Source: Micromonospora sp. CPCC 205371
GTDB taxonomy: Bacteria; Actinomycetota; Actinomycetes; Mycobacteriales; Micromonosporaceae
Length of the DNA stretch: 59,977 nucleotides
Assembly: GCF_026130045.1 (NCBI RefSeq)
Contig: NZ_JAIBNX010000010.1
Span: 19,120 to 79,096, forward strand
Direction of reading: 5' to 3'
This document shows positions 1 to 59,977 of this stretch, piece by piece; the first letter of the stretch is position 1, and the number at the start of each line of letters is the position of its first letter. The notes beneath the pieces were generated by a model that worked only from the letters and a program-made list of their open reading frames with translations, ran no database searches and had not been told where the DNA came from. Both the position numbers and the translations under genes were made by a program.

Positions 1-411
1 CCGCAGCGGGGAGCCCGCCGCCCCAAGGCGCCGCCCGACCGAGCGAGCCAGGCGGCTCAGCGAGCGAGGGAGTTGGCGCGGCGGCTTTCAGCGCCGCACG
101 ACCGAGCGAGCCAGGAAACACAGTGCGGGAGGCGTTGGCCGGCTGGGCCGAGGCGGTGGCCGCCGAGCCCTGGTGCGAGCGGGTGCCGATGCTGCTGTCC
201 GGCGTGGCGCTCACCGACGACCGGCACTTGGTCGACGCGGCTGGCGACGCGGTGCCGCTGACGGCCGGGCACGACGAGCCGTGGTGGCTGCTCGCGGCCA
301 GCGGCGGCCACCCGGTCACCGTGGCCGGCGAGGTCGGTCCCGCCGGGGTCCCCCCGCCCGCCGCCCGGCCGGGCGGCCGGTACCGGGCGGGGGGGGGCCG
401 AAGGCCGATAC
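1..411 (+). pseudogene. SWIM zinc-finger protein, C-terminal remnant (truncated by window edge, apparent frameshifts)
   Basis: The left edge holds what reads as the C-terminal end of the SWIM zinc-finger protein that usually precedes DUF5691 genes in actinomycetes. The signal moves between frames: frame 1 reads LARRLSAPHDRASQ to about base 120, frame 3 continues as REALAGWAEAVAAEP and DEPWWLLAASGGHPVTVAGE, and frame 1 resumes as EGRYVA after a nine-G run at 389-397. Two indels are needed to join these pieces, so it is either a decaying gene or a read error at homopolymers. The SWIM CxCx(n)CxH motif itself would lie left of the window. The identification rests mainly on gene order and a short C-terminal resemblance. 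Confidence 0.45.
28..115. repeat. 25-bp direct repeat, 63-bp offset
   Basis: Positions 28-52 and 91-115 carry the same 25-bp sequence with one mismatch (C versus A). The offset of 63 bp equals 21 codons, so the duplication keeps frame. It lies in the damaged SWIM remnant and encodes a repeated DRASQ motif. Confidence 0.6.
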
Positions 412-1947
412 GTGGCGGCGACGCCCGGCCCGGGCGGAGATCGGCGCGGTCCCGCGCTGCCCGCCGAGCTGCTGTCCACGGCGCTGGTCGGCACCGAGCG
501 GCGTCCGTTCACCGGCGCGATCGTCGACGGGCTCCGGCTCGAGGGCAGCGGCCCGGGCGCGCTGCTGGAGGGTGCCGCGGTCGCGCTTGCCTACCGCCGG
601 GCCGGCACGCTGCCCGCCACCGGCCACGTACCCATCGACCCGGCCCCGGAGGAGAGCGCCCCGGTGATACCTCCCGCGGCGGCGCACCGCCTCGCGCTGC
701 TGGTCACCGATGGGAGCGTGCCCGGCGGCACGGAGATGGCCCTTGGCCTTCTCGGCGACTGGCTGGCGCGGGCCGCCGAGCGCGGCTACCGGGTGCCGGC
801 CGAGCTGCTGCCCGCACTGCTCGACGCGGGCCGGCGGCGTGCCGGCCTGCGTTCCGCGCTCGCCGCCGTGGCTGGTCGCCGGGGCGCCTGGCTCGCCGAC
901 CGTCGCCCCGATTGGCGATACCTGCTGGCGGAGGCGAGTGCCGACCCGAACCCGGACGACTGGGCCACCGGCACCCCCGGCCAGCGGCTGGCCTACCTCA
1001 CCGCGGTCCGGTCCGGCGACGCCGCCGCCGGGCTCGCCCTGCTCACCGCGACCTTCGACAACGAAGATCCGGAAGACCGCGCCCGCCTGCTCGGCGCGCT
1101 GGCCACCGGCCTGTCCCTGGCCGACGAGCCGCTGCTGGAGCGGGCGCTCGACGACCGCCGCAAGGAGGTCCGCATCACCGCGTGCGACCTGCTGTCGGCG
1201 CTGCCCGGGTCGGCGCTGCGCCAGCGAATGGCCGAGCGGGCGCTGGCCTGTGTGCGGCTGGAGCGGCGGCCGCTTGGGCGCGACCGGCTCGTCGTGACCC
1301 CGCCCGCCGAGTTCGACGCCGGCATGCGCCGCGACGGCGTACAACCCCGGGCGCCGCAGGGCATCGGCCCCCAGGCGTGGCTGCTGGAAGAGGTCGTCGC
1401 GCGCACCCCGCTCGACACCTGGACCACCGCTTTCGACCTGCCGCCGGCCGACGTGCTGGCGCTGCCCGCCAACGACGACTGGTCCCTGATCGTCCACAAG
1501 GGAATGGCGCGGGCGGCCGCCGTCCAGCGCGACCCGGCCTGGGCGATCCTGCTGGCCGACACGGTGACCGACGATGTGCTGACCGCCCAGCTCTACGAGG
1601 CGCTGCCGCCGGCCGAGCTTGCCCGATACGCGGCCCGCGCGCTGCGCCGCGACCCCATCCGGGCACACCGGCTGATCGCCATGCAGGCCGGCGCCTGGCC
1701 CGACGAGCTCGCGGCCGCCGTCTTGGAGGCGGTCGAGGCCCTCGCCAGCGGGCAGCGGCACGCCTGGCACATCGGCGAGCTGTGCCGCAGCGCAGCCCCG
1801 TCGATGCCGGTGCACTTCGCCGACCGCGCCGCCGAGCTTGCCGCCCGACTGCACGCTGATCACCCCGACGGCCGCCAGGCCATGCTCGTCGCCCAACTGG
1901 CCGCCGCCCTGCACTTCCGCCGAGAGATGTACGAGGAGCTCCCATGA
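412..1947 (+). CDS. DUF5691 family protein
   Basis: A 511-residue protein of the DUF5691 family, recognised from its N-terminal ELLSTALVGTERRP motif and its long alpha-helical, HEAT-like body rich in Leu, Ala and Arg. The family sits next to MoxR AAA ATPases and VWA proteins, but its biochemical role is not established. The GTG at 412 is the first usable start in this frame. The true start could lie a little upstream if the nearby G9 run at 389-397 hides an indel. Its last four bases overlap the start of the MoxR gene (ATGA), which indicates translational coupling in a five-gene operon. No signal peptide or membrane segment is visible. Confidence 0.8.
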   Translation: MAATPGPGGDRRGPALPAELLSTALVGTERRPFTGAIVDGLRLEGSGPGALLEGAAVALAYRRAGTLPATGHVPIDPAPEESAPVIPPAAAHRLALLVTDGSVPGGTEMALGLLGDWLARAAERGYRVPAELLPALLDAGRRRAGLRSALAAVAGRRGAWLADRRPDWRYLLAEASADPNPDDWATGTPGQRLAYLTAVRSGDAAAGLALLTATFDNEDPEDRARLLGALATGLSLADEPLLERALDDRRKEVRITACDLLSALPGSALRQRMAERALACVRLERRPLGRDRLVVTPPAEFDAGMRRDGVQPRAPQGIGPQAWLLEEVVARTPLDTWTTAFDLPPADVLALPANDDWSLIVHKGMARAAAVQRDPAWAILLADTVTDDVLTAQLYEALPPAELARYAARALRRDPIRAHRLIAMQAGAWPDELAAAVLEAVEALASGQRHAWHIGELCRSAAPSMPVHFADRAAELAARLHADHPDGRQAMLVAQLAAALHFRREMYEELP

Positions 1948-3008
1948 GTGAAGCCATCCGACCGCACGCCGAGCAGCAGTTCGCTGGCGAGCTGGCCGAG
2001 CTGGCTGCCGTCGACGACCGCCCGCGACCGCCGGGCTGGCGGCTGTCGCCGCAGGCCGTGGTCACCTACCTCCTCGGCGACGGCGGCAAGATCACCCCCA
2101 AGTACGTCGGCCCGCGCCGGCTCATGGAGGTCGCGGTGGCCACGCTCGCCACCGACCGGGCCCTGCTGCTGCTCGGCGTGCCCGGCACCGCCAAGACCTG
2201 GGTCTCCGAGCACCTCGCGGCGGCCATCTCCGGCGATTCCACGCTGCTGGTCCAGGGCACCGCCGGCACCGCCGAAGAGGCCGTCCGGTACGGCTGGAAC
2301 TACGCCCGGCTGCTCGCCGAAGGCCCGTCCAGCAAGGCCATCGTGGCCAGCCCGGTCATGCGGGCGATGGAGACCGGCGCGATCGCCCGGGTCGAGGAGC
2401 TGACCCGCATGCCATCCGACGTGCAAGACACGCTCATCACGATCCTGTCGGAGAAGACGCTGCCGGTTCCCGAACTGGGCGGCGAGGTGCAGGCCGTCAA
2501 GGGCTTCAACGTCATCGCCACCGCCAACGACCGCGACCGCGGCGTCAACGAGCTGTCCAGCGCGCTGCGCCGCCGCTTCAACACGGTCGTCCTGCCGGTG
2601 CCGGCCACCGCCGAGGAAGAGGTCGACATCGTCGCCCGCCGGGTGGCGCAGCTCGGCCGGTCGCTGGAGCTGCCCGACGTTCCGCCGGCCCTCGACGAGA
2701 TCCGCCGCGTGGTCACCGTCTTCCGCGAGCTGCGCAACGGCCTCACCGAAGACGGCCGCACCAAGCTCAAGTCGCCGACCGGCACGCTCTCCACCGCCGA
2801 GGCCATCTCCGTCGTCACCAACGGCTGGGCGCTCGCCGCCCACTTCGGCGATGGCACGCTGCGCCCCCGCGACGTCGCGGGCGGCATCGTCGGCGCCGTC
2901 GTCAAGGACCCGACCACCGACGCCGTGGTGTGGCGGGAATACCTGGAGACCGTGGTGCGCGAGCGCGACGGTTGGACCGCGTTCTACCGAGCCGCCCGCG
3001 ATGCCTGA
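1944..3008 (+). CDS. MoxR-type AAA+ ATPase
   Basis: A 354-residue cytoplasmic AAA+ ATPase of the MoxR type. Walker A is GVPGTAKT at residues 78-85. A Walker B-like VEE at 150-152 follows GAIAR, sensor 1 is IATAND at 191-196, and an arginine cluster SSALRRRF near 205-212 fits the arginine finger. MoxR ATPases act as chaperone-like remodelling machines and typically work with a VWA-domain partner, here encoded three genes downstream. The ATG overlaps the DUF5691 stop by four bases, and the gene overlaps the next one by eight. Family assignment is secure. The client protein is unknown. Confidence 0.92.
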   Translation: MSEAIRPHAEQQFAGELAELAAVDDRPRPPGWRLSPQAVVTYLLGDGGKITPKYVGPRRLMEVAVATLATDRALLLLGVPGTAKTWVSEHLAAAISGDSTLLVQGTAGTAEEAVRYGWNYARLLAEGPSSKAIVASPVMRAMETGAIARVEELTRMPSDVQDTLITILSEKTLPVPELGGEVQAVKGFNVIATANDRDRGVNELSSALRRRFNTVVLPVPATAEEEVDIVARRVAQLGRSLELPDVPPALDEIRRVVTVFRELRNGLTEDGRTKLKSPTGTLSTAEAISVVTNGWALAAHFGDGTLRPRDVAGGIVGAVVKDPTTDAVVWREYLETVVRERDGWTAFYRAARDA

Positions 3009-5202
3009 GCGGTTCTACGGCGTCCGCCACCACGGCCCCGGCTCGGCACGGGCGGTCGTGGCGGCACTCGACGAGCAACGGCCCGACATCCTGCTCGTCG
3101 AAGGGCCGCCCGAGGCCGACGCGCTGGTCAAGTGGGTCGCCGACGAGCGGCTCGTGCCACCGGTGGCGCTGCTCGGCTACGTCGCCGACGATCCACGCCA
3201 GGCCGCCTACTGGCCGTTCGCCGTGTTCTCGCCCGAGTGGCAGGCGATCCGCTGGGCCGCCGCCCATGGTGTACCAGTCCGGTTCTTCGACCTTCCTTAC
3301 GCCTATCGCCTGGGCGCCGACGGCGAGCACGCCGACGAGCCCGCGAATCGACCGGAACGGCCGGCGGACCCGATCGGCGAGCTCGCGGCCGCCGCCGGCT
3401 ACGACGACCCCGAGCGCTGGTGGGAAGACGTGGTCGAGCACCGCGGCGCGCCGGCCTTCGAGGCCATCGGGGAGGCGATGGCCGCGATCCGCGCGGAGTC
3501 CGCGGATGATCCGACCGATCTGGTACGCGAGGCGCACATGCGCGGCGTCCTGCGCGAGGTACGCAAGACGCACGCCAACCCGGCGGTGGTCTGCGGAGCC
3601 TGGCACGTGCCGGCGCTGACCGCCAAGGTGACCGCGGCCCACGACGCCGCCCTGCTCAAGGGGCGGAAGAAGGCCAAGGTCACCTTCACCTGGGTGCCGT
3701 GGACGTACGGGCGGCTCGCGTCGTGGCAGGGCTACGGCGCCGGGGTGCGCTCGCCGGGCTGGTACCACCACCTGTTCAGCACGCCCGACGAGGTGGTGAC
3801 CCGGTGGCTGGTGGCCGCCGCCGGGGTGCTGCGCGACGAAGGCGTCCCGACGTCGTCGGCGCACGTCATCGAGGCCGTACGCCTGGCCGAGGCGCTCGCC
3901 ACCCTGCGCGGCCGCCCCCTCGCGGGGCTCGCCGAGCTGACCGAGGCCACCCGGGCGGTGCTGTGCGAAGGCGACGAGCTGCGGGTCGACCTGATCGGGC
4001 GGCAGTTGGTGGTGAGCGAGCGGCTCGGCACGGTACCCGATGACATGCCCGCGGTGCCGCTGGCCCGCGACCTGGCGGCGCAGCAGCGCAGCCTCCGCCT
4101 CAAGGCGGAGGCCCTGGAACGCGCGCTCGACCTCGACCTGCGCCGCGACCTCGACCTGGGGCGCAGCCGGTTGCTGCACCGGCTGCGGCTGGTCGGCGTC
4201 GGGTGGGGCGGGGCGGCCGGCAGCCGTGGCGGCGAGGGGACGTTCCGCGAGTCGTGGCGGCTGCGCTGGGTGCCGGAGTTCGCGATCAGCCTGGTCGAGG
4301 CCGGTAGCTACGGCACCACCGTCGTCACGGCGGCCACCGGGAAGGTGGCCGAGCAGGCGCGGGCCGCCGAGAGCCTCGCCGACGTGACGCCGCTCGTCGA
4401 GGCGTGCCTGCTGGCCGACCTGCCCGAGGCGTACCCGGACGTGCTGCACGCCCTCGACACCCGCGCCGCGCTCGACGCCGACGTCGCCCACCTCATGGGC
4501 GCGGTGCCGCCGCTGGCCCGCACGCTGCGCTACGGCGACGTGCGTGGCAGCGACGTGGCCGGGCTGCGCACGGTGACCAGCGGGCTCGTCGCCCGGATCT
4601 GCGTGGGCCTGCCCGGCGCCGTCACCTCGCTCGCCGACGAGGCCGCGCAGCCCTTGCGCAACCACGTCGACGCTGTCCACGCCGCCCTGGCGATGCTCGA
4701 CGATTCTCTTCTCCGAGATCGGTGGCTGGAGTCGCTCGACGGTCTCGCCGGCTCCGACCGGACCCATCCGCTGATCGCCGGCCGCGTGACTCGCTTGCTG
4801 TACGACGCTGATCGCCTCGACGCCGGCGAGACCCGCCGCCGGATGGGTCTCGTGCTCACGGCGGGCACGCCGCCGTCAGACGCGGCACAGTGGATAGAGG
4901 GCTTCCTGGCCGGCGGCGGGCTCCTGCTCGTGCACGACGCCGCCCTGCTGTCCCTTGTGGACGAGTGGCTGGCGGGCGTGGCCGCAGACTCGTTTACCGA
5001 CGTACTGCCGTTGCTGCGGCGCACGTTCGGCACGTTCGCCGAGCCGGAACGGCGGTCGATCGGCGAGCGGGTGCGCGGCGGGGCGGTAGCGGCCGAGCCC
5101 ACCGCGATCGCGCTCGACCACGACCGCGCGGCCACGGTCCTACCCACCCTGTCGACGCTGCTCGGACGGGAGATCCATCATGACAGCGAACGAACCATCT
5201 GA
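3001..5202 (+). CDS. DUF5682 family protein
   Basis: A 733-residue protein starting MPERFYGVRHHGPGSARAV, the conserved opening of the DUF5682 family. The N-terminal 300 residues contain the HHGPGS and LLVEGPPEAD motifs and a GAWHVPAL segment reminiscent of TraB/PrgY-like folds. The remainder is helical. The ATG at 3001 lies inside the end of the MoxR gene (8-bp overlap) and is preferred over longer in-frame extensions, because the family starts at this motif. The function is unknown. Conserved linkage with MoxR and VWA genes suggests it belongs to the same complex or pathway. Confidence 0.85.
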   Translation: MPERFYGVRHHGPGSARAVVAALDEQRPDILLVEGPPEADALVKWVADERLVPPVALLGYVADDPRQAAYWPFAVFSPEWQAIRWAAAHGVPVRFFDLPYAYRLGADGEHADEPANRPERPADPIGELAAAAGYDDPERWWEDVVEHRGAPAFEAIGEAMAAIRAESADDPTDLVREAHMRGVLREVRKTHANPAVVCGAWHVPALTAKVTAAHDAALLKGRKKAKVTFTWVPWTYGRLASWQGYGAGVRSPGWYHHLFSTPDEVVTRWLVAAAGVLRDEGVPTSSAHVIEAVRLAEALATLRGRPLAGLAELTEATRAVLCEGDELRVDLIGRQLVVSERLGTVPDDMPAVPLARDLAAQQRSLRLKAEALERALDLDLRRDLDLGRSRLLHRLRLVGVGWGGAAGSRGGEGTFRESWRLRWVPEFAISLVEAGSYGTTVVTAATGKVAEQARAAESLADVTPLVEACLLADLPEAYPDVLHALDTRAALDADVAHLMGAVPPLARTLRYGDVRGSDVAGLRTVTSGLVARICVGLPGAVTSLADEAAQPLRNHVDAVHAALAMLDDSLLRDRWLESLDGLAGSDRTHPLIAGRVTRLLYDADRLDAGETRRRMGLVLTAGTPPSDAAQWIEGFLAGGGLLLVHDAALLSLVDEWLAGVAADSFTDVLPLLRRTFGTFAEPERRSIGERVRGGAVAAEPTAIALDHDRAATVLPTLSTLLGREIHHDSERTI

Positions 5203-6343
5203 CTCTGATCGCTTGCGTAGGTGGCGCCTGGTGCTTGGCGGCGCGGCCGAGGAGCCCTTGGGTGGGCTCACCGGGGCGGAGTCGGCCATGGACGCGGCGC
5301 TCGCGGCGCTGTACGACGGCGTGGGGGAGGGTGGCCAGCGCTCCCGCTCGGCGGGTCTGGGCGCGTCCGCCCCGCAGGTGGCTCGCTGGCTCGGCGACAT
5401 CCGGGAGTACTTCCCCAGCACCGTCGTGCAGATCATGCAGAGCGACGCGATCGAACGGCTCAACCTCACCAGCCTGCTGCTGGAGCCCGAGATGTTGTCC
5501 GCCGTCGAGCCCGACGTGCACCTGGTCGGCACCCTGCTCTCGCTGGGCCAGGTCATGCCCGACAAGACCAAGGACATCGCCCGGCAGGTAGTCCGGCAGG
5601 TCGTCGACGAGCTCGAACGCCGGATCGCCAACAAGACCAAGGCCGCCGTTACCGGCGCCCTCAACCGCGCCACGCGCGTAAACCGGCCGCGACACGCCGA
5701 CATCGACTGGCGGCGGACCATCCACGCGAACCTCAAGCACTACCAGCCCGAGTACCGCACCGTCGTGCCCGAGCGCCTCATCGGGTACGGCCGGCGCACC
5801 ACCGCCGTGCAGCGCGACGTGATCCTGTGCGTCGACCAGTCCGGCTCGATGGCCGCCTCGGTCGTCTACTCCGGTGTGTTCGCGGCGGTGCTGGCGTCCA
5901 TGCGGTCCCTGCGCACCTCGCTCGTCGTCTTCGACACCGCGGTCGTCGACCTCACCGACCAGCTCCACGACCCCGTCGAGGTGCTGTTCGGCACCCAGCT
6001 CGGCGGCGGCACCGACATCAACCGCGCGATCGCGTACTGCCAGGAACTGGTCACCCGGCCGCGCGACAGCATCTTCGTGCTGATCAGCGACCTGTACGAG
6101 GGCGGCATCCGCGCCGAGATGCTGCGGCGGGTGGCGGCGCTGGTCGACTCCGGCGTACAGGTCGTGGTGCTGCTGGCGTTGTCAGACGAGGGGGCGCCGG
6201 CATACGACCACGACAACGCGGCGGCGCTGGCGGCGCTGGGGGTTCCCGCGTTCGCGTGCACGCCCGACGCGTTCCCCGACCTGATGGCCGCCGCGATCGA
6301 ACGCCGCGACCTGCGCGCCTTCGCCGAGCGACTGTCAACGTGA
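5180..6343 (+). CDS. VWA-domain protein, partner of MoxR ATPase
   Basis: A 387-residue protein with a C-terminal von Willebrand factor A domain. The MIDAS metal site is complete: D219-Q-S221-G-S223, then the GGGTDIN threonine loop, then a LISDLYEGG aspartate. The N-terminal 200 residues are helical. VWA proteins paired with MoxR bind Mg and act as adaptors for substrates of the ATPase. The start overlaps the DUF5682 gene by 23 bp, so the gene is the last of the operon. Its stop abuts the stop of the convergent DUF72 gene with no gap. Confidence 0.9.
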   Translation: MTANEPSDSDRLRRWRLVLGGAAEEPLGGLTGAESAMDAALAALYDGVGEGGQRSRSAGLGASAPQVARWLGDIREYFPSTVVQIMQSDAIERLNLTSLLLEPEMLSAVEPDVHLVGTLLSLGQVMPDKTKDIARQVVRQVVDELERRIANKTKAAVTGALNRATRVNRPRHADIDWRRTIHANLKHYQPEYRTVVPERLIGYGRRTTAVQRDVILCVDQSGSMAASVVYSGVFAAVLASMRSLRTSLVVFDTAVVDLTDQLHDPVEVLFGTQLGGGTDINRAIAYCQELVTRPRDSIFVLISDLYEGGIRAEMLRRVAALVDSGVQVVVLLALSDEGAPAYDHDNAAALAALGVPAFACTPDAFPDLMAAAIERRDLRAFAERLST

Positions 6344-7195
6344 TCAAAACAGCGTTGGTGGTTCGGCCGGTATGGGGTCGGGCAGCGGCGCCAGCTCGGG
6401 CACCCGGGCTCGGACCTCGTCGTGGAAGCGGCGGGCCAGCATCGGTGCGTCGGCGTTGTCCGGCGTGTGGATGAAGACGGTAGGGGAGCGGCCCTCGCCC
6501 AGCCACTCGACGACGGTCTCCACCCACGGCCGCCAGCCCTCGACGGTTCGCTCCGTGGCGTCCCTGCCCAGGTACCGGACGATCGGGCGGTCGGTCAGCG
6601 CCACCGACCGGCGCGGCATGCGCGGCTTCTTCGTCCACGCGTCTCGCTCGGCGTCACTCGTCGGGCGGCTCTGGAAGAACACACTGGTGTCGAACGGAAT
6701 CCACTCCGCCTCCACGCTCGCCAGCGCCGCCTCGAGGAGCCGAGTGGCGCGGGGATCGTCGAAGAAGTCCCGATGCCGCACCTCCACGGCGTACCGGTGA
6801 GAGGTCGGCAGCCGGCGCAGAAAGCCGGCCAGCGCGGCGACGTCGCCCGGACCGAATGACCCCGGTAGCTGCAGCCAGAGGGCATGAGCGCGCGGTCCGA
6901 GCGGCTCGATCGCGTACAGGAACTCGCGGAGCTCCTCGTCGGCGCCGCTCAGGCGGCGCTCGTGCGTGATGGTCTTCGGCAGCTTGACGACGAACCGGAA
7001 GCTGGGATCGGTCTGCTTGGCCCACGACGCCACCGTGCTCCGCGCGGGCGTCGCGTAGAACGTCGTGTTGCCCTCGACGGCGTCACACCAGCTCGCGTAC
7101 GCCCGGAGGCGCTCCTCGGGCGGCAGAGGATGCGGCACGAAGCGTCCCTGCCACGGCTTGAGCGTCCACATCGCACAGCCCACGTGAAGTCGCAT
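6344..7195 (-). CDS. DUF72 domain protein (YecE-like)
   Basis: A 283-residue DUF72 protein with the family hallmarks: the opening RLHVGCAMW, the EGNTTFYATP motif, FVVKLPKTITHERRL, a long YAVEVRHRDFF stretch and a C-terminal FIHTPDNADAP segment close to the usual FFNN(H) motif. The fold is a TIM barrel related to xylose-isomerase-like proteins, with no established reaction. The ATG at 7195 is followed immediately by the conserved start. It is on the opposite strand from the preceding operon and 15 bp downstream of the end of the arginase-like gene, so the two may be co-transcribed. Confidence 0.88.
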   Translation of the reverse strand: MRLHVGCAMWTLKPWQGRFVPHPLPPEERLRAYASWCDAVEGNTTFYATPARSTVASWAKQTDPSFRFVVKLPKTITHERRLSGADEELREFLYAIEPLGPRAHALWLQLPGSFGPGDVAALAGFLRRLPTSHRYAVEVRHRDFFDDPRATRLLEAALASVEAEWIPFDTSVFFQSRPTSDAERDAWTKKPRMPRRSVALTDRPIVRYLGRDATERTVEGWRPWVETVVEWLGEGRSPTVFIHTPDNADAPMLARRFHDEVRARVPELAPLPDPIPAEPPTLF

Positions 7196-7210
7196 CGTGT
7201 CGTCAGCTCG

Positions 7211-8038
7211 CTAGTCCACAGTGGATAGGAGTGCGGCGGCCAGTTCGGCGATGACCTCGCGGTCGCTGGGCCGGTCCGGTTCGTACTCGGCGACGCACAG
7301 CCCGGCGACCGTGAAGCGAGCGGCGAGCGCGCGCACCGCGGTGACGAGCTGGTCGAGCGTCAACCCGTCGGGCTCGGGCGTACCGACCGAGCCGAACACG
7401 TCCGGGTCCAACACGTCGAGATCGATGTGGATGTAGACCGCACTGGCACCGGTGGCCGCGACCTCGTCAGCCACCGCGGCGGGATCGGCGAACCCCGCCA
7501 CCGGCACGTGCCGGATCGCGTGCTCGTCGACGAACGCCCGCTCGCCCGCGTCCAGCGCGCGTACCCCCGCCAGCACCACCTGGTCGGGCCCCAGCACACG
7601 AGTCGGTGCGAGCTCGGGCGGGCCGTCGCCGAGCAGCGTACGCAGCACCATGCCGTGGAACGCGCCCGACGGCGATGAGGCCGGGGTATTGAGATCGCCG
7701 TGCGCGTCGAACCAGACCACGGCCAGCCGGTCGCCGTACGTGGTCAGGGCCGCCTCGATGGGCGCCAGGTCCACCGCGCAGTCGCCGCCGACGGTGATGA
7801 TGGTGGAATCGAGCGCACGAGCGCGGGTGGCTCGGATCGCGTGCAGGTTGGCCACGAGCGTGTCGAGGGCGGCGACCCCGTCGCGCGCCTCGCTGGGCTG
7901 GCCGTCCATCTCGGCGCGCAGCCGCGCGCCGGCCGCGAAGAGATCAGCCAGTTCCGCCGCGCCTTGCCGCAGCCGGTACGCGGTCCGCGACCCCGACGCC
8001 TGCCACTGCGGTACCTCCACCACCGTCACAACCTGCAT
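7211..8038 (-). CDS. arginase/agmatinase-family ureohydrolase
   Basis: A 275-residue ureohydrolase-fold protein. Metal-binding signatures are WFDAHGD and HIDLDVLDPD, which supply four aspartates and one histidine for a binuclear Mn centre. The first canonical motif, normally GGDH, reads GGDC here, so one expected histidine ligand is a cysteine. The usual substrate classes are arginine, agmatine, formiminoglutamate or guanidino acids, and the sequence does not decide between them. ATG at 8038 is used. The gene is followed closely by the DUF72 gene on the same strand. Confidence 0.85.
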   Translation of the reverse strand: MQVVTVVEVPQWQASGSRTAYRLRQGAAELADLFAAGARLRAEMDGQPSEARDGVAALDTLVANLHAIRATRARALDSTIITVGGDCAVDLAPIEAALTTYGDRLAVVWFDAHGDLNTPASSPSGAFHGMVLRTLLGDGPPELAPTRVLGPDQVVLAGVRALDAGERAFVDEHAIRHVPVAGFADPAAVADEVAATGASAVYIHIDLDVLDPDVFGSVGTPEPDGLTLDQLVTAVRALAARFTVAGLCVAEYEPDRPSDREVIAELAAALLSTVD

Positions 8039-8266
8039 GATCAGATCTTAAGGCAAGTCTTGACATCGACGCCTATTGTTGGTTGGCTGCCAAAACACCA
8101 TCGATGTCCCTGTTTGCCGCCGCCTGCGTGGTCGGGCGACAAGTCCCCTGAGCCGTGTGCGGGCGCGGCGGCGGGACGGTTGCCCCGCAGAGCGGCGCGG
8201 CTGGGGCATCACCACTTCCCGCGTCCTCCGGGCGGCGCGCGGGTTCTCGTGAAGGGAAACCGCGAC

Positions 8267-9745
8267 ATGCTCCATCGTGTTCGTCATCGGCTTGCGGCCG
8301 GCGCTTGCGCCATGACGGTCGCCGTCGGACTGCTAGCCGGCAGTGCGTTCGCCGGCGAGGAGGCCAGCCGGGCGGGACTGCCCGCCGACGATGCCGCGCA
8401 AGGCATGATCTACGGCGGCCTGATGGCTGCCAAGTCCGGCCCGTGCGCGGGCCTCTTCCAGGTCAAGGGCGTCAGCCCGGCGATGTGTACGCATGGCCCA
8501 GACGCCGCCCCGCCCGGCCTCTCGGTCAAGCGCAGCGTCCAGCCTCTCGCCGCCGCGCCGCTGGCAGCCAGCGCGCTGGCGGTCTGCGAGGGTGACGGCA
8601 CCTCCGGCCGGCGCGTCGAGGTGCTCTACGTGCACGGCTCGAACAACCGGTACGCCCAGTATCTGGAGACGTTCCGGACGCTGGCCGAGGGCGTCGATGT
8701 CATCTTCAACGAGAGCGCCCGGGAGACCGGTGGCGAGCGGCACGTGCGGTACGTCACGGAGAACGTCAACGGGGCCTGCCGTCCGGTCGTGCGCGACGTC
8801 CAGATCCCGGACTCCGCGCTCAACGCCAACGACTGGGCTCCGTTGCTGAACGCGGTCCGCGCCGCGGGCTACACCCGCACCGACCGCAAGTACCTCCAGT
8901 TCGTCGACGCCAACGTCTACTGTGGAATCGGCGGGTTCGCCGGCGACACCCGCAAGAGCGACGGCAACCGGTCCAACTCCGGGCCGGAATACGCGCGCGC
9001 CGACAACGGTTGCTGGAGCGCCGGTGTGGCCGCTCACGAGCTGGGTCACACGCTCGGTGCCGTCAACAACAACGCACCCAACGGCTCCGGCCAGGCCCAC
9101 TGCACCGATGAGTGGGACGTAATGTGCTACAAGGACGGGCCGAACGTGGTCATCCAGACCAAGTGCCCCGATCGCGCGCACGACCAGCGGCTGGACTGCA
9201 ACCACGACGACTACTACCACACCAACCCGGCCGCCGGGTCGTACCTCGCGACATACTTCAACGTCGCCGACAACCTGTTCCTTATCAAGGGATCAGGCGG
9301 CCCGGGCCCGGTGCCCAACGGCAACCTGGCGGCGACGGCGACGGCGTCCGCGTCGTACACCTCGCCGTGGGAGAGTGTCGCCGCAATCAACGACGGTGCC
9401 GAGCCGGCGCAGTCGAACGACACCGTCAACCCGCGCTGGGGCACCTGGCCCAACACCGGGGAGCAGTGGGCGCTGCTGACCTGGGCGTCCGCACAGACGC
9501 TCACGTCGGCCGAGGTGTACTTCTTCGACGACAACGACGGCGTCCGCCTCCCCGCGTCGTGGAAGCTCCAATCCTGGAACGGCAGCGCCTACGTCGACGT
9601 GCCCGGCGCGAGCGGCTATCCCACGGCGCTCAACCAGTACAACCGCGTCACGTTCGGTGCCGTCAGCACGACCCGGCTGCGAGTGTTGATGCAGAGCGGT
9701 GCTCAGTCCGTCGGACTCTTGGAGGTCAAGGCCTACGGCAGCTGA
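8267..9745 (+). CDS. secreted HExxH metallopeptidase with C-terminal discoidin-like domain
   Basis: A 492-residue exported protein. The signal peptide has an RHR n-region, a hydrophobic core TVAVGLLAG and a likely AFA cleavage site. The catalytic region has HELGHTLGAVN at 257-267, zinc ligands H257 and H261, catalytic E258, and a following Met-turn-like DVMCY. The position of a third metzincin ligand is N267. From about residue 350 the protein resembles an F5/8-type C (discoidin) carbohydrate-binding domain, with SPWESVAAINDG, PRWGTWPN and a terminal LLEVKAYG strand. ATG 8267 is preceded by GAAGGGA at a suitable spacing. It probably degrades extracellular protein or glycoprotein bound through the discoidin domain. 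Confidence 0.85.
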   Translation: MLHRVRHRLAAGACAMTVAVGLLAGSAFAGEEASRAGLPADDAAQGMIYGGLMAAKSGPCAGLFQVKGVSPAMCTHGPDAAPPGLSVKRSVQPLAAAPLAASALAVCEGDGTSGRRVEVLYVHGSNNRYAQYLETFRTLAEGVDVIFNESARETGGERHVRYVTENVNGACRPVVRDVQIPDSALNANDWAPLLNAVRAAGYTRTDRKYLQFVDANVYCGIGGFAGDTRKSDGNRSNSGPEYARADNGCWSAGVAAHELGHTLGAVNNNAPNGSGQAHCTDEWDVMCYKDGPNVVIQTKCPDRAHDQRLDCNHDDYYHTNPAAGSYLATYFNVADNLFLIKGSGGPGPVPNGNLAATATASASYTSPWESVAAINDGAEPAQSNDTVNPRWGTWPNTGEQWALLTWASAQTLTSAEVYFFDDNDGVRLPASWKLQSWNGSAYVDVPGASGYPTALNQYNRVTFGAVSTTRLRVLMQSGAQSVGLLEVKAYGS

Positions 9746-9765
9746 CGGCGGCCGCCTCGGGGCGT

Positions 9766-10497
9766 CTAATCAGTGCGAGCGGCGGCGATCAGCGCCTCGA
9801 TCGCCGCCCGGCTCGTGCGGCGGTGCGCGCCCATGGTGAGGCGTGAATCACGGTGGGGCGCGGAACTGTCCACTGTGGTCCGTGCGCTGAAGTGCACCTC
9901 GCGGGCGCCGGTCACCGCCAGCAGGCGCCGGATGTTCGCGGCCCGCACACCGCCGCCCGGCATGACGATCAGGCGATCGGCCGCCGCTGCCACCAGCTCG
10001 GCGATCAGCGGCGCACCATCCACTGCGGACGCTTCCTGCCCGGAGGTCAGCAGCCGGTCGGCGCCGAGGTCGATGACCGCGGCGAGCGCCTCGTGCGGCC
10101 GCCGCGCCATGTCGAACGCCCGGTGAAACGTGACCGACAGGTCGCCGGCCTCGGAGAGCAGTTCCCGGCACACGGCCGCGTCCACGTCACCGTCCGCGGT
10201 GAGCGCGCCGATGACGATGCCGTGCGCGCCCGCGGCGGCGACCGTTTCGATGTCGCGCCGCATCGCCAGGATCTCGTGGCGGTCGTAGATGAAGTCGCCG
10301 CCGCGCGGGCGGATCAGCACGTTGACATCGATGCTCGTGCCGTTGCTGGTCGCCGCGTCGAGCGCGGTCGCGATGAGGCCGGCGCTGGGCGTCAGCCCGC
10401 CCTCGGAGAGGGCGGAGCACAGCTCGACCCGGTCGGCTCCGGCCGCCTGGGCGGCGAGCACGCCGTCGACCCCGTCGACGCAGACCTCGAAACGCAC
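9766..10497 (-). CDS. cutC: CutC-family protein
   Basis: A 243-residue CutC-family TIM-barrel protein. The family motifs are RVELCSALSEGGLTPS, DVNVLIRPRGGDFIY, VTFHRAFD and LIVMPGGGV. CutC was first linked to copper tolerance, but the role outside Escherichia coli is uncertain, and in actinomycetes it often neighbours sugar genes. A GTG start at 10497 gives the conserved RFEVCVDG opening. It is divergent from the M81 gene, with only 22 bp between them, so the two promoters must overlap the starts. Confidence 0.9.
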   Translation of the reverse strand: MRFEVCVDGVDGVLAAQAAGADRVELCSALSEGGLTPSAGLIATALDAATSNGTSIDVNVLIRPRGGDFIYDRHEILAMRRDIETVAAAGAHGIVIGALTADGDVDAAVCRELLSEAGDLSVTFHRAFDMARRPHEALAAVIDLGADRLLTSGQEASAVDGAPLIAELVAAAADRLIVMPGGGVRAANIRRLLAVTGAREVHFSARTTVDSSAPHRDSRLTMGAHRRTSRAAIEALIAAARTD

Positions 10498-10519
10498 CTC
10501 GACATGCTATCCAGGAGGC

Positions 10520-11947
10520 ATGACGTTCAAGATCGGTATCGGCGGCATCCACATCGAGTGCAGCACGTTCACGGCGCACGTCAGCACGGAGGCGGACTTC
10601 GCCGTGCGGCGCGGCGGCGAACTCCTCGCCCGCTATTCGTTCACTCAGTCAGCCGAAGCCGAGTGGGTGCCGCTGGTGCACGCCCGCGCGGTGCCCGGTG
10701 GCCCGGTCGCCCCGGAGACGTACCACCGGCTGAAGGGCGAGCTGCTCGACCGCATCCGGAGCGCCGGGCCACTGGACGGGCTCCTGCTGGACATTCACGG
10801 GGCCATGCACGTGCCCGGGTACGACGATGTGGAGGCCGACCTGGCGGTCGCCGCGCGGCGGGCCGCGGGGCCGGGGGGGCTGCTCTCCCCGGCCCGCGGC
10901 GCGCGCCGGCGGGGCACCGCGGAGCTGGTGCGCGAGGTCGATCTCATCACCGCACACCGTCTCGCCCCGCACGAGGACGAGTGGGTCACCCGCGAGCGCG
11001 CCACCGCCGTCATGCTGGACTGCCTGCGGCGGGGCGTCCGCCCTGTCACGGCGTGGGTCCGCGTGCCCGTCCTCCTTCCGGGGGAGAAGACCAGCACGCG
11101 GGAGGAGCCGGCACGCGGCCTGTGGGGGAGCCTGGCCGCCGTGGAGCGGGTGCCGGGTGTGCTCGACGCGGCCATCTGGGTCGGGTACGCCTGGGCGGAC
11201 GAGCCCCGTAGCAGCGCGGCCGTCGTGGTGTCCGGCACCGACGAGCGGGTCGTACGGGAACAGGCACAGCGGCTGGCCGAGCGGTACTGGGAGGCGCGCG
11301 CCGAGTTCGCGTTCGTCGGGCCGACCGGCACGGCGGAGGAGGCGATCGACGCGGCGCTGGCGAGCCCGGAGCGGCCGTTCGTGATCAGCGACTCAGGAGA
11401 CAACCCGACCGCCGGCGGGGCGGGCGACGTGCCGTATCTGCTGGAGCGGCTGCTGGCCCGCTCCGCTGGCCACCGTGCGGTGTTCGCGAGCATCACCGAC
11501 CCGGAGGCGGTGCGCGCCTGCGCCGTGGCCGGCACGGGGGCCACTGTGGACATCGCGGTAGGCGGCCGGATGGACACCCGGCACGGGCGCCCGGTGCGCG
11601 TCGTGGGACGGGTCGGCGCGCTGGTCGACGACCCGGACGGCGGGCCGGTCGCGGTGCTCACCGCTGGCGGGGTACAGGTGATCCTGACGTCCCGGCGCCG
11701 GCCGTACCACCTGGTCGCGGACTACCTCCGGCTGGGGGTAGACCCGCGCGAGGCCGACGTGGTCGTGGTGAAGATCGGGTACCTCGAACCGGAGCTGCGC
11801 CGGCTCGCCCGCGGTTGGATGATCGCGCTGACGCCCGGCGGCGTCGACCAGGACCTCCCACGCCTCGGCCACCAGCGGTTGACCCGTCCGCTGTACCCCT
11901 TCGACCCGGAGATGCCGGCGCCGGATCTGCGAGCCACCGTCATCTAG
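10520..11947 (+). CDS. M81 (MlrC-like) metallopeptidase family protein, metal motif disrupted
   Basis: A 475-residue protein of the M81/DUF1485 family, recognised from IGIGGIHIECSTF at the start, GLLLDIHGAMH, LITAHRLAPHEDE, VISDSGDNPTAGGAGD and a C-terminal LTPGGVDQD. Family members cleave linearised microcystin or related amide bonds with zinc. The usual second metal motif D-L-H-x-N should precede AELVREVDLITAH. Here that segment reads PARGARRRG and is encoded by an unusually GC-rich patch at about 10868-10918. The metal ligands D and H are therefore missing, so the protein is inactive or the patch is misread. AGGAGG lies one base before the ATG. Confidence 0.8.
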   Translation: MTFKIGIGGIHIECSTFTAHVSTEADFAVRRGGELLARYSFTQSAEAEWVPLVHARAVPGGPVAPETYHRLKGELLDRIRSAGPLDGLLLDIHGAMHVPGYDDVEADLAVAARRAAGPGGLLSPARGARRRGTAELVREVDLITAHRLAPHEDEWVTRERATAVMLDCLRRGVRPVTAWVRVPVLLPGEKTSTREEPARGLWGSLAAVERVPGVLDAAIWVGYAWADEPRSSAAVVVSGTDERVVREQAQRLAERYWEARAEFAFVGPTGTAEEAIDAALASPERPFVISDSGDNPTAGGAGDVPYLLERLLARSAGHRAVFASITDPEAVRACAVAGTGATVDIAVGGRMDTRHGRPVRVVGRVGALVDDPDGGPVAVLTAGGVQVILTSRRRPYHLVADYLRLGVDPREADVVVVKIGYLEPELRRLARGWMIALTPGGVDQDLPRLGHQRLTRPLYPFDPEMPAPDLRATVI

Positions 11948-13065
11948 CGCTTGAAGACCTCCCTGTCGACGATGTCCATGGCGGTCCGTAGCGCGCCGAG
12001 GGCGACCGACCCCTCGTCCAGTGTGGACACGACGATGCGTGGCGGCCGCAGGCAGAGCGCGCCCATGCGGCGCTGGACAGGGGTGACGAGCACGTCGCCA
12101 CCGCGCGCGGCCCGGCCGCCGACGACGACCAGCTCCGGGTCGATTGTGGACGCCATCGCCGCGATGCCGGCCGCCAGGTCGTGCGCGAACTCCTCCACGG
12201 CGGCGACGGCCGTCGTGTCGCCGTCGCGCGCGGCCGCGAAGATGAGCTCCGCGGTGCTGTCGCGCTCGTCCTCGGGTACCGGCCGGTCGAGCAGCGCCAG
12301 GTGACGGGCGGCCGAGTCCCAGTGCAGCAGCCGCAGCGCGCCGATCTCGCCGGCCGCCCCGCCGAAGCCGCGATGCACTTTGCCGCCTATCAGCAACCCG
12401 GCGCCGAGGCGGTGGCTGGCGTGCACGTACACGACGTCGTCGACGCCGACCGCGGCGCCGCGCCAATGCTCGGCGAGAGCGGCGAGGTTCGCGTCGTTCT
12501 CCACCTTGACCGGGCAGAGCAGCGAGCGGCGCAGCTGAGCGCCGAGGTCGCGCCCGGTCCAGTCGGGCAGCAAGTGTGAGATCACGACCTTGCCCTCGGC
12601 GTCGATGACACCGACGGTGCCGGCGGCCGCCGCCCACAGGTCGGTGCGGGTGCGCCCGGCCTGGGACAGGGCCTTGCGGATCGCGCCGCGGACGGCTGCG
12701 AGGCGGTCGTCGCCGGAGTCGGTCGCGCTGACCCGGTCGGTCACCGTCGCGAGCTCGGCGCCGGTCAGGTCGGCGACCATCGCGATGACACGGTGCTCGC
12801 CGATGTCGAGCCCGAGGACGGTGCCGGCCTCGGGGCGGAAGCGGTAGAGCCGGGCCGGCCGGCCGACCTTGCCGCCGCCGTCGGGGGCGAGGTCTTCGAC
12901 CACGCGCAGCTCGATGAGGCGGGACAGTGCGTCCTCGACGGTGGGGCGGGACAGGCCTGTCTCGCGGGTCAGCTCGGTCAGGGTACGAGGCTCCGCGTCG
13001 CGCAGCACCGACAGCGCGGCCGCCACGTTGGGCCGCTCGAACGCGGAGGACTGATCGATCGTCAC
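11944..13065 (-). CDS. ROK-family transcriptional repressor
   Basis: A 373-residue ROK regulator. The N-terminal winged helix reads LTELTRETGLSRPTVEDALSR, and the sugar-kinase-like domain has GLDIGEHRVIAMVADL and later segments typical of NagC/XylR proteins. GTG 13065 is chosen because AAGAGG (13072-13077) lies six bases upstream. The TTG at 13071 directly abuts that site and is unlikely. The gene is divergent from the Gfo/Idh, GH20 and ABC importer genes, so it probably represses that operon until a sugar ligand binds. It converges with the M81 gene with a 4-bp overlap. Confidence 0.88.
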   Translation of the reverse strand: MTIDQSSAFERPNVAAALSVLRDAEPRTLTELTRETGLSRPTVEDALSRLIELRVVEDLAPDGGGKVGRPARLYRFRPEAGTVLGLDIGEHRVIAMVADLTGAELATVTDRVSATDSGDDRLAAVRGAIRKALSQAGRTRTDLWAAAAGTVGVIDAEGKVVISHLLPDWTGRDLGAQLRRSLLCPVKVENDANLAALAEHWRGAAVGVDDVVYVHASHRLGAGLLIGGKVHRGFGGAAGEIGALRLLHWDSAARHLALLDRPVPEDERDSTAELIFAAARDGDTTAVAAVEEFAHDLAAGIAAMASTIDPELVVVGGRAARGGDVLVTPVQRRMGALCLRPPRIVVSTLDEGSVALGALRTAMDIVDREVFKR

Positions 13066-13107
13066 ACGCAACCTCTTGACACGTTCTCGTTTACCTCTCC
13101 ATCATTA

Positions 13108-13123
13108 TGCAACAGATATTGCA
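13108..13123. promoter_or_regulatory. candidate ROK operator
   Basis: An AT-rich 103-bp spacer separates the ROK gene from the oxidoreductase gene. It contains TGCAA-CAGATA-TTGCA, a 5-bp inverted repeat with a 6-bp spacer. ROK repressors commonly bind such AT-rich palindromes between divergent genes. Assignment to this regulator is inferred from position. Confidence 0.4.
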
Positions 13124-13174
13124 AAACTACTTCGATAATTACTCGCTGGTATCGGCCTTGTTACGGGAGACGCG

Positions 13175-14416
13175 ATGGTGTCGCTTGCGGTCGTTGGCGC
13201 AGGTCTGCGGGGTCAGCAGTACGCCGAACTCGCCGTGGCGAGCGGCCTGGCCACCGTGGTCGCGGTGGCCGACCCGTCCCCGGCGCGGCGAGCGGCGCTG
13301 GCGCGGACCTACGGGCTCGGGCCCGACGCGGTCTTCGACGACTGGGCGGCGCTGGCCGCTCGGCCAAAGCTGGCCGACGCCGCGATCGTAGCCACCCAGG
13401 ACCGCAACCACGTGGGTCCGTCGGTCGCGCTCGCTGAGGCCGGCTACCACCTCCTCCTGGAGAAGCCGATCGCGCCCACCGAGGAGGACGCGCAGACGAT
13501 CATCGTGGCCGCGGAGCGCGCCGGGGTCCAGCTGGCGGTGTGCCACGTGCTGCGCTACACGCCGCTGACCGGGCACATCCGCGCCCTGCTGGACGACGGG
13601 CGGGTCGGCGAGCTGGTGTCGGTGCAGCACCTGGAGCCCGTCGGCTGGTGGCACTTCGCGCATTCGTACGTGCGAGGCAACTGGCGGCGCGCCGACCTGG
13701 CCACGCCACTGCTCCTCGCCAAAGCCTGCCACGACGTCGACTGGCTGCAGTACATCGTGGGCCGACCGGCGGTGCGCGTGTCGTCGTTCGGCAGTCTCTT
13801 CCACTTTCGGCCCGAGCAGGCACCACCGGGCGCCGCCGACCGGTGCGTGGCGTGCCCGGTCGAGCAGTCCTGCGCCTACTCGGCCGCCCGCCTGTACCGC
13901 TCGTGCCTCGGCGACCCCGACCGTGAGCGGTGGCCGCTTGGCGCGATCACCGACGACCTGACACCCGAGGGCGTCGAGGCCGCGCTGCGCGACGGCCCAT
14001 ATGGGCGCTGCGTCTACGCGTGCGACAACGACGCCGTCGACCACCAGGTCGTCACCATCGAGTACGAGGGCGGCGTGACCGCCTCGCTGACCGTCTCCGC
14101 GTTCACCCCCATGGCCGACCGGAAGACCAGGATCATGGGCACCCGCGGGTACCTCGACAGCGACGGCGAGACCATCCGCGTCTACGACTTCCGCACCGCC
14201 ACCGAGGAAATCATCGACGTCGGCGCTGGGACGGACGCGTCCGCCGCCCGCGGGCACGCCGGCGGCGACGCCGGCCTCGTCGAGGCCTTCCTCAACTCCA
14301 TCGCCGCGGCCGACCCGAGCCTCATCAAGACCGGGCCGGCCGAGTCCCTCACCAGCCACCGCCTCGTCTGGGCCGCCGAACGCGCTCGCCAAGAAGGCGT
14401 CGTGGTTCTGCTCTGA
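13175..14416 (+). CDS. Gfo/Idh/MocA-family NAD(P)-dependent oxidoreductase
   Basis: A 413-residue oxidoreductase. The Rossmann NAD-binding motif is VVGAGLRGQQYA at the N-terminus, and the family EKP motif appears in LLLEKPIAP. A CVACPVEQSCAYSA segment, followed by another cysteine pair region, is typical of the larger MocA-like members. Substrates are usually sugars, inositols or amino-sugar derivatives. ATG 13175 follows GGGAGA. It is first in an operon with a GH20 hexosaminidase and an ABC importer, so it probably oxidises the imported sugar. Confidence 0.88.
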   Translation: MVSLAVVGAGLRGQQYAELAVASGLATVVAVADPSPARRAALARTYGLGPDAVFDDWAALAARPKLADAAIVATQDRNHVGPSVALAEAGYHLLLEKPIAPTEEDAQTIIVAAERAGVQLAVCHVLRYTPLTGHIRALLDDGRVGELVSVQHLEPVGWWHFAHSYVRGNWRRADLATPLLLAKACHDVDWLQYIVGRPAVRVSSFGSLFHFRPEQAPPGAADRCVACPVEQSCAYSAARLYRSCLGDPDRERWPLGAITDDLTPEGVEAALRDGPYGRCVYACDNDAVDHQVVTIEYEGGVTASLTVSAFTPMADRKTRIMGTRGYLDSDGETIRVYDFRTATEEIIDVGAGTDASAARGHAGGDAGLVEAFLNSIAAADPSLIKTGPAESLTSHRLVWAAERARQEGVVVLL

Positions 14417-14436
14417 CCTCCCGGGAGGACCACCGC

Positions 14437-16062
14437 ATGGACCGGTACGAGACCCTGATACCCCGCCCTGTGACGGCGCGCGGCGAAGCCGGCACCTTCG
14501 AGCTGACCCGAGACACAGCGCTCGTCGCCGCGCCCGGCGCGGAAGACGCCGCCGACGCGGTCCGGCTGCTGCTGGCGCCGCTGCGGCTGCCGCTGCGCCC
14601 GGCGAGCGACGGCACCGGCCTGGTGGTGCGCCTCGACCCCGCCGTGGGAGGGCCGGAGGCGTACCACCTGCGGGTGACACCCGACGGCGTCGAGCTGTCG
14701 GCGTCCAGTGTGGACGGTATCCGTCACGCCACGCAGACGCTGCGCCAGCTGCTGCCCGACGCGGCGTGGCGGTCGGCGCCGCCGGCCGGTACCCGATGGT
14801 TACTGCCGTGTGGCACGGTGTCCGACGCGCCCGCGCTCGCTTGGCGCGGCGGCATGCTCGACGTGTCGCGGCACTTCTTCGGCAAGCACACCGTAATGCG
14901 GTACGTCGACCTGTTCGCCATGCACCGGCTCAACCGGCTGCACCTGCACCTCACGGACGACCAGGGCTGGCGGATCGAGTCGCGCCGGTACCCCCGGCTG
15001 CACGAGGTGGCCAGCCATCGGCCGACCACGCAGGCCTGGTACGAGCGGCAGGACCGGACCGACGGCACCCCGCACGGCGGATACTTCACATTGGACGACC
15101 TCGCCGAGATGTCGACGTACGCGGCCGACCGTGGGGTCACGCTGGTGCCCGAGATCGACCTGCCGGGCCACGCCTCGGCGCTGCTGGCGGCGTACCCGGA
15201 GCTGGGCGTCGGCGCGCACACCGTGCGGAGCGGCTGGGGCATCTCCGAGGCGGTCGTCAAGCCGGTGCCGGCCACCGTGCGGTTCCTCACCGACGTGCTG
15301 GCGGAGCTGACCGACGCACTGCCGGGGTCGTACGTGCACCTGGGCGGCGACGAGTGCCTGCTGCGCGACTGGACCACCGACCCGGACGTCACCGGGTACA
15401 TGAACACGCTCGGCATCACCGACCCGGTCGACCTCTTTGGACACTTCCTGCGCGAGTTGGCCGGGTACCTGTCGAGCCGCGGCCGGCGCGCGGTCATGTG
15501 GGACGAGGGGTACGTCGGCGGCGGCGCGCTGCCGGACACCATCGTGACCGCGTGGCGCGGCGACGGGGGGGCCCGGCGGGGGGGGGGCGCCGCGGACGAC
15601 GTGGGGCGGTGGCCGGTGTACCCGACCTACTTCGACTACGACCAGTCCGACGGCGCCGACGAGCCGCTGTCGATCGGTGGACCGGTCACGCTGCCGGACG
15701 TCACCGCCTTCGACCCGGCCCCCGCCGACTGGAGCGACACCGAGCGGGCGCACGTGATCGGCGTGCAGTTCCAGGCCTGGTCCGAGTACATCCCCGACGC
15801 CCGCCACCTGGACTACATGGTGTTTCCGCGGGCCTGCGCGCTGGCGGAGGTCGCCTGGACCGGCGGCGCCACGGCGAACTTCGACGCCCGGCTCGCCGGG
15901 CATCTCGGCCGGCTGTCGGCGGCCGGGTGCGGGGACCGCCCACCACCCAAGTCGGAGCGCGGCCGGCGGCGCGCCGATGGTACGCCCATCGCCCGTGTCC
16001 GCGCCCACTTGGAAAAGCTGTCGGCGCACGCCGACGTCCCCACGAGCCTTGTATCGATGTAG
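14437..16062 (+). CDS. GH20 beta-N-acetylhexosaminidase
   Basis: A 541-residue glycoside hydrolase family 20 enzyme with no evident signal peptide, so probably cytoplasmic. The N-terminal GH20b-like domain is followed by the catalytic barrel with HLHLTDDQGWRIES and the catalytic pair D305-E306 in HLGGDECLL. YPTYFDYDQS and QFQAWSEYI are also present. The family uses the substrate acetamido group to cleave terminal GlcNAc or GalNAc. ATG 14437 is preceded by GGGAGGA. A TTA leucine codon occurs at 14800-14802. A G-rich patch at 15565-15587 encodes ARRGGGAAD without breaking the frame. The C-terminal 30 residues are atypical. Confidence 0.9.
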   Translation: MDRYETLIPRPVTARGEAGTFELTRDTALVAAPGAEDAADAVRLLLAPLRLPLRPASDGTGLVVRLDPAVGGPEAYHLRVTPDGVELSASSVDGIRHATQTLRQLLPDAAWRSAPPAGTRWLLPCGTVSDAPALAWRGGMLDVSRHFFGKHTVMRYVDLFAMHRLNRLHLHLTDDQGWRIESRRYPRLHEVASHRPTTQAWYERQDRTDGTPHGGYFTLDDLAEMSTYAADRGVTLVPEIDLPGHASALLAAYPELGVGAHTVRSGWGISEAVVKPVPATVRFLTDVLAELTDALPGSYVHLGGDECLLRDWTTDPDVTGYMNTLGITDPVDLFGHFLRELAGYLSSRGRRAVMWDEGYVGGGALPDTIVTAWRGDGGARRGGGAADDVGRWPVYPTYFDYDQSDGADEPLSIGGPVTLPDVTAFDPAPADWSDTERAHVIGVQFQAWSEYIPDARHLDYMVFPRACALAEVAWTGGATANFDARLAGHLGRLSAAGCGDRPPPKSERGRRRADGTPIARVRAHLEKLSAHADVPTSLVSM

Positions 16063-16080
16063 TCCTTTGTGGAGGCCAGC

Positions 16081-17874
16081 ATGACGGAAAAGGTCGTGAT
16101 ATCGCGGAGACGCGCCCTTCAATTGTTCGGTGCCGGCGCTGCCGGCATGGCTTTCCTGGCTGCCTGCGGCAAGAGTGAGCAGGCCACCAGTTCCAGCAAC
16201 AGCGGCAAGGAGTTCCACGGCGCCTGGCCGTTCCAGGTGCCGCCCAAGGGCCACTTCCACGAGATGGAGGGCATGGTCGACATGATCGTCGGCGACGGCC
16301 CGTACATCGATCTGGTCGTGCTCCCGCCCGCGATGTACCTGTGGAAGGAGCAGAAGTACGAGGGGCTGCTCGCCGAGTCCTGGGCGCTCGACGCCGCCGC
16401 GAAGACGTACACCGTGAAGCTGCGCAGTGGTCTGAAGTGGAGCGACGGTAAACCCGTCACCAGCAAGGACATGGTGACCACCTGGTGGTGCTACCGCATC
16501 CTGCGCAACGTCGGGTGGAACTACATCAGCGACGTCAAGGCGACCGACGAGCAGACCGTCGTGTTCACCCTCAGCAACCCGTCGACGGTGTTCGAGCGAT
16601 ACGCGCTGCGCAAGCAGGTCTTCAGCGACGCGGTATACGGCGAGTGGGCGGCCAAGGCACAGGCGCTCTTCGGGGCCGGCAAGGACCTCGACAGCGCCGA
16701 GGGCAAGAAGCTCAACACCGACTTCCAGACGCTTCGCCCCGACGACGTGACGGCCAGCGGCCCGTTCAAGATCGACACTAAGAGCATCAACAACGCGCAG
16801 CTGACGCTCGTGAAGAACGACACCGGGTACGCCGCCGACAAGGTGGACTTCAACAAGATCGTCCTCTACAACGGAGAGACGCCCGACGTGACACCGCTGG
16901 TGCTCGCGAAGAACGTCGACTACGCCACGCACGGCTTCCCGCCCGCGACGGTGAAGGAGTTCACCAGCAAGGGCATCCGCATCCTCAAACCACCCGTGTA
17001 CTCCGGTGCCGCGCTGTACATCAACTTCGCTAAGATGCCCGGGTTCAAGGACCCGAAGGCGCGCCAGGCCCTCGCGTACGCCCTGCAGCGCGACCAGGTC
17101 GGGCAGGTCTCGCTCGGCGACTCGGGCCAGCCGGTGAAGTACATGGCCGGCTTCTCCGACCTGTCGGTGCCGCAGTGGCTGACCGCCGCCGACGTCGGCA
17201 AGCTCCTGCCGTACGAGCACAGCGAGCAGAAGGCCGTCGAGCTGCTCACGTCGCTGGGCTGGAAGAAGGAGGGCAGCGGCTGGGTGGGTGCCGACGGCAA
17301 GCCCATCGAGTTCGAGGTCAGCTACCACGCCGAGTACGCCGACTACTCCGCGACGGGGCAGAACGTCGCCCAGCAACTGGCCGCGTTCGGCTTCAAGGCC
17401 GCCGGGCGGGGCGTGACGTACTCCCAGATGGACGTCGACCTGTACAAGGGCAACTACCAGATGGCGATCCAGACCTGGGGCTCGTCCAAGCATCCAAACC
17501 CGCACTTCGCGTTCGCGCAACCGCTGTTCACCTACAACTACCCGGTGGCCGCCAACCAGGGCGGGCGAGGCATCGACTTCGACCTCAAGCAGACCACGTC
17601 CAGCGGTCCGATCGACTTCAAGGAGGCCATCGACGCCGCCGGTGCCGGCCTCGACGAGGCGGCCCAGAAGGCGAGCGTCGCCAAGGTGGCGCTGGCCTTC
17701 AACGAGCTGCTGCCGGTGGTCCCGCTGTACGAACGGTACGGCAACAACCCCGGCTTGGAAGGCACCCGGGTCAAGGCCTGGCCGGCCGACGACGACCCCA
17801 TCATGTTGAACGCGCCGTACGCGGACAACTTCACGGTCCTGCTGATGCTGCAGGGCCGGCTGAAGGCCGCCTGA
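16081..17874 (+). CDS. ABC importer substrate-binding lipoprotein, family 5 (oligopeptide/oligosaccharide type)
   Basis: A 597-residue extracellular solute-binding protein. It has a twin-arginine-like SRRRALQLFGAGAAG followed by a lipobox FLAAC, so it is probably an anchored lipoprotein exported by Tat or Sec. The body has the family 5 (DppA/OppA-like) layout with WKEQKYEGLLAESW, LRSGLKWSDGKPVTSKD and a two-lobed pattern. ATG 16081 is preceded by GGAGG at six bases. The context with GH20 and ROK suggests the ligand is an amino-sugar oligosaccharide, although family 5 also binds peptides. Confidence 0.9.
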   Translation: MTEKVVISRRRALQLFGAGAAGMAFLAACGKSEQATSSSNSGKEFHGAWPFQVPPKGHFHEMEGMVDMIVGDGPYIDLVVLPPAMYLWKEQKYEGLLAESWALDAAAKTYTVKLRSGLKWSDGKPVTSKDMVTTWWCYRILRNVGWNYISDVKATDEQTVVFTLSNPSTVFERYALRKQVFSDAVYGEWAAKAQALFGAGKDLDSAEGKKLNTDFQTLRPDDVTASGPFKIDTKSINNAQLTLVKNDTGYAADKVDFNKIVLYNGETPDVTPLVLAKNVDYATHGFPPATVKEFTSKGIRILKPPVYSGAALYINFAKMPGFKDPKARQALAYALQRDQVGQVSLGDSGQPVKYMAGFSDLSVPQWLTAADVGKLLPYEHSEQKAVELLTSLGWKKEGSGWVGADGKPIEFEVSYHAEYADYSATGQNVAQQLAAFGFKAAGRGVTYSQMDVDLYKGNYQMAIQTWGSSKHPNPHFAFAQPLFTYNYPVAANQGGRGIDFDLKQTTSSGPIDFKEAIDAAGAGLDEAAQKASVAKVALAFNELLPVVPLYERYGNNPGLEGTRVKAWPADDDPIMLNAPYADNFTVLLMLQGRLKAA

Positions 17875-17883
17875 CCTCCCGCC

Positions 17884-18903
17884 ATGGCCATCCTGAAGCG
17901 TTATGCCGTGCGGCGCGTGCTCAAGGCGCTGCTGACGGTGTATCTCGTCGCCACGGGCACGTTCTTCCTCGTGCGCATGCTGCCCGGCAACCCCGTCGAG
18001 GTGTACATCAACACGCAGATGTCGCAGTACGGCGTGTCGTACGCGGAGGCGTCGAGCCAGGCGGCTGGGCTGTTCTCGTTCAACCCGAACGAGCCGCTGA
18101 TCCAGCAGTACGGGGACTTTCTGGCCGGGCTCGTGCGCGGCGACCTCGGCGAGTCACTGCTCGCGCCCGGCACGTCGGTGCTCGACATCGTGTTCGAGTA
18201 CCTGCCGTGGACGCTGTTCAGCGTCGGCCTCGGTGTGCTGATCAGCTTCGCCCTCGGCATAACGCTCGGGATGCTCATGGCGTACTGGCGGGAGAGCTGG
18301 CTGGACCACGCGCTGTCCCTGATCGGCTCGCTGCTCCAGTCGGTACCGAACTACCTCCTGGCCATGCTCGTCGTGGTCTTCTTCGGGGTGCAGCTGGAGA
18401 TCCTGCCGATCGCGGACATGCGCGGCGCGTACTCGCCCGGCGTCACCCCGAACCTCAGCTTCGACTTCCTGTCCGACGTGATGTACCACGCCGGCCTGCC
18501 CATCACCATCTACGTGCTGACCACCATCGGCGGCTGGATGCTGGTGATGAAGTCCTCCACAGTGGAGACCCTCGGTGAGGACTACGTCACGGTCGCCCGT
18601 GCGCGTGGCCTCACCGACGGGCGGATACGGTCGGCGTACGTCGGGCGCAACGCGGTGCTGCCGCTGGTTCCGCAACTGGCCATCACGCTCGGGTTCGTGG
18701 TGGGCGGCTCGATCCTGGTCGAGCAGGTCTTCCAGTATCAGGGGATCGGATACCTGCTATTCCAGTCGGTGCAGCGCCGGGACTATCCGGTGCTGCAGGG
18801 CATCCTGCTGGTCGTCACCATCGCCGTGGTGGCCGCCAACCTCATTGCGGATCTGCTCTACGGGCGGCTCGACCCACGGGTCCGTTTGAACGGGGAGGAG
18901 TGA
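17884..18903 (+). CDS. ABC importer permease (DppB type)
   Basis: A 339-residue inner-membrane permease with about six hydrophobic helices. It carries the EAA loop, seen as EDYVTVARARGLTDGRIRSAYVGRNAVLPL. The N-terminus, YAVRRVLKALLTVYLVATGTFFLVRMLPGNP, is typical of DppB/OppB proteins. It begins nine bases after the binding-protein gene and is followed by its DppC-type partner. Confidence 0.92.
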   Translation: MAILKRYAVRRVLKALLTVYLVATGTFFLVRMLPGNPVEVYINTQMSQYGVSYAEASSQAAGLFSFNPNEPLIQQYGDFLAGLVRGDLGESLLAPGTSVLDIVFEYLPWTLFSVGLGVLISFALGITLGMLMAYWRESWLDHALSLIGSLLQSVPNYLLAMLVVVFFGVQLEILPIADMRGAYSPGVTPNLSFDFLSDVMYHAGLPITIYVLTTIGGWMLVMKSSTVETLGEDYVTVARARGLTDGRIRSAYVGRNAVLPLVPQLAITLGFVVGGSILVEQVFQYQGIGYLLFQSVQRRDYPVLQGILLVVTIAVVAANLIADLLYGRLDPRVRLNGEE

Positions 18904-18907
18904 GCCA

Positions 18908-19741
18908 ATGCTTCGCTCGTTGACGCGCTCCAAGGCCGGGTTCGCCGGGTTCATCGTCTTCGCGCTCATGATCCTGGTCGCGGTCGTCGGCCCGTTCTTC
19001 ACGCCCAGCCACCTGAGCACCGACCTCAACGCGGTGTACCTGCCGCCGAGCACCGGGCACCCGCTCGGTACCGACTCGGAGGGGCGCGACATCGCGATCC
19101 AGATGATCAACGGCGGGCGCGCCGTGATCCTGGTGGGCGTGTTGGCGGCCGCCATCTCCACGCTCATCGCCATCGTGTTCGGCGCGCTCGCGGCGTACCT
19201 CGGCGGTTGGGTCGACTCGCTGATCGTCTCGGTCACCGACATCGTGCTCACCGTCCCGCAGATCGTCCTGCTCGCGGTGCTCGCCTCACTGTACAAACTG
19301 GACAGCCCGTGGGTGCTCGCCGCCATCCTCGGCGGCTTCGCCTGGCCGTACCTGCTGCGATCGGTGCGGGCTCAGGTCTTCTCGCTCAAGGAGCGCGAGT
19401 ACGTCGAGGCGGCCCAGCTGCTCGACCTCGGCACCGGCTGGATCGTCGGCCGCGAGATCCTGCCGAACATGGCCACCTTCATCATGATGAACTTCGTGGT
19501 CACCATGACCAACGCCATCTACGCGCTGGTCGGCCTGTACTTCCTCGGCCTGGCCCCGATCGTCGACGACAACTGGGGCGCGATGCTCAACAAAGCGTGG
19601 ACGCGTGGCGCCATCTTCTTCTCCGACAGCCTCTTCTACGTGCTCGCACCGGTGATCGCGATCAGCGTGCTGCAACTGTCGCTGGTGACGATGACGCGCT
19701 CGTTCGAGGAGATCCTCAACCCGCGGCTGCGGGAAAGCTAA
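18908..19741 (+). CDS. ABC importer permease (DppC type)
   Basis: A 277-residue DppC/OppC-type permease. The first transmembrane helix, GFIVFALMILVAVVGPFF, is followed by HPLGTDSEGRDIAIQMINGGR, a hallmark of the family. The cytoplasmic EAA loop reads EYVEAAQLLDLGTGWIVGREILPN. The ATG lies four bases after the stop of the preceding gene. It forms the heterodimeric channel with the DppB-type permease. Confidence 0.92.
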   Translation: MLRSLTRSKAGFAGFIVFALMILVAVVGPFFTPSHLSTDLNAVYLPPSTGHPLGTDSEGRDIAIQMINGGRAVILVGVLAAAISTLIAIVFGALAAYLGGWVDSLIVSVTDIVLTVPQIVLLAVLASLYKLDSPWVLAAILGGFAWPYLLRSVRAQVFSLKEREYVEAAQLLDLGTGWIVGREILPNMATFIMMNFVVTMTNAIYALVGLYFLGLAPIVDDNWGAMLNKAWTRGAIFFSDSLFYVLAPVIAISVLQLSLVTMTRSFEEILNPRLRES

Positions 19742-19751
19742 GGAGGCCGGG

Positions 19752-20768
19752 GTGGAACCGATCCTGTCCGTGCGCGATCTGGTCGTCGAGTACCGCACCG
19801 GCGCCGGCCCGGTCCGGGCAGTGCGGGGCGTCAGCTTCGACCTGTACCCCAACGAGAGCCTCGCCGTCGTCGGGGAGAGCGGGTGCGGCAAGACGACCCT
19901 CGGGCTGGCGCTGCTGCGGCTGCTGCCCAAGCTCGGCACGGTGCCGTCCGGCGAGGTGCTCTACCGGCGCCGCGACGGTAGCGTCGTCGATCTGCTCACA
20001 TTGGACAGGGAAGAACTGCGGCGGTTCCGGTGGAGCGAGGCCGCGATGGTCTTTCAGGGCGCGATGAACTCACTCAACCCAGTCCTGCGCGTGCGCGACC
20101 AGATGCGCGACACGATCCGGGCCCACCGGCGGCGGATGCCGGCCGACGAGATGCGACGCAGGTGCGAAGACGTGCTGCGGAAGGTGCGGCTCGACCCCGA
20201 TCGGGTGCTGTCCGCGTACCCGCACGAGCTGTCGGGCGGCATGAAACAGCGGGTGCTCATCGCGATGAGCCTGCTGCTCGACCCGCAGGTGCTGGTGCTC
20301 GACGAGCCAACCACCGCCCTCGACATCCTGACCCAGCGGGCCATCGTGAACGTGCTGCACGAACTGCGCGAGCGGCTGGGCTTCGCGATGATCTTCGTGT
20401 CGCACGACCTGCCGCTGGCCGCCGAGCTGGCTGACCGGGTCGCCACGATGTACGCCGGCCGGATCATCGAGCTGGGCGGCGTCCGCGACATGTTCTACGA
20501 GCCGCGCCACCCGTACACGGTGGGGCTCCTTAAGGCCGTGCCCCCGGTGGTGGGCGACCTTCCGGAGCTGGCCTCGATCCCGGGCGGGCCACCGAGCCTG
20601 CTCGATCCGCCGCAGGGCTGCGCGTTCCGGCCACGCTGCGGGTACGCCCAGCCGGACTGCGAACCGGCCGAACCGAGTCTTCTCCTGATCGGTCCGCGAC
20701 ATGACGTCGCGTGTCACCACGCGGACAAGGTGCGCTTCGAGCGGAAGGTGGTGGCGACCGGTGGCTGA
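19752..20768 (+). CDS. ABC importer ATP-binding protein (DppD/OppD type)
   Basis: A 338-residue ATPase with Walker A GESGCGKTT, signature LSGGMKQR, Walker B VLVLDEPTTALD and an H-loop VSHDLPLA. A C-terminal cysteine cluster, GCAFRPRCGYAQPDCEPAEP, matches the OppD/DppD extension, which often binds an iron-sulfur cluster. GTG 19752 follows AAGGAGG. It pairs with the next ATPase to power the importer. Its last eight bases overlap the following gene. Confidence 0.93.
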   Translation: MEPILSVRDLVVEYRTGAGPVRAVRGVSFDLYPNESLAVVGESGCGKTTLGLALLRLLPKLGTVPSGEVLYRRRDGSVVDLLTLDREELRRFRWSEAAMVFQGAMNSLNPVLRVRDQMRDTIRAHRRRMPADEMRRRCEDVLRKVRLDPDRVLSAYPHELSGGMKQRVLIAMSLLLDPQVLVLDEPTTALDILTQRAIVNVLHELRERLGFAMIFVSHDLPLAAELADRVATMYAGRIIELGGVRDMFYEPRHPYTVGLLKAVPPVVGDLPELASIPGGPPSLLDPPQGCAFRPRCGYAQPDCEPAEPSLLLIGPRHDVACHHADKVRFERKVVATGG

Positions 20769-21579
20769 GCCGCTGATCAGCCTCGAGAACGTGAGCCAGG
20801 TCTTCGGCGCCGTTCGCGCGGTCGACGGCGTCAGCCTGACGCTCGAACCCGGGCAGGTGCTGTGCCTGGTCGGGGAGAGCGGGTCCGGCAAGACCACCAC
20901 GGCGCGGATCGTCGCCGGCCTCACGAAGCCCACGAGTGGCGCCGTGCGGTTCGAGGGCGCCGACATCTACGGCTTGAAAGGCGACGGGTTCACCCGGTAC
21001 CGCCGCGCCGTGCAGTACATCCACCAGGACCCGTACGCCTCGCTCAACCCGATCCGCGACGTGTTCGGCACGCTCGCCGCGCCGCTGCGCCGGCACCGCC
21101 TGGTCCGCGGCCGCGCCCAGGCCTGGGCACGCGCCCGCGAACTGCTCACCGAGGTCGACCTCACGCCCGCGGAGAACTTCCTGACCAAGTACCCACACCA
21201 GCTCTCCGGTGGGCAGCGGCAGCGGGTCGCGGTGGCTCGCGCGCTCACGCTCGGGCCGCGCGTCATCGTCGCGGACGAGGCGACGTCCATGCTGGACGTT
21301 TCGATCCGGGTCAGCCTGCTCAACGTCTTGAAGCGGCTGCGCGACGACCACGGCGTGGCGTTCCTGTTCATCACCCACGACCTGGCGATCGCCAAGTACT
21401 TCGGGTGGCACGGCACCACGATGGTGATGCACCAGGGCCGCGCGGTCGAGATTGGCCCCACGCCACGGGTCATCAACCAGCCGGAGCACGAGTACACGCG
21501 CGCGCTGCTGGCGGCGATCCCGGAACCCGATCCCGACCTGGCGTTGCGCAAGCGCCGGGCCGCTCTGGCGGTGTCCTAG
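20761..21579 (+). CDS. ABC importer ATP-binding protein (DppF/OppF type)
   Basis: A 272-residue ATPase with Walker A GESGSGKTT, signature LSGGQRQR, Walker B VIVADEATSMLD and H-loop ITHDLAIA. It lacks the usual C-terminal extension with the oligopeptide motif and ends at AALAVS. GTG 20761 overlaps the stop of the preceding ATPase gene and is chosen over earlier in-frame codons because VAEPLISLENVSQVF is the conserved start. Its stop TAG is immediately followed by the ATG of the small membrane protein gene. Confidence 0.92.
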   Translation: MAEPLISLENVSQVFGAVRAVDGVSLTLEPGQVLCLVGESGSGKTTTARIVAGLTKPTSGAVRFEGADIYGLKGDGFTRYRRAVQYIHQDPYASLNPIRDVFGTLAAPLRRHRLVRGRAQAWARARELLTEVDLTPAENFLTKYPHQLSGGQRQRVAVARALTLGPRVIVADEATSMLDVSIRVSLLNVLKRLRDDHGVAFLFITHDLAIAKYFGWHGTTMVMHQGRAVEIGPTPRVINQPEHEYTRALLAAIPEPDPDLALRKRRAALAVS

Positions 21580-21756
21580 ATGGACGCCCCTCGCGCGCTG
21601 CTGGGCTGGGTGGTCTTTATCGTGCTACTCTCCGCCGCCGGCCTCGCGTCCGCGCCACGTGACACCGGCGCCTTCGTACTGTCGGCGCTGATGCTGGGTG
21701 TGGGCATGCTGTGCGGCGCGGTCCTCGTCGCGGCGCTTCGGATGGGTCGCCGATGA
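21580..21756 (+). CDS. small membrane protein, 58 residues, unknown
   Basis: A 58-residue open frame begins at the base after the ATPase stop and ends in an ATGA overlap with the next gene, so it is fully embedded in the operon. It has two hydrophobic stretches, LLGWVVFIVLLSAAGLA and FVLSALMLGVGMLCGAVLVAA, separated by SAPRDTG, and a basic RMGRR tail. This fits a two-helix hairpin with a cytoplasmic C-terminus. Tight spacing and clean membrane topology argue that it is a real gene. I do not recognise a family. Confidence 0.6.
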   Translation: MDAPRALLGWVVFIVLLSAAGLASAPRDTGAFVLSALMLGVGMLCGAVLVAALRMGRR

Positions 21757-22958
21757 GAACAAGCCTGTACGCGTTCCCATCCGACCTCGTCGACGAAGGA
21801 CCCGACCAGGTGCTGAAGCGGGTACGCGCGTGGGGTGTCGACGCGGTGACGCTCGCGCTCGCGTACCACCAGGCGCGCGACCTGACCCCGCACGCCCGAG
21901 GGCGCCGCCTGGTGTACCGCGACGACGGTGTCTTCGTGCCGCTGCCGCCGCACCTGTGGGACGGGGTGCGGCTACGCCCGCCGGCGCAAGACGCGGAGGA
22001 GGTCGCCGCGAGCGCGCGCCTGCGGGAGCTGACCGCGCCCGGCGAGCTGCTCGCGTGGACGGTGTTTCTGCACAACACCACGCTCGGCGCGGCGCACCCG
22101 GACACGGCGACCAAGAACTGCTTCGGCGATCGGCTCCTCGCCGACCTGTGCCCGGCACACCCCGACGTCGCCGACTACGCGGTCGCGCTGGCCCGCACGG
22201 TCTTCGCCGCGACCGGCGCGCCAGTCGTCGCCGAGGCATTGTCGTACGGCACCTTCGACCACGGTCACCACCACGAGCGCTCGTTCGTGCCGCTGGGCGC
22301 GGGCGATCGGGTGCTGCTCGGGCTCTGCTTCTGCGCGCACTGCCGCCGCGAGGCGCGAGCGTCCGGAGTGGACGCTGACCGGCTGCGCGCCGCGACAGCC
22401 GCGCACCTGGAACGGGCGCTGGCCGGCGAGCGGCAGGACACGCCAGACTTCGTCGAGTCGCTGTGCGCCGTGGTCGGCGACGACCTCGCCGCGTATCTCG
22501 CAGTGCGGCAGCGCATCGTCACCGGCCTTGCGCGCCGGGTCGCTGAAGCCGTGCGCGCCGACGGTGGTTCACTCACCTACCTTGACCTGACCGGCGCGCT
22601 GCTCGGCTACGGCAGCGGCACGCCCGACGGTCCGCTGGTGGCCCAGCAGGGCTGGCGTCTCGGTGTCGATGCCGCCTCAATCGCGTCCGTTGTGGACGGT
22701 TACGCCACGCTGGGGTACGCGCGGGAAGTGGCGCGGCTGCGCGCGGACGTGGGGTCGGTGATGGAGGCGCTGGCGGGCCGCTGCCCGGTGCGCGTGGTGC
22801 TGCGCCCGGGCCATCCCGACACGCCGGACGCCTCGAACCTGTCGCGAAAGGTGGCGGCCTGCGCCGACCTGGGCGTCCACGCCGTCGACTTCTACCACTA
22901 CGCGCTGTACCCCTGGCCAGTTCTAGACCGCATCCCCACATCCATATCCACCGAGTAG
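21753..22958 (+). CDS. unknown protein, possibly TIM-barrel glycosidase-like
   Basis: A 401-residue protein of unrecognised family. It opens MRTSLYAFPSDLVDEG and continues with VDAVTLALAYHQARDLTPH, then CFCAHCRREA, which has two closely spaced cysteine pairs. It ends with VRVVLRPGHPD and AVDFYHYALYPWP, a pattern like the last strands of a TIM barrel. No signal peptide is seen. The ATG overlaps the stop of the small membrane protein gene, making it the last gene of the importer operon. It may process the imported sugar, perhaps as a cytoplasmic hydrolase, but this rests on context only. Confidence 0.7.
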   Translation: MRTSLYAFPSDLVDEGPDQVLKRVRAWGVDAVTLALAYHQARDLTPHARGRRLVYRDDGVFVPLPPHLWDGVRLRPPAQDAEEVAASARLRELTAPGELLAWTVFLHNTTLGAAHPDTATKNCFGDRLLADLCPAHPDVADYAVALARTVFAATGAPVVAEALSYGTFDHGHHHERSFVPLGAGDRVLLGLCFCAHCRREARASGVDADRLRAATAAHLERALAGERQDTPDFVESLCAVVGDDLAAYLAVRQRIVTGLARRVAEAVRADGGSLTYLDLTGALLGYGSGTPDGPLVAQQGWRLGVDAASIASVVDGYATLGYAREVARLRADVGSVMEALAGRCPVRVVLRPGHPDTPDASNLSRKVAACADLGVHAVDFYHYALYPWPVLDRIPTSISTE

Positions 22959-23012
22959 CCTTTCCCGCCGCGTTCGCGCTGCGCCGCGTCCCGCGGGCAC
23001 CGGGTCGGCGGG

Positions 23013-23390
23013 CTAGGCGGTGTAGAGGACGGCGTCCAGCTCGATGTCGAAGCCCTGCAGCGCCACCGGCAGCGTCGTGCGTGCGGGTAGGTCCTCGGTG
23101 CCGAAGAACTCCATGTAGATCTTGTTGAACTCGGGGAAGTCCGCGTAGTCGCGCAGGTACGCGCCGACCCGTACCGCTTGGGAGAGGTCGGCACCGGCAG
23201 CCTCCGCCACCCGGGCCAGGTTGGTGAACGCCGCCCGGGCCTGGTCGGCGAACGGGCCGCGTACCCAGGTGCCGTCCGGCAGCACCGGGCAGGCGCCGGC
23301 AAGGTACACGAAGTCGCCGGCCACGACGGCCTGTGAGTACGGGCCTCCGGGCGGGGCGGCGTCCGATGTGGAGATGATTTTCTTAGGCAC
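23013..23390 (-). CDS. RidA-family enamine/imine deaminase
   Basis: A 125-residue RidA/YjgF-family protein. It has the GPYSQAVVAGDFVYLAG motif near the start, and near the end RTTLPVALQGFDIELDAVLY, where the arginine that binds the substrate carboxylate normally lies. RidA proteins hydrolyse reactive enamine and imine intermediates released by PLP enzymes and amino-acid oxidases. GTG 23390 is chosen because AGGAGG sits four to five bases upstream. The gene overlaps the amidohydrolase gene by eight bases, so both are in one operon. Confidence 0.9.
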   Translation of the reverse strand: MPKKIISTSDAAPPGGPYSQAVVAGDFVYLAGACPVLPDGTWVRGPFADQARAAFTNLARVAEAAGADLSQAVRVGAYLRDYADFPEFNKIYMEFFGTEDLPARTTLPVALQGFDIELDAVLYTA

Positions 23391-24684
23391 TGGTCCTCCT
23401 GGGAAACTGTTCGGCCAAGCCATCCGGCCCGACGAGCGGGGTGGTCAGCAGGTCGCGGACGCGCTCGGTGCGCAGCCGGAGGGCGGAGCGCTGGGCCTCG
23501 GTGAGCGGGATCCACGGCTTCGGCGGCGCGGGAAGCTGGGCGGGCAGCGGGCGGCCGGCCACGTAGGTGGCCTCGTTGACGAGCCGCCGGTCGGCGTACC
23601 GCCGGTGCTGGTGTGCGTCGACGAGCTCGACTTCGGCGTCCTCCACGGTGAACACCGCAATGTCGGCGGGCGCGCCCACGGCGAGGGTGCCGATGCCGCC
23701 GGGCAACCCTAGCGCTCGCGCCGGGTTGACGGTCACCGCCGCGATCACCTGGTCGAGGGGCATTCCGACGGCGAGCAGTTTGGCCATCGTCGTAGGCAGG
23801 TCGAAGACCGGGCCGTACAGGCAGCGGGCGTGTAGGTCGGAAGAGATGGTGTGCGGCACGACGCCGGCCTTGAGCTGCGCTTCGATCACGTCGAACGCGA
23901 ACCCGCCGGAGCCGTGCCCGATGTCGAACAGCACTCCGGCCGCGTGAGCCTCGACCACCGCCGAGGCCAGGCCACCGGCAGTGCCGCTGCCAGCGCCGCT
24001 GGCCGGGCTGCGACGCATACCGGACGCCAGCCCGCTCGCGCAGTGCGTCACGATGTCGCCGGGTCGCAGCAGGCGGAGTACCTCGTCCACTGTGGGCGGT
24101 GCGACGCCGATGTGCACCATGACCGGTACGCCCGCAGCCGAAGCCACGACGAGGGCGCGACGCAGCGGCTCCAGGCCGTTGCCGCCGATGGTCTTGCCAT
24201 CCATCCGCACCTTGACGCCGCAGACCAGGTCGCGGTTGGCGGCGATGGTGGCGACGGCCAGGTCGACGTCGCAGTTGGCCAGCTCGCGGAGCTCGCCGTC
24301 GGCGGCGGTGAGCCCGACGGCGGAGATGTTGAGCAGCGCCGCGACGCGCACCCGGAAGCCGCACGCCGCGGCCCGCAGCGAGTCGAGCGTGTACGCCCCG
24401 GCGGAACCGGCGTCGACCCATGTCGTCACGCCGGAGTACCAGGCGATCGGGTCGGGGTCGATGCCCCAGTATGTGGCGGCGGGGTGCACGTGGGTGTGCA
24501 TGTCGACCAGGCCGGGCGTGACCAGCTTGCCGCGCGCGTCGACCACCTCGCGCACGCCGTCGCGCGAAAGGGATGGCGCGACCGCCGCGATCCGGCCGCC
24601 CCTGACAGCCACGTCGTACCGTCCGATGTGGCCACCGCCCGGGTCGATGACGTCGCCACCGGCCAGCAGGAGGTCGTAGGTCAT
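23383..24684 (-). CDS. amidohydrolase-superfamily metallohydrolase (D-aminoacylase/dihydroorotase-like)
   Basis: A 433-residue amidohydrolase. The metal-binding HTHVHP motif occurs in LVTPGLVDMHTHVHP, with later histidines in MVHIGVAPP, IVTHCASG and ISSDLHARC. These supply the histidines and aspartate of a mono- or binuclear site. Sequence and context suggest hydrolysis of an N-acyl or cyclic amide substrate. It overlaps the regulator gene upstream (ATGA) and RidA downstream. A D-aminoacylase-like role would fit the D-amino-acid enzyme at the far end of the neighbouring operon, but this is inferred. Confidence 0.85.
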   Translation of the reverse strand: MTYDLLLAGGDVIDPGGGHIGRYDVAVRGGRIAAVAPSLSRDGVREVVDARGKLVTPGLVDMHTHVHPAATYWGIDPDPIAWYSGVTTWVDAGSAGAYTLDSLRAAACGFRVRVAALLNISAVGLTAADGELRELANCDVDLAVATIAANRDLVCGVKVRMDGKTIGGNGLEPLRRALVVASAAGVPVMVHIGVAPPTVDEVLRLLRPGDIVTHCASGLASGMRRSPASGAGSGTAGGLASAVVEAHAAGVLFDIGHGSGGFAFDVIEAQLKAGVVPHTISSDLHARCLYGPVFDLPTTMAKLLAVGMPLDQVIAAVTVNPARALGLPGGIGTLAVGAPADIAVFTVEDAEVELVDAHQHRRYADRRLVNEATYVAGRPLPAQLPAPPKPWIPLTEAQRSALRLRTERVRDLLTTPLVGPDGLAEQFPRRTSA

Positions 24685-25985
24685 GGCTTGCCCGTGGCGC
24701 CGGTGATGCCGAGCCGGTACAGGCGGGTGGGGCGGCCCTTGCGGTGCATCTGGGCGCTTCCCTCCTCGGTGACGAGGCCGGACTCGCCGAGCTTGCGGAT
24801 CAGCCGGCGTCCACTGGGGTCGGTGATGCCGAGCGAGCTGGCCAGGTCGCTGGGGGAGATGGGCCGGCCGGCGAGGCTGCGTTCGAGGGCGGCCAGCCGT
24901 GACAGCGTGGCGGCGCTGAGGCCGGCGCGGCGGGCCAGTTCTTCCATGTCGTCGCCGTGGTCGCGGTAGGTGAACGCGAGCGGCGACGTAGACCCGCTCA
25001 TCGGTCCAATGACGACACCGCTGTCCTCGACCAGGTATCCGGCGGGTGCTTCCTCTTGCTCGGCGCGTGCGGCCGCCCACTCGGCGAGTTGCACGCAGGT
25101 GCGGGCCGACGCGCCCACGCCGAAGCCTGCGGCGAGCCGCAGGTCGAGGCTCTCGTGGGCGTGCGTCAGGATCGGCAGCGTCACCCAGCGGTCGGTGACC
25201 TGTTCGAACAGTCCTCTGTGTGCGAAGACGACGACGCCGCGCCGGTCGCGGTTTTCGATCCAGGCCTCGCTGAACTCGGGCGTGTTGATGAGCAGGTTCA
25301 TCAGGCCGATGCGGGCGCGGTCGAGGTCGGCCTGGGCGTCCTGCTTGCGGATGAGGAATACGCCGGCGGCGAACCGTGAGGCGTCCGCCTGCCGGTTCTG
25401 CACGCGCAGGGCGAGCTCGTGCAGGTTGGCCCTGATGGTGGTGGGGCCGGGCTGGGCGCTCAGAACCGGCACCTCGTCGCGCAGCCGCGCGGTGACCGCG
25501 GTGCGCAGGCTGATCGCGTACGCCGCGCCGGTGCGCTCCCGGAAGCGCAGGTGGAAGTCGGTGATCTCCTCGACGGTCTGCCGCGGGTCGTAGGGGAGGC
25601 AGGCGATCCGATCCCGGTCGAGCTCCAGCGCCCTCGCCACCTCGTCGACGGTCTCCAGGTCGAATGTGTCGATGCTGACCGGCGCCGCGGCCCACCCCCG
25701 CGCGGCGGCGCGGAAGAACGCGAGGGACAGGTCGAGGGCGGCGGACCGGGTCACCGCGACGGACAGGTCCGCCGGGAGCAGGTCACGGGACTTCGTGAAC
25801 GGCACCTGGCCAAGCAGCAGCCCGTCGACGTGCTGCCGATCGAGCAGCTCCCGCACGCGCGGACGGATCTCGTCTTCGTGCTCGTAGGAGATCCATTCGA
25901 GCTGGACGCCGGACAGGGTCCTGGCCGCCTCCTGGAAGACGGCGTGGTGGCTCGTGTGTATGACGAGCCCGATCACGATCGGCAT
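24681..25985 (-). CDS. transcriptional regulator with C-terminal helix-turn-helix
   Basis: A 434-residue protein. It opens MPIVIGLVIHTSHHAVFQEAA and has an N-terminal alpha/beta sensor-like region of about 170 residues, a central domain, and a C-terminal winged helix-turn-helix, seen as PSDLASSLGITDPSGRRLIRKLGESGLVTEEG, followed by basic residues. The arrangement resembles PrpR_N-like or sugar-sensor regulators. I cannot place it in a single named family. It lies divergently to the ribose-type ABC importer and heads the amidohydrolase-RidA operon, so it is the likely local regulator of both. Confidence 0.75.
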   Translation of the reverse strand: MPIVIGLVIHTSHHAVFQEAARTLSGVQLEWISYEHEDEIRPRVRELLDRQHVDGLLLGQVPFTKSRDLLPADLSVAVTRSAALDLSLAFFRAAARGWAAAPVSIDTFDLETVDEVARALELDRDRIACLPYDPRQTVEEITDFHLRFRERTGAAYAISLRTAVTARLRDEVPVLSAQPGPTTIRANLHELALRVQNRQADASRFAAGVFLIRKQDAQADLDRARIGLMNLLINTPEFSEAWIENRDRRGVVVFAHRGLFEQVTDRWVTLPILTHAHESLDLRLAAGFGVGASARTCVQLAEWAAARAEQEEAPAGYLVEDSGVVIGPMSGSTSPLAFTYRDHGDDMEELARRAGLSAATLSRLAALERSLAGRPISPSDLASSLGITDPSGRRLIRKLGESGLVTEEGSAQMHRKGRPTRLYRLGITGATGKP

Positions 25986-26117
25986 GGCACCTCTAAAGGG
26001 ACACGTTCGGAAGTGGTTCGGAGATTAGCAGGGAAATCGGAATTTTACGAGCACCCTGTTGACCAAAGCATCCCTGGTGGCGCACTCTGATCGCACCCCA
26101 GTCAACGAACTACTTAC

Positions 26118-26128
26118 GAACCTGGTTC
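26118..26128. promoter_or_regulatory. palindrome in divergent promoter region, candidate operator
   Basis: The 170-bp divergent spacer contains a perfect 11-bp palindrome, GAACC-T-GGTTC, 27 bp before the lipoprotein start. AAGGAG at 26143-26148 is the ribosome binding site for that gene. A TTGACC at 26059-26064 could be a -35 element, but no convincing -10 follows. Use of the palindrome by the adjacent regulator is inferred from position. Confidence 0.35.
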
Positions 26129-26155
26129 ATTGAATAACGTGCAAGGAGTACCCCC

Positions 26156-27217
26156 ATGAAGGTCCGGATGACGCGGCGTGGCCTCATCGCCGCGGCAGCG
26201 CTCGGTGCGCTGCTGACCACCGCCGCTTGCGGCGTGGAGTCCGAGGACACGACGCCGACGGCCGGCGCTAGCTGCGCCGCCCCCAAGGCTCTCAAGGTCG
26301 GGTGGTCGACCATCTTCCTGGCGCCCTCCTGGATGCAGGACGCCCGCTAAATGCTGGAGGACGACGTCGCGAAGCTGAAGACCGAAGGCAAGGTAGCCAG
26401 CTACGAGACCTTCAACGCCAATGGCGACACCTCACAGCAAATCGCCCAGATCCGGGCGATGATGCAGCAGAAGTACGACGTGATCCTGGTCGACGCGGGG
26501 TCCTCGACGGCCCTGAACCCGGTGCTGGAGCAGGCGGTCGCCGCCGGGATCGTCGTGGTCAACTTCGACAGCCTGGTTACCACCGCCAAGGTCGTCCGCG
26601 TCGGCACCGACCAGGTCGCGTGGGGCCGGATGATGGCCCAGTGGCTGGCCGACAAGCTCGGCGGCAAGGGCGAGATCATCGCGATGAACGGCCCGGCCGG
26701 CGTCTCGGTCAGCGAAGACCGGTGGAAGGGCGCCGACGAGGTCTTCAAGAAGTACCCCGACATCAAGATCGTCGCGAACGTACACAGTGAATACAACCTG
26801 GCGCCGGCCGCGCAGGCGTTCGCTTCGGCGTACTCGGCGCACCCGACCATCGACGGCGTCTTCTCCCAGGGCGGCGCGCTGTCGGCGGCGGCCCTCCAGA
26901 CGCTGGTGAAACAGAACAAGACGCTCGTGCCGATCACCGGTGAGAACTACAACGGCTTCCTCAAGATGTGGGCGGAGAAGAAGGCCGCCGGGTTCTCGTC
27001 GATCGCCACCGCGCAGCCGAACTACCTCGCCGTCATCGCACTGGAGGCGGCAGTCGCCAAGGTCGGCGGGGTAGCGGTGCCGCAGGACATCACGGTGCCG
27101 TTGCCGGAGATCACCGACGCCAACCTGGACCAGTTCGTCAAGGCGGACCAGCCCGACGACTCGTACCCGATCCAGCCGCTGCCGCAGAACGAGATCGACA
27201 AGCTGATCGGCAAGTAG
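26156..27217 (+). pseudogene. sugar ABC importer substrate-binding lipoprotein, interrupted by in-frame TAA
   Basis: The frame encodes a Peripla_BP_4 (RbsB-like) lipoprotein. It has a signal with lipobox TTAAC, the N-lobe start KALKVGWSTIFLAPSW, then MQQKYDVILVDAGSS, VGTDQVAWGRMMAQWLADKL and NGPAGVSVSEDR. A TAA at 26348-26350 stops it after residue 64. The same frame continues with ATG at 26351 for 288 residues to 27217. The two halves join without frame change, so a single substitution, for example lysine AAA to TAA, explains the break. If real, the N-terminal piece is a secreted stub and the importer has lost its receptor. A sequencing error is the alternative. Confidence 0.75.
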
Positions 27218-27220
27218 ACG

Positions 27221-28747
27221 ATGACCCTGCTGAGCGTCGAGAACGTGTCGAAGTCCTTCGCCGGGGTGCGCGTGCTGCGCGACGTCAGCTTCGACGTGCG
27301 CCCCGGCGAGGTGCTCGGCCTGGTGGGCGAGAACGGCGCCGGAAAGAGCACGGTGCTCTCACTGATCACCGGGCTGCTGGCCCCGGACGCGGGGACGGTC
27401 CGGTTCGACGGCGCTCGCGTCCACAGTGGAATCCGGGCGTGGTCTCCGCACCGCGCCCGGGCGGCCGGCATCGCCTCCGTACACCAGGAGCTGAGCCTGA
27501 ACCCGCACCAGAGCGTCGCCGAGAACGTGTTTCTCGGCGCGTGGCCGACCCGCGGCGGCCTGGTCCGGCACCGGGACCTGGTCGCGCGGGCCCGTCCACT
27601 GCTTTCAAGGGTCGGCCTCGACGTCGATCCGCTCACCCGCGCCGGGCGCCTGCCGCTCGGCGCCCAGCAACTCGTCGAGCTGGCCAAGGCGCTGACCGGC
27701 GACCCGCGACTGCTGATCCTCGACGAGGCGACCTCCGCGCTCGACGACGACCAGGTGCGGGCCGTCTTCCGCGTGGTCGACGAACTGCGCGCGGCGGGGA
27801 AGTCCGTGGTCATCGTCACCCACCGGATGGGCGAGCTGTTCGCGGTCAGCGACCGCATGACGGTGCTCAAGGACGGTGAGGTCGTCGCGACCCGCGAGCG
27901 CGCCGCGACCGACCACGACGACCTGGTCAAGCTGATGGTCGGGCGCGAGCTGTCGGACATGTTTCCCCCGAAATCAAAGGACACGGCCGCTGTGCCTGCA
28001 GAGCCGGTGCTCACGGTCCGTGGGCTGGCGGTGCCGGGCTCGTGCGCCGGCATCGACCTGGATCTGGTACCCGGCCGCGTCATCGGCCTCGGCGGATTGC
28101 AAGGACAGGGGCAGCGCGAGGTGCTGCGGGCGCTGTTCGGCCTCAGGCGTCACAGTGGACAGATCGACATGGACGGTCGCCCTTGCCGGCTGGCCACCCC
28201 CCGCGAGGCGATCCGCCGGGGCATCGGGTACGTGCCGGAGGACCGCAAGACCGAAGGGCTGCACATCGCGCACAGCGTACGGGCCAACCTGTCGCTGCCC
28301 AGCCTCCGCGCGCTCGCCCCGGCACGCTCGCTCACCACGGTCTCCCGCCGGCAGGAGGCCCGGCTCGTCGCCGGCCTGGTCGACAGCATGCGCATCAAGG
28401 CCAGCTCGCCAGCCCAGGAGGTCCGCCGGCTCTCCGGTGGCAACCAGCAGAAGGTCGCGCTCGCCAAGTGGCTGCCGACCAAGCCGAGGGTGCTGCTGCT
28501 CGCCGAGCCGACCCGCGGCATCGACGTGGGCACCAAACGCCAGATTTACCACCACCTGCGGGAGCTGGCAGACAGCGGGATGGCCGTGCTGGTCACCTCC
28601 GGCGACACCATGGAACTTGTCGGGCTGTGCGACGAGGTGGCCGTCATGTACGAGGGGTCCATCGTGGACCGCCTGGTGGGTGCGGAGCTGACCGAGGAGC
28701 GGCTGGTGCACGCCTCAGTCGTCGGTCAAGAGGTGACACATGTCTGA
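27221..28747 (+). CDS. sugar ABC importer ATPase with two ATP-binding domains (RbsA/MglA type)
   Basis: A 508-residue protein with two fused nucleotide-binding domains. Domain 1 has Walker A GENGAGKST, a variant signature LPLGAQQL and Walker B LLILDEATSALD. Domain 2 has a degenerate Walker A, GLQGQGQRE, but a full LSGGNQQK signature and VLLLAEPTRGID. This asymmetry is usual in RbsA/MglA proteins. It starts three bases after the lipoprotein gene and overlaps the first permease gene by eight bases. The substrate class is pentose, galactose-like or nucleoside; the sequence does not resolve which. Confidence 0.92.
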   Translation: MTLLSVENVSKSFAGVRVLRDVSFDVRPGEVLGLVGENGAGKSTVLSLITGLLAPDAGTVRFDGARVHSGIRAWSPHRARAAGIASVHQELSLNPHQSVAENVFLGAWPTRGGLVRHRDLVARARPLLSRVGLDVDPLTRAGRLPLGAQQLVELAKALTGDPRLLILDEATSALDDDQVRAVFRVVDELRAAGKSVVIVTHRMGELFAVSDRMTVLKDGEVVATRERAATDHDDLVKLMVGRELSDMFPPKSKDTAAVPAEPVLTVRGLAVPGSCAGIDLDLVPGRVIGLGGLQGQGQREVLRALFGLRRHSGQIDMDGRPCRLATPREAIRRGIGYVPEDRKTEGLHIAHSVRANLSLPSLRALAPARSLTTVSRRQEARLVAGLVDSMRIKASSPAQEVRRLSGGNQQKVALAKWLPTKPRVLLLAEPTRGIDVGTKRQIYHHLRELADSGMAVLVTSGDTMELVGLCDEVAVMYEGSIVDRLVGAELTEERLVHASVVGQEVTHV

Positions 28748-29681
28748 GCGCATCCGGAACCACATGGACGTGCTGGGGCTGTGCGCGCTGCTCGCCGTCG
28801 TGCTCGTGACGTATCAGCGGCTCGACCCCACGCTGCTGAGCCCGTCGACTATCACGATCCTGTCGGCGCAGTTCCTGCCGCTGATCCTCGCCGCGGTCGC
28901 GCAGACCATCGTCATGCTCACGGGCGGCGTCGACCTGTCGCTCGGCCCGGTGCTCTCGCTCGGCATGGCCGTCTTCGTGGTCACCGCCGCCGATGGCGCG
29001 ACCGGCGTGCTCGCCGCGATGGCGCTCGCCCTCGCGGTCACAGTCGCCGCGGGAGCCGCGAACGGGGCGCTGGTCGCGTACGCGGGGTTGCCGCCTATCA
29101 TCGTCACGCTCGCCGCCTCGTTCCTGTGGACCGGCGTCACGCTGATCGTGCTGCCCCAGCCGGGCGGGCACGTACCGGCCGGTCTGGTCAGCGCCTACAA
29201 CCTCGGCTGGTACGGCATCGCGCTGCCCGCCCTGGCGGTCGTCGTGGCGCTGGCGCTGTGGAAGCTGGTCCGTACCACCCGGTTCGGGCTGGCGCTCTAC
29301 GCGGTCGGCGGCAACGAGCACGGCGCGTACGCCAGCGGCATCGACACCCGGCGGGTCAAGATCCTCGCGTACGGGTTCGCGGGGCTCTTCACCGGACTCG
29401 CCGGCATCGGCCTCGCGATACAGACCGGCTCCGGTGACCCGAACATCGGTGCACCGTACACATTGAACTCCATCGCGGTCGCCGTGCTCGGCGGGATCAG
29501 CTTCTTCGGCGGCGTGGGCCGGATGCGCGCCACCCTGCTCGGCGCGCTGCTGCTCGGTCTGCTCACCAACCTGCTGCTGTTCACCGGGATCTCCACCTTC
29601 TATCAGCTCATCCTGCAGGGTGTCGTGCTGGTCGTCGCGGTGGCCGTGAAGACCCTGGCAACGAGAGAGAGGACGGCCTGA
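28740..29681 (+). CDS. sugar ABC importer permease 1 (RbsC type)
   Basis: A 313-residue RbsC/BPD_transp_2-type permease with eight to ten hydrophobic segments. Diagnostic stretches are LTGGVDLSLGPVLSLG, ALYAVGGNEHGAYASGI and AVAVLGGISFFGGVGRM. The ATG lies inside the ATPase gene, and the stop overlaps the next permease start (TGATG). The two different RbsC-type proteins probably form a heterodimeric channel. Confidence 0.9.
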   Translation: MSERIRNHMDVLGLCALLAVVLVTYQRLDPTLLSPSTITILSAQFLPLILAAVAQTIVMLTGGVDLSLGPVLSLGMAVFVVTAADGATGVLAAMALALAVTVAAGAANGALVAYAGLPPIIVTLAASFLWTGVTLIVLPQPGGHVPAGLVSAYNLGWYGIALPALAVVVALALWKLVRTTRFGLALYAVGGNEHGAYASGIDTRRVKILAYGFAGLFTGLAGIGLAIQTGSGDPNIGAPYTLNSIAVAVLGGISFFGGVGRMRATLLGALLLGLLTNLLLFTGISTFYQLILQGVVLVVAVAVKTLATRERTA

Positions 29682-30616
29682 TGTCAGTGGCCGCGTTGCG
29701 GGACAACCGCGCGGTGTGGGCGTTCGGCGTGCTCGGCGTGACCTGGCTGGCGGCGATCGCGTTCGCGAACGGCTTCGGCACCGTCTCCAGCGTCCGGTAC
29801 CTGGTGCAGACCGCGTCGTTTCTCGGCATCGTCGCGATCGGGCAGACGCTCGTGGTGATGATGAGCGGCATCGACCTGTCGGTGTCCGCGGTCGTAGCGC
29901 TGTCGGCGGTCGTCTGCGCGCAGGTTGCGTCCGGCTCCGGTGGCGCCGCCGGCATCCTGGTCGCGCTCGCGGCCAGCGTCGTCGTCGGGCTCGTCAACGC
30001 CGCCGGGCTGGTCTGGCTGCGGCTGCCGCCGATGGTGATGACCCTCGCGACAGGCACCGTCATCGCGGGCGCGCTGCTCATCTACACCGACGGCTCGCCG
30101 CGCTCGGCCCGGATACCGCTGCTGGACACGCTCGCCAACGGCAGCGTCGCCGGAATCCCGTACGCCACCGTGCTGTGGCTGGCCATCGCGGCGGCGGGAG
30201 TGTGGCTGCTGCACCTGTCGCGGCTGGGGCGGTACGCCTTCGCGCTCGGCACCAGCGAGCCGGCCTCCCGGGCGTCCGGCGTGCCGGTGCCGGTCACCAC
30301 GCTCGTCATGTACGCGGCGTGCGCACTGCTCGCCGGGGTGGCCGGGCTGGTGCTGCTCGGCTTCACCGGCACCAGTTCGCTGACGATGGGCAGCCCGTAC
30401 CAGCTGCTGTCGATCGCGTCCGTGGTGCTCGGCGGCACGTCGATCCTCGGCGGGCGCGGCCATCTGCTCGGCACGGTCGCCGGCGCGCTGCTGTTGACGC
30501 TGCTGACCGCGCTGCTCGCCGCGTGGAACCTCAGCGAGGGCCTGCGCCAGGTGACCCTGGGCCTGCTCATCATCGTGCTGCTGCTGGCGTACGCCCGGGA
30601 ACGGCGTACGGCGTGA
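29681..30616 (+). CDS. sugar ABC importer permease 2 (RbsC type)
   Basis: A 311-residue second RbsC-type permease. It shows MMSGIDLSVSAVVALSAVV, FALGTSEPASRASGVPV and SIASVVLGGTSILGGRGH, which match the conserved positions in its neighbour. It begins on the last base of the preceding stop and ends overlapping the M20 gene start (GTGA), so the operon continues through it without a gap. Confidence 0.9.
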   Translation: MSVAALRDNRAVWAFGVLGVTWLAAIAFANGFGTVSSVRYLVQTASFLGIVAIGQTLVVMMSGIDLSVSAVVALSAVVCAQVASGSGGAAGILVALAASVVVGLVNAAGLVWLRLPPMVMTLATGTVIAGALLIYTDGSPRSARIPLLDTLANGSVAGIPYATVLWLAIAAAGVWLLHLSRLGRYAFALGTSEPASRASGVPVPVTTLVMYAACALLAGVAGLVLLGFTGTSSLTMGSPYQLLSIASVVLGGTSILGGRGHLLGTVAGALLLTLLTALLAAWNLSEGLRQVTLGLLIIVLLLAYARERRTA

Positions 30617-31755
30617 AGGATGTCGAGGAACTGCTGCGGGCGCTGGTGTCGACGCCGAGCGTCAACCCGCGCGACGGGTCGGGACTGGGGGAGTCGGCGG
30701 TCGCCGCGCTGGTGCGGGACTGGCTGGAAGACCACGGCGTCGACGCGGAGCTGCGCGAGGCGCTGCCGGGCCGCCCCAACGTGGTGGCCGTCGTGCCGGG
30801 CGCCGACCCGCGCGCGGTGCTGCTGGAGTCGCACCTGGACACCGTCGAGGTCGACGGCATGACCGTGGACCCGTACGCGGGCGAGGTGCGCGGCGGGCGG
30901 CTGTACGGGCGCGGCGCCTGCGACGCCAAGGGACCGCTGGCCGCCTTCATGCTCGCCGCCGCCCGGCTGGCCGCCGGGCCGCCGCCACCGCACACCGTGG
31001 TCCTCGCCGGTGTGGTTGACGAGGAGTACCGGTACCGGGGCGTGCTGAGCCTGCTCGACGGGCTGCCCGTGCCCGAGTTCGCCGGCGCGGTCGTCGGCGA
31101 GCCCACCGACCTCGTGCCGGCGGTGGCGCACAAGGGCGTCGTCCGGTACACGGTTCGCACGCTGGGCGTCGCCGGCCATACCTCCCGGCCCGGCGAGGCG
31201 GTCAACGCGATCAGCCTGATGAATGGCGTGCTGTCCTATCTGGACGCCGCGCCACCGCCAGGACCCGCGCACCCGTTGCTCGGCACGGCGACCCGGTGCG
31301 TCACCCGCGTGCGCGGCGGGATCGGGCCGAACGTCGTGCCCGACCGGTGCGAGATCGACGTCGACCGGCGCACGCTGCCCGGCGAGGAGCCGCTCGACGT
31401 GTGGCGCCGCGAAGGCGACGAGCTGATGAGGCTGCTGCCCGGGTGCGTCGAGGTCGACCTGCCGTTCAACGTGGACTACGCCTTGGACACCCCGGCGGAC
31501 AGCCCGGTCGTCGCCGCGCTGTGCCGTGCGCTCGCCGGCCACGGCCGCGACGCCACGGTACGGGGGATGCCGTTCTGCACCGACGCCAGTAAGCTCGCGC
31601 GGGCCGGCATCCCGGCGGCTGTCTTCGGGCCGGGCTCGATCCTCGACGCGCACTCGGCGGACGAGTCGGTCGCGCTGGCCGACGTGAGCCTCGCCGCCGG
31701 CGTGGTCGTCGACCTGGTCGAGCGGCTCGGCGAGGAGCTGGGCCGATGCGCTTGA
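30613..31755 (+). CDS. M20-family metallopeptidase/deacylase
   Basis: A 380-residue M20 enzyme with a binuclear zinc site: ESHLDTVEVDG, then CDAKGPLAAFM, then DEEYRY with the general-base glutamate, then a later glutamate in VVGEPTDLVP. The HSADESVAL near the C-terminus supplies the last histidine. A dimerisation domain, VVRYTVRTLGVAGHTSRPGEAVNAI, lies in the middle. The family includes ArgE, DapE and carboxypeptidase G2-like enzymes that split N-acyl amino acids or dipeptides. GTG 30613 overlaps the permease stop. Confidence 0.9.
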   Translation: MKDVEELLRALVSTPSVNPRDGSGLGESAVAALVRDWLEDHGVDAELREALPGRPNVVAVVPGADPRAVLLESHLDTVEVDGMTVDPYAGEVRGGRLYGRGACDAKGPLAAFMLAAARLAAGPPPPHTVVLAGVVDEEYRYRGVLSLLDGLPVPEFAGAVVGEPTDLVPAVAHKGVVRYTVRTLGVAGHTSRPGEAVNAISLMNGVLSYLDAAPPPGPAHPLLGTATRCVTRVRGGIGPNVVPDRCEIDVDRRTLPGEEPLDVWRREGDELMRLLPGCVEVDLPFNVDYALDTPADSPVVAALCRALAGHGRDATVRGMPFCTDASKLARAGIPAAVFGPGSILDAHSADESVALADVSLAAGVVVDLVERLGEELGRCA

Positions 31756-32474
31756 CCGCGCACGTGACGCTGGTGGGCAGCGGCGCCGGCGGGTTCGACC
31801 TCACCGACCCGCTGGACTGCCACGTGTACCTCGTGCGAGGGACCAAGGCCAGCGCGCTCGTCGATGCCGGGGCGGGGCGGGGCGTCGATGCGATCCTCCA
31901 CAACGTCGGCGCGCCCGCGCCCGCGTACCTCTTGCTGACACATGGCCACGCCGACCACGCCGGAGGAGCCGCGCAGCTTGCCCGGCGGATACCCGGCCTG
32001 CGCGTGCTGGCCGGCGCGCCCGCCGCCGGCTGGATCGCGGCCGGCGACGAGGCGATGCTGAGCCTGCCGCGCGCCCGCGCCGGCGGCACCTACCCGGCCG
32101 ACTACGCGTTCGAGCCGTGTCCACAAGTGACGGTCGTCGATGACGGCGACGAGATCGACCTCGGTGGGGTGACGCTGCGTGCCCTCGCCACACCGGGCCA
32201 CGCCGACGGGCACACGTGCTACGTGCTCGACACCGCCGGCCACAGGGCCCTGTTCTCCGGCGACTGCGTCTTCACCGGTGGCAGAGTGTCACTACAGAAC
32301 CTGCACGACTGCCGGGTGCCCGAGTACGCGCGGAGCCTGTCCCGGCTGGCCGCACTGGAGGTGGACGCCCTGTTTCCCGGACACCACGAGATCTGCCTGT
32401 CCCGCGCCCAGCGCCACCTGACAGCCGCGCACGCGGTCTTCGAGGCCGGCCTGCTGCCGAGGAGCACCACATGA
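31746..32474 (+). CDS. metallo-beta-lactamase-fold hydrolase
   Basis: A 242-residue MBL-fold protein with the metal motif H66-G-H68-A-D70-H71, a downstream ATPGHADGHTCY histidine, FSGDCVF aspartate and FPGHHE histidine, so all binuclear zinc ligands are present. The small size and layout match glyoxalase II-like hydrolases of thioesters or related compounds. It overlaps the M20 gene by ten bases. The stop overlaps an ATG at 32471, which I interpret as the ancestral start position of the next gene. Confidence 0.88.
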   Translation: MRLTAHVTLVGSGAGGFDLTDPLDCHVYLVRGTKASALVDAGAGRGVDAILHNVGAPAPAYLLLTHGHADHAGGAAQLARRIPGLRVLAGAPAAGWIAAGDEAMLSLPRARAGGTYPADYAFEPCPQVTVVDDGDEIDLGGVTLRALATPGHADGHTCYVLDTAGHRALFSGDCVFTGGRVSLQNLHDCRVPEYARSLSRLAALEVDALFPGHHEICLSRAQRHLTAAHAVFEAGLLPRSTT

Positions 32475-32600
32475 CAGAGCCAACTGGCGCTCGCTCCGCT
32501 CGCGCGGGTCATGCGCCTTTGATGCCGCCCTGTAGCCGACCCTGCGCTCGGTCGCTACGCTCCCTCGACTCCGGGCCGGCTGCGGGCGGCGGCGCATGAC
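32471..32600. repeat. 125-bp insertion-like segment flanked by ATGAC
   Basis: The stop of the MBL gene and the start of the next gene each contain ATGAC, at 32471-32475 and 32596-32600. The 120 bp between them are rich in CTCGCTCCGCTCGCGC-like motifs (32490-32507) and GCTCGGTCGCTACGCTCC (32551-32568). A normal four-base coupled junction could have been split by a small element that duplicated a 5-bp target. A 42-residue frame from 32471 to 32599 lies inside it but resembles no protein. Mobility is inferred from the flanks only. Confidence 0.4.
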
Positions 32601-33801
32601 CGATTTGGTTGACTGGCGGGCGAAGGGTTTCTGGGCCCCGGAAGCGGTCACGGCGAACGAGTTCGTCGCCGCGAAGCACCACCTCTTCGACGGCGCCTTC
32701 ACCTGGCCGGTGATGGTGGCCAACGGCCCCGCCATCGCGCGCAACATCCACACCCTGGCCGAGTTCTGCGCCCGGCACGGGCTGGAGTTCGCCCCGCACG
32801 GCAAGACCACGATGGCGCCGTCGCTGTTCGCCGCCCAGCTGGAGGCCGGTGCGTCGGCCATCACCGTCGCGACGGCCAACCAGCTCCTCGCATGCCGCGC
32901 CTTCGGTGTCACGCGGGTGCTGCTCGCCAACGAACTGCTGGACCCGGTCGCCCTGCGCTGGATCGCCGCGGAGGAGGGATTCGAGGTCCTGCTGTACGTC
33001 GACTCGCTGGCCGGTGTCCAGGCGGCGGCCGAGGCGGTGACCACCACACCGCTGCGGGTGCTCGTCGAGCTGGGGTACCCGGGCGGGCGCACCGGCTGCC
33101 GCACGATCGCCGAGCTCGTCGACCTGGCGCGCGCGGTGGCGGCCGAGCCCCGGCTCGTCCTCGCGGGCGTCGCCGGGTACGAGGGCGGGCTGCCCGGCGC
33201 GCCCTCGGCCGGCTGGTACCTCGACGAGATGCGAACCGCCGTCCTGGATCTCGCGGCCGCGGGCCTGCTCCCGGAGGAGGTCGTCGTCACGGCGGGCGGC
33301 AGCAAGTACTTCGACGTCGTCGCCGACCGGCTCGCCGGCCAATGGGTGCCCGGCCACCGGGTGCGCGCCGTCCTGCGCAGCGGCGCGTACATCACGCACG
33401 ACGACGGCGTCTACCGCGAGACGACACCGTTCCGGCGGGCGCCCGGCGAGGGCATGCTCGACGCGGCGCTGGAGGTGTGGGCACAGGTCATCTCGACGCC
33501 CGAGGACGGGCTCGCGATCGTGGCCATGGGCAAGCGCGAGGTGCCCTACGACGAGGGCCTGCCCGTGCCTCGGGCGGTGCGCGGCCGCGACGGTGCGGTA
33601 CGCCCGGCCGGTGGGCTGCGGGTCACCGCGACCAACGACCACCACGCGTACCTGGAGGTCGCCCCCGATGCCCGGCTGGCACCGGGCGAGCTGGTCGCCT
33701 TCGGCATCTCGCACCCGTGCACCGCGTTCGACAAGTGGCGCCTGATCCCGGTCGTCGACGACGACTACACCGTGACCGACCTGATCCGCACCTACCACTG
33801 A
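32596..33801 (+). CDS. DSD1-family PLP enzyme (D-amino-acid dehydratase/deaminase-like)
   Basis: A 401-residue alanine-racemase-fold protein of the D-serine dehydratase-like/D-threonine aldolase family. The N-terminal barrel carries the PLP-binding lysine in FAPHGKTTMAPS. The C-terminal domain has NDHHAYLEV and ISHPCTAFDKW, the histidine and cysteine that bind zinc in eukaryotic-type D-serine dehydratase. The likely reaction is removal of ammonia from a D-amino acid, giving an unstable enamine that a RidA protein would clear. A RidA gene lies in the divergent operon. ATG 32596 is used. Confidence 0.88.
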   Translation: MTDLVDWRAKGFWAPEAVTANEFVAAKHHLFDGAFTWPVMVANGPAIARNIHTLAEFCARHGLEFAPHGKTTMAPSLFAAQLEAGASAITVATANQLLACRAFGVTRVLLANELLDPVALRWIAAEEGFEVLLYVDSLAGVQAAAEAVTTTPLRVLVELGYPGGRTGCRTIAELVDLARAVAAEPRLVLAGVAGYEGGLPGAPSAGWYLDEMRTAVLDLAAAGLLPEEVVVTAGGSKYFDVVADRLAGQWVPGHRVRAVLRSGAYITHDDGVYRETTPFRRAPGEGMLDAALEVWAQVISTPEDGLAIVAMGKREVPYDEGLPVPRAVRGRDGAVRPAGGLRVTATNDHHAYLEVAPDARLAPGELVAFGISHPCTAFDKWRLIPVVDDDYTVTDLIRTYH

Positions 33802-33820
33802 GCCGGCCTTCTGAGCCGGC
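33802..33820. terminator. GC-rich hairpin between convergent genes
   Basis: GCCGGC at 33802-33807 and 33815-33820 form a six-base stem with a seven-base loop, in the 21-bp gap between the convergent PLP-enzyme and response-regulator genes. There is no U-tract. It could act as a bidirectional terminator, as many actinomycete terminators lack U runs. Confidence 0.35.
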
Positions 33821-33822
33821 GG

Positions 33823-34473
33823 TCAGCCACGCAGGTACGCCAGCACCGCCCGGACGCGGCGGTGGTCGTCTTGGTCGGGCGGCAGGTCCAGCTTGGTCAG
33901 CAGGCTGCCGATGTGCTTCGCCACGGCCGCCTCGCTGACCACGAGCGCGCGGGCGATCGCGGCGTTCGACCGGCCCTCCGCCATCAGTGCGAGCACCTCC
34001 CGCTCGCGCGGGCTCAGCAGGGCCACGGGATCGCGCCGCCGGCGCAGCAGCTGCCGGACCACCTCCGGGTCGACGACGGTGTGCCCGCTGGCGACCCGGT
34101 CCAGCGCGTCGACGAACTCGACCACGTCGCCGATGCGGTCCTTCAGCAGGTATCCGACGCCGCCCGTGCCCGGCCGCGCCGACTCCAGCAGCTCCGCCGC
34201 GTACGTCTGCTCGACGTACTGGCTCAGGATGAGCACCGGCAGCTCGGGATCGGCGTGCCGGAGCCGGATCGCGGCCTGCAATCCCTCGTCCGTGAAGGAC
34301 GGCGGCATCCGCACGTCGGTGACGACGATGTCCGGCCGGTGCGCGCGGACGGCCGCCACGAGCGCGCCGGCGTCGCCGACCGCCGCGACCACCTCGTGCC
34401 CGAAGCGGGTGACCAGGCCGACGATGCCTTCCCGGATGAGCACGCCGTCTTCGGCGACGATCACTCGCGCCAT
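33823..34473 (-). CDS. NarL/LuxR-family response regulator
   Basis: A 216-residue response regulator. The receiver domain has acidic residues E8-D9, phosphoacceptor D53 in VVTDVRMPP and a conserved lysine in GYLLKDR. The C-terminal LuxR helix-turn-helix reads LLSPREREVLALMAEGRSNAAIARALVVSEAAVAKHIGSLLTKLDL. It overlaps its cognate kinase gene by 13 bases. Targets are unknown. The genes immediately upstream on the same strand are the kinase and the MauE gene. Confidence 0.93.
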   Translation of the reverse strand: MARVIVAEDGVLIREGIVGLVTRFGHEVVAAVGDAGALVAAVRAHRPDIVVTDVRMPPSFTDEGLQAAIRLRHADPELPVLILSQYVEQTYAAELLESARPGTGGVGYLLKDRIGDVVEFVDALDRVASGHTVVDPEVVRQLLRRRRDPVALLSPREREVLALMAEGRSNAAIARALVVSEAAVAKHIGSLLTKLDLPPDQDDHRRVRAVLAYLRG

Positions 34474-35708
34474 GCGTCCGGTACTCCGGTGAACTCGACC
34501 TGGAGCACCGTGGGCCCGCCGGGCGGGCTCGACAGCGCGACCGTGCCGTCGACGGCGGCCACCCGGTCGACCACGCCGGCGAGGCCGGTGCCCGCGTCCG
34601 GGTCGGCGCCGCCCGTGCCGTCGTCCTCCACCCGCATTCGCACGCGTCCCTCCACAATGGATGCTGTGACGGAGGCGCGGCTGGCGCCGCTGTGCTTGGC
34701 CACGTTGGCGAGCGCCTCGACCACGACGAAGTACGCGGTGACCTCGACCGGCCGGGGCAGGCGCCCGGGCAGGCTGATGTCGACGTCGACCGGTACCGGC
34801 GAGCGGCCCGCGACGTCCTCGACGGCCGCGACCAGGCCGCGGTCCGCGAGCACCTGCGGGTGTACGCCCCGGATCAGCTCGCGCAGCTCGGTCAGCGCCT
34901 GCTTGGCCAGCTCGTGTGCCTTGGCGAGCTGCTCGGCCGCCGGCGAGCCAGCCGGCAGCTCCAACCGGGCCAGGCCGAGGTGCATGTTCATGGCCACGAG
35001 CCGCTGCTGGGCGCCGTCGTGCAGGTCGCGCTCGATCCGGCGGCGCTCGATCTCGAACGCGTCGACCAGCCGTGCCCGCGATCGGGTCACCTCGACCAGC
35101 CGCTCGCCAAGGTCGGTCTCGCGCGGAGCCAGCAGTGCCCGGGCCAGCGCGGCGCGTGCGCCGGCCCAGGCGGTCACCGGATAGGGCGCGGCGAGCACGA
35201 GGACGATGCCGCACAGGGCCACCAGGTACCGCAGCGGCTCGTCCGGATCGAGGATCGGGTAGAACAGGAACGTCACGGGGTACCAGACCGCGAACACGAC
35301 CACCAATCCGTCCATCCAGCACAGGACGCCGCCCGAGACGATCGCGTGGCCGAACTCCCGCCAGGTCGCCTGCTCCCGCAGCCGCACCCGCAGGCGGTGC
35401 CGCCAGCCGGGCCGGTCGAGCGGCTCGTGGGGGTCGTCCACCGGGTACCCGTCGACGAGCCGCAGGCGCCGCCGCTCCAGCCGGGCGACCGGGACCGCAC
35501 AGGCGATGACCGGGGTGTAAGCGGCCACGCCGATGGCGAACTCCAGCAGCGTGAGCTCGCCGGCGAGCAGCTGCGACGCGGCGAGGATGCCGGTGCACCC
35601 CAGCAGGGCGCCGGTGGCCAGGTAGAGCACGGACCGCCACGGCCACGAGCTGCGCAGGAACCGCGTCGGCCGCAGCGTGAGCGCATCCAGCGCGGTGCGG
35701 ACCGGCAT
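34461..35708 (-). CDS. HisKA_3-type sensor histidine kinase
   Basis: A 415-residue membrane kinase with four to five hydrophobic segments in the first 185 residues. The dimerisation/phosphoacceptor helix has H230 in IERDLHDGAQQRL. The HATPase domain has VVEALANVAKHS, VEDDGTGGADPDAGTGLAGVVDRVAAVDG. The short loops leave little room for an extracellular sensor, so it may sense the membrane itself. ATG 35708 is chosen; a GTG at 35717 would add three residues, and neither has a clear ribosome binding site. Confidence 0.9.
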   Translation of the reverse strand: MPVRTALDALTLRPTRFLRSSWPWRSVLYLATGALLGCTGILAASQLLAGELTLLEFAIGVAAYTPVIACAVPVARLERRRLRLVDGYPVDDPHEPLDRPGWRHRLRVRLREQATWREFGHAIVSGGVLCWMDGLVVVFAVWYPVTFLFYPILDPDEPLRYLVALCGIVLVLAAPYPVTAWAGARAALARALLAPRETDLGERLVEVTRSRARLVDAFEIERRRIERDLHDGAQQRLVAMNMHLGLARLELPAGSPAAEQLAKAHELAKQALTELRELIRGVHPQVLADRGLVAAVEDVAGRSPVPVDVDISLPGRLPRPVEVTAYFVVVEALANVAKHSGASRASVTASIVEGRVRMRVEDDGTGGADPDAGTGLAGVVDRVAAVDGTVALSSPPGGPTVLQVEFTGVPDAWRE

Positions 35709-35754
35709 GCTTCGCACGGTACCGGCGGGGGCGGCCTCGGCGCGGTAGTGCTGG

Positions 35755-36330
35755 TTATACCTTCCGGATCGCGCCCGGCCCCGCGGGTGCGAAGAGCGCC
35801 ATCAGGTCGTCGAGGTACGCCACGGTGAACGCGGCCACCAGCCCCAGTGGCACCGCGACCGCGGCCGCCTGGCCGGTCATCGTGGTCCCGCTCCACGCCG
35901 CGTACCCGCCCGCAGTGGCCACGGCGATGAGCGCGGCGTTGCGCACGACGTGGTGGCGGCGGAACGGCGTCGGGGCGGTACCGCCGAAGCACCGGCACTC
36001 CGCGGCCGTGCCCCGCCGCAGGACCAGCGCCACCGCCACCGTGAACGCCGCCAGCAGCGCCCCGCCCAGCAGGAAGCCGGCGGCGGTGAACGGCGATCCC
36101 GGCACCGGCAGCAACAGCACCGGTACCGCCGCCTCGGCGGGCACCACGACGGCGGCGGCCGGGCGGACCCGCGCGCCCGGCAGCCGGGCCATGCCGCGCC
36201 ACGCTTCCTCCAACGCCCGGAACTCCCGGCCGCCGCGCACTTTGCCGGCGACCGAGAGCACGAACGTGAGACCGATCAGGCACTGGGCGAAGAGCAACAG
36301 GTACGGCACGGTCGGCACTCCGGTGATCAT
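35755..36330 (-). CDS. MauE-type redox-associated membrane protein
   Basis: A 191-residue polytopic membrane protein of the MauE/DoxX-like family with about four helices. The start YLLLFAQCLIGLTFVLSVAGK and the CxC motif C112-R-C114 followed by FGG are characteristic. MauE is required with the thioredoxin-like MauD to form disulfides in the methylamine dehydrogenase light chain, and related proteins act in other periplasmic oxidation systems. Here it neighbours a CxxC redoxin and a six-cysteine peptide, not methylamine dehydrogenase subunits. Its start is 19 bp from the divergent signal peptidase gene. Confidence 0.85.
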   Translation of the reverse strand: MITGVPTVPYLLLFAQCLIGLTFVLSVAGKVRGGREFRALEEAWRGMARLPGARVRPAAAVVVPAEAAVPVLLLPVPGSPFTAAGFLLGGALLAAFTVAVALVLRRGTAAECRCFGGTAPTPFRRHHVVRNAALIAVATAGGYAAWSGTTMTGQAAAVAVPLGLVAAFTVAYLDDLMALFAPAGPGAIRKV

Positions 36331-36349
36331 GTGTCGCTACGGTGGTGTC

Positions 36350-36862
36350 GTGGATGGACTGACGCTTCCGCTGGTCGTCGCTGGCGCCCTGGCGGTACTG
36401 GGCGCCGGCCTGCTCCTGGTGACCCGCGCGGTGCTGCAGGTCGTGGGCGTGCAGGGCGACAGCATGACGCCCACGTACCAGCACGGCGACCAGCTCCTGG
36501 TGCTGCGGCGCGGGTTCCGGCGGCGGCTGCGGGTCGGCGCCGTCGTCGTCTGCCTGCCGCCGCCCGGCGTGATCATCCCGGACGGCGAGAGGGTGGCCCG
36601 CAGCCAGCTGATCGTGAAGCGGGTGGCCGGCCTGCCGGACGGCATGCTCTACGTGCTCGGCGACGCGCCCCAGCACAGCATGGACTCGCGGATGTTCGGC
36701 CCGCTGACGCCCGACCTGGTGCGGGGCGTGGTCGTCCGGCGCCTGCGGTCCGAGCGGTCCGAGTCGTCACCGTCGGCCTCAGCCCGCCGCGACCGGATCG
36801 GCGGCGCGAACGGTGCCGATGGGACCGACCGGGCCGAGGGACCGCTGGGGCGGCACGGGTAG
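36350..36862 (+). CDS. S26-family signal peptidase
   Basis: A 170-residue membrane peptidase. A single N-terminal helix, LPLVVAGALAVLGAGLLLVTRAVL, precedes the catalytic serine S38 in VQGDSMTPTY. The general-base lysine is K90 in LIVKRVAGLPDG, and the box E-like GDAPQHSMDSRMFG follows. All catalytic residues are intact, but the protein is small, as in dedicated peptidases of peptide clusters. GTG 36350 is preferred; an ATG at 36329 is possible. The last 84 bases overlap the convergent redoxin gene. Confidence 0.85.
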   Translation: MDGLTLPLVVAGALAVLGAGLLLVTRAVLQVVGVQGDSMTPTYQHGDQLLVLRRGFRRRLRVGAVVVCLPPPGVIIPDGERVARSQLIVKRVAGLPDGMLYVLGDAPQHSMDSRMFGPLTPDLVRGVVVRRLRSERSESSPSASARRDRIGGANGADGTDRAEGPLGRHG

Positions 36863-37402
36863 GTCCGCGATGCCGTTGCTGGCCGCGGCCACCTTGCCGT
36901 CCGGGTCGACCAGGTAGAACGCGGGAAACGCGGCCACCTGGAAGGTCGTCTGGAGCGTACCGTCGAGCGGCTCGTGCACGATCAGCGCCGCGCTGCCGGC
37001 CACGCCGAGCGACTCGGCCAGCTCGGCGGCGGACTTGTCGTTCGGGTCGGTCGCGGCGCGCAGGCGGGTGAACACCACGAGCACGGCCGCGGGGCCACCG
37101 ACCGCCGTGGCGAGGCGTTCACGTACCGCCGGGAGCTGCTCGGTGCACGCGGCGCAGTCCGGTGCCATGAAGACGACCAGAGCGCCGTCACCGCGTAGCG
37201 TGGCGGTCGACACGACGACGCCCCGCTCGCTGGTGGCGCTGAACTCCGGCACGGTGGCACCGACGGGGATCGTCCGGGTCGGCGCGTTGGCGGCGAGCTG
37301 CTCGGAGTGTTCGCGCAGCCTGCGGATGACGCCGAAGGTGAGCAGCAGATTCAGCAGGACGAGCGCGGTGAGGACGACGATGGCGGCGACAATGGTGGGC
37401 AT
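36779..37402 (-). CDS. membrane-anchored thioredoxin-like protein (TlpA/MauD type)
   Basis: A 207-residue protein with one N-terminal transmembrane helix, IVAAIVVLTALVLLNLLLTFGVI, and an extracytoplasmic thioredoxin fold. VPEFSATSERG is the redoxin-like entry, the active site is C83-A-A-C86 in FMAPDCAACTEQ, and a cis-proline-like AAFPAFYLVDPDG follows. Such proteins oxidise or isomerise disulfides outside the membrane, often with a MauE partner. The gene lies 87 bp downstream of the six-cysteine peptide gene on the same strand and is probably co-transcribed with it. Confidence 0.88.
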   Translation of the reverse strand: MPTIVAAIVVLTALVLLNLLLTFGVIRRLREHSEQLAANAPTRTIPVGATVPEFSATSERGVVVSTATLRGDGALVVFMAPDCAACTEQLPAVRERLATAVGGPAAVLVVFTRLRAATDPNDKSAAELAESLGVAGSAALIVHEPLDGTLQTTFQVAAFPAFYLVDPDGKVAAASNGIADLPVPPQRSLGPVGPIGTVRAADPVAAG

Positions 37403-37489
37403 TGGGCTTCACTCCTGAGTGGACGGTCGAACAACGGTGGGTCGCGGCCGGGCGCGAGGTCCGGCCGCGGCGGGGTCACCGGCTGGGGC

Positions 37490-37678
37490 TCAGCACCAAT
37501 CGCCCCACCACCCAGCGCAGCTCGGGCCCCCACCGGTGCGCCACTTGAACTTCGTGGTGGTGTACCGGCAGCACATGGGCACCTGGCCGCAGCCGGGGTT
37601 GCAGACGGCGGACGCGGTGGTCTTGGGCAGCACCATCGCGAGGAGCCGGTCGGCGAGCGCGCCGACGTGTCTGGTCAT
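37490..37678 (-). CDS. 62-residue six-cysteine peptide precursor (candidate secreted disulfide-rich peptide)
   Basis: A 62-residue open frame begins at ATG 37678 with a strong GGAGGG (37684-37689) six bases upstream. Residues 1-24 form a leader, MTRHVGALADRLLAMVLP then KTTASA, whose A-S-A fits type I signal-peptidase cleavage. The remaining 38 residues contain exactly six cysteines at 26, 30, 36, 37, 54 and 62, four tryptophans at 46, 57, 58 and 61, and end in GWWGDWC. Six cysteines suit three disulfides. Downstream genes encode a CxxC redoxin and MauE, with an S26 peptidase and an ABC exporter near by. I recognise no family. It is not a methylamine dehydrogenase light chain, which is longer with more cysteines. 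Confidence 0.7.
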   Translation of the reverse strand: MTRHVGALADRLLAMVLPKTTASAVCNPGCGQVPMCCRYTTTKFKWRTGGGPSCAGWWGDWC

Positions 37679-37726
37679 AAACGTCCCTCCAATCATGATC
37701 AATGTCCTGCTGGATGGAACGTATGC

Positions 37727-37747
37727 ACCTCCGGTACACGTGGAGGT
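37727..37747. promoter_or_regulatory. inverted repeat upstream of the six-cysteine peptide gene
   Basis: ACCTCC at 37727-37732 and GGAGGT at 37742-37747 form a six-base inverted repeat with a nine-base loop. It lies about 50 bp upstream of the peptide start, in the 175-bp divergent spacer shared with the BTAD regulator gene. It is a candidate binding site for that regulator; position is the only evidence. Confidence 0.35.
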
Positions 37748-37825
37748 ACAGCGTCGATACATCGCCGTGACCCGGAGGGCCCTTGCCGACCGCCGGGCAC
37801 GTGTCTAATGTGACCCGACGGGGGG

Positions 37826-37840
37826 CCTTGATCTTCAAGG
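37826..37840. promoter_or_regulatory. perfect palindrome just upstream of the BTAD regulator start
   Basis: CCTTGA-TCT-TCAAGG is a perfect 6-3-6 inverted repeat. Its 3' half overlaps the AAGGGA that serves as ribosome binding site for the TTG start at 37854. A bound protein or an RNA hairpin here would block translation or transcription, so autoregulation is possible. Confidence 0.4.
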
Positions 37841-37853
37841 GATTGAGGCACAT

Positions 37854-39680
37854 TTGGTACTCCAGTTTCAGGTGCTCGGCCCGGTGCGATTCGGCGCGAC
37901 CGGGCACGACGATCAACGGGGCGCGGTGGGCCCGCGCAAACCGCGGGCGATGCTCGCCACGCTGCTGCTATCCGCCAACGAGCGGGTCTCGCTCGACCGG
38001 CTCGTCGGCGAGTTGTGGGACTGCCCGCCCCGTTCGGCGGTCGCCAACATCCGCACGTACGCCAGCGGCCTGCGCCGCGTGCTCGGCGAGGTGGACGCCG
38101 GCGACAGGCTGGTCGCGAGCCCATCCGGGTACCTGCTGCGGGTCGAGCCGCACGAGCTGGACCTGCAGCGGTTCCACGCCGCCACCGAGGCTGGCCGGTC
38201 CGCGCTTGTCCGCGACGACTACGCGGCGGCGGCGTCCCGGTTTCGCGAGGCGCTGGACCTGTGGCGCGGCGCGCCGGTGGAAGACGTCGACCCCGGCCCC
38301 GACCTCGCCACCCGGATCGCCCTGCTGGAAGAGCAGCACCTCGCGGTCATCGAAGACCTCATGGAGGCGCGGCTCGCGACGGGCGAGCACGCCGCGGTGA
38401 CCGCCGAGCTGCGGCTACTGGTGACGGCCCACCCGTTCCGGGAACGCCTGCACCACCAGCTCATGCTCGCGCTGTACCGGTCGGGTGACGCGCCCGCGGC
38501 CCTCTCCGCGTACGCGCGGGCACGCGCGGTGCTCGCCGAGCAGCTCGGCATCGAGCCGGGCGCCCAGCTGGTCGCCCTGCACCAGGCGATCCTGCGGCGC
38601 GCTCCGGAGCTGTCGCCGCCGGGCGCCCCCGACCCGCCGGCGGTCGCGGGCGCGCCCGCACGGGCTGCCCAGCCGCCGCCGCAGCTTCCGTCCCGCCCGG
38701 CGGGGTTCGTGGGCCGGGCGCGGGAGCTGGCGGTGCTCCGGGAGGCCTGCGCCGCTACGGACCGGCCGCCGGTCGTGGTCGTGCACGGCCCCAGCGGCAT
38801 CGGCAAGACGGCGCTGGTCATCCGCGCCGGGCACCTGCTGGCCAGCCGGTACCCGGACGGGCAGCTCTACCTCGACCTGCGTGGCGACGGTGCCGGCGCG
38901 CCGGGCGTCGATCCCGCCCACGCGCTCGGCCGGCTGCTGCGCGGGCTGGGCTCGCCACCCGGCGGCGTGCCCGGCGACCTGGCCGAGGCGGCCGCGACGT
39001 TCCGGTCCCAGACGGCGGCGCTGCGGCTGCTCATCGTCTTGGACGGGGCGGCCGGCGTCGACCAGGTACGCCCGCTGCTGCCGGCCGGGCCGGGCTGCGC
39101 GGTACTCGTCACCAGCAACCGCCCGATGTGCGCCCTCGACGCCACCCGGCTGCGCCTGGAGCGGCTCGGCGTCGCGGAGGGTGCGCGCCTGCTCGGCCTG
39201 GTCGCGGGCGAGGAGCGGGTGGCGGCCGACCCGCCGACGGTGGCGCGGCTGGTCGCGCTGTGCGACGGCAACCCGCTCGCGCTGCGGATCGCCGGTGCCC
39301 GGCTGGCCGCCCGCGGCGACTGGACCCTCGCGGACCTGGCTGGCCGGCTCGCCGACGAGCGCGGCCGCCTCGACGAGCTGCGCGCCGACGACCTCGCGCT
39401 GCGCTCCAGCTTCCGGGCGAGCTACGGCGAGCTCGCCGGCAGCGCCGACCCCGACGACCGGGCCGCCGCGACCGCGCTGCGGACTGTCGCGGTGCTACGG
39501 GTACCGGAGTTCCCCGGCGTCCTGGCGGCAGCCATGATCGGCACGTCGGAGCGGCGCGCGGTGGCCCTCCTCGACCGCCTGACCGAGGCGAACCTGCTGG
39601 AGGCGGTGACCCCGACGACGTTTCACGTGCCGGACCTGCTGCGGCTGTTCCTCACCGAGCTGGCTCAGACCGGGGCGTAG
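37854..39680 (+). CDS. AfsR/SARP-like BTAD regulator with NB-ARC ATPase domain
   Basis: A 608-residue regulator. Residues 1-100 form an OmpR-type winged helix (LQFQVLGPVRF, RKPRAMLATLLLSANERVSLDRLVGELW). Residues 100-245 form the bacterial transcriptional activation domain (LDLQRFHAATEAG, EQLGIEPGAQLVALHQAIL). An NB-ARC domain follows with Walker A GPSGIGKT at 312-319. It lacks the C-terminal TPR region of full AfsR. The TTG start is unusual but is the only codon that gives the conserved opening. It diverges from the peptide gene and converges with the ABC exporter (16-bp overlap), so it is the likely pathway activator. Confidence 0.9.
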   Translation: MVLQFQVLGPVRFGATGHDDQRGAVGPRKPRAMLATLLLSANERVSLDRLVGELWDCPPRSAVANIRTYASGLRRVLGEVDAGDRLVASPSGYLLRVEPHELDLQRFHAATEAGRSALVRDDYAAAASRFREALDLWRGAPVEDVDPGPDLATRIALLEEQHLAVIEDLMEARLATGEHAAVTAELRLLVTAHPFRERLHHQLMLALYRSGDAPAALSAYARARAVLAEQLGIEPGAQLVALHQAILRRAPELSPPGAPDPPAVAGAPARAAQPPPQLPSRPAGFVGRARELAVLREACAATDRPPVVVVHGPSGIGKTALVIRAGHLLASRYPDGQLYLDLRGDGAGAPGVDPAHALGRLLRGLGSPPGGVPGDLAEAAATFRSQTAALRLLIVLDGAAGVDQVRPLLPAGPGCAVLVTSNRPMCALDATRLRLERLGVAEGARLLGLVAGEERVAADPPTVARLVALCDGNPLALRIAGARLAARGDWTLADLAGRLADERGRLDELRADDLALRSSFRASYGELAGSADPDDRAAATALRTVAVLRVPEFPGVLAAAMIGTSERRAVALLDRLTEANLLEAVTPTTFHVPDLLRLFLTELAQTGA

Positions 39681-41479
39681 CCCTCGGCCTGGGCCTCGAA
39701 GAGAGCCGCGTAGGGGCCCTGCCGCGCCATCAACGCCTCGTGGGTGCCCTGCTCGGCCACCTCGCCCGCCGACAGGGTCACGATCAGGTCGGCGCCGCGA
39801 AGCGTGCCCAGGCGGTGCGAGATCAGCAGGCTGGTGCGGCCGGCCCGGTACTCCCGCAGCCGCACGTGGATGTCGCGCTCCGCCTCGGCGTCCAGGCCCG
39901 CGCTCGGCTCGTCGAGGATCAGCAGGTCGCGCACCGACGGCAGGATGGCCCGCGCGATCGCCACCCGCTGCCACTGCCCGCCCGACAGCAGCACACCCGG
40001 GTCGTCGGAGTCGTCGTCCAGTTCGAGCACGCGAGACAGCATCGTGCCGTACCCGCGCGGCAGCCCCGCGAGCACGCCGTCGACGCCGGCGCGGCGGGCC
40101 GCGTCCCGTATCCGCCCGAGGTCGCCTTCCGGTACCCGGTCGGGGCCGTCCGGGGGCACGTCGCCGAGCCAGATGTTCTCCGCGGCGGTCATCTCGTACG
40201 TCATGTAATCCTGGAACACCGCGCCGATGCGGGTCCGCAGTTCGGCCACCGGAAACTCGCGCAGGTCGACGCCGTCCCACAGGATCGCGCCCCGGGTCGG
40301 GTCGTAGAACCGGCACAGCAGCTTCACGAGCGTGCTCTTACCGGCGCCGTTGTGCCCGACCAGCGCCACCGACCGTCCACTGGGGATGGACAGGTTCACG
40401 CCGCGTAGCACCCACGGATGCTCCGGCCCGTACCGGAACCACACGTCGCGCAGCTCGATGCCGCGCCGCAGCGGGGGCACCGGCCGCGGCTCGCGGGGCG
40501 CCGGCAGGTCGGGCGCGACCATGACGACGCCCTCGTAGTGCCCGAGCATCAGCATCGCGTTGTGCAGCCCCGCGATGTGCCCGATCACGGCGGTCAGGCC
40601 GCCCTGTACACCCGCCACCGCCGCGACGAAGACCGCGACGTCGCCGACGGACAGCGCACCCGACCGCGCCGCGCCGACCGCCCAGACCAGCCCGGCGCCG
40701 GCGGTCGCGGCGCCGAGCACCGCGAGCACGCCCTGCGTGCGCACCTCCCGGCGGTCGTGTACGCGCCGCGCGCCGTGCGCGGCCCTCAGCTCGCCGAGCA
40801 TCCGGCTGCGGAAGAGCCCGCCGAGCCGCAGCAGGCGCAGCTCCTTGGCGGCCGGCAGGCTGGTCAGCAGGCCGGCGTAGAACATCTCGCGGCGCCAGCC
40901 GGGCGTGATGTCCCACAGCAGCTTGGCCCGCTGCCGGCTCAGTCGGATCTCGGCCACCAGCGCCGGGATCGCGCTGAGCGCGACCAGCCCGGTCATGGTG
41001 GGGCTGAGCACGGCTAGCGCGCCCAGGAAGCCGGCGAGCTGCACGGAGCCCTGCACCAGGCCGAGCACCCCGTCGACGCTGCGCGCGGGCGCGTCCCGGC
41101 CGGCCTGTTCGGCGAGGCGCAGCGTGTTCTGGAACTCGGCCTCCTCCAGGCGGCGCAGCCCGGTCAGCCGGTCGGTCGCCCGGTACAGCTCGCCGAGCGC
41201 CACCATCGCCGCCGACCGGCCCACCTGCGCCCGCACGTACTCGTTGAGGTGCGGCACCACGGCGGTGCCGACCGCCGCCGCGGCGAGGGCGGCCACCGGG
41301 CCCGCGATCGCCCCGGCCGACGGGTCGACGATCCGGTCGAGGACCAGCTTCGTAAGCCACGCGACCAGCACCGGGAGCGTGCCGGCGACCGGCGCGAGCG
41401 CCACGAAAACGATCAAGTTCACGCGCCCGGCCCGCCACACCACCGCGACCGCACGGGCGACGCGCGCGATGCCCGTCAT
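39665..41479 (-). CDS. ABC exporter with fused membrane and ATPase domains
   Basis: A 604-residue exporter half-transporter. The N-terminal membrane domain of about six helices spans residues 1-320. The ATPase domain has Walker A GHNGAGKST at 375-383, signature LLSGGQWQR, Walker B LLILDEPSAGLD and H-loop ISHRLGT. It lacks the N-terminal C39 peptidase domain of bacteriocin exporters, so leader removal would need a separate enzyme such as the nearby S26 peptidase. An acidic insertion, LELDDDSDDPG, precedes the signature. ATG 41479 is chosen; a longer start at 41536 lacks support. Confidence 0.9.
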   Translation of the reverse strand: MTGIARVARAVAVVWRAGRVNLIVFVALAPVAGTLPVLVAWLTKLVLDRIVDPSAGAIAGPVAALAAAAVGTAVVPHLNEYVRAQVGRSAAMVALGELYRATDRLTGLRRLEEAEFQNTLRLAEQAGRDAPARSVDGVLGLVQGSVQLAGFLGALAVLSPTMTGLVALSAIPALVAEIRLSRQRAKLLWDITPGWRREMFYAGLLTSLPAAKELRLLRLGGLFRSRMLGELRAAHGARRVHDRREVRTQGVLAVLGAATAGAGLVWAVGAARSGALSVGDVAVFVAAVAGVQGGLTAVIGHIAGLHNAMLMLGHYEGVVMVAPDLPAPREPRPVPPLRRGIELRDVWFRYGPEHPWVLRGVNLSIPSGRSVALVGHNGAGKSTLVKLLCRFYDPTRGAILWDGVDLREFPVAELRTRIGAVFQDYMTYEMTAAENIWLGDVPPDGPDRVPEGDLGRIRDAARRAGVDGVLAGLPRGYGTMLSRVLELDDDSDDPGVLLSGGQWQRVAIARAILPSVRDLLILDEPSAGLDAEAERDIHVRLREYRAGRTSLLISHRLGTLRGADLIVTLSAGEVAEQGTHEALMARQGPYAALFEAQAEGYAPV

Positions 41480-41609
41480 GGTCGCGAAGCTAGGAAGCCG
41501 CCATCCAGCGTGAGCTACAGCCCGGATACATTCCACCCGCCGAATGCGGCGGCGTGCTCACACACCGCGGCGGCCCGCTCCCGCGCTCCCGCGCGCTCCC
41601 CGCGCCGTC

Positions 41610-41685
41610 GATCAAGGGCGAATGCACGTGGTTGGATCTCTTTTCCGCGTGCGTTTGCCCTTGATCGATGGATTTGCCCTTGATC
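41610..41685 (+). repeat. 76-bp palindromic element, copy A
   Basis: Two 22-base arms, 41610-41631 and 41645-41666, pair with only a few transitions around a 13-base loop TTGGATCTCTTTT. Both outer ends are GATCAAGGGC or its complement. A third half-site, TTTGCCCTTGATC, follows at 41673-41685. Copies B and C have the same length and layout. Confidence 0.85.
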
Positions 41686-41775
41686 GGCGCGGGCCTGCGG
41701 TGCTCGCGGCCGTCGCCGGCGGCCTTGGGCGTTTGTTATCGGGCGATTTTTGCCGTGCGGGAAGGTGTTACGCCG

Positions 41776-42624
41776 ATGCATACTCCGGCGATGGACGAGC
41801 CTCGGGCGCGCGCCCTCGCCCACGTCGCTGCGCTGGCCACCGGCGACGGTGCCGACCCGGCGTGGCGAGTGACCCTGCACTTCCACCCCGACCGGCTGGC
41901 GGCGGGCGAGCCGATCCTACGGATGATGGCGCGCGACGGCGTGTACCGGTCGCAGTTCGAGACCGGCACCAGCAACGGCGGGATGACCGCGCACGAGGGC
42001 GGCGACCGGTGGCGGTGGGAGAGCCGGATGTTCAGCGGTGCCTACGACGGCGGGCCGGCGTCCGACCGTCCCAGGTACGGGTCGCTGAACTTCCGGCGGC
42101 GTACCGTCGGCGGCTCGCCGCGGTTTGGGTCCTCGCATCTGCGGCTGACCGCCGACACCCTCGACCGGACGACGTTCTGTTACCCCGACAGCGTGTTCGA
42201 ACCGGTGCACTTCGGGGTGGTGGCGAAGTTGTCGACGCTGGTGGAGCTCGCTGTGAAAGACGATCAGGAGCCACTCGACGACTACATCGAGGCACACGTG
42301 CACGGGCCGGTCGAACTGGCTCGTGACGTGGAGGCGCTGGTGCTCGACCCGTGCTACCGCGGCACGGGGGTCGAGGCGGAGGCGCGTACGCTCGGCTGTC
42401 CGATCGAGTGGCACGGTGGCTTCCGGCTGCACGTGGACGAGTTGCGCAGGCATCCCGAGTACCGCGGCCCGGAGTTCGTCGAGCTGGGCGCGGAGCTGGC
42501 CCGGGACGGCTGGCTCGACGCGGCGATCATCGGCGACGCGTCGCGCACGGGCCGCTACGACCAGCAGGCCCTCAAGCGCGTCTGGCACTACGTGGCCCGC
42601 TTCGGCCACCCCGACCTGTCCTAA
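41776..42624 (+). CDS. DUF3626 family protein
   Basis: A 282-residue protein of the DUF3626 family. It has VTLHFHPDRLAAGEPILRMMARDGVYRSQFETGTSNGG near the start and FCYPDSVFEPVHFG, DDYIEAHVHGPVEL and CPIEWHGGFRLHVDEL later. Conserved H, D and E residues suggest a metal-dependent hydrolase or toxin-related fold, but no activity is established. ATG 41776 is preceded by GAAGGTG at eight bases. The gene stands alone, flanked on both sides by 76-bp palindromic elements (copies A and B). Confidence 0.82.
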   Translation: MHTPAMDEPRARALAHVAALATGDGADPAWRVTLHFHPDRLAAGEPILRMMARDGVYRSQFETGTSNGGMTAHEGGDRWRWESRMFSGAYDGGPASDRPRYGSLNFRRRTVGGSPRFGSSHLRLTADTLDRTTFCYPDSVFEPVHFGVVAKLSTLVELAVKDDQEPLDDYIEAHVHGPVELARDVEALVLDPCYRGTGVEAEARTLGCPIEWHGGFRLHVDELRRHPEYRGPEFVELGAELARDGWLDAAIIGDASRTGRYDQQALKRVWHYVARFGHPDLS

Positions 42625-42664
42625 CCCTCCCTCCGCCCTCTCGCCCGCCAGCCCTCTTGCCGCC

Positions 42665-42740
42665 GATCAAGGGCAAACGCACGTGGTTCGATCTCAAAAC
42701 CACGTGCATTCGACCTTGATCGATGGGGATGGCCTTGATC
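42665..42740 (+). repeat. 76-bp palindromic element, copy B
   Basis: Arms lie at 42665-42686 and 42700-42721 with loop TTCGATCTCAAAA, and a third half-site ends GGCCTTGATC at 42740. The orientation is the same as copy A. It begins 41 bp after the DUF3626 stop and could double as its terminator. Confidence 0.85.
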
Positions 42741-43078
42741 GGTAGGCGCGGGGCGGGGTGCGCCCCAAGCGCCCGGACTGTGCCGACCTGCCTCGAAAGA
42801 TCTTGAGATCTGGGCTACCGCGGCCTCCGTCGCGGTCAGTCCGTCACTCCCGCGGCCTCGCCCTGCGCAGTCCACAAGCGACCTCCGGGCGTGCGGCGCG
42901 GTGCCGGAGGTGGGGTGCGCGGCATCCGGTGATCACGTGGATGCTGGACGCGCGTTCCCGCGCACATGGCGGCGCGCGCTGCGTGTCAGGTGCGCGGTCC
43001 GCGCGCGTTTCGTTGTCCGCGCGGCGTTGCGCTGCGGGGGTGCGCGCGTCGTGGGTTTGGCGGCGAGCGCGCCTCGCC
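42741..43078. other. 338-bp stretch without a convincing gene
   Basis: The stretch between repeat copies B and C contains only short frames with skewed Arg/Ala/Cys-rich composition and no ribosome binding site that fits. Several CGCG-rich stretches occur from about 42950 to 43075. I see no RNA gene or recognisable coding signal. Confidence 0.6.
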
Positions 43079-43154
43079 GATCAAGGGAGATCGCATGGAT
43101 CAAGGGCGAATGCACGCGGAAAAGAGATCGAACCACGTGCGTTTGCCCTTGATC
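43079..43154 (-). repeat. 76-bp palindromic element, copy C (inverted)
   Basis: The same element as copies A and B, in reverse orientation. The half-site GATCAAGGG begins at 43079, and the paired arms are 43098-43119 and 43133-43154 around loop AAAAGAGATCGAA. The final GATC (43151-43154) is shared with the first unit of the 67-bp tandem duplication. Confidence 0.85.
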
Positions 43155-43284
43155 GACGCGGGCCGCGCGGCGCGGCCGCCCACGGGCCGCGTAGACGCGC
43201 GGAGCGCGTTTACGACTGATCGACGCGGGCCGCGCGGCGCGGCCGCCTACGGGCCGCGTAGACGCGCGGAGCGCGTTTACGACT
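43151..43284. repeat. 67-bp tandem duplication
   Basis: Two 67-bp units, 43151-43217 and 43218-43284, differ at one base (CCCAC versus CCTAC). Each starts with GATCGACGCGGGCC and ends GCGTTTACGACT. A further GATC follows at 43285-43288, so each junction carries GATC. The array ends 18 bp before the MocR gene stop. Confidence 0.9.
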
Positions 43285-43302
43285 GATCGGCGGGTCGGGG
43301 GC

Positions 43303-44766
43303 TCACCGGCCGGCGACGCCGAGCGTGGCTATGGCGGCCTCGATGTCGGCCGGGGCGGTGGCGGCGTAGCCGAGGACCAGGCCGGGCGGGCCGGGGCGCT
43401 GGTAGTGCCACGACAGGGGCTGCACCTTGACGCCGTGCGCGAGCGCGGCGGCGGCGAGCGCGACGTCGTCCACCGCGCCCGGCAGGGTGATCATCAGGTG
43501 GAGGCCGGCGGCGGCGCCGTGCACGACGGCGCCCGGCAGGTGGGCCGCGATCGCGCTGATCATCGCGTCGCGGCGCCGGACGTGGCGGCGCCGCAGCAGG
43601 CGCAGGTGGCGCTCCAGCGTGCCGGACGACATCAGCTCGGCGAGCACGAGCTGCGGCAGCGCGGCGTTGCCGAGGTCGGCGTTGCGCTTGGCGGCGACCA
43701 GCGCCTCCCGGTACCGCGGCGGCGCCAGCATCCAGCCGGTCCGCAGGGCGGGCGCCAGCAGCTTGGAGACGCTGCCGGTGTAGCAGACGTGGTCGGGCAG
43801 CATCGCGCGCAGCGCGGGCACCGGCGGCCGGTCGTACCGGTGCTCGGCGTCGTAGTCGTCCTCGACGATCAGGCCGCCGCCCTCGGCCCACGCGGCGAGC
43901 TGCCGGCGGCGGTCGCCGTCGAGCACCACACCGGTCGGGAACTGGTGTGCGGGCGTGAGCAGCACAGCCGGCACCCCGCTGGCGCGCAGCTCGTCGACGC
44001 GCAGCCCGCGATCGTCCACAGTGATCGGTGGGGCGTCGACCAGCCAGTTGTTCAGGTGCTGCCGTACCCCGAGCGAGCCCGGGTCCTCGACCGCCACGCT
44101 CGTGATTCCCTCGGCGCGCAGCACCTGCGCGAGCAGGCTGAGCGCCTGCGACACCCCCGCCACGACGATCACCTCGTCCGGGTCGACGAGGATGCCGCGA
44201 TTGCGGGCCAGCCAGCCGGCCACGGCCGCGCGCAGGGCTGGCGTCCCACGAGGGTCGCCGTAGCCGAAATCCGAAGGCGCCAGGGCATCGAGCACGGCAC
44301 GCTCCGCGCGCAGCCACGCGGTCCGCGGAAACGCCGCGAGATCCGGTACTCCCGGCGAAAGGTCGATCCGCGCGGGCGCCGCACGCAGCGTGTCGAAGGC
44401 GTCGACGCCGGGTGGCACGGCGAACGGCGCGGTCTTCGCGGGCGCCTCGGTGGTCGCCGGCCGGGGCGCCGGAGCCGAGACCACCACCGTGCCGCCCCGC
44501 CCGCGTCCGGCGAGGTGCCCGGCCTCGCCCAGCCGCTGGTACGCCTCGGTGACCACGCCCCGCGACACGCCCAACTCGCCCGCGAGCACCCGCGTGGCCG
44601 GCAGCCGGCTCCCGACCGGCAGCCGGCCGTCGGCGGTCGCGAGCCGCAGGCGCGCGGCCAGGCACTGGGCCCGAGCGCCGGCCGGCGGGGGGGCGGTGTC
44701 GGGGTGGAGAAAGTCCGAGCCGGCCGTTATGGACTGAGCGCTGGTGGTCTTCTCGGCGCTGTTCAC
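43303..44766 (-). CDS. MocR/PdxR-type regulator (GntR HTH fused to aminotransferase domain)
   Basis: A 487-residue regulator. The N-terminal GntR winged helix reads LPVGSRLPATRVLAGELGVSRGVVTEAYQRL. The C-terminal fold-type I aminotransferase domain has the PLP lysine in TGSVSKLLAPALRTGWM, plus VEDDYDAEHRYDRPP. These proteins sense PLP or amino-acid adducts and control vitamin B6 or amino-acid genes. GTG 44766 is the likely start, with a weak ribosome binding site. It is divergent from the hydrolase gene, with a direct-repeat candidate operator between them. Confidence 0.88.
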   Translation of the reverse strand: MNSAEKTTSAQSITAGSDFLHPDTAPPPAGARAQCLAARLRLATADGRLPVGSRLPATRVLAGELGVSRGVVTEAYQRLGEAGHLAGRGRGGTVVVSAPAPRPATTEAPAKTAPFAVPPGVDAFDTLRAAPARIDLSPGVPDLAAFPRTAWLRAERAVLDALAPSDFGYGDPRGTPALRAAVAGWLARNRGILVDPDEVIVVAGVSQALSLLAQVLRAEGITSVAVEDPGSLGVRQHLNNWLVDAPPITVDDRGLRVDELRASGVPAVLLTPAHQFPTGVVLDGDRRRQLAAWAEGGGLIVEDDYDAEHRYDRPPVPALRAMLPDHVCYTGSVSKLLAPALRTGWMLAPPRYREALVAAKRNADLGNAALPQLVLAELMSSGTLERHLRLLRRRHVRRRDAMISAIAAHLPGAVVHGAAAGLHLMITLPGAVDDVALAAAALAHGVKVQPLSWHYQRPGPPGLVLGYAATAPADIEAAIATLGVAGR

Positions 44767-44894
44767 AGGACCATTTTGCCTGGCGTGCGGGGTGCGCACG
44801 CTGCCGATATCGACGATCGGCCACGCCGCGATGTCCGCCGGTGCCTGGCGACGATCGTTCTTGAACCGTAGGCTGATACTTTGAGGCCGGGTAG

Positions 44895-44928
44895 GTTCTG
44901 GGTGGTATCCAGGTGTTCTGGGTGGTAT
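44895..44928. promoter_or_regulatory. 14-bp direct repeat, candidate MocR operator
   Basis: GTTCTGGGTGGTAT occurs at 44895-44908 and again at 44915-44928, identical and 20 bp apart. MocR-family dimers are known to bind direct repeats. The pair lies in the spacer between the divergent regulator and hydrolase genes, about 50 bp upstream of the hydrolase start. Confidence 0.5.
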
Positions 44929-44980
44929 GAGCGGTTTGCCGTTTGCCCGGAGCGTAGTCGTCATCTGGCAGGAGGCGAGC

Positions 44981-45931
44981 GTGGTCGGGGAGCAGGCAGC
45001 CCAAAAGGAGGTCACGGCCCCCGACGGGCATCGCCTGGCCGTCGAGGACACCGGCGCACCCGACGGCCTGCCGGTCTTCCTCATGCACGGCACGCCCGGC
45101 AGCCGCAGCGGCATCAAGCCCCGCAGCATCGTCCTGTACCGGCTCGGCGTGCGTCTGATCTGTTACGACCGTCCGGGATACGGGCACTCCGACCGCCGCG
45201 AGGGGCGGCGCGTCGTCGACGCGGCCGAAGACGTCCGGATCATCGCTGACGCGCTCGGCGTCGACCGGTTCGCCGTCGTTGGGCGGTCCGGTGGCGGCCC
45301 GCACGCGCTCGCGGTGGCGGCCATGCTGCCCGACCGGGTCACCCGGGCGGCCGTGCTGGTCAGCCTGGCGCCGGCCGACGCGCCCGGCCTCGACTGGTAC
45401 CGGGGCATGGGCGAGTCCAATATGGACGAGTACCAGGCGGCCGACGCCAACCGTGGCGCCCTGATGGCCAACCTGACGAGCCAGGCCGACCGGCTGCGCC
45501 GCGACCCTGAGAGCCTGATCGCCTTCCTGGAAAAGGAGCTCGCCGACCCAGACCGTCGCGTCGTCGAAAACGTGGCTATGCGGCGGCAGCTCGCCGACAG
45601 CTACGCCGAGGCGGTGCGCTTCGGCGCCGACGGGTGGATCGACGACGCCCTGGCGTTCCGGCAGAACTGGGGGTTCGACCCGGCCTCGATCCAGGTGCCC
45701 GTGCGGCTCTGGCACGGCAGCGCCGACCAGTTCTCACCGGTCGAGCACACCCGTTGGCTGGCCGCGCGCATCCCCGGCGCGCAGGTCGAGGTGCAGCACG
45801 GCGAGGGCCACTTCGCGGCGGTCGAGATCCTGCCGCAGATGCTGACCTGGCTGACCGCGGCCGGAGCCGAGGTCAGACTGGGTGCGGATCTAGTACCCGG
45901 TAGACCATTTGCCCTTCGCGCAGCTCTGTGA
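44981..45931 (+). CDS. alpha/beta hydrolase
   Basis: A 316-residue alpha/beta-hydrolase. HGTPGSRSG is the oxyanion-hole motif. The nucleophile elbow is GRSGGGPHA with serine, followed by the acid WHGSADQFSP aspartate and the base GEGHFAAVE histidine, so the triad is complete. GTG 44981 is selected because AGGAGG lies five bases upstream; a longer start at 44927 lacks such a site. The 3' end overlaps the convergent TPR protein gene by 59 bases. Its substrate is not predictable. The divergent MocR-type regulator is the likely controller. Confidence 0.88.
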   Translation: MVGEQAAQKEVTAPDGHRLAVEDTGAPDGLPVFLMHGTPGSRSGIKPRSIVLYRLGVRLICYDRPGYGHSDRREGRRVVDAAEDVRIIADALGVDRFAVVGRSGGGPHALAVAAMLPDRVTRAAVLVSLAPADAPGLDWYRGMGESNMDEYQAADANRGALMANLTSQADRLRRDPESLIAFLEKELADPDRRVVENVAMRRQLADSYAEAVRFGADGWIDDALAFRQNWGFDPASIQVPVRLWHGSADQFSPVEHTRWLAARIPGAQVEVQHGEGHFAAVEILPQMLTWLTAAGAEVRLGADLVPGRPFALRAAL

Positions 45932-48900
45932 CGATCGGGTGGTCGGCGCCGAGCGCCTTGGCCAGGCGTTCGATCAGGCGGGCATAGTGCGCGGCCGAGC
46001 CCGCCTCGCCGAGCCGGCGCTGCACGATGGCCAGGTGCGTCTCGCAGCTCACCGTGTCGGGGTGCTCGGCGCCCAGCTGCGTGCGCATCCGCGTGACGAC
46101 GCCTTGTAGCAGGTCGCGGCCCTTCTCCGGCTCGCCGATCTCGATCAGGCAGATCGCCTGGTTCATGGTGGCCGCGAGGCTGTACGGGTGGTCCGAGCCG
46201 AGCCGGTCGGCGAACTGCTCGGCCGCCCGGGTCACCAGATCGTAGGCCCGCGCGTCGTCGCCCGCCACGCGGGCCGCGGCCGACATGTTGTTGACGCAGA
46301 CCAGCGTGTGCGGGTGGTCCGGGCCCAGGTTCCGCTCGTACGCCGCGGCGACCGCGCGGGTCTCCTCGTCGGCCCGCGCCACGTTGCGCACCACGACGAG
46401 CGTGGCCGCCAGGCTCAGCCGGCACGCCAGGGTGTCTGGATTGGACGGACCAAACCGCTCCCGCAGGCGCTCGTGCGCGTCGTCCAGCAGCCGGGCGGCC
46501 CTGCCGCCGCGGCCGACGCTGCGCAACGAGACGGCCAGGTTGGCCTGCGCGTTCAGTGTCTCCAGCGCGTCCGGGCCGAACTTCGGGTCGTCGCGGAATG
46601 CGGTGTAGACCTCATCGAGCAGCAGGACCGAGCGGTCGTACTCGCCCGCCTCTCGCAGGTCACGGGCCAGCTGGGTGGCGGAGTGTCGGGTGTACGGGTT
46701 GTCGTCGCCCAGCACCATCCGCCGGCGTTCGTAGACGTCCTGGTCGAGTTCCCGGGCCGCGCGGAAGTCACCGACGAGGCGCAGCGAGGTGGCGAGGTTG
46801 TTGGCCGCCGACAGCGTGCGCGGGTAGTCCTCACCGAACACGCGCGCCCAGGACGCGTACGTGGCGCGGTCCATGGGCACGGCCTCGCCGTACCGGCCGA
46901 AGCCGCGCAGGTTGCTCGCGAGGCTGCCCGCGGTCATCAGCGTGTGCGGGTGCTCCGGGCCGAGCAGTCGTTGCTGCTGCGCGAGCACGTCTTCGTCGAT
47001 CCGTAGCGCCTCGTCGAACCTGGCCTGCGACCACAGGTGGTTGGCCACGTTGAAGCGCAGGTGCAGCAGCTGGCGGTACAGGGACGCGCCGCGCGGCGTG
47101 CCCTCGGCGAACTCGGGGTCGCGGGCGAGCAGCCCCGCCCAGTGCTTGTCGATCTCGCGACCGAACTCCACGCCCTGCGCCAGGTCACCGCGCCGCCACA
47201 GGTACCGGACCCGGTCGATGAGCAGCTGCCGGACCAGCTCGTCCAGGCAGTCCACCGCATCGGAGGCGGTCAGGTGCGGCCACAGCATGCGCAGCCGCGG
47301 CCAGTTCTCGGGGTCGTCGACCTCGCCGCCCGGCCGTGAACGCGCCAGCACGAGGTGCACCTGATGCTTGGCGTCCTCCAGATCCTCGGGCGTCATGCGG
47401 TCGCGCACCGCGGCCTGGATGAGCCGGTGCACGTGGATCTGCCGGGTGTGCGTGTCGAGCTTGAGCAGGGCCAGCCGGTTGATCTGCTGGACCATGAACG
47501 CCAGCATCTGCCGCTCCGACACCGACGAGTCGTACGGCGCGATCGCGGCCGCCATCTCGTCGCTGTAGAGCAGGTCGAGGGCGATCTCGGAGGACAGCAC
47601 CGAACACAGCTGCAGCAATCGGTACGCGCCCGGCGACTGGCTGCTCAGTCGCTTGAGCGACAGGTCCCAGGTCACCTGCCAGGCGGCCTGCGGGGAGCGC
47701 GGGCCGGGTCCGCCGTGTTCCAGCTCGGACAGGTAATCGCCGACCGGCGTGCCGGTCTCGGCGAGCCAGGCGCCCGCGTTGGCGATCGCGATCGGCAGGT
47801 CGCCGAGCACCTCCGCGATCTGGTTGGCCTGGGAGTCGGTGATCGCCTCGATGCGGCTGCGTAGGTGGGCGACGCTCTCGGTCCGCCGGAACACGTCGAC
47901 CGGGATCGAGTTGGTGCGGTTGGCCCAGTCTTCGTTGCGCGAGGTGATCAGGACGTGGCCGTTGCCCTGCGGTCGCCAGCGGTCGACGCCCTCGATGTCT
48001 TCGGCGTTGTCGAAGACCACCAGCCACCGGTCGCGCCGCTTGAGCGCGTCGAGGGTGGCGAACGCGGTCTCGCGGGCGGTGGCCGCCTGCGGTACGCCCA
48101 TGGCGGTGCCGAGGTCGGCCATCGCGGCGTCGATGAACTCGGGTTGCTCGGCCTGGATCCACCACACGATGTCGTACGCGGACTTGAACCGGTGGACGTA
48201 CTCGATCGCGACCTGGGTCTTGCCCACGCCGCCCATGCCGCGCAGGGTGACCGGCAGCACGACAGCCGTGCGACCGGCCTTGAGCTGCGTGCGCAGCTCG
48301 AGCAGCTCCTCCTCGCGGCCGGTGAACCGGGCGTTGCGCACCGGGGCCTGGAAGAGGGCCGGCTCGGTGCGGGGGTACCGCACGCGGGACAGCGGGTCGC
48401 CGGCCACCGGACCGGAGCGGCCCACCAGGTTGAGTATCCGGTCGGCCGCCGTGCCCTCGTCGCACCCGACGGTGCTGGTGGACGCCTCGGGCGGGAAGTC
48501 CGGCGAGTGGCGCACGTCGGCGACGTAGACCGCGAGGGGTGGGCGGGCACCGGTCAGTTCACGCGGCACGGCGGCACCCGACGCCGCCGACGACACGATG
48601 ACCAGCGAGCGTGCGCTCTCCACGCCGGCCGCGACGTCCTGCGCTTCGAGCACCCGGACACCGGCCGAGGTGAGCACCGACTCGATCCACTCCGCCCACA
48701 CCAGGTCGGTGGGGGCGTACCGCAGGACGATCGCCTCCTGCTCCGGCGGCTTGCGCGTGAACCGGGCGACCTCTCGCAGCCGCAGCGACTCGTCCATGTC
48801 GGGCAGCCTGGTGACGGCGCCGTTCGTGATGTACGAGGTCAACCGCTCGTACGCCGACAGCAGCAGCCGGGGCGAGCCCGGGTCGTCGCCGAAGGTGGCG

Positions 48901-49739
48901 AGCATCTCCTCGTACGCGTAATAGGTCTGGTACGGCACCTCGACCGCCGCCCAGTACCGCCGCCGCTCCTCGTCTGTCATGCCGGCCGGAAGGCCGGCGA
49001 ACTGGCTCTTCGCGAGCAACCGGCCCGCGTTGGCCTTGTCGTTCTCGGCCTGGTCGACGCGCATCGGCACCGGCAGCACGCGGATCAGCCGCTGCCTGCT
49101 GTTGCGCGCGCTGTACCGGCTCTGCACCGTGTGCGCCACCTGCGCGGCGCCGTGGATGCCCTGGTCGCTGAGGGTGAAGCAGTCGACGAGCGTGTCGGGC
49201 AGGTGGATGGTGCAGATGTCGGCGACGTCGCTGAGCCCGGTGCGGCTGTCGATCAGCACGTAGTCGTAGTTGCGTTTCATGTCGGCGCGGAGGGCGTCGA
49301 AGAACTGCCCACCGCCCAGCCGGTTGTAGAACGTCTCCCAGTCCAGGCCGCTGACCGAGACCGCATAGTCCTGGTTTTGCAGGCCGGCGGAGAGGAAGTC
49401 GAGGGTGCCGGGGCCGAAGCGCCAGTCGAGGGAGAACGCGTGCCGCCCGACCCTCGCGAACTCCTCGTGCCACCGCTCGGGGCGTTCCGGCTTGCGGGTC
49501 GTCTCCCACTCGTAGGTGCGGATCAGGTCGATGATGCCGGTCGAGCCGCGCACCATCTCGGGGTCGAGGAACGGCTTGAAGAACCGGTGCAGGCCCGGCG
49601 ACTCCAGGTCCCAGTCGGCGACGAGCACCCGCTTGCCGTTGGCGGCGAGAATCCACGCGACGTTGGCCATCGCCATGGTGCGCCCCGTGCCGCCCTTGTA
49701 CGAGTAGAAGGTGATGATCTGGCCGCCGCTGTCAGTCAT
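45873..49739 (-). CDS. fxsT: FxsT: ParA-like/TIR-like/NB-ARC/TPR protein of the FxSxx-COOH system
   Basis: A 1288-residue multidomain protein. Residues 1-310 form a MinD/ParA-like ATPase with deviant P-loop YSYKGGTGRT (12-21). A TIR-like segment at about 360-460 starts EAIVLRYAPTDLVWAEW. An NB-ARC module follows with Walker A GMGGVGKT at 501-508 and VVFDNAEDIEG as Walker B. From about 890 to the end are TPR units with repeated LGPEHPHTL or LGADHP motifs. This matches the tetratricopeptide protein of FxSxx-COOH clusters. ATG 49739 gives the conserved start and overlaps the fxsC stop by eight bases. It resembles STAND signalling ATPases; its role with the peptide is unproven. Confidence 0.88.
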   Translation of the reverse strand: MTDSGGQIITFYSYKGGTGRTMAMANVAWILAANGKRVLVADWDLESPGLHRFFKPFLDPEMVRGSTGIIDLIRTYEWETTRKPERPERWHEEFARVGRHAFSLDWRFGPGTLDFLSAGLQNQDYAVSVSGLDWETFYNRLGGGQFFDALRADMKRNYDYVLIDSRTGLSDVADICTIHLPDTLVDCFTLSDQGIHGAAQVAHTVQSRYSARNSRQRLIRVLPVPMRVDQAENDKANAGRLLAKSQFAGLPAGMTDEERRRYWAAVEVPYQTYYAYEEMLATFGDDPGSPRLLLSAYERLTSYITNGAVTRLPDMDESLRLREVARFTRKPPEQEAIVLRYAPTDLVWAEWIESVLTSAGVRVLEAQDVAAGVESARSLVIVSSAASGAAVPRELTGARPPLAVYVADVRHSPDFPPEASTSTVGCDEGTAADRILNLVGRSGPVAGDPLSRVRYPRTEPALFQAPVRNARFTGREEELLELRTQLKAGRTAVVLPVTLRGMGGVGKTQVAIEYVHRFKSAYDIVWWIQAEQPEFIDAAMADLGTAMGVPQAATARETAFATLDALKRRDRWLVVFDNAEDIEGVDRWRPQGNGHVLITSRNEDWANRTNSIPVDVFRRTESVAHLRSRIEAITDSQANQIAEVLGDLPIAIANAGAWLAETGTPVGDYLSELEHGGPGPRSPQAAWQVTWDLSLKRLSSQSPGAYRLLQLCSVLSSEIALDLLYSDEMAAAIAPYDSSVSERQMLAFMVQQINRLALLKLDTHTRQIHVHRLIQAAVRDRMTPEDLEDAKHQVHLVLARSRPGGEVDDPENWPRLRMLWPHLTASDAVDCLDELVRQLLIDRVRYLWRRGDLAQGVEFGREIDKHWAGLLARDPEFAEGTPRGASLYRQLLHLRFNVANHLWSQARFDEALRIDEDVLAQQQRLLGPEHPHTLMTAGSLASNLRGFGRYGEAVPMDRATYASWARVFGEDYPRTLSAANNLATSLRLVGDFRAARELDQDVYERRRMVLGDDNPYTRHSATQLARDLREAGEYDRSVLLLDEVYTAFRDDPKFGPDALETLNAQANLAVSLRSVGRGGRAARLLDDAHERLRERFGPSNPDTLACRLSLAATLVVVRNVARADEETRAVAAAYERNLGPDHPHTLVCVNNMSAAARVAGDDARAYDLVTRAAEQFADRLGSDHPYSLAATMNQAICLIEIGEPEKGRDLLQGVVTRMRTQLGAEHPDTVSCETHLAIVQRRLGEAGSAAHYARLIERLAKALGADHPIVTELREGQMVYRVLDPHPV

Positions 49740-50901
49740 CGGTCTGCTTTCCAGGGTCGGTGCGCAGGCTGGGGCGCGTGGTCTGGGAGCCTTCCGGCGG
49801 GTGGACCCGGGCATTGCGCAGGTATTGACGGCGGGCCTGAGTGACGATGTTCGGCATGATGTCGACGAACTCCTTCACCTGAGCCACTCGTTTCGCGCGT
49901 TCCAGGCCGGCCGCGGTGAGCATATCCATCACCTCGTCCGCGAGGCGCGCGCCGCGCTCGTCGTACCGAGGGTCGTCGCGGTCGGCGATCACGACCGGTA
50001 CGACCCAGTCGGGCAGGTCTTTCGTCGCGGCGCGCAGCGCCTGGATGCCGCCCGGTCCAGCGGCGGCCCACGGGTCGATCAAAAGCACGCCCGGTGCCCG
50101 GGCGAACAGCCCTGATCCGTCGCTGTAGGCCTCGACCTGGGCCCGGAACCCGAGCCGCTCGGCGGTGCTGGCGGCGTGCTGTGTGAACGGCAGCGCCTGC
50201 CGGTCGGTGCCGGCGGGGGCGGTCACCGCGACCACGAACGGGGTTTCGGCGTCGGCGCCCTTCGGAACCGGCGCGTGGGTCACCTCGTCGAGCCGGGGCG
50301 CCGGCGACGCGTGGAGCGGCAACCGCTCGGTCAGGTTGACGATCTGCCCGGCGATGCGTTCCAGCAGCCGGGTGTAGTCGTCGCGGTAGGGCGCCAGCAT
50401 GCACAGCGCCCGCATGCCGTTCTCGGCGTACGCGGGGATGCCGGCGCCCAGCGCCAGCGCCCGGCGGACCTCGGGCGTCTCGTCCCAGGAAGGGAAGGGA
50501 ATCCACAGCACCGGCAGGATGTGCCGCTGGGTGTCCGGCGAGCCCGGCGCGGCCACCCTGTCCAGGAAGGACTGATGCTCGCGCAACGGCCACGACCTGC
50601 TGAAATAGTCGGGCGAGTAGAGCGGGACGAAGACCTGGGCGTCGCTGAGGGCGGTGGCGAGCGCCGCCTTCACGTCGGAGCCCATCGGAAGTTGCTGATC
50701 GAAGACCCCGATCTCCATGCCGGACGCGGGCTGGGCGTGCCGGCGTACCTCACCGCACAGGTCCTCGAAGAACACCCGGACCCAGGGGTCGGCGTCCGCC
50801 GGCGTGTACTCCGACGACGGCGCCGGGTGGGCGTAGCTGAGGAAGAAGTACGTCCCGCGACCGGTGCTGGGCGGCGCGGCGGCCCCGCTGGCCTTTGTCA
50901 T
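49732..50901 (-). CDS. fxsC: TIR-like protein FxsC
   Basis: A 389-residue protein. The N-terminal TIR-like domain begins YFFLSYAHPAP and includes DPWVRVFFEDL, VFVPLYSPDYFSRSWPLREHQSF and HILPVLWIPFP, as in FxsC proteins. A central YAENGMRALCML motif also fits. The C-terminal half reads as a second alpha/beta domain (FVVAVTAPAGTDRQ, GVLLIDPWA). The catalytic glutamate of NAD-cleaving TIRs is not evident, so it may act as a scaffold. It overlaps the flanking genes at both ends (4 and 8 bases). Confidence 0.88.
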   Translation of the reverse strand: MTKASGAAAPPSTGRGTYFFLSYAHPAPSSEYTPADADPWVRVFFEDLCGEVRRHAQPASGMEIGVFDQQLPMGSDVKAALATALSDAQVFVPLYSPDYFSRSWPLREHQSFLDRVAAPGSPDTQRHILPVLWIPFPSWDETPEVRRALALGAGIPAYAENGMRALCMLAPYRDDYTRLLERIAGQIVNLTERLPLHASPAPRLDEVTHAPVPKGADAETPFVVAVTAPAGTDRQALPFTQHAASTAERLGFRAQVEAYSDGSGLFARAPGVLLIDPWAAAGPGGIQALRAATKDLPDWVVPVVIADRDDPRYDERGARLADEVMDMLTAAGLERAKRVAQVKEFVDIMPNIVTQARRQYLRNARVHPPEGSQTTRPSLRTDPGKQTDD

Positions 50902-51572
50902 GCCACCTCCTGCTGGTTCGCGAAGACGTTGGTGAGCCCGTCAGTGTTCGTCGGAACGGGGTCGAGGGGCACGGCGCGGTGGGTGCGGTAGATCTGCACG
51001 ATGCGCTGGGCGAGCCGCCACACGACCGCCCGGTACACGGGGTTCTGGCCGAGCTGCCGCAGGCCGAACAGCCCATCCTCCAGGTACTGGCGGGCGTACG
51101 CCGGGTCCGGGAGCCCGACCGGCGAGAAGAGCTGGATGCCGCGGATCACCGGCGGCAGCTCGTCGAGCTCGGTGTGGATCCAGACGACCGGCAGGATGCA
51201 GCTCTCGGAGACCGGGCCGGTGCCTTTGCGGCGCACGACCGTCCGCCGGGCGAACACGTCCCACTCCATCGCGCACCACTCGCTGCGGAGCAGTCCCGGT
51301 GAGACGAGCGGGACGAAGACCTGGCAGGTGGCCGCGGCCAGAAACAGCTCGCGGGTCCAGCGCTGGCCGCCGACCAGCGTGCGGTCCAGAAAGCCCGGGT
51401 ACTCCCCGGTGCGCCTGCCGAGGAGCTGGCTCACGTTGCCGGACAGCTCGTCGAAGAACTCCATCACGTACTGGTTGGGCTCCTGGACCTCCAGGTGCGG
51501 CGTCGTGAACTGGGCATAGCTGACGAAGAACACCGGGGCATGCGAGTCGGCGGCGTCCTCGTCCCTTGTCAC
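50898..51572 (-). CDS. second TIR-like protein (FxsC-like, single domain)
   Basis: A 224-residue protein with the same TIR-like fold as FxsC. It shows VFFVSYAQF, EFFDELSGNVSQLL, CQVFVPLVSPGLLRSEWCAMEW and ILPVVWIHTELDELPPVIRG, then ends soon after the domain. It lacks the C-terminal half of FxsC. GTG 51572 is the start. The ATGA overlap with fxsC implies coupled translation. An 80-bp gap separates it from the AAC(3) gene. Confidence 0.82.
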   Translation of the reverse strand: MTRDEDAADSHAPVFFVSYAQFTTPHLEVQEPNQYVMEFFDELSGNVSQLLGRRTGEYPGFLDRTLVGGQRWTRELFLAAATCQVFVPLVSPGLLRSEWCAMEWDVFARRTVVRRKGTGPVSESCILPVVWIHTELDELPPVIRGIQLFSPVGLPDPAYARQYLEDGLFGLRQLGQNPVYRAVVWRLAQRIVQIYRTHRAVPLDPVPTNTDGLTNVFANQQEVA

Positions 51573-51652
51573 GATGGCGTGCTCCCTGCCGTCTGCATCT
51601 TGCCGAAATCAACATCCTAAGAACCCTCGCCAACGCTCGTAACCCAGAATGG

Positions 51653-52471
51653 CTATGGCCCGCGGCGCGCTGTCAACCATTCCACAGCGAAATCAACGGT
51701 TCCGCACATCTCGATGAGCCGTGAGGGTGCGTTCCCCACCATGCCTTTCCGGACCAGCCTGGTCTGGTCGAGGTCGGCGCCCAGCTCGGGAAAGTCTCGG
51801 TCGTCGAGGTCAGGGGCGACGAACTCCTTCGGTACTCGCCGTCCATTCTCGATCACGTAGCAGCGGTACCGGCGGTCCGGCAGTGGCCACGGCAGCTTGT
51901 ACTCGGCCAGGTGCAGCGCGGTGCATGACTCGTACCCGACGCCGAGCAGCAGGATCACCGCGTCCGCCGCGTACAGGGCGCCCAGCGGCGAGCGTTCTCC
52001 CAGGTGGCACGCCAGGTCGTGGACGGACATGAACGCGCGCGCCCGAGGCCCGAGCGCGGCGAACGAGGTCTGCGGATGGCGGCTGCGCACGGCATCAGGC
52101 GCCCGCCGGACGTGCTCCGCCATCGCGCCCATGCCGTGCGAGGTGGCCGCCGCCGGGTCGAAGGCCGGCAGCCGCGCCTCCATGGCGGCGACCTCGGGCG
52201 CCGTGAGCCCGGTGGCCGTGGCCCGGAACCGTCGGGTGGTGGTCGAGTTTCCGGTGGTGTGCGTCGGCACGACGATCGTCGAGGCGGGGCCGAGCACGTC
52301 TTTGAGGGCCGCGACCAGCGTGCCCGGTCCACCCGCGATCCGGCCGACCCTGCGCAGTGAGCAGTGCACGAGCACGTCACGCCCGGCCGGCAGGCCCAGC
52401 GCCGCCAGGTCGGCCGCGAGCCGCGCCTGTGCGTGCGCCCGCGCCGTCGCCCGCTCAGCGATGGTCGTCAC
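51653..52471 (-). CDS. AAC(3)-family N-acetyltransferase
   Basis: A 272-residue AAC(3)-fold protein. It has DVLVHCSLRRVGRIAGGPGTLVAALKDVLGP at the N-terminus, TIVVPTHTTGNS, SHGMGAMAEHVRR, and a conserved RSRHPQTSFAALGPRA segment with histidine. The family transfers an acetyl group from CoA to the 3-amino group of aminoglycosides, but many members have other amine substrates. GTG 52471 follows a GAGAGGTGG site. It overlaps the radical SAM maturase gene by 17 bases, so a peptide-tailoring role is plausible. The name does not by itself predict resistance. Confidence 0.88.
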   Translation of the reverse strand: MTTIAERATARAHAQARLAADLAALGLPAGRDVLVHCSLRRVGRIAGGPGTLVAALKDVLGPASTIVVPTHTTGNSTTTRRFRATATGLTAPEVAAMEARLPAFDPAAATSHGMGAMAEHVRRAPDAVRSRHPQTSFAALGPRARAFMSVHDLACHLGERSPLGALYAADAVILLLGVGYESCTALHLAEYKLPWPLPDRRYRCYVIENGRRVPKEFVAPDLDDRDFPELGADLDQTRLVRKGMVGNAPSRLIEMCGTVDFAVEWLTARRGP

Positions 52472-54731
52472 GCCACCTCTCCACCGTCTCGCGCATCCGG
52501 TGGGTGAACCGTTCGCCGTCAGCGGTCAGCGCGCCGGTGCGGTGCAACGCGTCGAGCGCACCGGTCACCCAGTCCCGGTACCGGTGGTAGTGGGCGACGG
52601 CTCCGGAGCCGGCTTCGCGGCTTCGGGCCCGCCACACGTCGGCGACGGCGAGGTGGGCGTACGCGCCCTGTAACACCGCTTCGGCCGGCCGCTTGACCGG
52701 CCGCCACGGCACGGCGAGCAGCTCGCGATGGCTCTTGTCGACCAGGTCGTACCGGTCGAGCACGGCACCGAGCTTGACGTGCTGCACCTCGTGCACGAGC
52801 AGCATGGCCAGCGCGTCGCCGTCGGCCGGGGCGGCGACCGCGACCGCGCCGAACGCGTCCCGGTTGGTGGCGCTGCGCAGCCGGCCGCCAGGGTCGGTGA
52901 CCAGCGGCACCAGGGCGCGGAACGCGGCGCGCACGGCGGGCGCGTGTGCCGGCGCGTCGCGGTGGATGCCGTGCCAGGCCGCGGCGAGCAGGTCCTGCCA
53001 GTGGTCGGCGGCGGCGGGGGTGAGGCGGCCGGCGACCGGCCACTCGTGACAGTCCCGGTACGGGTCGGTGTCTTCGATCGGCACCCGCTGGCCGCCGGCG
53101 TCGAGCCACCTCGTGGGCCACCATTCGGCGCCGGCGCGCAGCTCGAACTCTCCGCCGGCGATGGACAGTTCCGCGGTCTGGGCCGACCGCGAGGCGACCG
53201 CGAACGCGCCGAGCGCCGGCAGGTGTACCAGGCCGTCCCGGACCGGCAGCGCCAGGACGGCGGAGAGCCCGGCCCGGGCCGCGGCCGCCGCGGCGACGCA
53301 CGCCAGGTGCCGCCGGTCGGTGTCGCGGTGCTCCGGCCGCTCCAGGTAGCGGACCGCCCAGGCGCGCACGTACGGGTGCGCGAGCACCGCAGCCACCGCC
53401 TCGGGCGCCTCGGCGTCGACGTGTTCGAGCAGCTCCCATGCCGGTGTGGCGGCCTCGGTCTCGCCGACCATCGACAGCAGGACGCGGGTGATCGGCACCT
53501 GCGATTCGACGAGCCGCGCGATGGCGGCCGCGTCGCCGTACCCGGAGCCGATCTCGTCCAGTTCGCGATCCGACATGGGGTTTCGATCGCTCCCGTCCAC
53601 GATGGGCGCACGGCCGACCGGCGACACATCGGCCGGCGACTGATCGATCCGGGCGATGAGGGCCTTGAGGTCGGCACAGTAGACCGACGGGTTGTCGAAG
53701 CCGGACCCCGAGCGGTACCGGTGCGCGAACAGGCCGCCACCGCACCGACGCACGAGCGGGCAGGTCCGGCAGGTGGCGCAGAGCCCGGCGAGGCCGTTCT
53801 GGCGTGCCGCGACGCCCGCGTGGCCGGCGACGTCGTCGACGCTGTGCGAGAACACGTCGAACCCGGTCGCGGGTGCGCCGTCGTACGCCGTCTTCAGCGA
53901 GTCGGCCTGCTCCCAGGCGCCGTCGGTCTCGATGACCACCACGTCGGCCGGGTCGAGGCCGACCGCCTCGGTGCCGCTGGCCCGGCACTCCACAGTGGAC
54001 GACGTGGGTGACAGCGCGTCGAAGAGGCGGACCGCCATGGGGCGCCCATCGGCCGTCCAGCGGTCGTGTATCCGGCCGAGCCAGTCGGCGTACGGCGTGG
54101 CGGCCCCGGCCGGACGCGGCGGTGGCTGGTCCCAGGTGGCGTGTGGCAGCAGGAAGTCGACGCGCGGCGGCGCCTCGGCCAGCAGCGCCTCGTAGACCGC
54201 GATCGGGTCGCCCGCGACGTCGATGGTGCACAGGATGCCGGCGTAGAGCGGGCGGTACGCCGGCTGGCGCAGCAGTGCGAGCCCGCGCAGCACCAGCGCG
54301 TGGCTGCTCGCCCCGCTGGCGAACCGGCGGTGCCGGTCGTTGGCGGCGCGGTCGCCGTCGAGCGAGACACCGACCCGCACCCCGTGCCGCAGAAGGACGT
54401 CGCAGATCGCGGGGGACAGCAGCACGGCGTTGGTCTGCATGCGCAGGTCGAGCCGGACGACCGGCGCGATGGTGGCCCGCAACTCGGCCAGCACGGCGTC
54501 GAGCCGCGCGGCGCCCAGCAGCAGCGGCTCGCCACCGTGCAGGATCACCTGGACGCCGGGCAGCGCGTGCGTGGCCGCGTGCTCAGCGATGCGCTTGCCG
54601 GCCGCCCGCACGGTTTCGAGCGCGATCGTCCGGGGCCGGGTGCGCCAGCTCTGGTCGGCGTGCTCGTATACGTAGCAGTGGTCACAGGCCAGGTCGCACC
54701 GGCTGTGCACCTTGAGAACGAAATACCGCAA
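52455..54731 (-). CDS. fxsB: FxsB radical SAM/SPASM cyclophane-forming maturase with C-terminal HExxH domain
   Basis: A 758-residue enzyme. The radical SAM motif is C12-x3-C16-x2-C19 in HSRCDLACDHCYVYE. The GGEPLLL motif and SLDGDRAAND follow. SPASM-type cysteines cluster at C318, C321, C324 and C330. FxsB belongs to the three-residue cyclophane-forming enzymes, which crosslink the Phe ring to Ser Cbeta in the F-x-S motif of the precursor. The C-terminal half is a separate domain with H647-E-V-Q-H651, the HExxH domain fused to many FxsB proteins and linked to peptide beta-hydroxylation. The start is TTG. A TTA codon encodes L687. Confidence 0.92.
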   Translation of the reverse strand: MRYFVLKVHSRCDLACDHCYVYEHADQSWRTRPRTIALETVRAAGKRIAEHAATHALPGVQVILHGGEPLLLGAARLDAVLAELRATIAPVVRLDLRMQTNAVLLSPAICDVLLRHGVRVGVSLDGDRAANDRHRRFASGASSHALVLRGLALLRQPAYRPLYAGILCTIDVAGDPIAVYEALLAEAPPRVDFLLPHATWDQPPPRPAGAATPYADWLGRIHDRWTADGRPMAVRLFDALSPTSSTVECRASGTEAVGLDPADVVVIETDGAWEQADSLKTAYDGAPATGFDVFSHSVDDVAGHAGVAARQNGLAGLCATCRTCPLVRRCGGGLFAHRYRSGSGFDNPSVYCADLKALIARIDQSPADVSPVGRAPIVDGSDRNPMSDRELDEIGSGYGDAAAIARLVESQVPITRVLLSMVGETEAATPAWELLEHVDAEAPEAVAAVLAHPYVRAWAVRYLERPEHRDTDRRHLACVAAAAAARAGLSAVLALPVRDGLVHLPALGAFAVASRSAQTAELSIAGGEFELRAGAEWWPTRWLDAGGQRVPIEDTDPYRDCHEWPVAGRLTPAAADHWQDLLAAAWHGIHRDAPAHAPAVRAAFRALVPLVTDPGGRLRSATNRDAFGAVAVAAPADGDALAMLLVHEVQHVKLGAVLDRYDLVDKSHRELLAVPWRPVKRPAEAVLQGAYAHLAVADVWRARSREAGSGAVAHYHRYRDWVTGALDALHRTGALTADGERFTHRMRETVERWRDDHR

Positions 54732-54739
54732 TAGATTCG

Positions 54740-54925
54740 TCAGATCGCGGAATTGAACGGCGTGGCCCCGATGGAGACCAGGCCGGACTCGGTGTGCAGC
54801 ACTCGGCGCCGGACGGCATTGACCGCGTCGATGTTGTCGGTGGCGATCCGGCGTAAGGGCGTCTGCCGGACGGCTTCGAACGGGTCGGCTTCGCTGGCCT
54901 GACGGCTGGGTGCGGCACGATCCAT
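54740..54925 (-). CDS. fxsA: FxSxx-COOH cyclophane RiPP precursor FxsA
   Basis: A 61-residue precursor that ends with TPFNSAI, the C-terminal F-x-S-x-x-COOH signature (F57-N-S59-A-I). The leader has the family-like FEAVRQTPLRRIATDN stretch. FxsB would join the Phe57 ring to Ser59 Cbeta. ATG 54925 has AGGGGAG upstream at suitable spacing. The gene ends eight bases before fxsB. Leucine 24 is encoded by TTA at 54856-54854, the rarest codon in such genomes and read by the bldA tRNA. Confidence 0.9.
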   Translation of the reverse strand: MDRAAPSRQASEADPFEAVRQTPLRRIATDNIDAVNAVRRRVLHTESGLVSIGATPFNSAI

Positions 54926-54955
54926 GGCGGCTCCCCTAACGGTCAACTCCCCGTA

Positions 54956-54984
54956 AGGATAGAGACTACTCGACGTGATGTCAC
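54956..54984 (-). promoter_or_regulatory. candidate promoter for the fxs operon
   Basis: On the minus strand, GTGACA (54984-54979) and TATCCT (54961-54956) are separated by 17 bases and end about 30 bp before the fxsA start. This fits a sigma-70-type promoter. The 150-bp spacer is shared with the divergent B3/4 gene. Confidence 0.4.
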
Positions 54985-55076
54985 CGTCGCGCTGCCCGCA
55001 TAGCCGCAAATGGACCGGTCGTCCGCCGCGCCTTTGGCCCTGGCCGCGCCGCGCCCACGGCGGGCAGAGTGGCGTG

Positions 55077-55787
55077 GTGAGCAGGTACTTCCAGCACGCG
55101 CCAGCCGTCTGGGCGGCGCACCCCGACCTGGTCGCGGGTGCGTTGTACGCCAACGGCCTGCCCGCCGAGGCGCCCGTCGAGCCGGTCGTCGAGCGGTACA
55201 TCGCGGTCGCGCGGTCGCGCCTCGCGGGCGGCACCGAGGCGGAACTGCCCGAGATCCAGGCGTGGCGGCGGGCGTTCGCGCGGATGGGGCTGAAGCCGAC
55301 CCAGTACCGGTGCGCGTCCGAGTCGCTGCTGCGCCGCCTGCGCAAGGAAGGCGACCTGCCGCGCATCCACCCGCTGATCGACCTGTGCAACGCGATCTCG
55401 GTGGCGTTCGCGATCCCGGTGGCGGCGCTCGACACGACCCGGATCGCCGGTGACCTGGAGGTGCGCCCCGCGAGCGGCGACGAGCGGTACCTGGCGTTTT
55501 CGGGGGAGGTCGAGCGCCCCGAGCCGGGCGAGCTCGTCTTCGCCGACGCGGGCGGCGAGTCGCACGCGCGCCGGTGGACGCACCGGCAGAGCGGTCATTC
55601 GGCGGTCCGGGCGGACACCACGTCGGTGCTGATCGTCGCCGAGGCGCTGCACGACAGCGCGCCGTCCGACGTGCCGAAGCTGGTGGCGGCGATCGCCGAC
55701 GAGCTTCGTGCACTATGGACGGTCACGCCGTCGACCGGTGTGCTGAGCGCTTCGGCGCCACGGTTCGCGTTCGCCTCAAACGCGTGA
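55077..55787 (+). CDS. B3/4 (tRNA-binding-like) domain protein
   Basis: A 236-residue protein consisting of a stand-alone B3/4 domain, as found in the beta subunit of phenylalanyl-tRNA synthetase (COG3382-type). Recognisable features are FARMGLKPTQYRCASESLLRRLRKEG, LPRIHPLIDLCNAISVAFAIPVAALD and GEVERPEPGELVFAD. The role of stand-alone copies is uncertain; editing of mischarged products has been proposed for the domain. GTG 55077 gives the conserved VSRYFQHAP opening. It diverges from fxsA and converges with the sigma factor gene, with a 12-bp overlap. Confidence 0.87.
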   Translation: MSRYFQHAPAVWAAHPDLVAGALYANGLPAEAPVEPVVERYIAVARSRLAGGTEAELPEIQAWRRAFARMGLKPTQYRCASESLLRRLRKEGDLPRIHPLIDLCNAISVAFAIPVAALDTTRIAGDLEVRPASGDERYLAFSGEVERPEPGELVFADAGGESHARRWTHRQSGHSAVRADTTSVLIVAEALHDSAPSDVPKLVAAIADELRALWTVTPSTGVLSASAPRFAFASNA

Positions 55788-57449
55788 CGCCTGCGGCACC
55801 CGGGCCGGGTCGGTGGTCGCCTCCCGGGTGACGTACTGCGGCACCGGCGCGCCGTCGTCTCCGGTGTCGCGCACGACGCCGTACCGCACCCAGCCGGCCC
55901 GTACGGGATCGGCCGGTGGCGGCGTGGAGACGTCGTCGATCACCTGCTGCCGGGTCATCGCCGCGACGGTCATGTTGTAGTCGGCGCCGCGCTCCTGGTT
56001 GGTCAGCGAGACCTCGCCGTCGAGGTAGAAGAACTCGTTCTGCCAGAACTGCTGGGCACCGGCCGGCAGTACCGTGTAACCGGTGCCGGGCTCGCCCATC
56101 CAGGTGTGCCCGGCGGGCGCGGTCGGCTTGCCGTCGTCCATGCGCCGCAGGCCGCCGGAGGCGACGTGGAAGAGCCTGCCCGAAAGGCTCGTCCAGGTCG
56201 GCATCACCATGCCGCCGGGGCGGGTCCAGTAGCTGACCTGGTACCGCACCCGGACGTAGCCCTGCCCCTTCACCACGACCGTGTCGCCGCGGTGCTCCAT
56301 CACCGGATCGCCGGTCACCGTGACGCCGCCGGCCGGGCGCTCGGGCAGCGCACGGGGCGGCGTGAGCTTGGCGGGTGCGGGTTCGGCGCGGTCCACCACG
56401 CTGCCGTACCGGGGCGCGGCCGGCGTACGGGACGCTGGTGGGGCGAGCGTGGGGGAGCGGCGGGGTGCCGGCGTCGCGGTCGTGGGCGCGGCGGCGGTGG
56501 GTGGCGGTGCCGCCGCGAAGACCGCGTCGCCGCGCACGGCCGGCTCGTTGACGGCGTGGAACGCGACGGTCGCGCCGCCCGCGACGACGGTGGCGCCCGC
56601 GGTCACGGCCACGACCGGCTTCGAGACCAGCGCAGCCAGCTTGGCGAGCCAGCCGGTCACGGCCGCTGTCTTGATGGTGGCGGTCGCGACCGCGAGCCCG
56701 ATCGGCAACGGCACCAGCGCCAGCCCGACCAGCAGGCGGTCGGCCGGTACGAGCCCTTCCCAGTGCGCGGCGCACACCGGGCACTCCCGGGTGTGCCGGG
56801 CCAGCCGCTTGCGCCATACCGAGCCGGGCCGGCCGTCCCAGTCAGCGGTCACGGCGGTCAGCTCGGGGCAGCGCGGCACCGCGTTCAGGGCACGCACCAC
56901 CGCGCGCGCCGCGTCGAGCTGCGCCTTCATCCGCTGTACCCGCACCGCCGCGTGCGGCAGGCTGAGCTCCAGCGCGGTGGCCAGCTCGGCCCGGGTCAGC
57001 TCGCCCGCGGCCTCCAGCCACCACAGCGACAGCAACTGCCGGTCGCCGGTGTCCAGCCACCGGGTGGCGTCGGCCACCTCCTTGCGCTGCCCCGACAGCC
57101 CCAGCCGCACCACCGTCAGGTCCGCGAAGTCGGCGCCCGGGTCGGCGACCTCCCCGGCGTCGTCGAGGCTGCCCTGGCGGGCCTGCGTCGCCCGCCGGTC
57201 CTGGCCGCGGTCGCGCACCCGGCGCAGCGAGATCGCCACCAGCCACGACCGGTAGCTGTCCGGGTCACGCAGTCGTCGCAGTCCGTGCACGACCCGCAGC
57301 ATGGTCTCCTGGACCACGTCGTCGACGTCGGCGTGCCCATCGAGCGCCCGGCCCACGATGTTGTAGACCAGTAGCAGGCTCTCCGCGACGAGCTGGTCGA
57401 GCGCGCGCTGGTCACCGGCCTGGGCCGCCTTGACGAGTTCGCTCCGCAC
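55776..57449 (-). CDS. ECF-type sigma factor fused to membrane anchor and extracytoplasmic domain
   Basis: A 557-residue protein. Region 2 (LLVYNIVGRALDGHADVDDVVQETMLRV, SWLVAISLRRVRDR) and region 4 (LTRAELATALELSLPHAAVRVQRMKAQLD) form a group IV sigma factor in the first 190 residues. RHTRECPVCAAHW at about 215 resembles an anti-sigma zinc finger. Two hydrophobic stretches follow at about 235-300, then a Pro/Thr/Ala-rich linker and a folded extracytoplasmic domain with WMGEPGTGYTVLPAGAQQFWQNEFFYLDGE. Sensor and sigma factor thus share one chain. GTG 57449 is used, with a weak ribosome binding site. Confidence 0.85.
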   Translation of the reverse strand: MRSELVKAAQAGDQRALDQLVAESLLLVYNIVGRALDGHADVDDVVQETMLRVVHGLRRLRDPDSYRSWLVAISLRRVRDRGQDRRATQARQGSLDDAGEVADPGADFADLTVVRLGLSGQRKEVADATRWLDTGDRQLLSLWWLEAAGELTRAELATALELSLPHAAVRVQRMKAQLDAARAVVRALNAVPRCPELTAVTADWDGRPGSVWRKRLARHTRECPVCAAHWEGLVPADRLLVGLALVPLPIGLAVATATIKTAAVTGWLAKLAALVSKPVVAVTAGATVVAGGATVAFHAVNEPAVRGDAVFAAAPPPTAAAPTTATPAPRRSPTLAPPASRTPAAPRYGSVVDRAEPAPAKLTPPRALPERPAGGVTVTGDPVMEHRGDTVVVKGQGYVRVRYQVSYWTRPGGMVMPTWTSLSGRLFHVASGGLRRMDDGKPTAPAGHTWMGEPGTGYTVLPAGAQQFWQNEFFYLDGEVSLTNQERGADYNMTVAAMTRQQVIDDVSTPPPADPVRAGWVRYGVVRDTGDDGAPVPQYVTREATTDPARVPQASRV

Positions 57450-57511
57450 GAGGTCAGGAGCCTAGCCCTGCTAGCTGCGCGTAGGGAGAGGTGGGGCGGA
57501 CAATACCGGGC

Positions 57512-59977
57512 ATGACGGGTCGGCTGGTCGGTCGTGAGGCGCAACTCGCGACACTGGACGCGCTGCGCGCCGGCGCGCTCGCCGGGGACGGCGGAGTCGC
57601 GCTCGTCGTGGGCGAGGCGGGCATCGGCAAGAGCGCCGTCGTCGAGGAGGCCGCCCGGCGGGCCGCGGGCGCGAGCATGCCGGTACTGGCCGGCCGGGCC
57701 GTCGCCGACGACGGGGTACCGGCGTTCTGGCCGTGGCTGCGGGCGCTGGACCGCGCCGAGCAGCTGCCAGGGTTGTCGCCGGAGCTGTTGGATCTTCGGG
57801 GCGAGCCGGACGGTTCCGCCGCGGCCCGGTTTCACGCGGTCGACCGCACCGCCGAGGCGCTGCGCGAGGCGGCCGAGCCGGCCGGGCTGTTCGTGGTGCT
57901 GGAAGACCTCCAGTGGGCCGACGACGGCACGCTGGCGCTGCTCCGGCACCTCGCGACCGGCCCGACCGGTTCCCGCGCGCTCGTACTGGGCACGTGGCGC
58001 GATCCGGACGGCGGGCGGCCGGCTCCGGCGGCGCTCATCGACCTGGCCGCCCAGGCGTCCGTGCGCGTGGTACCGGTCGGCGCGCTGGGCGTCGACGACG
58101 TCACCGCGTACCTGGGCGGGGCGCACCGCTCCTGGCCGGCGTACGTGCACCGGCTCAGCGGCGGCAACCCGCTGTTCGTGCGGGAGCTGGCCCGCCTGCT
58201 CGACCGCGACGGGCGGCTGGCCCGACCGGCGGCGGGCGAGCCGGCCGGCCTCGGCGTGCCCAGCGAGGTGCGACGGCTGGTGGCGCGCCGGCTGGACCCG
58301 CTGACACCGGAGTGCCGCACGCTGCTCGGCGCCTGCGCGGTGGCCGGTGAGGAGGTCGACGCGGCCCTGGTCGGGGCGCTTGTCCCCGGCGCCGAGACGC
58401 CGCTGGCCGAGGCGGTCGCCGCGGGCGTACTGGTCGACGACCCGCTCAGCCCCGCGACCCTGCGCTTCTCGCACGACCTGGTGCGCCGGACGGCGTACGC
58501 GGAGCTGCCCCGCGCCGACCGGATCGGCTGGCACCGGCGGATCGCCGACACGCTGGAGCCGGCCGCCGAGGGCCGCGTCGCCGAGCTGGCCCGGCACCGG
58601 GTGCGCGCGGGCGTGGCAGCGGCCGGAGGGGCTCCCGCCCCGGATGCCAGCGCGGCGGCGGCGCGCGCGGCCCCCCGCGGCCTGGACCTGGCCGCGGCGG
58701 CCGAGTGGTATCGGCAGGCTCTCGACCTGCTCGACGGCGACCCGGCGCGCCGCGCGGACCTGCTGCTGGGGCGTGCGGACGCCGCGTTCGGCGACGGGCA
58801 GTTCGCGTCGGCGCTGGCCGACTGCGCGCGGGTGACGGATCTGGCCGAGGAGTTGGGGCGGCCCGACCTGGCGGCGGCCGCGGCGGTGGTGGTGCGCGGC
58901 TTCGCGTACGGGGAGGAGGGCGCCGCGCTGTGCGAGCGGGCCCGCGCCCTGCTCGGCGACGAAGACAGCGCCCGGCACGCCGGCGTGCTGGCGCAGCACG
59001 CGTTCATCCTGGCCCAGGCCGGCCGGCTCGACGAGGCGGACGGGATCAGCCGGCGGGCGATGGCGATGGCGGAGCGCAGCGGCGACCCGGCCGCGCTGGT
59101 CGGTGCCCTGCACGCCCGGCACCAGGTGGCCGGCGCGCCCGAAGACGTGGCCGAGCGGCTCGCCCTCGGCACCCGCATGGTGGAACTGGCCGGGGTGGTC
59201 GGCCGCACCGATACCGAGCTGTGGGGTCACCTGTGGCGGATGGACGCCGCGTACCAGCTCGGCACGATGGCCGCCGTCGACGCCGAGCTGGCCGCCCTGT
59301 CCACGCTCGTGGAGCGGCGTGGGGGCCTGCTGGCGCGCTGGCACCTGCTGCGCGCCCGCGCGACCCGGGCCGCGATCGCCGGCCAGTTCGAGGCCGCCAC
59401 CCGGCTGGCCGGGGAGGCGCGGGCGGTCGGCGGCGCCCTGCAAGACCCCAGCGGCGAGGGCATGTACTGGGCTTTCATGGTGTCGCTGACGCCCTGGCTC
59501 GGCGAGGTCCCGGGCATCCGCCCGGCCGTCGACGAGCTCACTGAGTTCGCCGGCGAGTGGCCGATCGTGACGTCCTCGACCAGCCTGTTCTGGATGCGGC
59601 TCGGCGATCGGGAGCAGGCCGCCGCCTGGCTCGACAGGCTCCGCCCGCGCCTCGCCGACCTGCCCCGCGACCTGCTGTGGCTGCCGGTGCTGGTGATGGG
59701 TGGCGAGGCGGCCGCCAAGCTGGGCGACCTGCCCGTCGCGCGGCACTGCTACGAACTGCTGGTGCCGCACCGCGCCTATCACGCCAACGCGATCACCGCG
59801 GTCCAGGGCAGCGTGTCGCGGGTGCTCGGCGTGATCGCGCACGCGCTCGGCGACCTCGACGCGGCCGACCGCCACCTGACCGAGGCCGCCACGCTGGAGG
59901 AGCGGATCGGTGCGCTGCCACCGCTCGCGCTGGCGCGGCTCGACCACGTCCGCCTGCTGGCCGCGCGCGGCCGGGCC
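57512..59977 (+). CDS. large ATPase regulator, AAA-16 domain with TPR-like body (LuxR/LAL type), 3' end beyond window
   Basis: An uninterrupted frame from ATG 57512 runs 822 codons to the window end without a stop. Residues 1-10 read MTGRLVGREA, Walker A is GEAGIGKS at 34-41, Walker B is FVVLEDLQWADD, and LSGGNPLFVRELARLL is the typical sensor region. From about residue 400 the protein is a helical, TPR-like array. This is the layout of large ATP-binding LuxR regulators, whose C-terminal helix-turn-helix would lie to the right. That DNA-binding domain is not visible here, so the LuxR label is inferred. A short leaderless gap of 62 bp separates it from the divergent sigma factor gene. Confidence 0.85.
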   Translation, partial: MTGRLVGREAQLATLDALRAGALAGDGGVALVVGEAGIGKSAVVEEAARRAAGASMPVLAGRAVADDGVPAFWPWLRALDRAEQLPGLSPELLDLRGEPDGSAAARFHAVDRTAEALREAAEPAGLFVVLEDLQWADDGTLALLRHLATGPTGSRALVLGTWRDPDGGRPAPAALIDLAAQASVRVVPVGALGVDDVTAYLGGAHRSWPAYVHRLSGGNPLFVRELARLLDRDGRLARPAAGEPAGLGVPSEVRRLVARRLDPLTPECRTLLGACAVAGEEVDAALVGALVPGAETPLAEAVAAGVLVDDPLSPATLRFSHDLVRRTAYAELPRADRIGWHRRIADTLEPAAEGRVAELARHRVRAGVAAAGGAPAPDASAAAARAAPRGLDLAAAAEWYRQALDLLDGDPARRADLLLGRADAAFGDGQFASALADCARVTDLAEELGRPDLAAAAAVVVRGFAYGEEGAALCERARALLGDEDSARHAGVLAQHAFILAQAGRLDEADGISRRAMAMAERSGDPAALVGALHARHQVAGAPEDVAERLALGTRMVELAGVVGRTDTELWGHLWRMDAAYQLGTMAAVDAELAALSTLVERRGGLLARWHLLRARATRAAIAGQFEAATRLAGEARAVGGALQDPSGEGMYWAFMVSLTPWLGEVPGIRPAVDELTEFAGEWPIVTSSTSLFWMRLGDREQAAAWLDRLRPRLADLPRDLLWLPVLVMGGEAAAKLGDLPVARHCYELLVPHRAYHANAITAVQGSVSRVLGVIAHALGDLDAADRHLTEAATLEERIGALPPLALARLDHVRLLAARGRA

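Follow-up and report, generated by a model that had tools for sequence, protein, structure and literature searches.

A short, cysteine-rich reading frame in the genome of Micromonospora sp. CPCC 205371 sits among genes for a redoxin, a MauE protein, a small S26 peptidase, a regulator and an ABC exporter, raising the question of what this gene set makes and on which side of the membrane the product is matured. Judged from sequence, the window, here the whole analysed stretch of 59,977 nt (GCF_026130045.1, contig NZ_JAIBNX010000010.1, positions 19,120–79,096 of the forward strand), appears to hold a copy of a cassette, widespread in actinomycetes, that makes a disulfide-rich peptide, a reading to which we give a probability of about 0.8.

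Precursor gene and partner genes in the window

The original prediction took a 62-residue frame with a GGAGGG ribosome-binding site to be a gene, and the frame (37490..37678, minus strand; site just 5’ of it at 37685..37690, minus strand) is kept beside the same partners in eight relatives, the presence of a Cys-rich frame in homologous clusters having been set beforehand as the test. Translation, which together with profile matches and pN/pS supports the gene, gives MTRHVGALADRLLAMVLPKTTASA followed by VCNPGCGQVPMCCRYTTTKFKWRTGGGPSCAGWWGDWC and agrees with the proposed division into a 24 aa leader ending in ASA (37607-37678, minus strand) and a 38 aa core (37493-37606, minus strand) with six Cys (precursor positions 26, 30, 36, 37, 54, and 62) and four Trp (positions 46, 57, 58, and 61). 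The frame is not attributable to chance, as it is one of only two Cys-rich small frames in the 60 kb (40–90 aa, a ribosome-site-like sequence, and at least six Cys in the last 40 residues) and has, across the nine orthologues, a pN/pS of 0.44 overall, 0.24 in the leader, and 0.56 in the core, values that show purifying selection on the leader-core precursor. At the ribosome-binding site, GATTGGAGG is kept in eight of the nine orthologues, and three TGTA repeats upstream of the gene (37735..37761, minus strand; spacing of 11 and 12 bases) are in register in eight of nine orthologous intergenic regions; locus L043 is the exception for both, its first repeat being TATA. The repeats are proposed as a candidate binding site for the BTAD/SARP regulator. 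Models from Pfam, NCBIfam, and PADLOC had no match to the window peptide, a PDB sequence search with a 32-row precursor profile returned zero matches at E ≤1, and an AlphaFold2 model of the precursor built from five sequences was unusable (mean pLDDT, 50.7; pTM, 0.27).

The partner genes are those originally named. The CxxC redoxin and MauE are encoded on the precursor strand: the membrane-anchored, MauD/TlpA-like redoxin (36779..37402, minus strand; Pfam AhpC-TSA, 36 bits) has CAAC at C83/C86 and RRLR immediately behind its anchor and, at 27.5 bits, does not reach the cut-off of 188.6 for the MauD equivalog TIGR02661, while the MauE membrane protein (35755..36330, minus strand; PF07291, 75.4 bits against a cut-off of 27) has C-R-C-F-G at C112/C114 within a K/R-rich loop. 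The small S26 peptidase (36350..36862, plus strand; Pfam Peptidase_S26, 57.5 bits), whose gene diverges from mauE and converges on the redoxin gene, has one N-terminal hydrophobic helix and, numbered from the GTG at 36350, the intact catalytic Ser38/Lys90 that had been described. A BTAD/NB-ARC (AfsR/SARP-like) regulator (37854..39680, plus strand; Pfam BTAD, 145.2 bits) is divergent from the precursor gene and is followed by the permease-ATPase of an ABC exporter (39665..41479, minus strand; Pfam ABC_tran, 100.6 bits), whose Pfam matches with E up to 1 include no C39-type peptidase domain, as expected of the predicted exporter without a leader peptidase.

The window regulator is without the C-terminal part of about 390 aa, presumably TPR-like as in AfsR, that is found in seven of the eight relatives (locus L039 gave a different best frame). 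The relatives seemed at first to have a further gene ahead of the exporter, but this was rejected, the stretch being this C-terminal part of the regulator in the same seven. A GerE/LuxR-domain response regulator adjoins the cassette at 33823-35646 and is not conserved with it in the eight relatives.

Conservation of the cassette across genomes

The eight orthologous loci (65–74% identity) have the same redoxin, S26 peptidase, BTAD regulator, and ABC exporter alongside, and MauE was detected in six of them and not found in L039 and L043. A further 61 loci were picked by precursor score alone, comprising 40 of 83 places from a search of the order (the top 44, after removal of two that were known before and two that were second copies within a locus), 20 of 55 places from a search of another group, and a second cassette copy in the window’s own genome. 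The redoxin was present in 58, MauE in 55, the S26 peptidase in 57, and the ABC exporter in 57 of these loci. The linked modifying, peptidase, and export genes expected of a RiPP (all four partners) occur together in 52 of the 61, with at least one missing from nine, whereas none of the four rose above the same thresholds in 20 control stretches (16 kb, from 20 of the same genomes), which sat at round-number positions and were not random draws. One control (L178) has an ABC gene matched as two pieces of 142 and 179 bits, below the threshold of 300. The BTAD part was matched in 40 of the 61 loci (missing in 21) and in one of the 20 controls. Catalytic motifs are kept wherever counted, including the redoxin CxxC (81/81), the MauE CxCFG (66/66), and the S26 Ser and Lys (78/78 each).

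Among 397 genomes of the order, 41 have both precursor and redoxin, three the precursor only, 13 the redoxin only, and 340 neither (Fisher p 1e-40), in a table that assumes the two order draws to be the same 397 genomes, as their shared handles suggest. One redoxin locus was read per redoxin-only genome; of these 13 loci, three have a clear precursor (G542, G607, and G622) and two have weak matches (G412 and G491, that of G491 looking spurious), leaving no clear precursor in ten and none in eight. In two of the three genomes with the precursor only (G151 and G152), a diverged redoxin lies next to it, and in the third (G409) there is none. Prevalence is at least 44 of 397 genomes in the order, at least 24 of 394 in the class, and at least 2 of 396 in the phylum draw; these are lower bounds, with about 15 candidates scored per genome and the window’s genome counted in each. 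A single genome, G345, has 13 precursor matches.

All-against-all clustering of neighbouring frames (at least 70 aa, with a codon-bias filter) returned one frequent near group, in 50 loci, represented by an antisense frame and taken from its position to be the regulator. No shared accessory enzyme was recognised in this clustering, the other groups, judged by eye, reaching at most 12 loci; nothing resembling LanB/C/M, radical SAM, YcaO, or similar was recognised by eye among neighbour groups in at least six loci. No immunity gene was recognised among the neighbours, which were viewed as groups rather than singly.

A conserved leader and variable cores

The precursor-only profile search collected 91 distinct precursors (91 of 100 kept, matches <25 bits being left out before Cys were counted) that combine a common leader of about 24 residues with variable cores, the gene-encoded organisation of a RiPP. 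Median identity is 0.42 for the leader, 0.38 for the core, and 0.26 for the core without Cys, figures that rest on a first, crude rule for the leader boundary. The cores have 4 (n = 1), 6 (n = 32), 7 (n = 4), 8 (n = 36), 10 (n = 16), or 12 (n = 2) Cys, an even number in 87 of 91 precursors and in 46 of the 49 groups whose core identity is below 50% (binomial p 3.5e-11). The six Cys of the original prediction thus hold for the window copy and not as a rule, the eight close relatives having eight. By comparison with these relatives the window copy is a derived member that has lost two of eight Cys as well as the regulator C-terminal part. The pair absent from its core is the fifth and seventh Cys of the relatives, and that they are missing together suggests that they pair with each other where present; three disulfides are predicted for the window peptide and four for the relatives.

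The leaders of 85 of the 91 precursors have the cleavage register P-x3-[AV]-x-A, in which A-x-A is a motif of signal peptidases. Nickel superoxide dismutase (SodN) has the same register, with Pro at −7 in 14 of 15 sequences. The window S26 peptidase scored 56.1 bits against the nickel-SOD maturation protease TIGR02754, below the cut-off of 63.25, and 49.3 bits against signal peptidase I TIGR02227, above the cut-off of 47. In a tree of 37 cluster, 12 SodX, and 13 LepB rows, the cluster proteins form their own clade (support, 0.77), separate from the SodX and LepB clades. A double-glycine bacteriocin processed by a C39 exporter was rejected on the lack of a C39 domain among the Pfam matches and on this leader register.

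Membrane orientation and the site of maturation

As a pathway, the BTAD regulator would turn on the divergent precursor promoter, and the conserved leader would carry the variable core to the membrane-bound machinery, where the redoxin would oxidise pairs of core Cys and pass the electrons to the CxC of MauE and from there, probably, to the quinone pool. The S26 peptidase would cleave behind P-x3-[AV]-x-A, and export of the peptide would fall to the ABC exporter, in which no peptidase was recognised. Redoxins with this fold are also capable of reducing or isomerising disulfides. The data are compatible with the order oxidise, cleave, export of the original prediction.

Charge distribution around the membrane helices, counted for matches of at least 100 bits (S26, at least 90 bits) with the N-terminus covered, has the inward pattern in 68 of 73 redoxins (one opposite), in 59 of 60 MauE CxC loops, and, with chosen start codons, in 54 of 71 S26 peptidases (seven opposite, ten equal); the positive-inside rule is a predictor only, applied here to helices located by crude hydropathy. 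An earlier S26 tally, in which flanks were fixed and starts not chosen, gave no decision (34 after and 27 before, of 71), and the window’s own S26 is neutral. Among controls from the same genomes, housekeeping signal peptidases (LepB; six from 22 loci) are oriented outward in six of six and anchored ordinary redoxins (30 loci, ten with the sought motif, eight of these anchored) in eight of eight. An ABC permease control (36/59) had little power. On a Streptomyces clavuligerus plasmid, with gene starts as deposited, redoxin and S26 both have the same uncharged start and RR behind the helix. It counts against a cassette-specific pattern that four non-cluster MauE proteins place their CxC loop, too, on the side rich in K/R. 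By this rule a cytoplasm-facing position is predicted for the redoxin, the MauE CxC loop, and the S26 domain, such that trimming and oxidation may come before export. We lean slightly toward oxidation by redoxin/MauE and cleavage by S26 at the cytoplasmic face prior to export; the fuller sequence of events, in which a reversed MauE would drain the inward redoxin and an inward S26 would trim at the nickel-SOD register ahead of export, is put at a little under even odds.

Dsb proteins and signal peptidase usually act outside the cytoplasm, and the strongest competing explanation is that the ABC exporter moves the whole precursor, which redoxin and MauE then oxidise and S26 cuts on the outside. 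The outward orientation of both sets of controls would suit this order of events, as would the signal peptidase I score of the window S26 and the undecided first charge count, and TMcin, with a DsbA-family oxidase and an ABC exporter, matures at the membrane according to the portion of its description available (PMC13252029). The reversed charge pattern in the redoxin, MauE, and S26 (with chosen starts) argues against it, and we hold extracytoplasmic maturation to be a real though lesser prospect.

Function of the peptide

Whichever side maturation takes place on, the most likely role for the putative product is that of an antagonist or signal released from the cell. A role in signalling or development that is not antimicrobial, an alternative as to role and not chemistry, would be consistent with the many precursor matches of G345 and the lack of a recognised immunity gene, but a conserved leader joined to a variable core is seen more typically in antagonists, and we consider it somewhat unlikely. 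It is improbable that the Cys-rich product binds metal, as a hook derived from nickel SOD or in the manner of a metallothionein, with the redox pair readying thiols for loading: the leader register and S26 type are like those of nickel SOD and window-type cores begin x-C-x3-C (compare HCDLPC of SodN), but Cys occupies both position 2 and position 6 in only 11 of 91 cores, no core begins with His, the even Cys count fits disulfides, and no metal-uptake gene was recognised by eye among neighbour groups in at least six loci. Very little speaks for the alternative in the original prediction, a relic of the assembly of a quinone-cofactor (tryptophan tryptophylquinone type) amine dehydrogenase, which would explain MauE, the MauD-like redoxin, and the four Trp of the window core but is disfavoured because 29 of 91 cores have no Trp, and which sits poorly with six cassette genes that include no dehydrogenase subunit and with variable precursors that co-occur with an exporter and a peptidase.

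The leader and its partners define a large class of actinomycete peptides of the disulfide type, apparently not characterised before, with S. clavuligerus among the named hosts. Conserved leaders with variable cores would amount to a natural library of stable mini-proteins, and the cassette is a possible tool for introducing disulfides into cores of choice. Should the enzymes indeed be turned toward the cytoplasm, they would be an exception, open to direct test, to the rule that the disulfides of secreted bacterial proteins form outside, and actinomycetes would have a dedicated intracellular disulfide route in which one kind of leader serves many variable cores (91 collected here).

Comparison with known systems

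The pairing of redoxin and MauE is held in common with the maturation of methylamine dehydrogenase (MauD, MauE), from which the cassette differs in having no dehydrogenase subunit and a redoxin far below the MauD cut-off. The leader register and a small S26 peptidase are shared with SodN/SodX (TIGR02753, TIGR02754); however, SodN is an enzyme whose body is conserved where the cassette cores are variable, and the cluster S26, with its hydrophobic anchor and own clade, is set apart from SodX. Literature searches turned up no characterised member of the cassette family.

The actifensins, defensin-like bacteriocins of Actinomyces, come close, as far as the available text describes them (PMC6989792), to what is predicted for the window peptide, with six Cys in a core of 37 residues, a mass lowered by 6 Da, a leader, and ABC transporter genes. 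Their cluster, with a LuxR-type regulator, a subtilisin-like protease, a hydrolase, and several ABC genes, names no redoxin, MauE, or S26 in that text, and their leader and GA cleavage motif differ from those of the cassette (PMC6989792); Pfam found no subtilisin-like protease, the neighbour typical of actifensins, among the cassette genes. TMcin, a bacteriocin of staphylococci, is, like the predicted product of the cassette, a disulfide-bonded peptide with its own thiol oxidase and ABC exporter, but has a transmembrane precursor, a DsbA-family oxidase, and an S2P-type metalloprotease, with no MauE or S26 in the part of the description available (PMC13252029).

The closest precedent is decRiPPter (2020), which, in the available part of the publication, lists three uncharacterised MauE-containing candidate RiPP families from Streptomyces with Cys-rich precursors and summarises the speculation that MauE aids disulfide formation in the methylamine dehydrogenase beta-subunit (PMC7794033). 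The original statement that the peptide has no named family is nearly right, as it stands for the Pfam, NCBIfam, and PADLOC models, but these candidates had been listed before (PMC7794033). The decRiPPter families have MauE, and in one case also MauD, beside precursors with at least eight Cys, as is true for many members of the present family (the window precursor has six), and the decRiPPter filter also demands a transporter, a peptidase, and a regulator, as found in the cassette (PMC7794033). The leader motif, the Cys parity, the topology, and the link to nickel SOD come from the present analysis and are not given for the decRiPPter families in the text available (PMC7794033), and those MauE families probably correspond to the family described here.

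Conservation of the cassette

The peptide gene of the window (37490–37678, minus strand) encodes 62 residues: a 24-residue leader that ends in ASA, then a core of 38 residues containing six cysteines and four tryptophans. The peptide had zero matches to Pfam, NCBIfam or PADLOC models. Downstream on the same strand are the genes for a redoxin (36779–37402) and MauE (35755–36330), with an S26 peptidase gene between them on the plus strand (36350–36862). A BTAD regulator gene (37854–39680, plus) is divergent from the peptide gene, and an ABC exporter gene (39665–41479, minus) lies on the far side of the regulator. As chosen here, the mauE and S26 starts are back to back and separated by only 19 bases (36331–36349), so their start signals must overlap.

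Used as a query against 354 genomes of its family, the window peptide had strong matches in eight other genomes (E 1.6e-25 to 1e-21), along with many further weak matches, part real and part chance. These relatives include Plantactinospora mayteni, Virgisporangium aurantiacum and two Micromonospora (four of the eight strong-match contigs; DNA pattern scan), and the family is accordingly taken as Micromonosporaceae. The original prediction, a dedicated system for oxidizing, cleaving and exporting a six-cysteine peptide, called for a conserved cysteine-rich frame in homologous clusters, and such a frame is present in all eight relatives beside redoxin, S26, BTAD and ABC genes kept in identical arrangement, with a MauE match in six. 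Across the nine orthologues, pN/pS was 0.24 for the leader and 0.56 for the core. The tested window genes outside the block (31746–35646 and 41544–49814) had no consistent counterpart at the eight relatives' loci, and the block is therefore the conserved unit.

Two neighbors on the minus strand were among the genes compared. A protein combining response-regulator and GerE/LuxR domains (33823–35646) adjoins mauE on the same strand; its matches at the relatives' loci were generic, with no cassette-linked conservation in the eight. A 1313-residue frame (45873–49814) with matches to AAA_31/ParA-like, NB-ARC and TPR models is likewise not conserved with the cassette, and its matches at the relatives' loci fell inside BTAD regulators, as would be anticipated for a frame with an NB-ARC portion.

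Precursors and partner genes

Precursor matches, the window's genome included, occurred in 44 of 397 genomes of the order (profile of 21 precursors), 24 of 394 of the class and 2 of 396 of the phylum draw (both with a profile of 32 precursors), all lower bounds because only ~15 candidates were scored per genome. From 100 precursors gathered, 91 were retained at ≥25 bits. Their leaders carry D/E followed by R/K/Q (89/91) and end in the register P-x3-[AV]-x-A (85/91), and their cores span 28 to 75 residues (median, 39), with a cysteine among the last three residues in 89. The core cysteine number is 4 (1 precursor), 6 (32), 7 (4), 8 (36), 10 (16) or 12 (2), and is thus even in 87 of 91 precursors and in 46 of the 49 groups below 50% core identity, the pattern predicted by disulfides.

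Models of the partners, derived from 18 loci read earlier, were applied to 61 loci chosen on precursor score alone, which contained a redoxin (58), MauE (55), S26 (57) and ABC exporter (57), with all four in 52; not one of the four partners scored above threshold in 20 arbitrary control stretches of 20 of the same genomes. A BTAD regulator was present in 40 of the 61 loci, compared with 1 of the 20 controls. A common gene order, on one strand, is precursor, MauE, redoxin, ABC, S26, though orders vary. Across 397 genomes, precursor and redoxin occurred together in 41, precursor only in 3, redoxin only in 13 and neither in 340. On reading, two of the three precursor-only genomes had a diverged redoxin beside the precursor, and the 13 redoxin-only genomes had, at the locus read, a clear missed precursor (3), a weak match (2) or none (8). 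Within the window's genus, the same four of six genomes, its own included, possess both. Redoxin matches occurred in 25 plasmid records, from which five loci were fetched; each has precursor, redoxin, ABC and S26, and MauE was seen in four. The Streptomyces clavuligerus plasmid locus has two six-cysteine precursors annotated merely as hypothetical proteins.

Catalytic residues are retained, including the redoxin CxxC (81/81) and a proline at the likely cis-Pro position (80/81), the CxCFG of all 66 aligned MauE, and the S26 serine and lysine (each 78/78). A cluster-type MauE outside the 66-member set (L325) has CRCLG. Judged from sequence, the cassette is real and widespread, and probably belongs among RiPP-type disulfide peptides.

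A single-contig genome (G345; loci L227 and L228) has 13 scattered precursor matches, the weakest doubtful, but a single redoxin-MauE-ABC-S26 locus, around which 14 kb yielded no precursor; one machinery may serve many distant precursors. Three loci have a second redoxin-MauE-ABC set, on the opposite strand in L119 and L126 and on the same strand in L152, which is perhaps a sister system; in L119 and L126 it adjoins further weak precursor-like frames.

The window's copy

Compared with its eight relatives, the window's copy is a derived member. All eight relatives have eight cysteines in the precursor, of which the fifth and seventh are missing from the window peptide; the loss of exactly two suggests that they bond with each other in the relatives. 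The window regulator ends at 608 residues, while seven of the eight relatives have ~390 residues more (998 in total in L036), and the regulator and exporter genes look as if joined by deletion. Their two ends overlap by 16 bases. A second, divergent precursor with eight cysteines occurs in the same genome (L176; contig 301, 3333–3521); redoxin, MauE and ABC genes accompany it, along with a fragment of an S26 gene where the contig ends.

Upstream of the precursor, TGTA repeats 11 and 12 bases apart are in register in eight of the nine orthologues, with TATA replacing the first TGTA in the ninth (L043). SARP regulators bind repeats spaced ~11 bases.

Predicted sidedness of maturation

Orientation can be predicted from charge by the positive-inside rule. 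Redoxin anchors (n = 73) have a median charge of 0 before and RRLR-like residues (median, +2) after, being more positive after the anchor in 68 and before it in 1. The MauE CxC loop is on the K/R-rich side in 59 of 60 (median, 13 K/R vs 1). A first count of 71 S26, with start codons not chosen, had no clear side (34 after, 27 before); with start codons chosen, the positive excess followed the helix in 54, preceded it in 7 and was absent in 10, and the 29 with confident starts gave 22, 3 and 4, respectively. For S. clavuligerus, the gene starts as deposited give a redoxin and an S26 that both fit the inward pattern. The window's own S26 is charge neutral, and its redoxin and MauE are as in the family.

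In controls from the same genomes, the positive charge precedes the helix in all eight anchored ordinary redoxins and all six signal peptidases. Control MauE of the housekeeping CGCFG type (n = 7) have CxC on the K/R-poorer side in six and equal in one, four other non-cluster MauE have it on the K/R-richer side, and the ABC permease control was weak (36/59). The CGCFG MauE (L309–L315, from seven of eight genomes searched) have four helices (three counted in L313) and a predicted orientation opposite to that of the cassette MauE. From these charge patterns, the redoxin, MauE CxC and S26 sites are all predicted to face the cytoplasm.

Comparison with known systems

The 42 candidate RiPP families listed for Streptomyces by decRiPPter (PMC7794033) include three with mauE, one of these also with mauD, each with a precursor of at least eight cysteines; a role in precursor modification was proposed there. 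Credit for the idea is therefore due to that paper, and what is new and testable here is the order of the maturation steps and their sidedness. No characterized member of the cassette was found in the literature covered, with most subscription papers outside that coverage.

A likeness to nickel superoxide dismutase lies in the cleavage step. The top-scoring curated model for the window S26 is the nickel-SOD maturation protease, under its cut-off, followed by signal peptidase I, slightly above its own. SodX stretches beside SodN have a methionine just before the serine motif in 5 of 12, all five from the window's genus, and these have no room for an anchor; the start position in the remaining seven is ambiguous. 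In a tree, cluster S26, SodX and LepB form separate clades. SodN leaders (n = 15, some of them near-identical, read in relatives and in the genome of the window) have proline at -7 in 14 and an [AV]-x-A end in all 15, the register of the cassette precursors, and the SodN leader MLFNRLLSAITPSTTASA resembles the precursor leader DRLLxxxxPKTTASA. A common origin of the cleavage step in the cassette and in nickel SOD is plausible.
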